64,000 bases of DNA, taken from the NCBI GenBank assembly GCA_963965975.1, contig OZ014414.1, positions 4,253,501 to 4,317,500 of the forward strand, read 5' to 3'. The notes under the pieces are model-generated. The model did no database searches, was not told the origin of the DNA, and saw nothing but the letters and a program-made list of their open reading frames with translations. Made by a program: the position numbers and the translations under genes. This stretch comes from Xestospongia bergquistia. Taxonomy: Eukaryota > Porifera > Demospongiae > Haplosclerida > Petrosiidae. Shown here piece after piece: positions 1-64,000 of the stretch; positions within the stretch are counted from its first letter, which is position 1, and each line of letters begins with the position of its first letter.

Positions 1-170
1 ATTTAATATATTTGGGTTGATGTAGCCAGCACTTTACCATGACTGTTTGATTTTATAGAGATAAGGTGAGCTTGTATTCACTTCTTAACTTTTTTCTGGA
101 GCAGAAGAAATTCCTCCCATGGGATTTCCATGTGATCCTGTAATGTGTTTGAATGCTTAGTGATTTTTTT
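1..170. other. AT-rich flank, no gene seen
   Basis: Unremarkable AT-rich sequence at the window edge. I see no open frame, RNA gene or repeat. Confidence 0.5.
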
Positions 171-506
171 GTTAGTAGGTAGATTGTGTAGTGGTTGCTA
201 GTCGATAAACTGTAGACGTTGTTAGTAGATAGACTATAGAGGCTGCTAGTAAGTAGGCTACATTGTAGAGGTTGCTAGTAGATAGACTGTATAGGCTGCT
301 AGTGGTTATGTATACATTGCCTGCAGAAGTCTCTTGTAAGTAGATTGTAGTGGTTGCTAGTAGAAAATTTGTTGAGGCTTTTAGTAGAAAGACTGTAGAA
401 GTTGCTAGTAGGTAGGTTTATAAAGGCAAGTAGTAGATAGACTTTAGAAACTGCTATAGTAGATGGACTGTAGAGGTTGCCAGTAGATAGATTGTAAATG
501 TAGAGG
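171..506 (+). repeat. degenerate 24-bp minisatellite
   Basis: About a dozen diverged copies of a roughly 24-bp unit of the form GTTGCTAGTAGATAGACTG plus TAGAG follow each other, with one poorly matching stretch near 300-345. Units vary by substitutions and small indels, so the array is old. Long minus-strand open frames across this stretch (down from 652) are products of the repeat and are not annotated as genes. Confidence 0.75.
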
Positions 507-1713
507 AACCATAAGCTTAGACGTTGATTCAGGAAAGTTAGAAAGAAATGTGGTTGTAAAATCCACAGTGGCCATAATATTTGTGCCAATAGCGGCAATA
601 CTGTGTTCATGATATTTGATATACACATACAATACAGGTAGAAGGTACACATATCTTATTGTCTTGTAATTTTTATGTTTTACTGAAGAATGAAGTGTTC
701 TGATATAATTACATTTTCTTAACTACAGTAATTGATCAATAAATGTATAGGGTTGATTTTGCTAAAGACAAATGTCTTCATGATTTTGGTATAAAATTAA
801 ATCAGGAGATAACATAAATTGTCGGAGTCCTGGTAACAGTAAAACTAGAGTATAGAGACAAAAAATGTTACTCCAGAAAAAAAATTTGAGAGAGAATCAA
901 TTCTTTGAAGGAATTAAGAATGTTGAGTGTTGTGGAATTATGAAATAAATATTTTTTGAAAGTGTAGTCTAGTAAGAATAATACTATAATATATATCATT
1001 CCACCTGGCATGTTTGCATCTTATAACTAGGTAGTACTAAATTTGCTTTGAATTATTTTTATCTACATACACATGTATTGCATATGTTAGCTTTGCATCA
1101 TATTCTGCAACAATTTGTAATCTCGTGAAGACTTTGACAAGTACTATCTAGAAAGGCCATCTTCAATTGTAAAGATTATTTGGGATGGTGCTATTGGAAT
1201 TGGGTAATTGACTTTGAACACACAAAGACCATAGCTGATCAAATATACATGAAAAGCACATACTTCTGCTATGAAAAACTTTCAAAATTAACTTAAATTA
1301 GGTGGCACAAATTCATTCATTTTAAAGGACTTTAAGATAAATTTTAAAATAATATATTTATGTACATAAAGATTCCAGGAGCTACACGAGTGACATCTCA
1401 ATTTCAATTATATGTATAGCTTTCTTAGAAATAGGCACATTAAAGAGATGTTTACATGGAGATAAAATAAATTTGTCTATACCAGCTGTAAGACAAATGC
1501 TCTATATTAAGGGTACTACCCTCTCCTCTTGCTAAATTTGTTAAGATGAAAATAAAATATGAAGAACGGGTCAAATCATGAAAAAGAAATAAATAAAATT
1601 CAAATTTAACTTTTCTAAATTCCTTTTAAATTTTAACAAAATCCCAAACAACGTTGTTGCCTTAAACACAGATTTGACAAGAAAACGATATTTATTAATT
1701 GCTATCCTTGGGC
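507..1713. other. AT-rich intergenic or intronic sequence
   Basis: About 1.2 kb of AT-rich sequence with stops in all frames. I recognise no gene, RNA or mobile element. A weakly open plus-strand frame runs from about 1634 up to the hAT insertion and resumes beyond it at 2584; see that entry. Confidence 0.5.
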
Positions 1714-1721
1714 CTTGCCTG

Positions 1722-1732
1722 CATAGGCGTAT
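1722..1732 (+). repeat. left terminal inverted repeat of the hAT element
   Basis: CATAGGCGTAT, an exact inverted match to 2566-2576. Beyond position 11 the two ends diverge (TTAGACCC against CTAGGTCT). Confidence 0.75.
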
Positions 1733-1737
1733 TTAGA

Positions 1738-1764
1738 CCCGGGCCAGCACGGGCTTTGCCCGGG
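1738..1764. repeat. GC-rich subterminal hairpin of the hAT element
   Basis: CCCGGGC at 1738-1744 pairs with GCCCGGG at 1758-1764 around a 13-nt loop. It is conspicuously GC-rich in an AT-rich window and lies just inside the left end, where hAT elements often carry subterminal motifs for transposase binding. The role is inferred. Confidence 0.5.
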
Positions 1765-1975
1765 TAACCAGACCAAAATTAATTACATTTTTTCAAAGAT
1801 AAATTTATTGCTTTTATTTACACAAAAAGATTAACCACTAACACATGACATGTATGACTTCACAGTTAGCAATTAGCACCTCTTTTATGAACTGTGATCT
1901 GAGTCAGACTGAGTGCCAATATGAAAAGACTCTTGTAGACTTGGGCCTCTAGTAATAGTAGCAGTAGTGGTGTAG

Positions 1976-2480
1976 GCTGGTCCATCAAAAAAATCATACA
2001 ATGTTCCAGAGAGTGAGGAATATGACAGTGGAAATGACAGCAATGAAGAAATTGACAGAGAAATTAGAGGATTAAATGATCAAGATGGTTAGCTGTAAAT
2101 TTAATAACGAAGTAGTTTGAAATTATTCTTTCTACTTTTCTTGTACTCTGCAGACACAGATGGTGATGGTATTGATCTACAGATTCATAGGGTATAGGTA
2201 ATGATATATCTACAATACCAGGAGTTAACGTACATGTACATGTTGGTGACGTAGCATCAACCTCAAGCCGAGAGTAGATGGTCCTGCAGACATAGCTAAA
2301 GATAAATCCGAAAAGCCTATTCAACCAGTCGGCATTGATTTTCCACTTTCTGTTTTAGTCGATTGTTTAAACCTAGATGGTACCAAGCAACAGTAGGTTT
2401 TCTAGTATAGCAATCCAAATGATGCATTCATTCAGAACGGGTTCAGGGACAGGAAACATACCTTGTTTTTGGTTGAGTAA
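1976..2480 (+). pseudogene. remnant of hAT transposase N-terminus (TTF-type zinc-finger family)
   Basis: Three coding-like islands lie in order. 1976-2092 encodes an acidic stretch (ending REIRGLNDQDG) and reaches a stop. A likely intron follows, with GT near 2088 and a strong pyrimidine-rich acceptor ending CTCTGCAG near 2151, then a continuation reading DTDGDGIDLQIHRV. From about 2250 to 2480 one frame reads PADIAKDKSEKPIQPV, then IDFPLSVLVDCLNLDG, and after two in-frame stops DAFIQNGFRDRKHTL. The pattern P-x-DI ... P-x-QP ... FP ... F-x-x-GF-x-x-x-KH is what I recall of the TTF-type zinc-finger region of hAT transposases (ZMYM1-like proteins). The zinc-binding cysteines, the catalytic core and the C-terminal dimerisation domain are absent. 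It is broken. The family call rests on short motifs and could be wrong. Confidence 0.45.
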
Positions 2481-2565
2481 AAGTTTAAAATTGTTAATAA
2501 CTATTAATAACTACTAATTCATAATGATGAATAATTAATAAGCCCTAGTACTTTTAGAGACCTAG

Positions 2566-2576
2566 ATACGCCTATG
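2566..2576 (-). repeat. right terminal inverted repeat of the hAT element
   Basis: Exact reverse complement of 1722-1732, followed directly by the 8-bp target duplication copy CTTGGCTG at 2577-2584. Confidence 0.75.
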
Positions 2577-2583
2577 CTTGGCT

Positions 2584-2745
2584 GATTTTGTACTGTCCAG
2601 GAGTTTGTCCCTGCTCACCCACTCTATTGACATTCCTCAGGTACTAGAAAACCCCGCCTTATTAAATATTTGTGGTTTCAAGTGTTTTGATAGGGTGGAG
2701 CTGCAGTTGCTGTATACGGAAAACTTACAACAACATTATATATAG
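2584..2745 (+). other. coding-like open stretch beside the hAT insertion
   Basis: A 53-codon open frame, short of an obvious start, reads DFVLSRSLSLLTHSID and on to FDRVELQLLYTENLQQ. It opens in the target duplication of the hAT element. The same phase is open on the other side of the element (about 1634-1721), so the insertion may lie in an old coding exon. I recognise no domain, and composition alone could give this. Treat as a weak host-exon candidate. Confidence 0.18.
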
Positions 2746-2776
2746 GGTGGAGCTGCAGATACGGAAAACTTACAAC
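2691..2776 (+). repeat. short local duplication
   Basis: TAGGGTGGAGCTGCAG followed by ATACGGAAAACTTACAACA occurs at 2691-2733 and again at 2743-2776. The second copy lacks about eight bases (TTGCTGT region). It is a small tandem duplication of no evident function. Confidence 0.7.
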
Positions 2777-3208
2777 ATTGTGTGTAGACAGAACATTCTT
2801 TCGATTTAGCTAATATATTATAAATGATAGCTAATTAAATCCTTTCTAAACAGTTTGTTTACTAATTTTTTTAAAAATCACTTTTCATATTTTCTTTAAA
2901 AAAATTTTTTTAGCATAACCTTGTTAGTATAAACAATAATCAAGAAACTAGCACTGCAGTTACTGGTCTCCAGGAACGTTTGTCCTTAATTTCTTAAACT
3001 AGATTGTTTTGCATACAAATTTAAAAAACATTAGGTTATTATAAACATTTACATGAATTTTATTACCGAGTTAAAAATAGTGACAAGCTTCACATTCTTA
3101 TTTGCAAATATAAAATCATAATGACTTGTAATATACAAGGTGACAACATCATTCAATGTGACTTCTTAATATACATCATTACAATGGTTCACAAAAAATG
3201 GACTCAAT
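2777..3208. other. AT-rich sequence, no gene seen
   Basis: I see no open frame, RNA gene or repeat that I can support between the short duplication and the 151-bp tandem repeat. Confidence 0.5.
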
Positions 3209-3502
3209 AGCCAGCAATAAGGGGAAATGTACTAAAATGAACAAATAGCCTTGTTGCTGGGTGGGAAAGACACACCCATATCAAAACAACTGACGATAGT
3301 ATTTGTACTAACCTGACACACTTGAATATCATATCGTCGTTCACATTCAAAGTCTCAAAAGCCAGCAATAAGAGGAAATGTACTAAAAAATGAACAAATG
3401 GCCTTATTGCTGGGTGGGAAAGACACACCCATATCAAAACAACTGACGATAGTATTTGTACTAACCTGACACACTTGAATATCATATCGTCGTTCACATT
3501 CA
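3209..3502 (+). repeat. tandem duplication of a 151-bp unit
   Basis: Copy 1 is 3209-3359 and copy 2 is 3360-3502, both starting AGCCAGCAATAAG. They differ by a few substitutions and a small indel, so the duplication is fairly recent. On the minus strand each copy carries the same potential splice donor (GTTAGT after a cysteine-containing frame). The long minus-strand open frame 3503-3204 exists because the unit length plus its indel keeps the duplicate open; I do not call it a gene. Confidence 0.85.
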
Positions 3503-3549
3503 TAGCACTGGAGTTGTGCTATAGACCTAACAAGGCTTTTGAAAATCAA
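3466..3549 (-). other. possible cysteine-rich exon with splice donor
   Basis: Minus-strand frame reading SIAQLQCYECERRYDIQVCQ ends at 3466 and is followed at once by GTTAGT, a plausible 5' splice site. CYEC near the start of a cysteine-rich segment is reminiscent of Ly6/uPAR-type domains, but 14 residues are too few to assign a family. Part of this exon (ECERRYDIQVCQ and its donor) is repeated in the neighbouring 151-bp copy. No acceptor or partner exon could be fixed. Low confidence. Confidence 0.2.
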
Positions 3550-3675
3550 ACCAGCAACCTATGTAGGATAAACTGTGTCCTCCAGTTATTGCATGTAACA
3601 CCCCTGGCAAAACATCTGTGTGGAAATTAGAAACCCCAAACTTTGTTGAAGCATTGATGAATTATTTTAATAGGT

Positions 3676-3786
3676 ATGCCACAAGCAGAATTAACACCAG
3701 TACAGAAAGAATACTTAAACATTGAGTGTGCAGTAGAAGATAACGCTGTTAATTCACAGATGATAACAGTACTCATTTATTTCTAG
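3676..3786 (+). other. coding-like island 1 near the satellite edge
   Basis: ATG-initiated 36-codon frame reading MPQAELTPVQKEYLNI and on to ECAVEDNAVNSQM, with amino-acid composition like real protein. It lies 60 bp upstream of a second island with splice signals. It is not recognised as any family. It may be an exon of a host gene on the plus strand, or chance. Confidence 0.22.
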
Positions 3787-3842
3787 GCAATATGATATAA
3801 TATATGTAATTTAATAGACATTGATGACATCAACACACATAG

Positions 3843-3915
3843 ATTTTGGTGGCCAGAATGATGTAATAGAAGGACTAGAATTACTTGATGATACCTTACT
3901 GTTCAATCAATGGAG
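3843..3915 (+). other. coding-like island 2 with splice signals
   Basis: Bounded by an acceptor-like ACACACATAG (ending 3842) and a donor-like GTAATAG (from 3916). The 73-nt interior is open in the frame reading DFGGQNDVIEGLELLDD and TLLFNQW. It fits an internal exon of the same hypothetical plus-strand gene as 3676-3786. No domain is recognised. Confidence 0.25.
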
Positions 3916-3975
3916 GTAATAGAGATTTAAGAAATATACAACTGTAATCAAGTAAGATGTTTGTCTAATTAACAG

Positions 3976-4046
3976 AAACTGTTTAATATGTATACAATCA
4001 CTGAGAAACAATGTCCTATCTGCAAGGAGGTCTGTTATACTGTGTG
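3976..4046 (+). other. coding-like island 3 abutting the satellite
   Basis: Follows an acceptor-like AATTAACAG. One frame reads MYTITEKQCPICKEVCY from 3988. CPIC-K-E followed by further cysteines looks like the beginning of a RING-type zinc finger, but only the first knuckle is present before the satellite starts. The phase does not join cleanly to island 2, so the three islands may not be one gene. If real, the gene is cut or displaced by the array. Confidence 0.2.
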
Positions 4047-7000
4047 TAGTTTATATTAACAATTCTCTAAAGTCTTTATGTTAAAGACTTTAGAAGGTTT
4101 AGACTATTGAGAGAAGTTTATAAAGTAAACTGCTCAGTCAAAAGGACTTTATGGTACAAACTAAATAAAGAGCTATTAACAGTTTAGTAAGTTAGTTTGC
4201 ATTAACGCTCTAAAGACTTTAAGTTAAAGACTTTAGAAGGTTTAGACTATTGAGTGAAGCTTATAAAGTAAACTGCTCAGTCTAAAGGACTTAATGGGAC
4301 TAACTAAGCAAACTGATATTAACAGTTTAGTAAGTTTGTTTGCATTATGCTCTAAAGTCTTTAAGATAATGACTTTAGAGTTTAGACTATTGAGAGAATT
4401 TTACAAAGTAAACTGCTCAGTATAAAGGACTTTATGGCACTAACTATATAAAAAGCTATTAACAGCTTAGTAAGTTAGTTTGCATTAATGCTCTGAAGTC
4501 TTTAAGTTAAAGACTTTAGTATGTTAGACTATTGAGAGAAGTTTATAAAGTAACCTCCTCAGTTTAAAGGACTTAATGGGACTAATTAAGCATTCACGTA
4601 TTAACAGTTTGGCAAGTTAGTTTGCATTAACGCTCTAAAGTCTTTAAGTTAAAGACTTTTGAAGGTTTAGACTATTGAGAGAAGTTTATAAAGTAAACTG
4701 CTCAGTCTAAAGGACTTTATGGCACTAACTAAATAAAAAGCTATTAACTGTTTAGTAAGTTAGTTTGCATTAACGCTATAAAGTCTTTAAGTTAAAGACT
4801 TTAGTAGGATTAAACTTTTGAGAGAAGTTTATAAAGTAAACTGCTCAGTCTAAAGGACTTAATCTGACTAAATAAGAATTCAGTTATTAACAGTTTAGTA
4901 AGTTAGTATGCATTAAGGCTCTTATGTCTTTTAGTTAAAGACCGTAGAAGGTTTAGACTATTGAGAGAAGTTTATAAAGTAAACTGCTCAGTCTAAAGGA
5001 CTTTGTGGCACTAACTAAATAAACAGCTATTAACAGTTAAGTAAGTTAGTTTGCATTAATGCTCTAAAGTCTTTAGGGTAAAGGTTTTAGAAGGTTTAGA
5101 CTATTGAGAGTAGTTTATAAAGTAAACTACTCAGTATAAAGGGCTTTATGGCACTATCTAAATAAAGAGCTATTAAGAGTTTAGTAAGTTAGTTTGCATT
5201 AACGCTCTAATGTCTTTAGAATAAAGACTTTAGAAGGTTTAGACTATTGAGGGAAGTTTAGAAAGTAAACTGCTAAGTCTAAAGGACTTTATGGCAGTAA
5301 CTAACTAAACAGCTATTAACAGTTTAGTAAGTTAGTTTGCATTAACGCGTTAAAGTCTTTAAGTTAAAGACTTTAGAAGGTTTAGACTATTGAGAGAAGT
5401 TTATAAAGTAATCTGCTCAGTCTAAAGGACTTTATGGCACTAACTAAATGCAGAGCTATAAGGAGTTTAGTAAGTTAGTTTGCATTAACGCTCTAATGTC
5501 TTTAGAATAAAGACTTTGGAAGGTTTAGAGTTTGAGAGAAGTTTATAAAGTAAACCGCTGAGTCTAAAGGACTTTATGGCAGTAACTAAGTAAACAGCTA
5601 TTAACAGTTTAGTAAGTTAGTTTGCATTAACGCTTTAAAGTCTTTAAGTTAAGACTTTAGAAGTTTATACTATTGAGAGAAGTTTATAAAGTAAACTGCT
5701 CAGTCTAAAGGACTTTATGGCACTAACTAAGTAAACAGCTATTAACAGCTTAGTAAGTTAGTTTGCATTAACGCTCTAAAGTCTTTAAGTTAAAGACTTT
5801 AGAAGGTTTAGACTATTGAGAGAATTTTATAAAGTAAACTGCTCAGTCTAAAGGACTTTATGGCACTAACTAAATAAACAGCTATTAACAGTTAGTAAGT
5901 TAGTTTGCATTAACGCTCTAAAGTCTTTAAGTTAAAGACTTTAGAAGGTTTAGACTATTGAGAGAAGTTTATAAAGTAAACTGCTCAGTCTAAAGACATT
6001 ATGGCGCTAACTAAATAAACAGCTATTAACAGTTTTGTAAGTTATTTTGCATTAACGCTCTAAAGTCTTTAAGGTAAAGACTTTAGAAGGTTTAAACTAT
6101 TGAGAGAATTTTATAAAGAAAGCTGCTCAGTCTAAAGGACTTAATCTGACTAACTAAGCATTCAGTTATTAACAGTTTAGTAAGTTAGTTTCCATTAACG
6201 CTATAAAGTCTTTTAGTTAAAGACTTTAGAAGGTTTAGACAATTGACAGAATTTTATAAAGTAAACTGCTCTGTCTAAAAGACTTTATGGCACTAACTAA
6301 ATAAACAGCTATTAACAGTTTAGTAACTTTGTTTGCATTAACACGCTAAAGTCTTTAAGTTAAAGACTTTAGAAGGTTTACACTATAGAGTGACTCTTAT
6401 AAAGTAAAATGCTCAGTCTAAAGGACTTTATGGCGCTAACTAAATAAACAATTATTAACAGCTTAGTAAGTTAGTTGGCATTAACGGTTCAAACTCCTTA
6501 AGTTAAAGACTTTAGAAGGTTTAGACTATTGAGAGAAGTTTATATAAGTAAACTTCTTTGTCTAAAGGTCTTTATGGCACTAACTAATTAAACAGCTATT
6601 AACAGTTTAGTAAGTTAGTTTGCATTAACGCTCTAAAGTCTTTAATTTACAAACTTTAGAAGGTTTAGACTAATGAGAGTAGTTTATAAAGTAAACTGCT
6701 CAGTCTAAAGGACTTTATGGCACTATCTAAATAAACAGCTATTAACAGTTTACTAAGTTAGTTTGCATTAAAGCTCTAAAGTCTTTAAGTTAAAGACTTT
6801 ATAAGGTTTAGACTATTGAGTGACGCTTATAAAGTAAACTGGTCAGTCTAAAGGACTTTATGGCACTAACTATATAAGCAGCTATTAACATTTTACTATG
6901 TTAGTTTGCATTAAAGCTGTAAAGTCTTTAAGTTAAAGACTTTAGAAGGTTTAGACTATTGAGTGACGCTTATAAAGTAAACTGTTCAGTCTAAAGGACT

Positions 7001-10000
7001 TTATGGCACTAACTAAATATACAGCTATTAACAGTATAGTAAGTTACTTCGCATTAACGCTCTAAAGTCTTTAAGTTAAAGACTTTAGAAGGTTTAGACT
7101 ATTGACAGATGTTTATAAAGTAAACTGCTCAATCTAAAGGACTTTATGTCACTAACTAAATAAACAGCTATTAACAGTTTAGTGAGTTAGTTTGCATTAA
7201 CTCTCTAAAGTCTTTTAGTGAAAGACTTTAGAAGGTTTAGACAATTGAGAGAAGTTTATAAGTTAAACTGCTCTGTCTAAAGGACTTTATGGCACTAACT
7301 AATTAAACAGATATTAAAAGTTTAGTAAGTTAGTTTCCATTAATGCTCTAAAGTCTTTAACTTAAAGACTTTAGTAGGATTAAACTATGGAGAGAAGTTT
7401 ATAAAGTAAACTGCTAAGTCTAAAGGACTTAATCTGACTAAATAAGCATTTAGTTATTAACAGTTTAGTAAAGTTAGTTTGCATTAACAATCTAACGTCT
7501 TCAAGTTAAAGACTTTAGAAGGTTTAGACTATTGAGAGTAGTTTATAAAGTAAACTTCTCAGTCTAAAGGACTTTATGGCACTAACTAAATAAACAGCTA
7601 TTAACAGTTTAGTAAGATAGTTTGCATTAACGCTCTAAAGTCTTTAAGTTAAAGACTTTAGAAGGTTTAGACTATTGAGAGAAGTTTATAATGTAAACTG
7701 CTCAGTCTAAACGACTTTATGGCACTAACTAAATAAACAGCTATTAACAGTTTAGTAAGTTAGTTTGCATTAACGCACTAAAGTCTTTAAGTTAAAGACT
7801 TTAGAAGGTTTAGACTATTGAGAGTAGTTTATAAAGTAAACGGCTCAGTCTAAAGGACTTTATGGCACTAACTAAATAAACAGCTATTAAAAGTTTAGTA
7901 AGTTAGTTTGCGTTAACGCTCTAAAGTTTTTAAGTTAATGACTTTAGAAGGTTTAGACTTTTGAGAGAAGTTTATAAAGTAAACTGCTCAGTTTAAAGGA
8001 CTTTATGGCACTAACTAAATAAACAGCTATTAACAGTTTAGTAAGTTAGTTTGCATTAACGCTCTAAAGTCTTTAAGTTAAAGACTTTAGAAGGTTTAGA
8101 CTATTGAGAGAAGTTTATAAAGTAAACGGCTCAGTCTAAAGGACTTCATGGCACTAACTAAATAAACAGCTATTAACAGTTTAGTAAGTTAGTTTGCATT
8201 AACGCTCTAAAGTTTTTAAGTTAATGACTTTAGAAGGTTTAGACTTTTGAGTGAAGTTTATAAAGTAAACTGCTCAGTCTAAAGGACTTTATGGCACTAA
8301 CTAAAGAAACAGCTATTAACAGGTTAGTGAGTTAGTTTGCATTAACGCTCTAAAGTCTTTAAGTTAAAGACTTTAGAATTTTTGGACAATTGAGAGAAGT
8401 TTATAAAGTAAACTGCTCAGTCTAAAGGACTTTATGGCACTAACTAAATAAACATCTATTAACAGTTTAGTTAGTTAGTTTGCATTAACGCTCTAAAGTC
8501 TTTAAGTTAAAGACTTTAGAAGGTTTAGACTTTTGAGAGAAGTTTATAAAGTAAACTGCTCAGTCTAAAGGACTTTATGGCACTAACTAAATAAACAGCT
8601 ATTAACAGGTTAGTAAGTTAGTTTGCATTAACGCTCTAAAGTCTTTAAGTTAAAGACTTTAGAAGGTTTAGGCAATTGAGAGAAGTTTATAAAGTAAACT
8701 GCTCAGTCTAAAGGACTTTATGGCACTAACTAAATAAACAGCTATTAACAGTTTAGTTAGTTAGTTTGCATTAACGTTCTAAAGTCTTTAAGTTAAAGAC
8801 TTTAGAAGGTTTAGACTATTGAGAGAAGGTTATCAAGTAAACTGCTCAGTCTAAAGGACTTTATTGCAAGAACTAATAAAGAGCTGTTAACAGTTTTGTA
8901 AGTTATTTTGCTTTAACGCTATAAAGTCTTTAAGTTAAAGACTTTAGAAGGTTTAGACTATTGAGAGAAGTTTATAAAGTAAACTGCTCAGTTAAAGGAC
9001 TTTATGGCAATAAATGAATGAACAGCTATTAACAGTTTAGTAAGTAAGTTTGCATTAACACACTAAAGTCATTAAGTTAAAAACTTTAGAAGGTTTAGAC
9101 TATTGAGTGAAGCTTACAAAATAAACTGCTCTGTCTCAAGCACTTTATGGCACTAACTAAATAAACAGCTATTAAAAGTTTAGTAAGTTAGTTTGCATTA
9201 ACGCTCAAAAGTCTTTATGTTAAAGACTTTAGAAGCTTAAGACTATTGAGAGAAGATTATAAAGTAAACTGCTCAGTCTAAAGGACTTTATGGCACTAAC
9301 TAAATAAACTGCTATTAACAGTTTAGTAAGTTAGTTTGCATTAACGCTCTAACGTCTTTAAGTTAAAGACTTTAGAATGTTTATACTATTGAGAGAAGTT
9401 TATAAAGTAAATTGCTAAGTCTAAAGGACTTTATGGCACTAACTAAATAAACAGCTATTAACAGTTTAGTAAGTTAGTTTGCATTAACGCTCTAAGGTCC
9501 TTAAGTTAAAGACTTTAGAAGGTTTAGACTTTTGAGAGAAGTTTATAATGTAAACTGCTCAGTCGAAAGGACTTTATGGCACTAACTAAAAGAACAGCTA
9601 TTAACAGTTTAGTAAGTAAGTTTGCATTAACACTATCAAGTCATTAAGTTAAAGACATTAGAAGGTTTAGACTATAGAGTGACGCTTATAAAGTAAACTG
9701 CTCTCTCCAACGGACTTTATGGCACTAACTAAATAAAGAGCTATTAACAGTTTAGTAAGTTAGTTTGCATTAATGCTCTAACGTCTTTAAGTTAAAGAGT
9801 TTAGAAGGTTTAGACTATTGACAGAAGTTTATAAAGTAAATTGCTAAGTCTAAAGGACTTTATGGCACTAACTAAATAAACAGCTATTAACAGTTTAGAA
9901 AGTTAGTTTGCATTAACGCTCTAAAGTCTTTAAGTTAAAGACTTTAGAATGTTTTGATTATTGAGAGAAATTTATAAAGTAAACTGCTCTGTCTAAAGGA

Positions 10001-12221
10001 CTTTATGGCGCTGACTAAAACAACAGCTATTAACAGTTTAGCAAGTTAGTTTGCATTAACGCTCTAAAGTCTTAAAGACTTTAGAAGGTTTAGACTATTG
10101 ATTGACGCGTATAAAGTAAACTGCTCTCTCCAAAGGACTTTATGGCAAAAACTAAGTAAACAGCTATTAACAGTTTAGTAAGTTAGTTTGCATTAACGCT
10201 CTAAAGTCTTTAAGTTAAAGACTTTAGAAGGTTTAGACTATTGAGAGAAGTTTATAAAGTAAACTGCTCAGTCTAAAGGAGTTTATGGCACTAACTAAAT
10301 AAAGAGCTATTAACAGTTTAGTAAGTTAGTTTGCATTAACGCTCTAAAGTCTTTAAGTTAAAGACTTTAGATTGTTTAGACTATTGAGAGAAGTTTATAA
10401 AGTAAACTGCTCAGTCTAAAGGACTATATGGCACTAACTAAATAAACAGCTATTAACAGTTTACTAAGTTAGTTTGCATTAACGCTCTAAAGTCTTTAAG
10501 TTAAAGACTTTAGAAGGTTTAGACTATTGAGAGAAGTTTATAAAGTAAACTGCTCAGTCTAAAGGACTTTATTGCACTAACTAAATAAAGAGCTATTAAC
10601 AGGTTAGTAAGTTAGTTTGCATTAACGCTCTAAAGTCTTTAAGTTAAAGACTTTAGAAGGTTTAGACGTTTGAGAGAAGTTCATAAAGTAAACTTCTCAG
10701 TCTAAAGGACTTTATGGCACTAACTAAATGAACTGCTATTAACAGTTTAGTAAGTAAGCTGCATTAACACTCCAAAGTCATTAAGTTAAAGACTTTAGAA
10801 GGTTTAGACTATTGAGTGAATCTTACAAAATAAACTGCTCTGTCTAAAGGACTTTATGGCACTAACTAAATAAACAGGTATTAACAGTTTAGTAAGTTAG
10901 TTTGCATTAACGCTCTAAAGTCTTTAAGTTAAAGACTTTAGAAGGTTTGGACAATTGAGAGAAGTTTATAAAGTAAACTGCTCAGTCTAAAGGACTTTAT
11001 GGCACTAACTAAATAAACATCTATTAACAGTTTAGTTAGTTAGTTTGCATTAACGCTCTAAAGTCTTTAAGTTAAAGACTTTAGAAGGTTTAGACTTTTG
11101 AGAGAAGTTTATAAAGTAAACTGCTCAGTCTAAAGGACTTTATGGCACTAACTAAATAAACAGCTATTAACAGGTTAGTAAGTTAGTTTGCATTAACGCT
11201 CTAAAGTCTTTAAGTTAAAGACTTTAGAAGGTTTAGGCAATTGAGAGAAGTTTATAAAGTAAACTGCTCAGTCTAAAGGACTTTATGGCACTAAATAAAT
11301 AAACAGCTATTAACAGTTTAGTTAGTTAGTTTGCATTAACGCTCTAAAGTCTTTAAGTTAAAGACTTTAGAAGGTTTAGACTATTGAGAGAAGGTTATCA
11401 AGTAAACTGCTCAGTCTAAAGGACTTTATTGCACGAACTAATAAAGAGCTGTTAACAGTTTAGTAAGTTAGTTTGCATTGACATTATAATGTCTTTAAGT
11501 TAAAGACTTTAGAAGGTTTAGACTATTGAGAGAATTTTATAAAGTAAACTGCTCAGTCTAAAGGAGTTTATGGCACTAACTAAATAAACAGCTGTTAACG
11601 GTTTAGTAAGTTAGTTTGCATTAACGCTCTAAAGTCTTTTGTTAAAGACTTTAGAAGGTTTTTACTATTGAGAAGATGTTATCAAGTAAACTGCTCAGTC
11701 TAAAGGACTTTATTGCACTAACTAATAAAGAGCTATTAACAGTTTTGTAAGTTATTTTCCTTTAACGCTCTAAAGTCTTGAAGTTAAAGACTTTAGAAGG
11801 TTTAGACTATTGAGAGAAGTTAATAAAGTAAACTGCTCAGTCTAAGGGACTTTATGGCACTAACTAAATAAACAGCTATTAACAGTTTAGTAAGTCAGTT
11901 TGCATTAACGCTCTAAAGTCTTTAAGTTAAAGACTTTAGACGGTTTAGACTATTGATATTGTTTATAAAGTAAACTGCTCAGTCTAAAGGACTCTATGGC
12001 ACTAACTAAATAAACAGCCATTAACAGTTTAGTAACATAGTTTGCATTAACGCTCCAAAGTCGTTAAGTTAAAGACTTTAGAAGGTTTAGACTGTTGAGA
12101 CAAGTTTATAAAGTAAACTGCTCAGCCTAAAGGACTTTATGGCAATAACTAAATGAACAGCTATTAACAGTTTACTAAGTAAGTTTGCATTAAATCTCTA
12201 AAGTCATTAAGTTAAAGACTT

Positions 12222-13130
12222 TAGAGGGTTTACATATTGAGAGAAGTTTATAAAGTAAACTGCTCAGTCTAAAGGACTTTATGGTACTAACTAAATAAAC
12301 AGCTATTAATAGTTTAGTAAGTTAGTTTGCATTAACGCTCTAAAGTCTTTAAGTTAAAGACTTTAGAAGGTTTAGACTACTGAGAGAAGTTTATAAAGTA
12401 AACCGCTCAGTCTAAAGGACTTTATGGCACTAACTAAATAAACAGCTATTAACAGTTTAGTAAGTTAGTTTGCATTAACGCTCTAAAGTCTTTAAGTTAA
12501 GGACTTTAGAAGGTTTACACAATTGAGAGGAGTTTATAAAGTAAACTGCTCAGTCTAAAGGACTCTATGGCACTAACTAAATAAACAGCCATTAACAGTT
12601 TAGTAAGTTAGTTTGCATTAACGCTCTAAAGTCATTAAGTTAAAGACTTTAGAAGGTTTAGACTATTGAGAGAAGTTTATAAAGTAAACTGTTCAGTCTA
12701 AAGGACTTTATGGCACTAACTGAATGAACAGCTATTAACAGTTTAGTAAGTAAGTTTGCATTAAAACTCTAAAGTCATTAAGTTAAAGACTTTAGAGGGT
12801 TTAGATATTGAGAGAAGTTTATAAAGTAAACTGCTCAGTCTAAAGGACTTTATGGCACTAACTAAATAAACAGCTATTAATAGTTTAGTAAGTTAGTTTG
12901 CATTAACGCTCTAAAGTCTTTAAGTTAAAGACTTTAGAAGGTTTAGACTACTGAGAGAAGTTTATAAAGTAAACCGCTCAGTCTAAAGGACTTTATGGCA
13001 CTAACTAAATAAACAGCTATTAACAGTTTAGTAAGTTAGCTTGCATTAACGCTCTAAAGTCTTTAAGTTAAGGACTTTAGAAGGTTTACACAATTGAGAG
13101 GAGTTTATAAAGTAAACTGCTCAGTCTAAA
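12222..13130 (+). repeat. four-monomer duplication (572 bp)
   Basis: Marked monomers recur at 572-bp spacing: GAGGGTTTACATATTGAG near 12222 and its near copy near 12793, then ACTACTGAGAG near 12377 and 12949, then ACACAATTGAGAGG. This is a higher-order tandem duplication of four units. Confidence 0.65.
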
Positions 13131-14769
13131 GGACTCTATGGCACTAACTAAATAAACCGCCATTAACAGTTTAGTAAGTTAGTTTGCATTAACACTCTAA
13201 AGTCATTAAGTTAAAGACTTTAGAAGGTTTAGACTATTGAGTGAATCTTACAAAATAAACTGGTCTGTCTAAAGGACTTTATGGCACTAACTAAATGAAC
13301 AGCTATTAACAGTTTAGTAAGTTAGTTTGCATTAATGCTCTAAAGTCTTTAAGTTAAAGACTTTAGAAGGTTTAGACTATTGAGAGAATTTTATAAAGTA
13401 AACTGCTCAGTCTAAAGGACTTTATGGCGCTAATTAAATAAACAGCTATTAACAGTTTAGTAAGTTAGTTTGCATTAACGCTCTAAAGTCTTTAAGTTAA
13501 AGACTTTAGAAGGTTTAGACTATTGAGAGAAGTTTATAAAGTAAACTGCTCAGTCTAAAGGAGTCGATGGCACTAACTAAATAAACAGCTATTAACAGAT
13601 TAGTAAGTTAGTTTGCATTAACGCTCTAAAGTCTTTAAGTTAAAGACTTTAGAAGGTTTAGACTATTGAGAGAAGTTTATAAAGTAAACTGCTCAGTCTA
13701 AAGGACTCTATGGCACTAACTAAATAAACAGCCATTACCAGTTTAGTAAGTTAGTTTGCATTAACGCTCTAAAGTCATTAAGTTAAAGACTTTAGAAGGT
13801 TTAGACTATTGAGAGAAGTTTATAAAGTAAACTGCTCAGTCTAAAGGACTTTATGGCACTAACCGAATGAGCAGCTATTAACAGTTTGGTAAGTAAGTTT
13901 GCATTAACACTCTAAAGTCATTAAGTTAAAGACTTTAGAAGGTTTAGACTATTGAGTGAATCTTACAAAATAAACTGCTCTGTCTAAAGGACTTTATGGC
14001 ACTAACTAAATAAACAGCTATTAACAGTTCAGTCAGTTAGTTTGCATTAATGCTCTAAAGTCTTTAAGTTAAAGACTTTAGAATGTATAGACTATTGAGA
14101 GAAGTTTATAAAGTAACCTGCTCAGTCTAAAGGACTTTATGGCACTAACTAAATGAACATCTATTAACAGTTTAGTAAGTTAGTTTGCATTAACGTTCTA
14201 AAGTCTTTAAGTTAAAGACTTTAGAAGGTTTAGACTATTGAGAGAAGTTTATAAAGTAAACTGCTCAGTCTAAAGGAGTCGTTGGCACTAACTAAATAAA
14301 CAGCTATTAACAGTTTAGTAAGTTAGTTTGCATTAACGCTCTAAAGTCTTTAAGATAAAGACTTTAGAAGGTTTAGACTATTGAGAGAAGTTTATAAAGT
14401 AAACTGTTCAGTCTAAAGGACTTTATGGCACTAAGTAAATGAACAGCTATTAACAGTTTAGTAAGTAAGTTTGCATTAAAACTCTAAAGTCATTAAGTTA
14501 AAGACTTTAGAAGGTTTAGACTATTGATTGAATCTTACAAAATAAACTCCTCTGTCTAAAGGGCTTTATGGCACTAACTAAATAAACAGCTATTAACAGT
14601 TTAGTAAGTTAGTTTGCTTTAACGCTCTAAAGTCTTTAAGTTAAAGACTTTAGAAGGTTTAGACTATTGAGAGAAGTTTGTAAAGTAAACTGCTCAGTCT
14701 AAAGGAGTCGATGGCACTAACTAAATAAACAGCTATTAACAGTTTAGTAAGTTAGTTTGCATTAACGCT

Positions 14770-16490
14770 CTAAAGTCTTTAAGTTAAAGACTTTAGAAGG
14801 TTTAGACTATTGAGAGAAGTTTATAAAGTAAACTGTTCAGTCTAAAGGACTTTATGGCACTAAGTAAATGAACAGCTATTAACAGTTTAGTAAGTAAGTT
14901 TGCATTAACACTCTAAAGTCATTAAGTTAAAGACTTTAGAAGGTTTAGACTATTGAGTGAATCTTACAAAATAAACTCCTCTGTCTAAAGGACTTTATGG
15001 CACTAACTAAATAAACAGCTATTAACAGTTTAGTAAGTTAGTTTGCATTAACGCTCTAAAGTCTTTAAGTTAAAGACTTTAGAAGATTTAGACTATTGAG
15101 AGAAGTTTATAAAGTAAACTGTTCAGTCTAAAGGACTTTATGGCACTAACTAAATGAACAGCTATTAACAGTTTAGTAAGTAAGTTTCCATTAACACTCT
15201 AAAGTCATTAAGTTAAAGACTTTAGAAGGTTTAGAGTATTGAGTGAATCTTACAAAATAAACTGCTCTGTCTAAAGGACTTTATGGCACTAACTAAATAA
15301 ACAGCTATTAACAGTTTAGTAAGTTAGTTTGCATTAACGCTCTAAAGTCTTTAAGTTAAAGACTTTAGAAGGTTTAGACTATTGAGAGAAGTTTATAAAG
15401 TAAACTGCTCAGTCTAAAGGACTTTATGGCACTAACTAAATAAACAGCTATTAACAGTTTAGTAAGTTAGTTTGCAATAACGCTCTAAGGTCTTTAAGTT
15501 AAAGACTTTAGAAGGTTTAGACTATTGAGTGACGCTTATAAAGTAAACTGGTCTCTCTAAAGGACTTTATGGCACTAACTAAATAAACAGCTATTAACAG
15601 TTTAGTAAGTTAGTTTGCATTAACGCTCTAAAGTCTTTAAGTTAAAGACTTTAGAAGGTTTAGACTATTGAGAGAAGTTTATAAAGTAAACTGTTCAGTC
15701 TAAAGGACTTTATGGCACTAAGTAAATGAACAGCTATTAACAGTTTAGTAAGTAAGTTTGCATTAACACTCTAAAGTCATTAAGTTAAAGACATTAGAAG
15801 GTTTAGACTATTGAGTGAATCTTACAAAATAAACTCCTCTGTCTAAAGGACTTTATGGCACTAACTAAATAAACAGCTATTAACAGTTTAGTAAGTTAGT
15901 TTGCATTCACGCTCTAAAGTCTTTAAGTTAAAGAGTTTAGAAGATTTAGACTATTGAGAGAAGTTTATAAAGTAAACTGTTCAGTCTACAGGACTTTATG
16001 GCACTAACTAAATGAACAGCTATTAACAGTTTAGTAAGTAAGTTTCCATTAACACTCTAAAGTCATTAAGTTAAAGACTTTAGAAGGTTTAGATTATTGA
16101 GTGAATCTTACAAAATAACCTGCTCTGTCTAAAGGACTTTATGGCACTAACTAAATAAACAGCTATTAACAGTTTAGTAAGTTAGTTTGCATTAACGCTC
16201 TAAAGTCTTTAAGTGAAAGACTTTAGAAGGTTTAGACTATTGAGAGAAATTTATAAAGTAAACTGCTCAGTCTAAAGGACTTTATGGCACTAACTAAATA
16301 AACAGCTATTAACAGTTTAGTAAGTTAGTTTGCAATAACGCTCTAAGGTCTTTAAGTTAAAGACTTTAGAAGGTTTAGACTACTGAGTGACGCTTATAGA
16401 GTAAACTGGTCTCTCTAAAGGACTTTATGGCACTAACTAAATAAACAGCTATTAACAGTTTAGTAAGTTAGGTTGCATTAACGCTCTAAA
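14770..16490 (+). repeat. six-monomer higher-order duplication (858 bp)
   Basis: Diagnostic variants repeat exactly 858 bp (6 x 143) apart: ATAAACTCCT at 14971 and 15829, AGAAGATTTA at 15081 and 15939, GCAATAACGC at 15474 and 16332. The order is the same in both blocks. Confidence 0.75.
15339..15481 (+). repeat. representative satellite monomer with three dyads
   Basis: A near-consensus copy (one change near its end). Three dyad-symmetric parts follow each other. Dyad A, 15341-15369, has perfect 14-bp arms (TCTAAAGTCTTTAA) around a single G. Dyad B, 15373-15418, has TTTAGAC pairing with GTCTAAA outside and AGTTTA with TAAACT inside, around TAAAG. Dyad C, 15431-15471, has ACTAACT and AGTTAGT outside and TAAAC and GTTTA inside, around CTATTAA. 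Together they cover 116 of 143 bp. The unit has four TTAA sites and a TATA-like TTTATAAAG. Confidence 0.85.
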
Positions 16491-16749
16491 GTCTTTAAGT
16501 TAAAGACTTTAGAAGGTTTAGACTATTGAGAGAAGTTTATAAAGTAAACTGCTCAGTCTAAAGGACTTTATGGCACTAACTAAATAAACAGCTATTAACA
16601 GTTTAGTAAGTTAGTTTGCATTAATGCTCTAAAGTCTTTAAGTTAAAGACTTTAGAAAGTTTAGACTATTCAGAGAAGTTTATAAAGTAAACTGCTCAGT
16701 CTAAAGGACTTTATGGCACTAACTAAATAAACAGCTATTAACAGTTTAG

Positions 16750-19700
16750 TAAGTTATTTTGCATTAACGCTCTAAAGTCTTTAAGTTGAAGACTTGAGAC
16801 GGTTTAGACTATTGAGTGACGCTTATAAAGTAAACAGGTCTCTCTAAAGGACTTTATGGCAATAACTAAATAAACAGCTATTAACAGTTTAGTAAGTTAG
16901 TTTGCATTAACGCTCTAAAGTCTTTAAGTTAAAGACTTTAGAAGCTTTAGACTATTGAGAGAAGTTTATAAAGTAAACTGCTCAGTCTAAAGGACTTTAT
17001 GGCACTAACTAAATAAACAGCTATTAACAGTTTAGCAAGTTAGTTTGCATTAACGCTCTAACGTCTTTTAGTTAAAGACTTTAGAAGGTTTAGACTATTG
17101 AGAGTTTATAAAGTAAACTGCTCTGTCTAAAGGACTTTACGGCACTAACTAAATAAAAAGCTATTAACAGTTTAGTAAGTTAGTTTGCATTGACGCTCTA
17201 AAGTCTTTAAGTTAAAGACTTTAGAAGGTTTAGACTATTGAGAGAAGTTTATAAAGTAAACTGCTCAGTCTAAAGGACTTTATGGCACTAACTAAATAAA
17301 CAGGTATTAACAGTTTAGTAAGTTAGTTTGCGTTAACGCTCTAAAGTCTTTAAGTTAAAGACTTTAGATTGTTTAGACTATCGAGAGAAGTTTATAAAGT
17401 AAACTGCTCAGTCTAAAGGACTTTATGGCACTAACTAAATAAACAGCTATTAACAGTTTAGTAAGTTAGTTTGCATTAACGCTCTAAAGTCTTTAAGATA
17501 GAGACTTTAGAAGGTTTAGACTATTGAGAGAAGTTCATAAAGTAAACTTCTCAGTCTAAAGGACTTTATGGCACTAACTAAATGAACTGCTATTAACAGT
17601 TTAGTAGGTAAGTTTGCGTTAACACTCTAAAGTCATTAAGTTAAAGACTTTAGAAGGTTTAGACTATTGAGTGAATCTTACAAAATAAACTGCTCTGTCT
17701 AAAGGACTTTATGGCACTAACTAAATAAACAGCTATTAACAGTTTAGTAAGTTAGTTTGCATTAACGCTCTCAAGTCTTTAAGTTAAAGACTTTAGAAGA
17801 TTTAGACTATTGAGAGAAGTTTATAAAGTAAACTGCTCAGTCTAAAGGACTTTATGGCACTAACTAAATTAACAGCTATTAACAGTTTAGTAAGTAAGTT
17901 TGCATTAACACCCTAAACTCATTAAGTTAAAGACTTTAGAAGGTTTAGACTATTGAGTGAATCATACAAAATAAACTACTCCGTCTAAAGGACTTTATGG
18001 CACAAACTAAATAAACAGCTATTAACAGTTTAATAAGTTAGTTTGCATTAACGCTCTAAAGTCTTTAAGTTAAAGACTTTAGAAGCTTTAGACTATTGTG
18101 AGAAGTTTATAAAGTAAACTGCTCAGTCTAAAGGACTTTATGGCACTAACTAAATAAACAGCTATTAACAGTTTAGTAAGTTAGTTTGCATTAACGCTCT
18201 AAAGTCTTTAAGTTAAAGACTTTAGAAAGTCTAGACGATTGAGAGAAGTTTATAAAGTAAACTGCTCGGTCTAAAGGACTTTATGGCACTAACTAAATAA
18301 ACAGCTATTACCAGTTTAGTAAGTTAGTTTGCATTAACGCTCTAAAGTCTTTAAGTTAAAGACTTTAGAAGGTTTAGACTATTGAGAGAAGTTTATAAAG
18401 TAAACTGCTCAGTCTAAAGGACTTTATGGCACTAAATAAATAAACAGCTATTAACAGTTTAGTCAGTTAGTTTGCATTAACGCTCTAAAGTCTTTAAGTT
18501 AAAGACTTTAGATTGTTTAGACTATCGAGAGAAGTTTATGAAGTAAACTGCTCAGTCTAAAGGACTTTATGGCACTAACTAAATAAACAGCTATTAACAG
18601 TTTAGTAAGTTAGTTTGCAATAACGCTCTAAGGTCTTTAAGTTAAAGACTTTAGAAGGTTAAACTATTGAATGACGCTTATAAAGTAAACTGGTCTCTCT
18701 AAAGGACTTCATGGAACTAACTAAATAAACAGCTATTAACAGTTTAGTAAGTTAGTTTGCAATAACGCTCTAAAGTCATTAAGTTAAAGACTTTAGAAGG
18801 TTTAGACTATTGAGAGAAGTTTATAAAGTAAACTGCTCAGTCTAAAGGACTTTATGGCACTAACTAAATAAACAGCTATTAACAGTTTAGTAAGTTAGTT
18901 TGCATTAACGCTCTAAAGTCTTTAAGTTAAAGACTTTAGAAGGTTTACACTATTGAGAGAAGTTTATAAAGTAAACTGTTCAGTCTAAAGTACCTTATGG
19001 CACTAACTAAATAAACAGCTATTAACAGTTTAGTAAGCTCTTTTGCATTAACGCTCTAAAGTCTTTTAGTTGAAGACTTTAGAAGGGTTAGACTATTGAG
19101 TGACGCTTATAAAGTAAACTGGTCTCTCTAAAGGACTTTATGGCTATAACTAAATAAACAGCTATTAAGAGTTTAGTAAGTTAGTTTGCATTAATGCTCT
19201 AAAGTCTTTAAGTTAAAGACTTTAGAAGGCTTAGACTATTGAGAGAAGTTTATAAAGTAAACTGCTCAGTCTAAAGGACTTTATGGCACTAACTAAATAA
19301 ACAGCTATTAACAGTTTAGTAAGTTAGTTTGCATTAACGCTCTAACGTCTTTTAGTTAAAGACTTTACAAGGTTTAGACTATTGAGAGTTTATAAAGTAA
19401 ACTGCTCAGTCTAAAGGACTTTACGGCACTAACTAAATAAACAGCTATTAACAGTTTAGTAAGTTAGTTTGCGTTGAAGCTCTAAAGCCTTTAAGTTAAA
19501 GACTTTAGAAGGTTTAGACTATTGAGAGAAGTTTATAAAGTAAACTGCTCAGTCTAAAAAACTTTATGGCACTAACTAAGTAAACAGGTATTAACAGTTT
19601 AGTCAGTTAGTTTGCATTAACGCTCTAAAGTCTTTAAGTTAAAGACTTTAGATTGTGTAGACTATCGAGAGAAGTTTATAAAGAAAACTGCTCAGTCTAA

Positions 19701-20770
19701 AGGACTTTAAGGCACTAACTAAATAAACAGCTATTAACAGTTTAGTAAGTTAGTTTGCATTAACGCTCTAAAGTCTTTAAGATAGAGACTTTAGAAGGTT
19801 TACACTATTGAGAGAAGTTCATAAAGTAAACTGCTCAGTCTAAAGGACTTTATGGCACTAACTAAATGAACTGCTATTAACAGTTTAGTAGGTAAGTTTG
19901 CGTTAACACTCTAAAGTCATTAAGTTAAAGACCTTAGAAGGTTTAGACTATTGAGTGAATCTTACAAAATAAACTGCTCTGTCTAAAGGACTTTATGGCA
20001 CTAACTAAATAAACAGCTATTAACAGTTTAGTAAGTTAGTTTGCATTAACGTTCTCAAGTCTTTAAGTTAAAGACTTTAGAAGATTTAGACTATTGAGAG
20101 AAGTTTATAAAGTAAACTGCTCAGTCTAAAGGACTTTATGGCACTAACTAAATGAACAGCTATTAACAGTTTAGTAAGTAAGTTTGCATTAATACCCTAA
20201 ACTCATTAAGTTAAAGACTTTAGAAAGTTTAGACTGTTGAGTGAATCATACAAAATAAACTACTCCGTCTAAAGGACTTTATGGCACTAACTAAATAAAC
20301 AGCTATTAACAGTTTAATAAGTTAGTTTGCATTAACGCTCTAAAGTCTTTAAGTTAAAGACTTTAGAAGCTTTAGACTATTGTGAGAAGTTTATAAAGTA
20401 AACTGCTCAGTCTAAAGGACTTTATGGCACTAACTAAATAAACAGCTATTAACAGTTTAGTAAGTTAGTTTGCATTAACGCTCTAAAGTCTTTAAGTTAA
20501 AGACTTTAGAAAGTTTAGACTATTGAGAGAAGTTTATAAAGTAAACTGCTCGGTCTAAAGGACTTTATGGCACTAACTAAATAAACAGCTATTACCAGTT
20601 TAGTAAGTTAGTTTGCATTAACGCTCTAAAGTCTTTAAGTTAAAGACTTTAGAAGGTTTAGACTATTGAGAGAAGTTTATAAAGTAAACTGCTCAGTCTA
20701 AAGGACTCTATGGCACTAACTAAATAAACAGCTATTAACAGTTTAGTAAGTTAGTTTGCATTAACGCTCT
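16750..20770 (+). repeat. segmental duplication, 2284-bp spacing (16 monomers)
   Basis: A run of about 1.7 kb (about 16750-18480) recurs 2284 bp downstream (about 19030-20770). Shared markers are GAGTGACGC at 16814 and 19098, a shortened GAGAGTTTATAAAG monomer near 17100 and 19384, CCCTAAACTC at 17911 and 20195, and CGGTCTAAAGG at 18267 and 20551. Confidence 0.7.
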
Positions 20771-23700
20771 AAAGTCTTTAAGATAAAGACTTTAGATGGT
20801 TTAGACTATTGAGAGAAGTTCATAAAGTAAACTGCTCAGTCTAAAGGACTTTATGGCACTAACTAAATAAACAGCTATTAACAGTTTTGTAAGTTAGTTT
20901 GCATTAACGCTCTAAAGTCTTTAAGTTAAAGACTTTAGAAAGTTTAGACTATTGACAGAATTTTATAAAGTAAACTGCTCAGTCTAAAGGACTTTATGGC
21001 ACTAACTAAATAAACAGCTATTAACAGTTTAGTAAGTTAGTTTGCATTAACGCTCTAAAGTCTTTAAGTTAAAGACTTTAGAAGGTTTATACTATTGAGA
21101 AAATGTTATCAAGTAAACTGCTCAGTGTAAAGGACTTTATTGCACTAACTAATAAAGAGCTATTAAGAGTTTGCTAAGTTATTTTGCTTTAACGCTCTAA
21201 AGTCTTTAAGTTAAAGACTTTAGAAGGTTTAGACTATTGAGAGAAGTTTATAAAGTAAACTGCTCAGTCTAAAGGGCTTTATGGCACTAACTAAATAAAC
21301 AGCTATTACCAGTTTAGTAAGTTAGTTTGCATTAACGCTCTAAAGTCTTTAAGTTAAAGACTTTAGAAGCTTTAGACTATTGAGAGAAGTTTATAAAGTA
21401 AACTGCTCAGTCTAAAGGACTTTATGGCACTAACTAAATAAACAGCTATTAACAGTTTAGTAAGTTAGTTTGCAATAACACTCTAAGGTCTTTAAGTTGA
21501 AGACTTTAGAAGGTTTAGACTATTGAATGACGCTTATAAAGTAAACTGGTCTCTCTAAAGGACTTTATGGAACTAACTAAATAAACAGCTATTAACAGTT
21601 TAGTAAGTTAGTTTGCATTAACGCTCTAAAGTCTTTTAGTTAAAGACTTCAGAAGGTTTAGACTATTGAGAGAAGTTTATAAAGTAAACTGCTCAGTCTA
21701 AAGGACTTTATGGCACTAACTAAATAAACAGCTATTAACAGTTTAGTAAGTTAGTTTGCATTCACGCTCTAAAGTCTTTAAGTTGAAGACTTTAGAAGGG
21801 TTAGACTATTGAGTGACGCTTATAAAGTAAACTGGTCTCTCTAAAGGACTTTAAGGCTATAACTAAATAAACAGCTATTAAGAGTTTAGTAAGTTACTTT
21901 GCATTAATGCTCTAAAGTCTTTAAGTTAAAGACTTTAGAAGGTTTAGACTATTGAGAGAAGTTTATAAAGTAAACTGCTCAGTCTAAAGGACTTTATGGC
22001 ACTAATTAAATAAACAGCTATTAACAGTTTAGTAAGTTAGTTTGCCTTAACGCTCTAAAGTCTTTAAGTTTAAGACTTTAGAAGCTTTAGACTATTGAGA
22101 GAAGTTTATAAAGTAAACTGCTCAGTCTAAAGGACTTTATGGCAATAACTAAATAAGCAGCTATTAACAGTTTAGTAAGTTAGTTTGCATTAACGCTCTA
22201 ACGTCTTTAAGTTAAAGACTTTAGAAGCTTTAGACTATTCAGAGTTTAGAAAGTAAACTGATCAGTCTAAAGGACTTTACGGCACTAACTAAATAAACAG
22301 CTATTAACAGTTTAGTAAGTTAGTTTGCATTGACGCTCTAAAGTCTTTAAGTTAAAGACTTTAGAAGGTTTAGACTATTGAGAGAAGTTTATAAAGTAAA
22401 CTGCTCAGTCTAAAGGACTTTATGGCACTAACTAAATAAACAGGTATTAACAGTTTAGTAAGTTACTTTGCATTAACGCTCTAAAGTCTTTAAGTTAAAG
22501 ACTTTAAATTGTTTAGACTATCGAGAGAAGTTTATAAAGTAAACTGCTCAGTCTAAAGGACTTTATGGCACTAACTAAATAAACAGCTATAAACAGTTTA
22601 GTAAGTTAGTTTGCATGAACGCTCTAAAGTCTTTAAGTTAAAGACTTTAGAAGGTTTAGACTATTGAGAGAAGTTTATAAAGTAAACTGCTCAGTATAAA
22701 GGACTCTATGGCACTAACTAAATAAACAGCTATTAACAGTTTAGTAAGTAAGTTTGCGTTAACACTCTAAAGTCATTAAGTTAAAGACTTTAGAAGGTTT
22801 AGACTATTGAGTGAATCTTACAAAATAAACTACTCCGTCTAAAGGACTTTATGGCACTAACTAAATAAACAGCTATTAACAGTTTAATAAGTTAGTTTGC
22901 ATTAACGCTCTAAAGTCTTTAAGTTAAAGACTTTAGAAGCTTTAGACTATTGAGAGAAGTTTATAAAGTAAACTGCTCAGTCTAAAGGACTTTATGGCAC
23001 TAACTAAATAAACAGCTATTAACGGTTTAGTAAGTTAGTTTGCATTAACGCTCTAAAGTCTTTAAGTTAAAGACTTTAGAAGGTTTAGACTATTGAGAGA
23101 AGTTTATAAAGTAAACTGCTCAGTCTAACGGACTCTATGGCACTAACTAAATAAACAGCCATTAACAGTTTAGTAAGTTAGTTTGCATTAATGCTCTAAA
23201 GTCTTTAAGTTAATGTCTTTAGAAGGTTCAGACTATTGAGAGAATTTTATAAAGTAAACTGCTAAGTCTAAAGGACTTTATGGCACTATCTAAATGAGCA
23301 GCTATTAACAGTTTAGTAAGTAAGTTTGCATTAACACTCTAAAGTCATTAAGTTAAAGACTTTAGATGGTTTAGACTATTGAGTGACGCTTATAAAGTAA
23401 ACTGTTCTCTCTAAAGGACTTTATGGCAATAACTAAATAAACAGCTATTAAAAGATTAGTAAGTTAGTTTGCATTCACGCTCTTAAATCTTTAAGTTAAA
23501 GACTTTAGAAAGATTACACTATTGAGAGCAGTTTATAAAGTAAACTGCTCAGTCTAAAGGACTCTATGGCACTTCTAAATAAACAGCTATTAACAGTTTA
23601 GTAAGTAAGTTTGCATTAACACTCTAAAGTCATTAAGTTAAAGACTTTAGAAGGTTTAGACTATTGAGTGAATCTTACAAAATAAACTTCTCCTTCTAAA

Positions 23701-26679
23701 GCACTTTATGGCACTAACTAAATAAACAGCTATTAACAGTTTAATAAGTTAGTTTGCATTAACGCTCTAAAGTCTTTAAGTTAAAGACTTTAGAAGCTTT
23801 AGACTATTGAGTGAAGTTTATAAAGTAAACTGCTCAGTCTAAAGGACTTTATTGCACTAACTAAATACACAGCTATTAACAGTTTAGTAAGTTAGTTTGC
23901 ATTAACGCTCTAAAGTCTTTAAGTTAAAGACTTTAGAAAGTTTAGACTATTGAGAGAAGTTTATAAAGTAAACTGCTCAGTCTAAAGGACTTTATGGCAC
24001 TAACTAAATAAACAGCTATTAACGGTTTAATAAGTTAGTTTGCATTAACGCTCTAAAGTCTTTAAGTTAAAGACTTTAGAAGGTTTAGACTATTGAGAGA
24101 AGTTTATAAAGTAAACTGCTCAGTCTAACGGACTCTATGGCACTAACTAAATAAACAGCCATTAACAGTTTAGTAAGTTAGTTTGCATTAATGCTCTAAA
24201 GTCTTTAAGTTAATGTCTTTAGAACGTTCAGACTATTGAGAGAAGTTTATAAAGTAAACTGCTAAGTCTAAAGGACTTTATGGCACTAACTAAATTAGAA
24301 GCTATTAACAGTTTAGTAAGTAAGTTTGCATTAACACTCTAAAGACTTTAAGTTAAAGACTTTAGAAGGTTTAGACTATTGAGAGAAGTTTATAAAGTAA
24401 ACTGCTCAGTCTAAAGGAGTCGATGGCACTAACTAAATAAAAAGCTATTAACAGTTTAGTAAGTTAGTTTGCATTAACACTCTAAAGTCTTTAAGTTAAA
24501 GACTTTAGAAGGTTTAGACTATTGAGAGAAGTTTATAAAGTAAACTGCTCAGTCTAAAGGACTTTATGGCACTAACTGAATGAGCAGCTATTAACAGTTT
24601 AGTAAGTAAGTTTGCATTAACACTCTAAAGTCATTAAGTGAAAGACTTTAGAAGGTTTAGACTATTGAGTGAATCTTACAAAATAAACTACTCCGTCTAA
24701 AGGACTTTATGGCACTAACTAAATAAACAGCTATTAACAGTTTAATAAGTTAGTTTGCATTAACGCTCTAAAGTCTTTAAGTTAAAGACTTTAGAAGCTT
24801 TAGACTATTGAGAGAAGTTTATAAAGTAAACTGCTCAGTCTAAAGGACTTTATGGCACTAACTAAATAAACAGCTATTAACAGTTTAGTAAGTTAGTTTG
24901 CATTAACGCTCTAAAGTCTTTAAGTTAAAGACTTTAGAAAGTTTAGACTATTGAGAGAAGTTTATAAAGTAAACTGCTCAGTCTAAAGGACTTTATGGCA
25001 CTAACTGAATGAGCAGCTATTAACAGTTTAGTAAGTAAGTTTGCATTAACACTCTAAAGTCATTTAGTTAAAGACTTTAGAAGGTTTAGACTATTGAGTG
25101 AATCTTACAAAATAAACTACTCCGTCTAAAGGACTTTATGGCACTAACTAAATAAACAGCTATTAACAGTTTAATAAGTTAGTTTGCATTAACGCTCTAA
25201 AGTCTTTAAGTTAAAGACTTTAGAAGCTTTAGACTATTGAGAGAAGTTTATAAAGTAAACTGCTCAGTCTAAAGGACTTTATGGCACTAACTAAATAAAC
25301 AGCTATAAACAGTTTAGTAAGTTAGTTTGCATTAACGCTCTAAAGTCTTTAAGTTAAAGACTTTAGAAGGTTTAGACTATTGACAGAAGTTTATAAAGTA
25401 AACTGCTCAGTATAAAGGACTCTATGGCACTAACTAAATAAACAGCTATTAACAGTTTAGTAAGTAAGTTTGCGTTAACACTCTAAAGTCATTAAGTTAA
25501 AGACTTTAGAAGGTTTAGACTATTGAGTGAATCTTACAAAATAAACTACTCCGTCTAAAGGACTTTATGGCACTAACTAAATAAACAGCTATTAACAGTT
25601 TAATAAGTTAGTTTGCATTAACGCTCTAAAGTCTTTAAGTTAAAGACTTTAGAAGCTTTAGACTATTGAGAGAAGTTTATAAAGTAAACTGCTCAGTCTA
25701 AAGGACTTTATGGCACTAACTAAATACACAGCTATTAACAGTTTAGTAAGTTAGTTTGCATTAACGCTCTAAAGTCTTTAAGTTAAAGACTTTAGAAAGT
25801 TTAGACTATTGAGAGAAGTTTATAAAGTAAACTGCTCAGTCTAAAGGACTTTATGGCACTAACTAAATAAACAGCTATTAACGGTTTAGTAAGTTAGTTT
25901 GCATTAACGCTCTAAAGTCTTTAAGTTAAAGACTTTAGAAGGTTTATACTATTGAGAAAATGTTATCAAGTAAACTGCTCAGTGTAACGGACTTTATTGC
26001 ACTAACTAATAAAGAGCTATTAACAGCTTTGTAAGTTATTTTGCTTTAACGCTCTAAAGTCTTTAAGTTAAAGACTTTAGAAGGTTTAGACTATTGAGAG
26101 AAGTTTATAAAGTAAACTGCTCAGTCTAGAGGACTCTATGGCACTAACTAAATAAACAGCTCTTAACAGTTTAGTAAGTTAGTTTGCATTAACGCTCTAA
26201 AGTCTTTAAGTTAAAGACTTTAGAAAGTTTAGACTATTGAGAGAAGTTTATAAAGTAAACTGCTCAGTCTAAAGGACTTTATGGCACTAACTAAATAAAC
26301 AGCTAGTAACGGTTTAGTAAGTTAGTTTGCATTAACACTCTAAAGTCTTTAAGTTAAAGACTTTAGAAGGTTTATACTATTGAGAAAATGTTACCAAGTA
26401 ACCTGCTCAGTGTAAAGGACTTTATTGCACTAACTAATAAAGAGCTATTAACAGTTTTGTAAGTTATTTTGCTTTAACGCTCTAAAGTCTTTAGGTTAAA
26501 GACTTTAGAAGGTTTAGACTATTGAGAGAAGTTTATAAAGTAAACTGCTCAGTCTAAAGGACTTTATGGCACTAACTAAATACACAGCTATTAACAGTTT
26601 AGTAAGTTAGTTTGCATTAATCGCTCTAAAGTCTTTAAGTTAAAGACTTTAGAAGGTTTAGACTATTGAGAGAAGTTTA

Positions 26680-28390
26680 TAAAGTAAACTGTCAATCTAA
26701 AGGACTCTATGGCGCTAAATAAATAAACAGCTATTAACAGTTTAGTAAGTTAGTTTGCATTAACGCTCTAAAGTCTTTAAGATAAAGACTTTAGAAGGTT
26801 TAGACTATTGAGAGAAGTTCATAAAGTAAACTGCTTAGTCTAAAGGACTTTATGGCACTAACTAAATGATCAGCTATTAACAGTTTAGAAAGTAAGTTTG
26901 CATGAACACTATAAAGCCATTAAGTTAAAGACTTTAGAGGGTTTAGAGTATTGAGTGAATCTTACAAAATAAACTGCTCTTTCTAAAGGACTTTATGGCC
27001 TAACTAAATAAACAGCTATTAACAGTTTAGTAAGTTAGTTTGCATTAATGCTCTAAAGTCTTTAAGTTAAAGACTTTAGAAGGTTTAGACTATTGAGAGA
27101 AGTTTATAAAGTAAACTGCTCAGTCTAAAGGACTTTATGGCACTAACTATATAAACAGATATTAACAGCTTAGTAAGTTAGTTTGCATTAACACTCTAAA
27201 GTCTTTAAGTTAAAGACTTTAAAGTTTTAGACTATTGAGAGAAGTTTATAAAGTAAACTGCTCAGTCTAAAGGACTTTATGGCACTAACTAAATAAACAG
27301 CTATTAACAGTTTAGTAAGTTAGTTTGCATTAACGCTCCAAAGTCATTAAGTTAAAGACTTTAGAAGGTTTAGACTATTGAGAGAAGTTTACAAAGTAAA
27401 CTACTCAGTCTAAAGGACTCTATGACACTAACTAAATAAACAGCTATTAACAGTTTAATAAGTTAGTTTGCATTAACGCTCTAAATTCTTTAAGTTAAAG
27501 ACTTTAGAAGCTTTAGACTATTGAGAGAAGTTTATAAAGTAAACTGCTCAGTCTAAAGGACTCTAATGCACTAAATAAATAAACAGCTATTAACAGTTTA
27601 GTAAGTTAGTTTGCATTAACGCTCTAAAGTCTTTAAGATAAAGACTTTAGAAGGTTTAGACTATTGAGAGACGTTCATAAAGTAAACTGCTTAGTCTGAA
27701 GGACTTTACGGCACTAACTAAATGAACAGCTATTAACAGTTTAGTAAGTAAGTTTGCATGAACACTATAAAGTCATTAAGTTAAAGACTTTAGAGGGTTT
27801 AGAGTATTGAGTGAATCTTACAAAATAAACTGCTCTGTCTAAAGGACTTAATGGCCTAACTAAATAAACAGCTATTAACAGTTTAGTAAGTTAGTTTGCA
27901 TTAACACTCTAAAGTCTTTAAGTTAAAGACTTTAGAAGGTTTAGACTATTGAGAGAAGTTTATAAAGTAAACTGCTCAGTCTAAAGGACTTTATGGCACT
28001 AACTATATAAACAGATATGAACAGCTTAGTAAGTTAGTTTGCATTAACACTCTAAAGTCTTTAAGTTAAAGACTTTAAAGTTTTAGACTATTGAGAGAAG
28101 TTTATAAAGTAAACTGCTCAGTCTAAAGGACTTTATGGCACTAACTAAATAAACAGCTATTAACAGTTTAGTAAGTTAGTTTGCATTAACGCTCCAAAGT
28201 CTTTAAGTTAAAGACTTTAGAAGGTTTAGACTATTGAGAGAAGTTTATAAAGTAAACTACTCAGTCTAAAGGTCTCTATGACACTAACTAAATAAACAGC
28301 TATTAACAGTTTAGAAAGTTAGTTTGCATTAACGCTCTAAAGTCTTTAAGTTAAAGACTTTAGAATCTTTAGACTATTGAGAGAAGTTTA
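26680..28390 (+). repeat. six-monomer duplication in the left arm (856 bp)
   Basis: CATGAACACT at 26901 and 27757, CTAAATAAAT at 26715 and 27571, and AAAGTTTTAG at 27221 and 28078 show an 856-857 bp offset. The same doubling is present in the reversed arm at about 36550-38150. Confidence 0.75.
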
Positions 28391-30949
28391 TAAAGTAAAC
28401 TGCTCAGTCTAAAGGACTTTATGGCGCTAACTAAATGAACAGCTATTAACAGTTTAGTAAGTAATTTTGCATTAACACTCTAAAGTCATTAAGTTAAAGA
28501 CTTTAGAAGGTTTAGACTATTGAGTGAATCTTAGAAAATAAACTGCTCTGTCTAAAGGACTTTATGGCACTAACTAAATAAAAAGCTATTAAAAGTTTAG
28601 TAAGTTAGTTTGCATTAATTCTCTAAAGTCTTTAAGTTAAAGACTTTAGAAGGTTTAGACTATTGAGAGAAGTTTATAAAGTAAACTGCTCAGTCTAAAG
28701 GACTTTATGGCACTAACCAAATAAACAGGTATTAACAGTTTAGTAAGTTAGTCTGCATTAACGCTCTAAAGTCTTTATGTTAAAGACTTTAGAAGGTTTA
28801 GACTATTCAGAGCAGTTTATAAACTAAACTGCTCAGTCTAAAGGACTTTATGGCACTAACTAAATAAACAGCTATTAACAGTTTAGTAAGTTAGTTTGCA
28901 TTAACGCTCTAAAGTCTTTAAGTTAAAGACTTTAGAAGCTTTCGACTATTGAGAGAAGTTTATAATGTAAACTGCTCAGTCTAAAGGACTTTATGGCACT
29001 AATTAAATAAACAGCTATTAACAGTTTAGTAAGTTAGTTTGCATTAACGCTCTAACGTCTTTAAGTTAAAGACTTTAGAAGGTTTAGACTCTTTAGGATT
29101 TATAAAGTAAACTGCTCAGTCTAAAGGACTTTATGGCACTAACTAAATAAAAAGCTATTAACAGTTTAGTAAGTTAGTTTGCATTGACGCTCTAAAGTCT
29201 TTAAGTTAAAGACTTTAGAAGGTTTAGACTATTGAGAGAAGTTTATAAAGTAAACTGCTCAGTCTAAAGGACTTTATGGCACTAACTAAATAAACAGCTA
29301 TTAACAGTTTAGTTAGTTTTCATTAACGCTATAAAGTCTTTAAGTTAAAGACTTTAGATTGTTTAGACTATTGAGAGAAGTTTATAAAGTAAACTGCTCA
29401 GTCTAAAGGACTTTATGGCACTAACTAAATAAACAGCTATTAACAGTTTAGTAAGTTAGTTTGCATTAACGCTCTAAAGTCTTTAAGTTAAAGACTTTAG
29501 AAGGTTTAGACTATTGAGAGAAGTTTATCAAGTAAACTGCTCAGTCTAAAGGACTCTATGGCACTAACTAAATAAAAAGCCATTAACAGTTTAGTAAGTT
29601 AGTTTGCGTTAACGCTCTAAAGTCTTTAAGTTAAAGACTTTAGAAGGTTTAGACTATTGAGGGAAGTTTATAAAGTAAACTGCTCAGTCTAAAGGACATT
29701 ATGGCACTAACTAAATAAACAGCTATTAACAGCTTAGTAAGTTAGTTTGCATTAACACTCTAAAGTCTTTAAGTTAAAGACTTTAGAAGTTTTAGACTAT
29801 TGAGAGAACTTTATAAAGTAAACTGCTCAGTCTAAAGGACTTTATGGCACTAACTAAATAAACAGCTATTAACAGTTTAGTAAGATAGTTTGCATTAACG
29901 CTCTAAAGTCTTTAAGTTAAAGACTTTAGAAGGTTTAGAGTATTGAGCGAAGTTTATAAAGTAAACTGCTCAGTCTAAAGGACTTTATGGCACTAACTAA
30001 ATAAACAGCTATTAACAGTTTAGTAAGTTAGTTTGCATTAACGCTCTAAAGTCTTTAAGTTAAAGACTTTAGAAGGTTTAGACTATTGAGAGAAGTTTAT
30101 AAAGTAAACTGCTCAGTCTAAAGGTCTCTATGGCACTAACTAAATGAACTGCTATTAACAGTTTAGTAAGTTAGTTTGCATTAACGCTCTAAAGTCTTTA
30201 AGTTAAAGACTTTAGAAGGTTTAGACTATTGAGAGAAGTTCATAAAGTAAACTGCTCAGTCTAAAGGACTTTATGGCACTAACTAAATGAACTGCTATTA
30301 ACAGTTTAGTAAGTCAGTTTACGTTAACACTCTAAAGTCATTAAGTTAAAGACTTTAGAAGGTTTAGACTATTGAGTGAATCTTACAAAATAAACTGCTC
30401 TGTCTAAAGGACTTTATGGCACTAACTAATTAAACAGCTATTAACAGTTTAGTAAGTTAGTTTGCATTAACGCTCTAAAGTCTTTTAGTTAAAGACTTTA
30501 GAAGATTTAGACTATTGAGAGAAGTTTATAAAGAAAACTGCTCAGTCTAAAGGACTCTATGGCACTAACTAAATAAACAGCTATTAACAGTTTAGTAAGT
30601 TAGTTTGCATTAACGCTCTAAAGTCTTTAAGTTAAAGACTTTAGAAGGTTTAGACTACTTAGAGAAGTTTATAAAGTAAACTGCTTAGTCTAAAGGACTT
30701 TATGGCACTAACTAAATGAACAGCTATTAACAGTTTAGTAACTAAGTTTGCATTAACGCTCTAAAGTCTTTAAGTTAAAGACTTTAGAAGGTTTAGACTA
30801 TTGAGAGAAGTTTAAAAAGTAAACTGCTCAGTCTAAAGGACTCTATGGCACTAACTAAATAAACAGCTATTAACAGTTTAGTAAGTTAGTTTGCATTAAC
30901 GCTCTAAAGTCTTTAAGTTAAAGACTTTAGAAGGTTTAGACTATTGAGA

Positions 30950-31525
30950 GAAGTTCTTAAAGTAAACTGCTCAGTCTAAAGGACTTTATGGCACTAACTA
31001 AATGAACTGCTACTAACAGTTTAGTAAGTAAGTTTGCGTTAACACTTTAAAGTCATTAAGTTAAAGACTTTAGAAGGTTTAGACTATTGAGTGAATCTTA
31101 CAAAATAAACTGCTCTGTCTAAAGGACTTTATGGCACTAACTAAATAAACAGCTATTAAGAGTTTAGTAAGTTAGTTTGCATTAACGCTCTAAAGTCTTT
31201 AAGTTAAAGACTTTAGAAGGTTTAGACTATTGAGAGAAGTTCTTAAAGTAAACTGCTCAGTCTAAAGGACTTTATGGCACTAACTAAATGAACTGCTACT
31301 AACAGTTTAGTAAGTAAGTTTGCGTTAACACTTTAAAGTCATTAAGTTAAAGACTTTAGAAGGTTTAGACTATTGAGTGAATCTTACAAAATAAACTGCT
31401 CTGTCTAAAGGACTTTATGGCACTAACTAAATAAACAGCTATTAACAGTTTAGTAAGTTAGTTTGCATTAACGCTCTAAAGTCTTTAAGTTAAAGACTTT
31501 AGAAGGTTTAGACTATTGAGAGAAT
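30950..31525 (+). repeat. two-monomer duplication (286 bp)
   Basis: The pair marked by GTTCTTAAAG (30953 and 31239) and AACTGCTACTAACAG is present twice in a row. The mirrored arm does not show this extra pair at the equivalent place. Confidence 0.65.
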
Positions 31526-32180
31526 TTTATAAAGAAAAGTGCTCAGTCTAAAGGACTCTATGGCACTAACTAAATAAACAGCTATTACCAGTTTAGTAAG
31601 TTAGTTTGCATTAACGCTCTAAAGTCTTTAAGTTAAAGACTTTAGAATGTTTAGACTACTGAGAGAAGTTTATAAAGTAAAACTGCTCAGTCTAAAGGAC
31701 TTTATGGCACTAACTAACTGAACAGCTATTAACACTTTAGTAACTAAGTTTGCATTAACACTATAAAGTCATTAAGTTAAAGACTTTAGAAGGTTTAGAC
31801 TATTTAGTGAATCTTACAAAATAAACTGCTCAGTCTAAAGGACTTTATGGCACTAACTAAATAAACAGGTATTAACAGTTTAGTAAGTTTGTTCGCATTA
31901 ACGCTCTAAAGTCTTTAAGTTAAAGACTTTAGAAGTTTTAGACTATTGAGAGAAGTTTATAAATTAGACTGCTCAGTCTAAATGACTTTATGGCACTAAC
32001 TAAATAAACAGCTATTAACAGTTTAGTAAGTTAGTTTGCATTAACGCTCTAAAGTCTTTCAGTTAAAGACTTTAGAAAGTTTAGACTATTGACAGAAGTT
32101 TATAAAGTAAACTGCTCGGTCTAAAGGACTTTATGGCACTAACTAAATAAACAGCTATTACCAGTTTAGTAAGTTAGTTT

Positions 32181-32229
32181 GCATTAACGCTCTAAAGTCT
32201 TTAACTGAAAGACTTTAGAGCGTTAATGC
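32181..32229. repeat. palindrome centre at the first orientation switch
   Basis: GCATTAACGC...TCTTT at 32181-32202 is the exact reverse complement of 32208-32229, with AACTG between. Pairing continues outward with almost no mismatches (19 more bases on each side before the first). The switch falls inside dyad A of the monomer, with the arms extended by normal monomer sequence of opposite orientation. Confidence 0.9.
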
Positions 32230-32399
32230 AAACTAACTTACTAAACTGTTAATAGCTGTTTATTTAGTTAGTGCCATAAAGTCATTTAGACGGAGCAGTT
32301 TAATTTATAAACTTCTCTCAATAGTCTAAAGCTTCTAAAGTCTTTAACTTAAAGACTTTAGAGCGTTAATGCAAAAAAACTTACTAAACTGTTAATAGC

Positions 32400-34790
32400 T
32401 GTTTATTTAGTTAGTGCCATAAAGTCCTTTAGACAGAGCAGTTTATTTTGTAAGATTCACTCAATAGTCTAAACCTTCTAAAGTCTTTAACTTAATGACT
32501 TTAGAGTGTTAACGCAAACTTACTTACTAAACTGTTAATAGCTGTTCAGTTAGTTAGTGCCATAAAGTCCTTTAGACTGAGCAGTTTACTTTATAAACTT
32601 CTCTCAGTAGTCTAAACATTCTAAAGTCTAACTTAAAGACTTTAGAGCATTAATGCAAACTAACTTACTAAACTGGTAATAGCTGTTTATTTAGTTAGTG
32701 CAATAGAGTCCTTTAGACTGAGCACTTTTCTTTATAAAATTCTCTCAATAGTATAAACCTTCTAAAGTCTTTAACTTAAAGACTTTAGAGCGTTAATGCA
32801 AACTAACTTACTAAACTGTTAATAGCTGATTATTTAGTTAGTGCCATAAAGTCCTTTAGACAGAGCAGTTTATTTTGTAAGATTCACTCAATAGTCTAAA
32901 CCTTCTAAAGTCTTTAACTTAATGACTTTAAAGTGTTAACGCAAACTTACTTACTAAACTGTTAATAGCAGTTCATTTAGTTAGTGCCATAAAGTCCTTT
33001 AGACTGAGCAGTTTACTTTAAGAACTTCTCTCAATAGTCTAAACCTTCTAAAGTCTTTAACTTAAAGACTTTAGAGCGTTAATGCAAACTAACTTACTAA
33101 ACTGTTAATAGCTGTTTATTTAGTTAGTGCCATAGAGTCCTTTAGACTGAGCAGTTTACTTTTTAAGCTTCTCTCAATAGTCTAAACCTTCTAAAGTCTT
33201 TAACTTAAAGACTTTAGAGCGTTAATGCAAACTTAGTTACTAAACTGTTAATAGCTGTTCATTTAGTTAGTGCCATAAAGTCCTTTAGACTAAGCAGTTT
33301 ACTTTATAAACTTCTCTCAGTAGTCTAAACCTTCTAAAGTCTTTAACCTAAAGACTTTAGAGCGTTAATGCAAACTAACTTACTAAACTGTTAATAGCTG
33401 TTTATTTAGTTAGTGCCATAGAGTCCTTTAGACTGAGCACTTTTCTTTATAAAATTCTCTCAATAGTCTAAACTTTCTAAAGTCTTTAACTTAAAGACGT
33501 TGGAGCGTTAATGCAAACTAACTTACTAAACTGTTAATAGCTGTTTAATTAGTTAGTGCCATAAAGTCCTTTAGACAGAGCAGTTTATTTTCTAAGATTC
33601 ACTCAATAGTCTAAACCTTCTAAAGTCTTTAACTTAATGACTTTAGAGTGTTAACGCAAACTTACTTACTAAACTGTTAATAGCTGTTCAGTTAGTTAGT
33701 GCCATAAAGTCCTTTAGACTGAGCAGTTTACTTTATAAACTTCTCTCAGTAGTCTAAACATTCTAAAGTCTAACTTAAAGACTTTAGAGCATTAATGCAA
33801 ACTAACTTACTAAACTGGTGATAGCTGTTTATTTAGTTAGTGCAATAGAGTCCTTTAGACTGAGCACTTTTCTTTATAAAATTCTCTCAATAGTATAAAC
33901 CTTCTAAAGTCTTTAACTTAAAGACTTTAGAGCGTTAATGCAAACTAACTTACTAAACTGTTAATAGCTGATTATTTAGTTAGTGCCATAAAGTCCTTTA
34001 GACAGAGCAGTTTATTTTGTAAGATTCACTCAATAGTCTAAACCTTCTAAAGTCTTTAACTTAATGACTTTAAAGTGTTAACGCAAACTTACTTACTAAA
34101 CTGTTAATAGCAGTTCATTTAGTTAGTGCCATAAAGTCCTTTAGACTGAGCAGTTTACTTTAAGAACTTCTCTCAATAGTCTAAACCTTCTAAAGTCTTT
34201 AACTTAAAGACTTTAGAGCGTTAATGCAAACTAACTTACTAAACTGTTAATAGCTGTTTATTTAGTTAGTGCCATAGAGTCCTTTAGACTGAGCAGTTTA
34301 CTTTTTAATCTTCTCTCAATAGTCTAAACCTTCTAAAGTCTTTAACTTAAAGACTTTAGAGCGTTAATGCAAACTTAGTTACTAAACTGTTAATAGCTGT
34401 TCATTTAGTTAGTGCCATAAAGTCCTTTAGACTAAGCAGTTTACTTTATAAACTTCTCTCAGTAGTCTAAACCTTCTAAAGTCTTTAACCTAAAGACTTT
34501 AGAGCGTTAATGCAAACTAACTTACTAAACTGTTAATAGCTGTTTATTTAGTTAGTGCCATAGAGTCCTTTAGACTGAGCACTTTTCTTTATAAAATTCT
34601 CTCAATAGTCTAAACTTTCTAAAGTCTTTAACTTAAAGACGTTGGAGCGTTAATGCAAACTAACTTACTAAACTGTTAATAGCTGTTTAATTAGTTAGTG
34701 CCATAAAGTCCTTTAGACAGAGCAGTTTATTTTGTAAGATTCACTCAATAGTCTAAACCTTCTAAAGTCTTTAACTTAATGACTTTAGAG
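32400..34790 (-). repeat. eight-monomer higher-order duplication (1143 bp)
   Basis: Two consecutive blocks of about 1143 bp share private variants: GTTCAGTTAG at 32543 and 33686, AAACTGGTAATAG and AAACTGGTGATAG near 32672 and 33815, and AAGACGTTGGAGCG near 33494 and 34636. The left arm holds only one equivalent block. Confidence 0.78.
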
Positions 34791-35599
34791 TGTTAACGTA
34801 AACTTACTTACTAAACTGTTAAAAGCAGTTCATTTAGTTAGTGCCATAAAGTCCTTTAGACTGAGCAGTTTACTTTATGAAATTCTCTCAATAGTCTAAA
34901 CCTTCTAAAGTCTTTAACTTAAAGAATTTAGAGCGTTAATGCAAACTAACTTCCTAAACTGTTAATAGCTGTTTATTTAGTTAGTGCCATAGAGTCCTTT
35001 AGACTGAGCAGTTTACTTTATAAACTTCTCTCAATAGTCTAAACCTTCTAAAGTCTTTAACTTAAAGACTTTAGAGCGTTAATGCAAACTAACTTACTAA
35101 ACTGTTAATAGCTGTTTATTTAGTTAGTGCCATAAAGTCCTTTAGACTGAGCAGTTTACTTTATAAACTTCTCTCAATAGTCTAAACCTTCTAAAGTCTT
35201 TAACTTAAAGACTTTAGAGCGTTAATGCAAACTATCTTACTAAACTGTTAATAGCTGTTTATTTAGTTAGTGCCATAAAGTCCTTTAGACTGAGCAGTTT
35301 ACTTTATAAAGTTCTCTCAATAGTCTAAAACTTCTAAAGTCTTTAACTTAAAGACTTTAGAGTGTTAATGCAAACTAACTTACTAAGCTGTTAATAGCTG
35401 TTTATTTAGTTAGTGCCATAATGTCCTTTAGACTGAGCAGTTTACTTTATAAACTTCCCTCAATAGTCTAAACCTTCTAAAGTCTTTAACTTAAAGACTT
35501 TAGAGCGTTAAAGCAAACTAACTTACTAAACTGTTAATGGCTCTTTATTTAGTTAGTGCCATAGAGTCCTTTAGACTGAGCAGTTTACTTGATAAACTT

Positions 35600-38500
35600 C
35601 TCTCAATAGTCTAAACCTTCTAAAGTCTTTAACTTAAAGACTTTAGAGTGTTAATGCAAACTAACTTACTAAACTGTTAATAGCTGTTTATTTAGTTAGT
35701 GCCATAAAGTCCTTTAGATTGAGCAGTTTACTTTATAAACCCTCAAGAGTCTAAACCTTCTAAAGTCTTTAACTTAAAGACGTTAGAGCGTTAATGCAAA
35801 CTAACTTACTAAACTGTTAATAGCTGTTTCTTTAATTAGTGCCATAAAGTCCTTTAGACTGAGCAGTTTACTTTAGAAATTTCTCTCTCAATAGTCTAAA
35901 GCTTCTAAAGTCTTTAACTTAAAGACTTTAGAGTGTTAATGCAAACTAACTTACTAAACTGTTAATAGCTGTTTATTTAGTTAGTGCCATAAAGTCCTTT
36001 AGACTGAGCAGTTTAGTTTATAAACTGCTCTCAATAGTCTACACCTTCTAAAGTCTTTAACATAAAGACTTTAGAGCGTTAATGCAGACTAACTTACTAA
36101 ACTGTTAATACCTGTTTATTTGGTTAGTGCCATAAAGTCCTTTAGACTGAGCAGTTTACTTTATAAACTTCTCTCAATAGTCTAAACCTTCTAAAGTCTT
36201 TAACTTAAAGACTTTAGAGAATTAATGCAAACTAACTTACTAAACTTTTAATAGCTGTTTATTTAGTTAGTGCCATAAAGTCCTTTAGACAGAGCAGTTT
36301 ATTTGTAAGATTCACTCAATAGTCTAAACCTTCTAAAGTCTTTAACTTAATGACTTTAGAGCGTTAATGCAAACTTACTTACTAAACTGTTAATAGCTGT
36401 TCATTTAGTTAGCGCCATAAAGTCCTTTAGACTGAGCAGTTTACTTTATAAACTTTTCTCAATAGTCTAAAGTTTCTAAAGTCTTTAACTTAAAGACTTT
36501 AGATCGTTAATGCAAACTAACTTTCTAAACTGTTAATAGCTGTTTATTTAGTTAGTGTCATAGAGTCCTTTAGACTGAGTAGTTTACTTTATAAACTTCT
36601 CTCAATAGTCTAAACCTTCTAAAGTCTTTAACTTAAAGACTTTGGAGCGTTAATGCAAACTAACTTACTAAACTGTTAATAGCTGTTTATTTAGTTAGTG
36701 CCATAAAGTCCTTTAGACTGAGCAGTTTACTTTATAAACTTCTCTCAATAGTCTAAAACTTTAAAGTCTTTAACTTAAAGACTTTAGAGTGTTAATGCAA
36801 ACTAACTTACTAAGCTGTTAATATCTGTTTATATAGTTAGTGCCATAAAGTCCTTTAGACTGAGCAGTTTACTTTATAAACTTCTCTCAATAGTCTAAAC
36901 CTTCTGAAGTCTTTAACTTAAAGACTTTAGAGCATTAATGCAAACTAACTTACTAAACTGTTAATAGCTGTTTATTTAGTTAGGCCATAAAGTCCTTTAG
37001 ACAGAGCAGTTTATTTTGTAAGATTCACTCAATACTCTAAACCCTCTAAAGTCTTTAACTTAATGACTTTATAGTGTTCATGCAAACTTACTTACTAAAC
37101 TGTTAATAGCTGTTCATTTAGTTAGTGCCATAAAGTCCTTTAGTCTAAGCAGTTTACTTTATGAACTTCTCTCAATAGTCTAAACCTTCTAAAGTCTTTA
37201 TCTTAAAGACTTTAGAGCGTTAATGCAAACTAACTTACTATACTGTTAATAGCTGTTTATTTATTTAGTGCCATAGAGTCCTTTAGACTGAGCAGTTTAC
37301 TTTATAAACTTCTCTCAATAGTCTAAAGCTTCTAAAGTCTTTAACTTAAAGAATTTAGAGCGTTAATGCAAACTAACTTATTAAACTGTTAATAGCTGTT
37401 TATTTAGTTAGTGTCATAGAGTCCTTTAGACTGAGTAGTTTACTTTATAAACTTCTCTCAATAGTCTAAACCTTCTAAAGTCTTTAACTTAATGACTTTG
37501 GAGCGTTAATGCAAACTAACTTACTAAACTGTTAATAGCTGTTTATTTAGTTAGTGCCATAAAGTCCTTTAGACTGAGCAGTTTACTTTATAAACTTCTC
37601 TCAATAGTCTAAAACTTTAAAGTCTTTAACTTAAAGACTTTAGAGTGTTAATGCAAACTAACTTACTAAGCTGTTAATATCTGTTTATATAGTTAGTGCC
37701 ATAAAGTCCTTTAGACTGAGCAGTTTACTTTATAAACTTCTCTCAATAGTCTAAACCTTCTAAAGTCTTTAACTTAAAGACTTTAGAGCATTAATGCAAA
37801 CTAACTTACTAAACTGTTAATAGCTGTTTATTTAGTTAGGCCATAAAGTCCTTTAGACAGAGCAGTTTATTTTGTAAGATTCACTCAATACTCTAAACCC
37901 TCTAAAGTCTTTAACTTAATGACTTTATAGTGTTCATGCAAACTTACTTACTAAACTGTTAATAGCTCTTCATTTAGTTAGTGCCATAAAGTCCTTTAGA
38001 CTAAGCAGTTTACTTTATGAACTTCTCTCAATAGTCTAAACCTTCTAAAGTCTTTATCTTAAAGACTTTAGAGCGTTAATGCAAACTAACTTACTAAACT
38101 GTTAATAGCTGTTTATTTATTTAGCGCCATAGAGTCCTTTAGACTGACAGTTTACTTTATAAACTTCTCTCAATAGTCTAAACCTTCTAAAGTCTTTAAC
38201 TTAAAGACTTTAGAGCGATTAATGCAAACTAACTTACTAAACTGTTAATAGCTGTTTATTTAGTTAGTGCCATAAAGTCCTTTAGACTGAGCAGTTTACT
38301 TTATAAACTTCTCTCAATAGTCTAAACCTTCTAAAGCCTTTAACCTAAAGACTTTAGAGCGTTAAAGCAAAATAACTTACAAAACTGTTAATAGCTCTTT
38401 ATTAGTTAGTGCAATAAAGTCCTTTACACTGAGCAGTTTACTTGGTAACATTTTCTCAATAGTATAAACCTTCTAAAGTCTTTAACTTAAAGACTTTAGA

Positions 38501-41400
38501 GTGTTAATGCAAACTAACTTACTAAACCGTTAATAGCTGTTTATTTAGTTAGTGCCATAAAGTCCTTTAGACTGAGCAGTTTACTTTATAAACTTCTCTC
38601 AATAGTCTAAACTTTCTAAAGTCTTTAACTTAAAGACTTTAGAGCGTTAATGCAAACTAACTTACTAAACTGTTAATAGCTGTTTATTTAGTTAGTGCCA
38701 TGAAGTCCTTTAGACTGAGCAGTTTACTTTATAAACTTCTCTCAATAGTCTAAAGCTTCTAAAGTCTTTAACTTAAAGAATTTAGAGCGTTAATGCAAAC
38801 TAACTTATTAAACTGTTAATAGCTGTTTATTTAGTTAGTGCCATAAAGTCCTTTAGACGGAGTAGTTTATTTTGTAAGATTCACTCAATAGTCTAAACCT
38901 TCTAAAGTCTTTAACTTAATGACTTTAGGGTGTTAATGCAAACTTACTTACTAAACTGTTAATAGCTGTTCATTTAGTTAGTGCCATAAAGTCCTTTAGA
39001 CTGAGCAGTTTACTTTATAAACTTCTCTCAATAGTCTAAATCTTCTAAAGTCTTTAACTTAAAGACTTTAGAGCGTTAATGCAAACTAACTTACTAAACT
39101 GTTAATAGCTGTTTATTTAGTTAGTGCCATAGTGTCCTTTAGACTGAGCAGTTTACTTTATAAACTTCTCTCAATAGTCTAAACCTTCTAAGGTCTTTAA
39201 CTTAAAGACTTTAGAGCGTTAATGCAAACTAACTTACTAATCTGTTAATAGCTGTTTATTTAGTTAGTGCCATAAAGTCCTTTAGACTGAGCAGTTTACT
39301 TTATAAACTTCTCTCAATAGTCTAAACCTTCTAAAGTCTTTAACTTAAAGACTTTAGAGCGTTAATGCAAACTAACTTACTAAACTGTTAATAGCTGTTT
39401 ATTTAGTTAGTGCCATAAAGTCCTTTAGACTGAGTAGTTTATTTTGTAAGATTCACTCAATAGTCTAAACCTTCTAAAGTCTTTAACTTAATGACTTTAG
39501 TGTATTAATGCAAACTTAGTTACTAAACTGTTAATAGCTGTTCATTTAGTTAGTGCCATAAAGTTGTTTAGACTGAGCATGTTACTTAGAAACTTCTCTC
39601 AATAGTCTAAACCTTCTAAAGTCTTTAACTTAAAGACTTTTGAACGTTAATGGAAACTAACTAAACTGTTAATAGCTCTTTATTTAACTAGTGCCATAAA
39701 GTCCTTTAGACTGCGCAGTTTACCTTATAAACTTCTCTCAATAGTCTAAACCTTCTAAAGTCTTTAACTTAAAGACTTTAGAGCGTCAATGCAAACTAAC
39801 TTACTAAACTGTTAATAACTGTTTATTTAGTTAGTGCCATAAAGTCCTTTAGACTGAGCAGTTTACTTTATAAATCCTCAAGAGTCTAAACCTTCTAAAG
39901 TCTTTAACTTAAAGACTTTAGAGCGGTAATGCAAACTAACTTACTAAGCTGTTAATAGCTGTTTTTTTAATTAGTGCCATAAATTCCTTTAGACTGAGCA
40001 GTTTAATTTATAAACTTCTCTCAATAGTCTAAAGCTTCTAAAGTCTTTAACTTAAAGACTTTAGAGCGTTAATGCAAACTAACTTACTAAACTGTTAATA
40101 GCTGTTTATTTAGTTAGTGCCATAAAGTCCTTTAGACTGAGCAGTTTAGTTTATAAACTGCTCTCAATAGTCTAAACCTTCTAAAGTCTTTAACATAAAG
40201 ACTTTAGAGCGTTAATGCAAACTAACTTACTAAACTGTTAATAGCTGTTTATTTAGTTAGTGCCATAAAGTCCTTTAGACTGAGCAGTTTACTTTATAAT
40301 CTTCTCTCAATAGTCTAAACCTTCTAAAGTGTTTAACTTAAAGACTTTAGAGTGTTAATGCAAAGTAACTTACTAAACTGTTAATACCTGTTTATTTGGT
40401 TAGTGCCATAAAGTCCTTTAGACTGAGCAGTTTACTTTATAAACTTCTCTCAATAGTCTAAACCTTCTAAAGTCTTTAACTTAAAGACTTTAGAGAATTA
40501 ATGCAAACTAACATACTAAACTTTTAATAGCTGTTTATTTAGTTAGTGCCATAAAGTCCTTTAGACAGAGCAGTTTATTTTGTAAGATTCACTCCATAGT
40601 CTAAACCTTCTAAAGTCTTTAACTTAATGACTTTAGAGTGTTAATGCAAACTTACTTACTAAACTGTTAATAGCTGTTCATTTAGTTAGTGCCATAAAGT
40701 CCTTTAGCCTGAGCAGTTTACTTTATAAACTTCTCTCAATAGTCTAAAGCTTCTAACGTCTTTAACTTAAAGACTTTAGAGCGTTAATGCAAACTAACTT
40801 TCTAAACTGTTAATAGCTGTTTACTTAGTTAGCGCCATAGAGTCCTTTACACTGAGCAGTTTACTTTATAAACTTCTCTCAATAGTCTAAACCTTCTAAA
40901 GTCTTTAACTTAAAGACTTTAGAGCGTTAATGCAAACTAACTTACTAAACTGTTAATAGCTGTTTATTTAGTTAGTGCCATAAAGTCCTTTAGAATGAGC
41001 AGTTTACTTTATAAACTTCTCTCAATAGTCTAAAAATTCTAAAGTCTTTAACTTAAAGACTTTATAGTGTTAATGCAAACTAACTTACTAAGCTGTTAAT
41101 AGCTGTTTATTTAGTTAGTGCCATAAAGTCCTTTAGACTGAGCAGTTTACTTTATAAACTTCTCTCAATAGTCTAAACCTTCTAAAGTCTTTAACTTAAA
41201 GACTTTAGAGAATTAATGCAAACTAACTTACTAAACTGTTAATACCTGTTTATTTAGTTAGGCCATAAAGTCCTTTAGACAGAGCAGTTTATTTTGTAAG
41301 ATTCACACAATACTCTAAACCTTCTAAAGTCTTTAACTTAATGACTTTAGAGTGTTAATGCAAACTTACTTACTAAACTGATAATAGCTGTTCATTTAGT
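35600..41400 (-). repeat. dispersed duplication inside the reversed block (4133-bp offset)
   Basis: About 35.6-37.1 kb and 39.75-41.4 kb share marker monomers: a shortened unit with CCTCAAGAGTC near 35743 and 39876, GTTTAGTTTATAAACTG at 36011 and 40144, and GTTAGGCCATAAAG near 36980 and 41258. The left arm has a single equivalent, which explains much of the arm length difference. Confidence 0.65.
36550..38150 (-). repeat. six-monomer duplication in the right arm (856 bp)
   Basis: AGTGTCATAGAG near 36555 and 37411 and ACTTTAAAGTC near 36760 and 37616 recur at 856 bp. This mirrors the left-arm duplication at 26680-28390, so the doubling existed before the arms became inverted copies. Confidence 0.72.
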
Positions 41401-43378
41401 TAGTGCCATAAAGTCCTTTAGACTGAGCAGTTTACTTTATGAAATTCTCTCAATAGTCTAAACCTTCTAAAGTCTTTATCTTAAAGACTTTAGAGCGTTA
41501 ATGCAAACTAACTTACTAAACTGTTAATAGCTGTTTATTTAGTTAGTGCCATAGAGTCCTTGAGACTGAGCAGTTTACTTTATAAACTTCTCTCAATAGT
41601 CTAAAGCTGATAAAGTCTTTAACTTAAAGACTTTAGAGCGTTAATGCAAACTAACTTACTAAACTGTTAATAGCTGTTTATTTAGTTAGTGCCATAGAGT
41701 CCTTTAGACTGAGCAGTTTACTTTATAAACTTCTCTCAATAGTCTAAACCTTCTAAAGTCTTTAACTTAAAGACTTTAGAGCGTTAAAGCAAAATAACTT
41801 ACAAAGCTGTTAATAGCTCTTTATTAGTTAGTGCAATAAAGTCCGTTACACTGAGCAGTTTACTTGATAACATTTTCTCAATAGTATAAACCTTCTAAAG
41901 TCTTTAACTTAAAGACTTTAGAGCGTTAATGCAAACTAACTTTCTAAACCGTTAATAGCTGTTTACTTAGTTAGTGCCATAAAGTTCTTTAGACTGAGCA
42001 GTTTACCTTATAAACTTCTCTCAATAGTCTAAACTTTCTAAAGTCTTTAACTTAAAGACTTTAGAGCGTTAATGCAAACTAACTTACAAAACTGTTAATA
42101 GCTGTTTATTTAGTTAGTGCCATAAAGTCCTTTAGACTGAGCAGTTTACTTTATAAACTTCTCTCAATACTCTAAAGCTTCTAATGTCTTTAACTTAAAG
42201 ACTTTAGAGCGTTAATGCAAACTAACTTATTAAACTGTTAATAGCTGTTTATTTAGTTAGTGCCATAAAGTCCTTTAGACAGAGTAGTTTATTTTGTAAG
42301 ATTCACTCAATAGTCTAAACCTTCTAAAGTCTTTAACTTAATGACTTTAGGGTGTTAATGCAAACTTACTTACTAAACTGTTAATAGCTGTTCATTTAGT
42401 TAGTGCCATAAAGTCCTTTAGACTGAGCAGTTTACTTTATAAACTTCTCTCAATAGTCTAAGTCTTCTAAAGTCTTTAACTTAAAGACTTTAGAGCGTTA
42501 ATGCAAACTAACTTACTAAACTGTTAATAGCTGTTTATTTAGTTAGTGCCATAGAGTCCTTTAGACTGAGCAGTTTACTTTATAAACTTCTCTCAATATT
42601 CTAAACCTTCTAAAGTCTTTATCTTAAAGACTTTAGAGCGTTAATGCAAACTAACTTACTAAACTGTTAATAGCTGTTTATTTAGTTAGTGCCATAAAGT
42701 CCTTTAGACTGAGCAGTTTACTTTATAAACTACACTCAATAGTCTAAACCTTCTAAAGTCTTTAACTTAAAGACTTTAGAGCGTCAATGCAAACTAACTT
42801 ACTAAACTGTTAATAGCTGTATATTTAGTTAGTGCCATCGACTCCTTTAGACTGAGCAGTTTACTTTATAAACTTCTCTCAATAGTCTAAACCTTCTAAA
42901 GTCTTTAACTTAAAGACTTTAGAGCGTTAATGCAAACTAACTTACTAAACTGTTAATAGCTGTTTATTTAGTTAGTGCCATAGAGTCCTTTAGACAGAGC
43001 AGTTTACTTTATAAACTGCTCTCAATAGTGTAATCTTTCTAAAGTCTTTAACTTAAAGATTTAGAAGCGTTAATGCAAACTAACTTACTAAACTGTTAAT
43101 AGCTGTTTATTTAGTTATTGCCATAAAGTCCTTTAGACAGACCAGTTTACTTTATAAGCGTCACTCAATAGTCTAAACCTTCTAAAGTCTTTAACTTAAT
43201 GACTTTAGAGTGTTAATGCAAACTTACTTACTAAACTGTTAATAGCTGCTCATTTAGTTAGTGCCATAAAGTCCTTTAGACTGAGCAGTTTACTTTATAA
43301 ACTTCTCTCAATAGTCTGAACCTTCTAAAGACATTAACTTAAAGACTTTAGAGCATTAATGCAAACTAACTTACTAAA

Positions 43379-46300
43379 GTTAAAGACTTTAGAAGGTTTA
43401 GACTATTGAGAGAAGTTCTTAAAGTAAACTGCTCAGTCTAAAGGACTTTATGGCACTAACTAAATAAACAGCTATTAACAGTTTAGTTAGTTTTCATTAA
43501 CGCAATAAAGTCTTTAAGTTAAAGACTTTAGATTGTTTAGACTATTGAGAGAAGTTTATAAAGTAAACTACTCAGTTTAAAGGACTTTATGGCACAAACT
43601 AAATAAACAGCTATTAACAGTTTAGTAAGTTAGTTTGCATTAACGCTCTAAAGTCTTTAAGTTAAAGACTTTAGAAGGTTTAGACTATTGAGAGAAGTTT
43701 ATCAAGTAAACTGCTCAGTCTAAAGGACTCTATGGCACTAACTAAATAAAGAGCCATTAACAGTTTAGTAAGTTAGTTTGCTTTAACGCTCTAAAGTCTT
43801 TAAGATAGAGACTTTAGAAGGTTTAGACTATTGAGAGAAGTTTATAAAGTAAACTGCTCAGTCTAAAGGACATTATGGCACTAACTAAATAAACAGCTAT
43901 TAACAGCTTAGTAAGTTAGTTTGCATTAACACTCTAAAGTCTTTAAGTTAAAGACTTTAGAAGTTTTAGACTATTGAGAGAACTTTATAAATTAAACTGC
44001 TCAGTCTAAAGGACTTTATGGCACTAACTAAATAAACAGCTATTAACAGTTTAGTAAGATAGTTTGCATTAACGCTCTAAAGTCTTTAAGTTAAAGACTT
44101 TAGAAGGTTTAGACTATTGAGAGAAGTTTATAAAGTAAACTGCTCAGTCTAAAGGACTTTATGGCACTAACTAAATAAACAGCTATTAACAGTTTAGTAA
44201 GTTAGTTTGCATTAACGCTCTAAAGTCTTTAAGTTAAAGACTTTAGAAGGTTTAGAGTATTGAGAGAAGTTTATAAAGTAAACTGCTCAGTCTAAAGGAC
44301 TCTATGGCACTAACTAAATAAACAGCTATTAACAGTTTAGTAAGTTAGTTTGCATTAACGCTCTAAAGTCTTGAAGTTAAAGACTTTAGAAGGTTTAGAC
44401 TATTGAGAGAAGTTCATAAAGTAAACTGCTTAGTCTAAAGGACTTTATGGCACTAACTAAATGAACTGCTATTAACAGTTTAGTAAGTAAGTTTACGTTA
44501 ACCCTCTAAAGTCATTAAGTTAAAGACTTTAGAAGGTTTAGACTATTGAGTGAATCTTACAAAATAAACTGCTCTGTCTACAGGACTTTATGGTACTAAC
44601 TAATTAAACAGCTATTAACAGTTTAGTAAGTTAGTTTGCATTAACGCTCTAAAGTCTTTTAGTTGAAGACTTTAGAAGGTTTAGACTATTGAGAGAATTT
44701 TATAAAGAAAACTGCTCAGTCTAAAGGACTCTATGGCACTAACTAAATAAACAGCTATTAACAGTTTAGTAAGTTAGTTTGCATTAACGCTCTAAAGTCT
44801 TTAAGTTAAAGACTTTAGAAGGTTTAGACTATTGAGAGAAGTTCTTAAAGTAAACTGCTCAGTCTAAAGGACTTTATCGCACTAACTAAATGAACTGCTA
44901 TTAACAGTTTAGTATGTAAATTTGCGTTAACACTTTAAAGTCATTAAGTCAAAGACTTTAGAAGGTTTAGACTATTGAGTGAATCTTACAAAATAAACTG
45001 CTCTGTCTAAAGGACTTTATGGCACTAACTAAATAAACAGATATTAACAGTTTAGTAAGTTAGTTTGCATTAACGCTCCAAAGTCTTTAAGTTAAAGACT
45101 TTAGAAGGTTTAGACTATTGAGAGAATTTTATAAAGAAAAGTGCTCAGTCTAAAGGACTCTATGGCACTTACTAAATAAACAGCTATTACCGGTTTAGTA
45201 AGTTAGCTTGCATTAACGCTCTAAAGTCTTTAAGTTAAAGACTTTAGAAGGTTTAGACTATTGAGAGAATTTTATAAAGAAAAGTGCTCAGTCTAAAGGA
45301 CTCTATGGCACTAACTAAATAAACAGCTATTACCAGTTTAGTAAGTTAGTTTGCATTAACGCTCTAAAGTCTTTAAGTTAAAGACTTTAGAATGTTTAGA
45401 CTACTGAGAGAAGTTTATAAAGTAAACTGCTCAGTCTAAAGGACTTTATGGCACTAACTAACTGAACAGCTATTAACAGTTTAGTAACTAAGTTTGCATT
45501 AACACTCTAAAGTCATTAAGTTAAAGACTTTAGAAGGTTTAGACTATTGAGTGAATCTTACAAAATAAACTGCTCTGTCTAAAGGACTTTATGGCACTAA
45601 CTAAATAAACAGCTATTAACAGTTTAGTAAGTTTGTTTGCATTAACGCTCTAAAGTCTTTAAGTTAAAGACTTTAGAAGCTTTAGACTATTGAGAGAAGT
45701 TTATAAATTAAACTGCTCAGTCTAAACGACTTTATGGCACTAACTAAATAAACAGCTATTAACAGTTTAGTAAGTTAGTTTGCATTAACGCTCTAAAGTC
45801 TTTAAGTTAAAGACTTTAGAAAGTGTAGACTATTGAGAGAAGTTTATAAAGAAAACTGCTCAGTCTAAAGGACTTTATGGCACTAACTAAATAAAAAGCT
45901 ATTAATAGTTTAGTAAGTTTGTTTGCATTAACATTATAAAGTCTTTAAGTTAAAGACTTTAGAAGGTTTAGACTATTGAGAGAATTTTATAAAGTAAACT
46001 GCTCAGTCTAAAGGACTTTATGGCACTAACTAAATAAACAGCTATTAACAGTTTAGTAAGTTAGTTTGCATTAACATTATAAAGTCTTTAAGTTAAAGAC
46101 TTTAGAAGGTTTAGACTATTGTGAGAAGTTTATAAAGTAAACTTCTCAGTCTAAAGGACTTTATGGCATAACTAAATAAACAGCTATTAACAGTTTAGTA
46201 AGTTGGTTTGCATTAACATTATAAAGTCTTTAAGTTAAAGACTTTAGAAGGTTTAGACTATTGAGAGAAGTTTATAAAGTAAACTGCTCAGTCTAAAGGA

Positions 46301-49300
46301 CTTCATGGCATAACTAAATAAACAGCTATTAACGGTTTAGTAAGTTAGTTTGCATTAACGCTCTAAAGTCTTTAAGTTAAAGACTTTAGAAGGTTATACT
46401 ATTGAGAGAAGGTTATCAAGTAAACTGCTCAGTCTAAAGGACTTTATTGCACTAACTAATAAAGAGCTATTAACAGTTTTGTAAGTTATTTTGCTTTAAC
46501 GCTCTAAAGTCAAGACTTTAGAAGGTTTAGACTATTGAGAGAAGTTTATAAAGTAAACTGCTCAGTCTAAAGGACTCTATGGCACTAACTAAATAAACAG
46601 CCATTAACAGTTTAGTAAGTTAGTTTGCATTAACGCTCTAAAGTCTTTAAGTTAAAGACTTTAGAAGGTTTAGAATATTGAGAGAAGTTTATAAAGTAAA
46701 CTGCTCAGTCTAAAGGACTTTATGGCACTAACTAAATGTACAGCTATTAACACTTTAGTAAGTAAGTTTGCATTAACATTCTAAAGTCATTAAGTTAAAG
46801 ACGTTAGAAGGTTTAGACTATTGAGTGACGCTTATAAAGAAAGCTAGTCTCTCTAAAGGACTTTATGGCACTAACTAAATAAACAGCTATTAACAGTTTA
46901 GTAAGTTAGTTTGCATTAACTCTCTAAAGTCTTTAAGTTAAAGACTTTAGAAGGTTTAGACTATTGACAGAAGTTTATAAAGTAAACTGCTCAGTCTAAA
47001 TGACTTTATGGCACTAACTAAATAAACAGCTATTAACAGTTTAGTAAGTTAGTTTGCATTAACGCTCTAAAGTCTTTAAGTTAAAGACTTTAGAAGGTTT
47101 AGACTATTGAGAGAAGTTTATAAAGTAAACTGCTTAGTCTAAAGGACTCTATGGCACTAACTAAATAAACAGCCATTAACAGTTTAGTAAGTTATTTTGC
47201 ATTAACGCTCTAAAGTCTTTAAGTTAAAGACTTTAGAAGGTTTAGACTATTGAGAGATGTTTATAAAGTAAACTGCTCAGTCTAAAGGACTTTATGGTAC
47301 TAACTAAAGGAACACTTATGATCAGTTTAGTAAGTAAGTTTGCATTAACACTCTAAAGTCATTAAGTTAAAGACGTTAGAAGGTTTAGACTATTGAGTGA
47401 ATCTTACAAAATAAACTGCTCTGTCTAAAGGACTTCATGGCACTGACTAAATAAACAGCTATTAACAGTTTAGTAAGTTAGTTTGCATTAACGCTCTAAA
47501 GTCTTTAAGTTAAAGACTTTAGAAGATTTAGACTATTGAGAGAAGTTTATAAAGTAAACTGCTCAGTCTAAAGGTCTCTATCTCACTAACTAAATAAACA
47601 GCCATTAAGAGTTTAGTAAGTTAGTTTGCATTAATGCTCTAAAGTCTTTAAGTTAATGACTTTAGAAGGTTTAGACTATAGGGAGAACTTTATAAAGTAA
47701 ACTGCTTAGTCTAAAGGACTTTGTGGCACTAACTAAATGAACAGCTATTAAGAGTTTAGTAAGTAAGTTTGCATTAACCCTCTAAAGTCATTAAGTTAAA
47801 GACTTTAGAAGGTTTAGAGTATAGAGTTAATCTTAAAAATAAACTGCTCTGTCTAAAGGACTTTATGGCCTAACTAAATAAACAGCTACTAACAGTTTAG
47901 TAAGTTAGTTTGCATTAATGCTCTAAAGTCTTTAAGTTAAAGACTTTAGAAGGTTTAGACTATTGAGCGGAGTTTATATAGTAAACTGCTCAGTCTAAAG
48001 GACTCTATGGTACTAACTAAATAAACAGCCATTAACAGTTTAGTAAGTTAGTTTGCATTAACGCTCTAAAGTCTTTAAGTTAAAGACTTTAGAAGACTTA
48101 GACTATTGAGAGAAGTTTATAAAGTAAACTGCTCAGTCTAAAGGTCTTTATGGCACTAACTAAATGAACAGCTATTAACAGTTTAGTAAGTAAGTTTGCA
48201 TTAACACTCTAAAGTCATTAAGTTAAAGACTTTAGAAGGTTTAGACTATTTAGTGAATCTTACAAAATAAACTGGTCTCTCTAAAGGACTTTATGGCACT
48301 AACTAAATAAACAGCTGTTAACAGTTTAGTAAGTTAGTTTGCATTAATGCTCTAAAGTCTTTAATTTAAAGACTTTAGAAGGTTTAGACTATTGAGAGAA
48401 TTTTATAAAATAAACTGCTCAGTCTAAAGGACTTTATGGCACTAACTAAATAAACGGGTATTAAAAGTTTAGTAAGTTAGTTTGCATTAACACTCTAAAG
48501 TCTTTAAGTTAAAGAGTTTAGAAGTTTTAGACTATTGAGAGAACTTTATAAAGTAAACTGCTCAGTCGAAAGGAATTTATGGCACTAACTATATAAGCAG
48601 CTATTAACAGTTTAGTAAGTTAGTTTGCATTGACGCTCTATAGTCTTTAAGTTAAAGACTTTAGAAGGTTTAGACTATTGAGAGCAGTTTATAAAGTAAA
48701 CTGCTCAGTCTAAAGGACTTTATGGCACTAACTAAATAAGCAGCTATTAACAGTTTAGTAAGTTAGTTTGCATTAACCCTCTAAAGTCTTTAAGTTAAAG
48801 ACTTTAGAAGCTTTAGACTATTGAGAGAAGAGTATAAAGTAAACTGCTCAGTCTAAAGTACGTTATGGCACTAATTAAATAAACAGCTATTAACAGTTTA
48901 GTAAGTTAGTTTGCATTAACGCTCTAACGTCTTTAAGTTAAAGACTTTAGAAGGTTTAGACTCTTGAGAGTTTATAAAGTAAACTGCTCAGTCTAAAGGA
49001 CTTTATGGCACTAACTAAATAAACAGCTATTAACAGTTTAGTAAGTTAGTTTGCATTGACGCTCTAAAGTCTTTAAGTTAAAGACATTAGAAGGTTTAGA
49101 CTATTGAGAGAAGTTTATAAAGTAAACTGCTCAGTCTAAAGGACTTTATGGCACTAACTAAATAAACAGCTATTAACAGTTTAGTAAGTTAGTTTGCATT
49201 AACGCTCTAAAGTCTTTAAGTTAAAGACTTTAGATTGTTTAGACTATTGAGAGAATTTTATAAAGTAAACTGTTCAGTCTAAAGGACTTTATGGCACTAA

Positions 49301-50033
49301 CTAAATAAACAGCTATTAACAGTTTAGTAAGTTAGTTTGCATTACGCTCTAAAGTCTTTAAGTTAAAGACTTTAGAAGGTTTAGACTATTGAGAGAATTT
49401 TATAAAATAAACTGCTCAGTCTAAAGGACTTTATGGCACTAACTAAGTAAACGGGTATTAAAAGTTTAGTAAGTTAGTTTGCATTAATGCTCTAAAGTCT
49501 TTAAGTTAAAGACTTTAGAAGGTTTAGACTATTGAGAGAAGTTTATAAAGTAAACTGCTTAGTCTAAAGGTCTTTATGGCACTAACTAAATGAACAGCTA
49601 TTAACAGTTTAGTAAGTAAGTTTTCATTAACACTCGAAAGACATTAAGTTAAAGACTTTAGAAGGTTTAGACTATTTAATGAATCTTACAAAATAAACTC
49701 GTCTGTCTAAAGGACTTTATGGCACTAACTAAATAAACAGCTATTAACAGTTTAGTAAGTTAGTTTGCATTAATGCTCTAAAGTCTTTAATTTAAAGACT
49801 TTAGAAGGTTTAGACTATTGAGAGAATTTTATAAAATAAACTGCTCAGTCTAAAGGACACTATGGCACTAACTAAATAAACGGATATTAAAAGTTTAGTA
49901 AGTTAGTTTGCATTAACACTCTAAAGTCTTTAAGTTAAAGACTTTAGAAGGTTTAGACTATTGAGAGAACTTTATAAAGTAAACTGCTCAGTCGAAAGGA
50001 CTTTATGGCACTAACTAAATAAACAGCTATTAA
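43379..50033 (+). repeat. 143-bp satellite array, forward block 2
   Basis: Orientation returns to forward at 43377-43379, where ...AACTTACTAAA passes into AAGTTAAAGAC... with two or three shared bases. The first about 2.4 kb is a further copy of 29.2-32.0 kb: AGTTAGTTTTCATTAACGC at 43485 matches 29311, and TAACTAACTG at 45455 matches 31711. The block ends in the TTAA target copy of the piggyBac element (50030-50033). Confidence 0.96.
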
Positions 50034-50043
50034 CCCTTTACTT
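50034..50043 (+). repeat. left piggyBac terminal inverted repeat
   Basis: CCCTTTACTT directly after TTAA, exactly complementary to 52627-52636. About 20 bp further in, CGTATACG (50063-50070) is a short palindrome that may correspond to the longer GTATAC-centred palindromes at the other end. Confidence 0.88.
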
Positions 50044-50309
50044 GCGAAATTTTGTGCGTGGGCGTATACGGTTATTACCAAATTATTTTACCCTAAGGTA
50101 ATGAGCACGTTTCTTTTACTTCGTTTTGTGTTTTACTCCTATTATCTTGATGTTTGAGGTGTTTGGAGGTCTTATTTATTTTTCAAATGGATTGATAAGA
50201 TGGTGAGTTGTTCTTAAACTGTATTTTTATTGTTTTACTTTTATATAAATGATTATGCTTGAATATATATGCCTGATTTATAAGATCGATGACTTAAAAT
50301 ACATGATAA
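50044..50309 (-). other. 3' untranslated and left subterminal region of the piggyBac element
   Basis: Non-coding AT-rich stretch between the end of the transposase frame and the left terminal repeat. It holds a likely polyadenylation signal, AATAAA, on the minus strand at 50175-50180. Confidence 0.55.
50175..50180 (-). promoter_or_regulatory. candidate polyadenylation signal of the transposase gene
   Basis: AATAAA on the minus strand, about 130 bp past the end of the longest transposase frame (50310) and still inside the element, which is where a poly(A) signal would be expected. Confidence 0.45.
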
Positions 50310-50435
50310 TTAGCTTGATATTTCTTTAGGATCAGCTGCAGGACCATAAATAGTATGATAAAGTCGGAAACAGTCATCTTCTCGACCATTATGGCAAAGA
50401 AATAACTCGCAGTCCTGGCAGTACCAAACTGTTTC

Positions 50436-51245
50436 TCAACGTCTTTGACAGTATCGGCTACAATAATGACAGCGATGAACACGCTCAGCTCCTCGTACTG
50501 GAAAGTGATGTTGGCAAAATTTTTTGACTGATGATGTTGTAGATGGACGTCCTAGTCTTTTCCTGGAGTTGTAATTGCCAATGAGATCTTTTGCAAGATC
50601 TACTCGAAACTCTTTTGTGGTGTTATACGGGAGGTTAGTGTAGTCACGACATAACAAGTACATATTTGTGATAGCGACATCAAAGAGACACCAAAATATA
50701 TATTTATAATATTTGCGACACTTCAATCTTACGTGATAATACCCTCTCAACTGATCATTACGATCGACTCCACCCATGTGTTCATTATACAATAAAACTG
50801 ACTGAGGACAAGGAAGACTTATCAGTGTACCATCCTTTTTCTTCCTTGTAACAGATGAAGTTTTGTTCGGATCTGCGTTTGTAGATGAACAAAAAAATGG
50901 CTTGGTGTCTTGCCATAGAGTGACAACAAGGTTTCTACACTGTACAGCTACATGTTGTCCCCGCTCTGGTAGACCCTTCTTGATGTACTTTTTTAAATCT
51001 GCTGGAAAACCTTTCCGATCAGCTCTCATGGTGCCATTGCTATATATGCCCAGTCGTTGTAAATCTAGCAGTAAATTTATCGAGGTAAAAAAGTTATCGA
51101 AATATACGTGATGATTTTTGTTTATTATTTTTTTAGTTAAATTTATCACAACTGATGCCCCTAGACCTCTCTCCACTCTGTCTCCTTTTTTACCGGTGTA
51201 AACATCAAATTCAGAGACGTATCCACTCTTAGATTCAGCACGCAT
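50436..51245 (-). CDS. piggyBac transposase, C-terminal part of catalytic domain (269 aa open frame)
   Basis: Open frame starting MRAESKSGYVSEFDVYTGK and ending in CHYCSRYCQRR. It contains the second and third catalytic aspartates (residue 50 in VYFDNFF; residue 161 in MGGVDRNDQ) and the family signature MRADRKGFP. The basic, proline-poor tail leads into a CxxC cysteine cluster that stops early; the next 41 codons in the same frame (50310-50435) are rich in cysteine (WYCQDCELFLC) and clearly belong to the protein. The apparent start at 51245 is only the first Met after a frameshift: the family norm is KRGFKVW followed directly by MRA. On its own this frame lacks the first catalytic aspartate, so it could not act as a transposase. 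Confidence 0.85.
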   Translation of the reverse strand: MRAESKSGYVSEFDVYTGKKGDRVERGLGASVVINLTKKIINKNHHVYFDNFFTSINLLLDLQRLGIYSNGTMRADRKGFPADLKKYIKKGLPERGQHVAVQCRNLVVTLWQDTKPFFCSSTNADPNKTSSVTRKKKDGTLISLPCPQSVLLYNEHMGGVDRNDQLRGYYHVRLKCRKYYKYIFWCLFDVAITNMYLLCRDYTNLPYNTTKEFRVDLAKDLIGNYNSRKRLGRPSTTSSVKKFCQHHFPVRGAERVHRCHYCSRYCQRR

Positions 51246-51848
51246 CAGACCTTAAAGCCACGTTTGATTGGCTTTTTTGGCATGTATTGTTTCATGCTGG
51301 AGTGGCCTTTGAATGGTATCATTGCTTCGTCGATGCTTTGGTCTCTACCTGGTGTAAATAAAGAAGAGAACTTGTTGTTGAGATAATTGAGAATTCGTCT
51401 GACTTTCCCGAGCCGATCATAATTTGGATGGCCATGTGTGAGAAGACTACTGTTGTCAGTGAAATGTAAAAAGCGATGGATGTCAAAGAAGCGATTTCTA
51501 GATATCTTGCTTGCAATTGGTTGGTAATGAAAAATAGGATCCTGCTTCCAATAATCATTGATTGAAGGTAATTGTACTAATCCCATCAACACCATAAATC
51601 CCATGTATGCTAGCATTTCATCAACCGACACCTTATCCCATGTTTCATACTTTATGTCTCCCATGCATAATCTTGCATAGGTATTTGTTTCATCAACAAT
51701 ATGTTGAAGAATGTCTCTTGTGAAGAAGAGAAGGAATATATTTAATAGAGATGAGGGAAGAGGTTGTTTAGGTCCAACAGGTTTTTCTGAGACAAAACAA
51801 TCAACTTTGATATCTTTAAGGTCAGTAGACCAAGTAACAGTCTCAGCA
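51245..51848 (-). CDS. piggyBac transposase, N-terminal part of catalytic domain
   Basis: The frame runs from a splice acceptor at 51849-51850 (minus-strand ATTAATCCTGTAG) to a stop at 51245. The ATG at 51664 opens a 139-residue frame, but coding similarity continues 61 codons upstream (PVGPKQPLPSSLLN, FFTRDILQHIVDETNTYA), so that ATG is not the true start. It contains the typical LAYMGFMVLMGL, SRNRFFDIHRFLHFTDN and the first catalytic aspartate at residue 112 of the short frame (DQSIDEAMIPFKG). It ends at KPIKRGFKV where one base is missing relative to the expected tryptophan codon, throwing the frame into a stop. Confidence 0.85.
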
Positions 51849-51957
51849 CTACAGGATTAATAATATGTATTAATACCCAAATACTTAGTAACTCAATACA
51901 ATGAAGAAATGTAAGTACTCCATATTGCTCTTAAAATATATATAACATTTCATTTAC

Positions 51958-52038
51958 TTGAGCTCAGCTAGATCTGGTTGAAGTTCGACGTTGGTATCAG
52001 TATTGGATTTGATATCATGAGAAGTTCCAGGATTATCA
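51958..52038 (-). CDS. piggyBac transposase, predicted middle exon
   Basis: 81-nt exon between an acceptor (ATAACTACAG, minus strand, ending at 52039) and a donor (GTAAATG from 51957). It encodes DNPGTSHDIKSNTDTN and VELQPDLAEL, a hydrophilic linker between the acidic N-terminus and the conserved core. Phases agree on both sides: the preceding exon leaves AG to be completed by T (Ser), and this exon leaves AA to be completed by T (Asn). The introns are 46 bp (52039-52084) and 109 bp (51849-51957). This is predicted from splice signals only. Confidence 0.62.
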
Positions 52039-52084
52039 CTGTAGTTATATCAATTATGTATCATTATTTGTGTTTAATTGTTAC

Positions 52085-52257
52085 CTATCAATTTCATCAT
52101 GATCATAGATTTCATCAATGATGTCCTCAAATTCATCATCACTACTTTCAAAGCAGTATTCAGCAAAACCACCATCCTCACCATCAATGTCCAGCAGGTT
52201 CAATACTTCAACACCAGTATAACAGGGTCTAGTACTGCCTTCAGCCAAAACAGTAGT
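52085..52257 (-). CDS. piggyBac transposase, predicted acidic N-terminal exon
   Basis: 173-nt exon from an acceptor (TATATAACAG, minus strand) to a donor (GTAACA from 52084). It encodes TTVLAEGSTRPCYTGV and then a very acidic run (FESSDDEFEDIIDE, YDHDEID), the aspartate- and glutamate-rich start seen in many piggyBac transposases. There is no ATG in this frame, and a stop lies just upstream, so the start must come from an earlier exon. The best upstream donor is the consensus GTAAGTG whose GT is at 52359-52360, but the segment before it also has no in-frame ATG. The start is therefore lost or not identified. Confidence 0.62.
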
Positions 52258-52360
52258 CTGTTATATAAATAGTGTACTGTATACTATTGTTTTATATTTT
52301 AATGATTATTGTGAATTGATGATGAATAGCTGCTTGTTTACTTTGTGGTTTCACACTTAC

Positions 52361-52559
52361 CTTTGATCGATTAACGCCCTTGATAATCAAGATACACGAA
52401 GATGAATATTCAAGTTATAGATCGTCTAAAAGCAAGAGCGAAGAGACACAGCAGCTACTTTTGTACTTCTACGTTGCAATGCAGCTGCCTGAAGCACGTC
52501 TAGCTAAAAAAGCAGCCTCCACGAAGCAAAGCTAAAGCGCCTAACTTAGTATAAAGCAG
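52361..52559 (-). other. likely 5' leader and promoter of the piggyBac transposase
   Basis: Lies between a consensus splice donor (AAAG followed by GTAAGTG on the minus strand) and the palindromic subterminal repeats. It probably includes a first exon that is mostly or wholly untranslated, spliced over a 103-bp intron (52258-52360). No ATG occurs on the minus strand in this stretch. I could not identify a core promoter. Confidence 0.4.
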
Positions 52560-52579
52560 ATGACGAGTATACTCGTCAT
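52560..52579. repeat. subterminal perfect palindrome, inner copy
   Basis: ATGACGAGTATACTCGTCAT is a perfect 20-bp palindrome about 57 bp inside the right end. It is repeated nearer the end (52602-52623). Likely a transposase or host-factor binding repeat, by analogy with subterminal repeats of other piggyBac elements. Confidence 0.8.
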
Positions 52580-52601
52580 TGGAAATTGCGGTTACTTTTT
52601 T

Positions 52602-52623
52602 AATGACGAGTATACTCGTCATT
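52602..52623. repeat. subterminal perfect palindrome, outer copy
   Basis: The same 20-bp palindrome, here extended to 22 bp by A and T on the sides, ending 3 bp before the right terminal repeat. The left end has only a shorter GTATAC-centred palindrome, so the two ends are asymmetric. Confidence 0.8.
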
Positions 52624-52626
52624 GGG

Positions 52627-52636
52627 AAGTAAAGGG
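52627..52636 (-). repeat. right piggyBac terminal inverted repeat
   Basis: AAGTAAAGGG directly before TTAA (52637-52640), the exact reverse complement of the left end. Confidence 0.88.
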
Positions 52637-53829
52637 TTAACAGTTTAGTAAGTTAGTTTGCATTAACGCTCTAAAGTCTTTATGTTAAAGACTTTAGAAG
52701 GTTTAGACTATTGAGAGCAGTTTATAAAGTAAACTGCTCAGTCTAAAGGACTTTATGGCACTAACTAAATAAACAGCTATTAACAGTTTAGTAAGTTAGT
52801 TTGCATTAACGCTCTAAAGTCTTTAAGTTAAAGACTTTAGAAGCTTTAGACTATTGAGAGAAGTTTAAAAAGTAAACTGCTCAGTCTAAAGGACTTTATG
52901 GCACTAATTAAATAAACAGCTATTAACAGTTTAGTAAGTTACTTTGCATTAACGCTCTAACGTCTTTAAGTTAAAGACTTTAGAAGGTTTAGACTCTTGA
53001 GAGTTTATAAAGTAAACTGCTCGGTCTAAAGGACTTTATGGCACTAACTAAATAAACAGCTATTAACAGTTTAGTAAGTTAGTTTGCATTAACATTATAA
53101 AGTCTTTAAGTTAAAGACTTTAGAAGGTTTAGACTATTGAGAGAAGTTTATAAAGTAAACTGCTCAGTCGAAAGGACTTTATGGCACTAACTAAAGAAAC
53201 AGCTATTAACGGTTTAGTAAGTTAGTTTGCATTAACGCTCTAAAGTCTTTAAGTTAAAGACTTTAGAAGGTTTATACTATTGAGAGAAGGTTATCAAGTA
53301 AACTGCTCAGTCTAAAGGTCTTTATTGCACTAACTAATAAAGAGCTATTAAGAGTTTTGTAAGTCATTTTGCGTTAACGCTCTAAAGTCTTTAAGTTAAA
53401 GACTTTAGAAGTTTTAGACTATTGAGAGAAGTTTATAAAGTAAACTGCTCTGTCTAAAGGACTTTATGGCACTAACTAAATAAACAGCCATTAACAGTTT
53501 AGTAAGTTAGTTTGCATTAATGCTCTAAAGTCTTTAAGTTAAAGACTTTAGAAGGTTTATACTATTGAGAGAAGTTTATAAAGTAAACTGCTCAGTCTAA
53601 AGGACTTTATGGCACTAAATAAATAAACAGCTATTAACAGTTTAGTAAGTTAGTTTGCATTAACGCTCTAAAGTCTTTAAGTAAAAGACTTTAGAAGGTT
53701 TAGACTATTGAGAGAAGTTTATAAAGTAAACTGCTCAGTCTAAAGGACTCGATGGCACTAACTAAATAAACAGCCATTAACAGTTTAGTAAGTTAGTTTG
53801 CATTAATTCTCCAAAGTCTTTAAGTTAAT

Positions 53830-56800
53830 GACTTTAGAAGGTTTAGACTATTGAGAGAAGTTTATAAAGTAAACTGCTTAGTCTAAAGGACTTTATGACA
53901 GTAACTAAATGAACAGCTATTAACAGTTTAGTAAGTAAGTTTGCGTTAACACTCTAAAGTCATTAAGTTAAAGACTTTAGAAGGTTTAGAGTATTGAGTG
54001 AATCTTACAAAATAAACTGCTCTGTCTAAAGGACTTTATGGCCTAACTAAATAAACAGCTACTAACAGTTTAGTAAGTTAGTTTGCATTAATGCTCTAAA
54101 GTCTTTAAGTTAAAGTCTTTAGAAGGTTTAGACTATTGAGAGAAGTTTATAAAGTAAACTGCTCAGTCTAAAGGACTTTATGGCACTAACTAAATAAACA
54201 GCTATTAACAGCTTAGTAAGTTAGTTTGTATTAACACTCTAAAGTCTTTAAGTTAAAGACTTTAGAAGTTTTAGACTATTGAGAGAACTTTATAAAGTCA
54301 ACTGCTCAGTCTAAAGGACTTTATGGCACTAACTAAATAAACAGCTATTAACAGTTTAGTAAGTTAGTTTGCATTAATGCTCTAAAGTCTTTAAGTTAAA
54401 GACTTTAGAAGGTTTAGGCTATTGAGAGAAGTTTATAAAGTAAACTGCTCAGTCTAAAGGACTTTATGGCACTAACTAAATAAACAGCTATTAACAGTTT
54501 AGTAAGTTAGTTTGCATTAACGCTATAAAGTCTTTAAGTTAAAGACTTTAGAAGGTTTAGACTATTGAGAGGAGTTTATATAGTAAACTGCTCAGTCTAA
54601 AGGACTCTATGGTACTAACTAAATAAACAGCCATTAACTGTTTAGTAAGTTAGTTTGCATTAACGCTCTAAAGTCTTTAAGTTGAAGACTTTAAAAGGTT
54701 TAGACTATTGAGAGAAGTTTATAAAGTAAACTCCTCAGTCTAAAGGTCTTTATGGCACTAACTAAATGAACAGCTATTAACAGTTTAGTAAGTAAGTTTG
54801 CATTAACACTCTAAAGTCATTAAGTTGAAGACTTTAGAAGGTTTAGACTATTTACTGAATCTTACAAAATAAACTGGTCTGTCTAAAGGACTTTATGGCA
54901 CTAACTAAATAAACAGCTATTAACAGTTTAGTAAGTTAGTTTGCATTAATGTAAACTGCTCAGTCTAAAGGACTCTATGGTACTAACTGTGTACACAGCC
55001 ATTAAAAGTTTAGTAAGTTAGTTTGCATTAACGCTCTAAAGTCCTTAAGTTAAAGACTTTAGAAGGTTTAGACTATTGAGAGAAGTTTATAAAGTAAACT
55101 GCTCAGTCTAAAGGACTTTATGGCACTTACTAAATGAACGGCTATTAACAGTTTAGTAAGTAAGTTTGCATTAACACTGTAAAGTCATTACGTTAAAGAC
55201 TTTAGAAGGTTTAGACTATTGAGAGAGGTTTATAAAGTAAACTGCTCAGTCTAAAGGACTTTATGGCACTAACTAAATAAACAGGTATTAACAGTTTAGT
55301 AAGTTACTTTGCATTAACCCTCTAAAGTCTTTAAGTTAAAGACTTTAGAAGGTTTAGACTATTGAGAGAAGTGTATAAAGTAAACTGCTCAGTCTAAAGG
55401 ACTTTATGGCGCTAACTAAATAAACAGCTATTAACGGTTTAGTAAGTTAGTTTGCATTAACGCTCTAAAGTCTTTATGTTAAAGACTTTAGAAGGTTTAG
55501 ACTATTGAGAGCAGTTTATAAAGTAAACTGCTCTGTCTAAAGGACTTTATGGCACTAACTAAATAAACAGCTATTAACAGTTTAGTAAGTTAGTTTGCAT
55601 TAACGCTCTAAAGTCTTTAAGTTAAAGACTTTAGAAGCTTTAGACTATTGAGAGAAGTTTAAAAAGTAAACTGCTCAGTCTAAAGGACTTTATGGCACTA
55701 ACTAAATAAACAGCTATTAACAGTTTAGTAAGTTAGTTTGCATTAACGCTCTAAAGTCTTTATGTTAAAGACTTTAGAAGGTTTAGACTATTGAGAGCAG
55801 TTTATAAAGTAAACTGCTCTGTCTAAAGGACTTTATGGCACTAACTAAATAAACAGCTATTAACAGTTTAGTAACTTAGTTTGCATTAACGCTCTAAAGT
55901 CTTTAAGTTAAAGACTTTAGAAGCTTTAGACTATTGAGAGAAGTTTAAAAAGTAAACTGCTCAGTCTAAAGGACTTTATGGCACTAATTAAATAAACAGC
56001 TATTAACAGTTTAGTAAGTTAGTTTGCATTAACGCTCTAACGTCTTTAAGTTAAAGACTTTAGAAGGTTTAGACTCTTGAGGATTTATAAAGTAAACTGC
56101 TCAGTCTAAAGGACTTTATAGCACTAACTAAATAAACAGCTATTAACAGTTTAGTAAGTTAGTTTGCATTGACGCTCTAGAGTCTTTAAGTTAAAGACTT
56201 TAGAAGGTTTAGACTATTGAGAGAAGTTTATAAAGTAAACTGCTCAGTCTAAAGGACTTTATGGCACTAACTAAATAAACAGCTATTAACAGTTTAGTAA
56301 GTTAGTTTGCATTAATGCTCTAAAGTCTTTAAGTCAAAGACTTTAGAAGGTTTAGACTATTGAGAGAAGTTTATAAAGTAAACTGCTTAATCTAAAGGAC
56401 TTTATGGCACTAACTAAATGAACAGCTATTAACAGTTTAGTAAGTAAGTTTGCATTAACACTCTAAAGTCATTAAGTTAAAGACTTTAGAAGGTTTAGAG
56501 TATTGAGTGAATCTTACAAAATATACTGCTCTGTCTAAAGGACTTTATGGCACTAACTATATAAACAGCTATTAACAGTTTAGTTAGTTTCCATTAACGT
56601 TCTAAAGTCTTTAAGTAAAAGACTTTAGAAGGTTTAGACTATTGAGAGCGGTTTATAAAGCAAACAGCTCTGTCTAAAGGACTCTATGGCACTAACTAAA
56701 TAAACAGTTATTAACAGTTTAGTAAGTTAGTTTGCATTAACGCTCTAAAGTCTTTAAGTTAAAGACTTTAGAAGGTTTAGACTATTGAGAGAAGTTTATA

Positions 56801-59350
56801 AAGTAAACTGCTCAGTCTAAAGGACTTTATGGCACTAACTAAATAAACAGCTATTAACGGTTTAGTAAGTTAGTTTGCATTAACGCTCTAAAGTCTTTAA
56901 GTTAAAGACTTTAGAAGGTTTATACTATTGAGAGAAGGTTATCAAGTAAACTGCTTAGTCTAAAGGTCTTTATTGCACTAACTAATGAAGAGCTATTAAG
57001 AGTTTTGTAAGTTATTTTGCTTTAACGCTCTAAAGTCTTTAAGTTAAAGACTTTAGAAGTTTAGACTATTGAGAGAAGTTTATAAAGTAAACTGCTCAGT
57101 CTAAAGGACTTTATGGCACTAAATAAATAAACGGCCATTAACAGTTTAGTAAGTTAGTTTGCATTAATGGTCTAAAGTCTTTAAGTTAAAGACTTTAGAA
57201 GGCTTATACTATTGAGAGAAGTTTATAAAGTAAACTGCTCAGTCTAAAGGACTTTATGGCACTAACTAAATAAACAGCTATTAACAGTTTAGTAAGTTAG
57301 TTTGCATTAACGCTCTAAAGTCTTTAAGTTAAAGACTTTAGAAGGTTTAGACTATTGAGAGATGTTTATAAAGTAAACTGCTCAGTCTAAAGGACTCTAT
57401 GGCACTAACAAAATAAACAGCCATTAACAGTTTAGTAAGTTAGTTGCATTAATGCTCTAAAGTCTTTAAGTTAAAGACTTTAGAAGGTTTAGACTATTGA
57501 GAGAAGTTTATAATGTAAACTGCTTAGTCTAAAGGACTTTATGGCACTAACTAAATGAACGGCTATTAACAGTTTAGTAAGTAAGTTTGCATTAACACTC
57601 TAAAGTCATTAAGTTAAAGACTTTAGAAAGTTTAGAGTATTGAGTGAATCTTACAAAATAAACTGCTCTGTCTAAAGGACTTTATGGCACTAACTAAATA
57701 AACAGCTACTAACAGTTTATTAAGTTAGTTTGCATTAACGCTCTAAAGTCTTTAAGTTAAAGACTTTAGAAGGTTTAGACTATTGAGAGAAGTTTATAAA
57801 GTAAACTGCTCAGTCTAAAGGACTTTATGGCACTAACTAAATAAACAGCTATTAACAGGTTAGTAAGTTAGTTTGCATTAACACTCTAAAGTCTTTAAGT
57901 TAAAGACTTTAGAAGTCTTAGACTATTGAGAGAACTTTATAAAGTAAACTGCTCAGTCTAAAGGACTTTATGGCACTAACTAAATAAACAGCTATTAACA
58001 GTTTAGTAAGTTAGTTTGCATTAACGCTCTAAAGTCTTTAAGTTAAAGACTTTAGAAGGTTTAGACTATTGAGAGCTGTTTATAAAGTAAACTGCTCAGT
58101 CTAAAGGACATTATGGCACTAACTAAATAAACAGCTATTAACAGTTTAGTAAGTTAGTTTGCATTAACGCTCTAAAGTCTTTAAGTTAAAGACTTTAGAA
58201 GGTTTAGACTATTGAGAGAAGAGTATAAAGTAAACTGCTCAGTCTAAAGGACTTTATGGCACTAATTATATAAACAGCTATTAACAGTTTAGTAACTTAG
58301 TTTGCATTAACGCTCTAACGTCTTTAAGTTAATGACTTTAGAAGGTTTAGACTATTGAGAGAAGTTTATAAAGTAAACTGCTTAGTCTAAAGGACTTTAT
58401 GACAGTAACTAAATGAACAGCTATTAACAGTTTAGTATGTAAGTTTGCGTTAACACTCTAAAGTCATTAAGTTAAAGACTTTAGAAGGTTTAGAGTATTG
58501 AGTGAATCTTACAAAATAAACTGCTCTGTCTAAAGGACTTTATGGCCTAACCAAATAAACAGCTACTAACAGTTTAGTAAGTTAGTTTGCATTAATGCTC
58601 TAAAGTCTTTAAGTTAAAGTCTTTAGAAAGTTTAGACTATTGAGAGAAGTTTATAAAGTAAACTGCTCAGTCTAAAGGACTGTATGGCACTAACTAAATA
58701 AACAGCTATTAACAGCTTAGTAAGTTAGTTTGTATTAACAATCTAAAGTCTTTAAGTTAAAGACTTTAGAAGTTTTAGACTATTGAGAGAACTTTATAAA
58801 GTAAACTGCTCAGTTTAAAGGACTTTATGGGACTAACTAAATAAACAGCTATTAACAGTTTAGTAAGTTAGTTTGCATTAACGCTCCAAAGTCTTTAAGT
58901 TAAAGACTTTAGAAGGTTTAGACTATTGAGAGAAGTTTATAAAGTAAACTGCTCAGTCTAAAGGACTTTATGGCACTAACTAAATAAACAGCTATTAACA
59001 GTTTAGTAAGTTAGTTAGCATTAACGCTCTAAAGTCTTTAAGTTAAAGACTTTAGAAGGTTTAGACTATTGAGAGGAGTTTATATAGTAAACTGCTCAGT
59101 CTAAAGGACTCTATGGTACTAACTAATTAAACAGCCATTAACAGTTTAGTAAGTTAGTTTGCATTAACGCTCTAAAGTCTTTAAGTTGAAGACTTTAAAA
59201 GGTTTAGACTATTGAGAGAAGTTTATAAAGTAAACTGCTCAGTCTAAAGGTCTTTATGGCACTAACTAAATGAACAGCTATTAACAGTTTAGTAAGTAAG
59301 TTTGCATTAACACTCTAAAGTCATTAAGTTGAAGACTTTAGAAGGTTTAG
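53830..59350 (+). repeat. long-range duplication within forward block 3 (about 4.5 kb offset)
   Basis: The run 53.8-54.9 kb recurs at 58.3-59.4 kb: ATGACAGTAACTAAATG at 53895 and 58399, GGAGTTTATATAG near 54571 and 59075, and TTAAGTTGAAGAC near 54677 and 59181. The offset, 4504 bp, is half a unit short of 32 monomers, consistent with a shortened monomer in between. Confidence 0.6.
54951..55032 (+). repeat. truncated satellite monomer (82 bp)
   Basis: TTGCATTAAT joins directly to GTAAACTGCTC, so about 61 bp are missing: all of dyad A and the left half of dyad B. The rest of the unit is normal except for ACTGTGTACACAGCC. It puts the following monomers out of step with a strict 143-bp ladder. 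Confidence 0.85.
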
Positions 59351-60299
59351 ACTATTTAGTGAATCTTACAAAATAAACTGGTCTGTCTAAAGGACTTTAT
59401 GGCACTAACTAAATAAACAGCTATTAACAGTTTAGTAAGTTAGTTTGCATTAATGCTCTAAAGTCTTTAATTTAAAGACTTTAGAAGGTTTAGACTATTG
59501 AGAGAATTTTATAAAATAAACTGCTCAGTCTAAAGGACTTTATGGCACAAACTAAATAAACGGGTATTAAAAGTTTAGTAAGTTAGTTTGCATTAACACT
59601 CTAAAGTCTTTAAGTTAAAGACTTTAGAACGCTTAGACTATTGACAGAACTTTATAAAGTAAACTGCTCAGTCGAAAGGAATTTATGGCACTAACTAAAT
59701 AAACAGCTATTAACAGTTTAGTAAGTTAGTTTGCATTAACGCTCTAAAGTCTTTAAGTTAAAGACTTTAGAAGGTTTAGACTATTGAGAGCAGTTTATAA
59801 AGTAAACTGCTCAGTCTAAAGGACTTTATGGCACTAACTAAATAAGCAGCTATTAACAGTTTAGTAAGTTAGTTTGCATTCACGCTCTAAAGTCTTTAAG
59901 TTAAAGACTTTAGAAGCTTTAGACTATTGAGAGAAGAGTATAAAGTAAACTGCTCAGTCTAAAGATCTTTATGGCACTAATTAAATAAACAGCTATTAAC
60001 AGTTTAGTAAGTTAGTTTGCATTAACGCTCTAACGTCTTTAAGTTAAAGACCTTAGAAGGTTTAGACTCTTGAGAGTTTACAAAGTAAACTGCTCAGTCT
60101 AAAGGACTTTATGGCACTAACTAAATAAACAGCTATTAACAGTTTAGTAAGTTAGTTTGCATTGACGCTCTAAAGTCTTTAAGTTAAAGACATTAGAATG
60201 TTTAGACTATTGAGAGAAGTTTATAAAGTAAAGTGCTCAGTCTAAAGGACTTTATGGCACTAACTAAATAAACAGCTATTAACAGTTTAGTAAGTTAGT

Positions 60300-63200
60300 T
60301 TGCATTAACGCTCTAAAGTCTTTAAGTTAAAGACTTTAGATTGTTTAGACTATTGAGAGAATTTTATAAAGTAAACTTCTCAGTCTAAAGGACTTTATGG
60401 CACTAACTAAATAAACAGCTATTAACAGTTTAGTAAGTTAGTTTGCATTACGCTCTAAAGTCTTTAAGTTAAAGACTTTAGAAGGTTTAGACTATTGAGA
60501 GAATTTTATAAAATAAACTGCTCCGTCTAAAGGACCTTATGGCACTAACTAAATAAACGGGTATTAAAAGTTTAGTAAGTTTGTTTGCATTAACACTCTA
60601 AAGTCTTTAAGTTAAAGACTTTAGAAGGTTTAGACTATTGATAGAACTTTATAAAGTAAACTGCTCAGTCTAAACGACTCTATGGTACTAACTAAATAAA
60701 CAGCTATTAACAGTTTAGTAAGTTAGTTTGCATTAACGCTCTAAAGTCTTTAAGTTAAAGACTTTAAAAGGTTTAGACTATTGAGAGAAATTTATAAAGT
60801 AAACTGCTAAGTCTAAAGGTCTTTATGGCACTAACTAAATGAACAGCTATTAACAGTTTAGTAAGTAAGTTTGCATTAACACTCGAAAGTCATTAAGTTA
60901 AAGACTTTAGAAGGTTTAGACTATTTAGTGAATCTTACAAAATAAACTCGTCTGTCTAAAGGACTTTATGGCACTAACTAAATAAACAGCTATTAACAGT
61001 TTAGTAAGTTAGTTTGCATTAACGCTCTAAAGTCTTTAATTTAAAGACTTTAGAAGGTTTAGACTATTGAGAGAATTTTATAAAATAAACTGCTCAGTCT
61101 AAAGGACTTTATGGCACTAACTAAATAAACGGGTATTAAAAGTTTAGTAAGTTAGTTTGCATTAACACTCTAAAGTCTTTAAGTTAAAGACTTTAGAAGG
61201 TTTAGACTATTGAGAGAACTTTATAAAGTAAACTGCTCAGTCGAAAGGAATTTATGGCACTAACTAAATAAACAGCTATTAACAGTTTAGTAAGTTAGTT
61301 TGCATTAACGCTCTAAAGTCTTTATGTTAAAGACTTTAAAAGGTTTAGACTATTGAGAGCAGTTTATAAAGTAAACTGCTCAGTCTAAAGGACTTTATGG
61401 CACTAAGTAAATAAACAGCTATTAACAGTTTAGTAAGTTAGTTTGCATTAACGCTCTAAAGTCTTTAAGTTAAAGACTTTAGAAGCTTTAGACTATTGAG
61501 AGAAGTTTATAAAGTAAACTGCTCAGTCTAAAGGACTTTATGGCACTAATTAAATAAACAGCTATTAACAGTTTAGTAGGTTAGTTTGCATTAACGCTCT
61601 AACGTCTTTAAGTTAAAGACTTTAGAAGGTTTAGACTCTTGAGAGTTTATAAAGTAAACTGCTCGGTCTAAAGGACTTTATGGCACTAACTAAATAAAAA
61701 GCTATTAACAGTTTAGTAAGTTAGTTTGCGTTGACTCTCTAAAGTCTTTAAGTTAAAGACATTAGAAGGATTAGACTATTGAGAGAAGTTTATAAAGTAA
61801 ACTGCTCAGTCTAAAGGACTTTATGGCACTAACTAAATAAACAGCTATTAACAGTTTAGTAAGTTAGTTTGCATTAACGCTCTAAAGTCTTTAAGTTAAA
61901 GACTTTAGATTGTTTAGACTATTGAGAGAAGTTTATAAAGTAAACTTCTCAGTCTAAAGGACTTTATGGCACTAACTAAATAAACAGCTATTAACAGTTT
62001 AGTAAGTTAGTTTGCATTACGCTCTAAAGTCTTTAAGTTAAAGACTTTAGAAGGTTTAGACTATTGAGAGAATTTTATAAAATAAACTGCTCCGTCTAAA
62101 GGACCTTATGGCACTAACTAAATAAACGGGTATTAAAAGTTTAGTAAGTTTGTTTGCATTAACACTCTAAAGTCTTTAAGTTAAAGACTTTAGAAGGTTT
62201 AGACTATTGAGAGAACTTTATAAAGTAAACTGCTCAGTCTAAACGACTCTATGGTACTAACTAAATAAACAGCTATTAACAGTTTAGTAAGTTAGTTTGC
62301 ATTAACGCTCTAAAGTCTTTAAGTTAAAGACTTTAAAAGGTTTAGACTATTGAGAGAAATTTATAAAGTAAACTGCTAAGTCTAAAGGTCTTTATGGCAC
62401 TAACTAAATGAACAGCTATTAACAGTTTAGTAAGTAAGTTTGCATTAACACTCGAAAGTCATTAAGTTAAAGACTTTAGAAGGTTTAGACTATTTAGTGA
62501 ATCTTACAAAATAAACTCGTCTGTCTAAAGGACTTTATGGCACTAACTAAATAAACAGCTATTAACAGTTTAGTAAGTTAGTTTGCATTAACGCTCTAAA
62601 GTCTTTAATTTAAAGACTTTAGAAGGTTTAGACTATTGAGAGAATTTTATAAAATAAACTGCTCAGTCTAAAGGACTTTATGGCACTAACTAAATAAACA
62701 GCTATTAACAGTTTAGTAAGTTAGTTTGCATTAACGCTCTAAAGTCTTTATGTTAAAGACTTTAGAAGGTTTAGACTATTGAGAGCAGTTTATAAAGTAA
62801 ACTGCTCAGTCTAAAGGACTTTATGGCACTAAGTAAATAAACAGCTATTAACAGTTTAGTAAGTTAGTTTGCATTAACGCTCTAAAGTCTTTAAGTTAAA
62901 GACTTTAGAAGCTTTAGACTATTGAGAGAAGTTTATAAAGTAAACTGCTCAGTCTAAAGGACTTTATGGCACTAATTAAATAAACAGCTATTAACAGTTT
63001 AGTAGGTTTGTTTGCATTAACGCTCTAACGTCTTTAAGTTAAAGACTTTAGAAGGTTTAGACTCTTGAGAGTTTATAAAGTAAACTGCTCGGTCTAAAGG
63101 ACTTTATGGCACTAACTAAATAAAAAGCTATTAACAGTTTAGTAAGTTAGTTTGCGTTGACTCTCTAAAGTCTTTAAGTTAAAGACATTAGAAGGATTAG

Positions 63201-63570
63201 ACTATTGAGAGAAGTTTATAAAGTAAACTGCTCAGTCTAAAGGACTTTATGGCACTAACTAAATAAACAGCTATTAACAGTTTAGTAAGTTAGTTTGCAT
63301 TAACGCTCTAAAGTCTTTAAGTTAAAGACTTTAGATTGTTTAGACTATTGAGAGAATTTTAAAAAGTAAACTTCTCAGTCTAAAGGACTTTATGGCACTA
63401 ACTAAATAAACAGCTATTAACAGTTTAGTAAGTTAGTTTGCATTACGCTCTAAAGTCTTTAAGTTAAAGAATTTAGAAGGTTTAGACTATTGAGAGAATT
63501 TTATAAAATAAACTGCTCCGTCTAAAGGACCTTATGGCACTAAGTAAATAAACAGCTATTAACAGTTTAG
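60300..63570 (+). repeat. 10-11 monomer higher-order repeat
   Basis: A monomer with one base missing (GCATTACGCTC) marks blocks at 60446, 62015 and 63441: spacings of 1569 bp (11 units) and 1426 bp (10 units). One more occurs at 49340. Block order includes GATTGTTTAGAC, then GCATTACGC, then AAACGGGTATTAAAAG units in the fuller copies. Confidence 0.7.
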
Positions 63571-64000
63571 TAAGTTAGTTTGCATTAACGCTCTAAAGTC
63601 TTTAAGTTAAAGACTTTAGAAGCTTTAGACTATTGAGAGAAGTTTATAAAGTAAACTGCTCAGTCTAAAGGACTTTATGGCACTAATTAAATAAACAGCT
63701 ATTAACAGTTTAGTAAGTTAGTTTGCATTAACGCTCTAAAGTCTTTAATTTAAAGACTTTAGAAGGTTTAGACTATTGAGAGAACTTTATAAAGTAAACT
63801 CCTCAGTCGAAAGGAATTTATGGCACTAACTAAATAAACAGCTATTAACAGTTTAGTAAGTTAGTTTGCATTAACGCTCTAAAGTCTTTATGTTAAAGAC
63901 TTTAGAAGGTTTAGACTATTGAGAGCAGTTTATAAAGTAAACTGCTCAGTCTAAAGGACTTTATGGCACTAAGTAAATAAACAGCTATTAACAGTTTAGT

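Follow-up and report, generated by a model that had tools for sequence, protein, structure and literature searches.

The reversed block that interrupts a 143-bp satellite array of the sponge Xestospongia bergquistia is probably an inverted duplication whose core is present three times, an anatomy known as DUP-TRP/INV-DUP, which would have been seeded within the array by a fold-back on a dyad carried by the satellite itself. In the window, by which we mean the whole stretch of 64,000 nucleotides that was analysed, the satellite occupies positions 4,065-50,033 and 52,637-64,000, and the only reversed block within it spans 32,191/32,205-43,378, where the GC skew is also distinct, being below zero only in the intervals covering 32,001-44,000 (32 intervals of 2 kb). 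Division of the array gave 402 monomers, of which 198 belong to the segment on the left (L), 79 to the reversed block (R, with a size of 11.2 kb) and 125 to the region downstream. The two segments that form the basis of the description are:

4065..32204, forward strand: L, forward array of the 143-bp satellite, 198 monomers (monomer map)
32205..43378, reverse strand: R, reversed block and inverted copy of L, 79 monomers (monomer map, mirrored runs)

Each monomer carries a self-complementary dyad of 29 bp with a 14-1-14 layout, which spans 29 of its 143 positions (20%). Its variability amounts to 2.8% per site compared to 4.9% in the rest of the monomer, with only one of 114 windows of the monomer being lower. 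A preservation of the dyad as hairpin by compensatory change was rejected, as the 394 of 402 monomers that were compared contain 300 single but 0 double changes, the remaining eight having been left out for their length.

Since the monomers of the satellite are about 91% alike, the first 90 bases look palindromic at any switch of orientation, and local symmetry alone was not used as evidence. If R in reverse-complement order is compared to L, the best run of five monomers reaches an identity of 0.97 in 43 of 75 rows, and 53 of the 14,550 cells are mirrored five-monomer runs of at least 97% identity, compared to 3 cells upon reading R in the wrong order. In 1,000 shuffles of R this threshold was reached by no more than 8 cells (in 5 rows), and in 1,000 shuffles by blocks of three monomers by no more than 31 cells (23 rows). 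The wrong-order reading and both kinds of shuffles disfavour a symmetry arising by chance from higher-order repeats. The longest exact inverted matches between L and R extend over 410, 331, 268, 253, 238 and 214 nt, and at a control locus without mirrored order (C10:2808167) the best mirrored run was 0.952 as opposed to 0.955 in control order. The counts of mirrored runs thus bear out the proposal, made in a sequence-only reading of this DNA, that rare variants of L recur in R in mirrored order. The monomer map likewise supports its view of an inverted duplication followed by divergence, and a simple inversion of the local array was rejected as the whole story, with R being mirrored against L and a third copy following R. 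The positions assigned to the junctions were also correct, the first being located inside the dyad at 32,191-32,219 and the second at 43,378/43,379.

The extent of the arms and their later changes are reflected in the following features:

25140..32076, forward strand: secure part of the left palindrome arm, mirrored by R 32,205-39,271 (mirrored runs, divergence count)
23170..25139, forward strand: outer part of the left arm, mirrored by R 42,837-43,378, rearranged and less certain (shared rare variants)
32451..34733, reverse strand: 1,142-bp tandem duplication within R with nearly identical copies (five-monomer runs up to 0.999)
about 39558..42836, reverse strand: R2, a further mirrored copy of L 25.1-29.4 kb, which for the most part predates the first, R1 (private differences)

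The left arm had initially been placed from 23,170; its mirror is secure for the inner part, and weaker for the outer part, whose counterpart in R has a better match elsewhere on the chromosome. Five non-overlapping pieces of the arms, with 5,995 aligned bases in total, contain 104 substitutions (1.7%), the divergence being uneven among pieces (1.3-2.8%). The arms are of unequal length because each has gained or lost blocks of monomers since its formation. L contains a tandem duplication of 286 bp, and the near identity of the copies of the 1,142-bp duplication in R implies that the latter is younger than the palindrome.

These differences bear on the possibility that the reversed block is an artefact, built from a misjoin or a chimeric fold-back read, which we consider highly improbable. 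Fold-back chimeras are a known artefact of long reads, satellites are difficult to assemble and the contig contains a run of N near C4:4.197 Mb. However, the arms of a chimera would be identical up to read error, whereas those observed here are separated by substitutions and by gains and losses of whole monomers, the young duplication is private to R and a third copy, which is about equally distant from both, would not come from a single chimeric read. An import of R from elsewhere was rejected. For R 37,400-38,200 the nearest match outside R is found in L at 99%, and the best match outside the window is 96% (both with 20 of 2,577 candidates scored), and at the other satellite loci that were compared the best run was 0.973 for R and 0.980 for the third copy (F2). 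Only the outermost 542 bases (R 42,837-43,378) are closer to another locus, C4:4585226, at 98% compared to 95% for the place in L, which ranks 18th (32 of 3,403 candidates scored), and among the 34 R rows compared, the two outermost are the only ones in which this locus exceeds L by more than 0.004.

The private differences of the second mirrored copy vary along its length. Over four pieces of 26.3-29.3 kb they amount to 27 in L, 18 in R1 and 83 in R2, and in 25.1-26.3 kb to 16, 12 and 15, respectively. Since R2 is mostly older than the split between L and R1, either L has lost a copy or R used more than one template. The private differences in 25.1-26.3 kb do not support the idea that L became, after a contraction, a hybrid between two copies.

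At junction 1, the satellite dyads of the last two neighbouring monomers of L, l0 and l1, define the following elements:

32063..32076, forward strand: right half (14 bp) of the l1 dyad, putative priming site of the fold-back (complementary arms)
32077..32190, forward strand: 114-nt loop between the inverted arms (arm positions)
32191..32204, forward strand: left half (14 bp) of the l0 dyad, complementary to 32,063-32,076, putative folded end, which holds junction 1

The stretch 32,191-32,275 is the exact reverse complement of 31,992-32,076 in l1 (85 of 85 positions), compared to 3 mismatches in 71 positions with respect to l0. The fold is offset by one monomer, with R beginning from l1 and not from l0, leaving a one-monomer spacer that is closed by a 14-bp inverted repeat. 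Variant 69A>C is common to l1 and junction 1. A 32-base word containing it has 46 exact matches genome-wide, of which only these two lie on C4. As the dyad covers a fifth of the monomer, the location of a single junction inside it is by itself weak evidence.

The start of R at l1 is better explained by fold-back synthesis or template switching than by a symmetric sister-chromatid fusion, and of the origins that had been suggested from the sequence the former thus stands whereas the latter fits less well. A fusion of sister chromatids, or a fold-back dicentric, which was subsequently broken and rejoined to the distal fragment, appears improbable. It yields a palindrome and a second junction of low homology, and its product would presumably look much alike. 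Still, the symmetric version predicts no spacer, as stated in PMC3907307, and the displacement of R by one monomer would require that R had lost a monomer; furthermore, it relies on two separate steps and on recovery of the distal arm.

The other end of R leads into a third copy:

43377..43379, no strand: junction 2, between the end of R at monomer position 31 and a forward start at position 71 (dyad centre)
43379..45878, forward strand: F2, third forward copy of L 29,205-32,134, monomer by monomer (collinearity)
29205..32134, forward strand: segment b of L, present three times (in L, inverted in R, and in F2; monomer comparison)

Junction 2 contains a microhomology of 2 bp (AA), and its 35-base word has a single occurrence genome-wide even if up to 3 mismatches are allowed. 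The end of L (phase 70) and the start of F2 (phase 71) add up to exactly one 143-bp monomer. In register, F2 is 0.980 identical to L, compared to 0.916-0.952 upon a shift by one to three monomers (14 monomer pairs), and it is by this register, not by a variant, that the left end of segment b is defined. F2 lacks L 30,561-30,846 and the 286-bp duplication of L, and it contains one extra monomer at 45,164. The monomer at 31,992 is present in L and F2, with R having only its left half, and the duplicated flank 25,140-29,204 (with an extension to 23,170 being less certain) is shared by L and R. F2 was absent from the sequence-only reading, and its presence turns the event into a duplication with inverted triplication.

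In 15 monomer triples covering 2,136 positions, from which 4 of 19 L monomers and the extra F2 monomer were left out as they have no triple, 19 private differences are found in L, 28 in R and 22 in F2, and the divergence is 2.2% between L and R and 1.9% between L and F2. The three copies thus appear to be about equidistant, as would be predicted for a single event. F2 does not contain 69A>C, which L and R share; the restriction of this variant to L and R, and the older R2, do not simply fit a single event.

The main rival to this single event assumes forward tandem duplications by unequal exchange (a b a b b c), followed by an inversion of the middle block between breaks that lie at two monomer dyads. 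We regard it as unlikely, although to be taken seriously, and as less parsimonious. Direct repeats with spacings of 0.3-2.7 kb are common in the array, and the satellite contains other inverted stretches as well. Breaks at both dyad centres would yield the phase of the L end and the F2 start for free, and R2 shows that tandem paralogues of the segment already existed. Conversely, both breaks must coincide with duplication boundaries and strike two copies at almost the same monomer (l0/l1), about 100 bases, as reckoned from the phases, must have been lost at junction 2, and L is not periodic at the required shift of 21 monomers (0.86-0.97, which equals background). Moreover, the similar divergence of L from R and from F2 leaves no older tandem step visible.

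The single event that we favour would start from an end that appeared within the 29-bp dyad of l0, at its centre or close to it. The 14-nt half-dyad of this end may have folded back to pair with the complementary half-dyad of l1, leaving the 114-nt loop, and synthesis primed at l1 would then have proceeded in reverse along the array as far as about 23,170. There, the new end would have joined the forward strand at another dyad centre (L 29,205) of a sister or homologous copy via the 2-bp microhomology, with the array continuing onward from this copy, and later gains and losses of whole monomers together with about 1.7% of substitutions would have blurred the symmetry. In this scheme the sequence itself shows the mirrored order, the offset by one monomer, the arms of 14 bp, the third copy in forward orientation, the microhomology and the phase, and it is the break, the direction of copying, the timing as one event and the preference of replication over another repair route that we infer.

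The arrangement resembles several known systems. As in human DUP-TRP/INV-DUP rearrangements, a segment is triplicated with its middle copy inverted and its flanks duplicated, junction 1 is located within inverted repeats and junction 2 shows microhomology, AA in our case and 1-4 bp in 14 of 16 human cases. The human examples are disease-associated and involve low-copy repeats, whereas here the event concerns a satellite with copies diverged by about 2%, whose 14-bp half-dyad serves as inverted repeat. With fold-back inverted duplications (PMC3907307) the arrangement shares arms that are separated by a spacer, at the edge of which inverted homology is found. Those duplications are mostly terminal and accompanied by a deletion, with a proposed dicentric stage and sequenced spacers of 766-70,466 bp. 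In contrast, the rearrangement described here is interstitial, its one-monomer spacer is smaller than any of those sequenced and there is no loss of the distal chromosome, since the array and the contig continue beyond it (C4 has a length of 9.83 Mb, with the window at 4.25-4.32 Mb). An inverted triplication with short inverted repeats (2-14 bp) at the junction is also the product of ODIRA in yeast (PMC10766183). There, the junctions fall on interrupted inverted repeats whose arms are no more than a hundred bases apart, and an origin is included. Here, such interrupted repeats are not found at both junctions, as only 2 bp are joined at junction 2 and the loop at junction 1 comprises 114 nt. 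Finally, the macro-dyad symmetries of Tribolium (PMC13081366) also consist of subarrays of opposite orientation with palindromes of kilobases to tens of kilobases, and their authors describe them as documented only in Tribolium. The inversion sites of Tribolium madens are reported there to be conserved and to recur by the thousand, whereas junction 2 is unique and the compared parts of C4 are mostly of one orientation.

Across the genome, an exact symmetric dyad flank of the type found at junction 1 occurs at five places among the matches listed (at least 234 with at most one mismatch). All five were read and include two orientation switches, the one described here and C10:2808167, one mini fold-back and two places without a switch. 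The switch at C10:2808167, on the same dyad, is not mirrored, and the mini fold-back, on C11 and likewise on this dyad, has arms of 49 bp with 46 of 49 pairs. A second inverted block, C4:4457517-4463886, also repeats the forward array in reverse complement, with 100 runs of at least 0.97 as opposed to 29 for the control order and a maximum of 37 among 300 shuffles, but the matches are scattered over many copies of a local higher-order repeat. It shows no dyad centring and no mirroring about its left junction; at its right junction a single register, four monomers out, reaches 0.965 compared to 0.920-0.940 at 15 other offsets. This block may be another, blurred fold-back with local higher-order copies as confounding factor, and inversions of other kinds seem to arise in arrays of this satellite.

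Switches of orientation are known in satellite arrays of several groups, including primates (PMC10312506) and beetles (PMC13081366). In the open-licence literature, no study of sponge (Porifera) satellite DNA and the centromere was found, and inverted triplication in conjunction with satellite DNA returned, judged by title, only human cytogenetics. The origin of a switch is hard to read because the monomers are alike; here, rare variants have resolved both junctions nearly to the base, and the two suggest a fold-back onto the adjacent monomer via the satellite dyad, with a subsequent return through microhomology. They thus offer a concrete and testable link between satellite dyads and the instability of arrays. 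As a more tentative and rather doubtful generalization, the 14-1-14 dyad could be the engine of orientation change, with its centre being prone to break, its half-arms priming one monomer away anywhere in the array and the ends returning in phase at another dyad centre, to give products ranging from mini fold-backs of about 50 bp as on C11 to the 20-kb palindrome on C4. If this were true, satellite dyads would set the rate of inversion and turnover of the array, and not its chromatin structure alone.

The 143-bp satellite, whose monomers are about 91% alike, fills the window (C4:4253501-4317500, with C4 denoting contig OZ014414.1, in a genome of 146.5 Mb in 21 contigs) from position 4,065 on. 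Division of this array into 402 monomers, 79 of which constitute the reversed block R (32,205-43,378), and comparison of every pair have substantiated the claim of the sequence-only reading that R mirrors the monomer variants of L, the forward array to the left of 32,205, as R tracks L in reverse-complement order. The best five-monomer run in this order reaches at least 0.97 in 43 of 75 R rows, with 53 mirrored cells at this level. Reading R in the wrong order leaves 3 such cells, 1,000 shuffles never gave more than 8, and 1,000 shuffles of blocks of three never more than 31. The correspondence comprises the following parts:

R 32,276-39,271 against L 31,991-25,140: main mirrored map, from monomer comparison
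R about 39,558-42,693 against L 29.4-25.1 kb: second, weaker mirrored pass, from monomer comparison
R monomers 43,266, 43,123, 42,980 and 42,837 with L 23,139, 23,282, 23,425 and 24,282: outer-end pairs with common rare variants

The rare variants common to outer R and L favor the left limit at 23,170 that had been proposed, but this outer part of the palindrome is less certain because it matches better elsewhere on C4. In five non-overlapping aligned pieces totalling 5,995 bases, L and R are separated by 104 substitutions (1.3-2.8% per piece). The second mirrored copy within R (R2) predates, over most of its length, the split between L and the first copy (R1).

The junction between L and R (junction 1) coincides with a self-complementary 14-1-14 motif, the dyad (consensus positions 57-85; 32,191-32,219 at this junction), which is present in every monomer and ranks among its lowest-variability stretches, with 2.8% variants per site versus 4.9% and a lower value in 1 of 114 windows; no compensatory changes were found in the monomer dyad. 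As judged by rare variants, the first monomers of R (r1, r3, r4) are offset by one monomer against the final monomers of L (l0, l1, l2 and so forth, counted leftward), with r1 carrying 42A>T, 116G>T and 135G>T of l2, r3 the listed variants of l4 and r4 those of l5. The stretch 32,191-32,275 is the reverse complement of 31,992-32,076 (l1) at 85 of 85 positions, 69A>C included, whereas the junction sequence differs from l0 at 3 of 71, and the 32-base word containing 69A>C, found at 46 places genome-wide, is on C4 confined to l1 and junction 1 among the matches listed. Register, identity and word thus indicate that R begins from l1; its offset of one monomer could be mimicked by later loss of one R monomer. 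The two half-dyads that face each other across 114 nt, the right one of l1 (32,063-32,076) and the left one of l0 (32,191-32,204), are complementary.

At junction 2 (43,378/43,379), R breaks off at position 31 of the monomer and the forward array begins at the dyad centre (position 71), AA being common to both sides; the genome contains the junction word once when up to 3 mismatches are allowed. Beyond it, a third copy (F2) in forward orientation repeats L 29,278-32,134 at 43,452-45,878, monomer for monomer. F2 and L have in common a rare 4-base deletion with 47G>T as well as 40T>A, 47G>A, 13A>C and 42A>T, and their identity across 14 pairs is 0.980 in register versus 0.916-0.952 when shifted, with the match dropping to background beyond 45,878. 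This forward repeat makes segment b (L 29,205-32,134) a triplication with an inverted middle copy. Private differences among the three copies number 19 in L, 28 in R and 22 in F2 of 2,136 (15 monomer triples; 4 of the 19 monomers of L and an additional monomer of F2 were omitted), and an earlier count restricted to the left part of b gave 11, 21 and 19; both counts are compatible with a single event.

We favor an account that combines fold-back priming, backward synthesis and a return by microhomology, where the fold-back would prime on the neighbouring monomer, synthesis would then proceed backward and the end would rejoin the forward strand through microhomology. The three structural features of DUP-TRP/INV-DUP rearrangements are all found in the window, which also follows the spacer rule of fold-back inverted duplications (PMC3907307), but without terminal loss. 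Alternatively, a tandem duplication might have preceded an inversion, which would account for the phase of the L end (70) and the F2 start (71) that together make up one 143-bp monomer, but would require both breaks to lie at duplication boundaries, and the distances among the copies reveal no older tandem step. Under random return at one of the 21 AA sites of the consensus, this phase fit is an approximately 1-in-21 coincidence, which leaves two readings: ends form preferentially at dyad centres, or the inversion becomes somewhat more likely. The variant 69A>C is missing from F2, and neither fold-back nor inversion simply explains this absence or the older R2.

Control switches of orientation elsewhere in the genome, a small and mostly dyad-selected sample, indicate that the mirrored duplication represents a specific event rather than the rule. 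At C10:2808167, the array flips exactly at the 29-bp dyad, and no mirrored order was found in about 10 kb read per side (stretches L026, L043 and L044). None of the 12 places examined, of 19 matches listed with an opposite symmetric flank, switches orientation at the dyad as judged by 60-base flanks. Two further loci are:

C4:4457517-4463886 (in stretch L045, C4:4457501-4467000): second inverted block of 6.4 kb, not dyad-centred
C11:3869663, about 1615-1730 of stretch L027 (C11:3868001-3874000): mini palindrome about the satellite dyad, with arms of about 49 bp in which 46 of 49 positions pair

Compared with the forward array in reverse-complement order, the second block yields 100 runs, whereas control order yields 29 and none of 300 shuffles exceeds 37; its matches are dispersed copies of the local higher-order repeat, and no mirror was found about its left junction. 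Since a register four monomers out reaches 0.965 at its right junction, versus 0.920-0.940 for others, this block may be a second, blurred fold-back. The remainder of the 6 kb around the mini palindrome is in a single orientation.

Among the matches listed, the satellite is found on at least ten contigs (C3-C8, C10, C11, C13 and C15), and its places in C3, C4, C6, C8, C10 and C11 lie at about 36%-65% along the contig, which suggests that its location may be (peri)centromeric. Contig C21 contains a mitochondrial-type COX1 whose reading frame requires TGA=W, directly followed by an NADH-dehydrogenase-1-like frame, a combination that suggests a demosponge. Broken COX1-like copies on the nuclear contig C6 (C6:3154917-3155898 and C6:3199148-3200446, stretch L042) are located about 0.2 Mb from the nearest C6 satellite place among the matches listed. 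Within the window, the satellite also harbors:

50034-52636: transposable element with TTAA on both sides and CCCTTTACTT ends
two ORFs of this element, minus strand, different frames: both DDE_Tnp_1_7 (E 1.6e-34 and 3.6e-36)

We take this element to be piggyBac-like. The non-satellite flank contains a 153-bp unit in two tandem copies (3203-3502), and tandem duplications towards the window's right end (60363-63356, spacings of 1,569 and 1,426 bp) appear recent because of exact matches of up to 488 bases.

Collectively, the inverted duplication noticed in the sequence-only reading has emerged as a real-looking and nearly base-resolved rearrangement within a satellite array, and its core is triplicated. 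The class of mechanism is already known; new, within the limits of the literature searched, are the satellite setting and the putative seeding by the satellite's own dyad.
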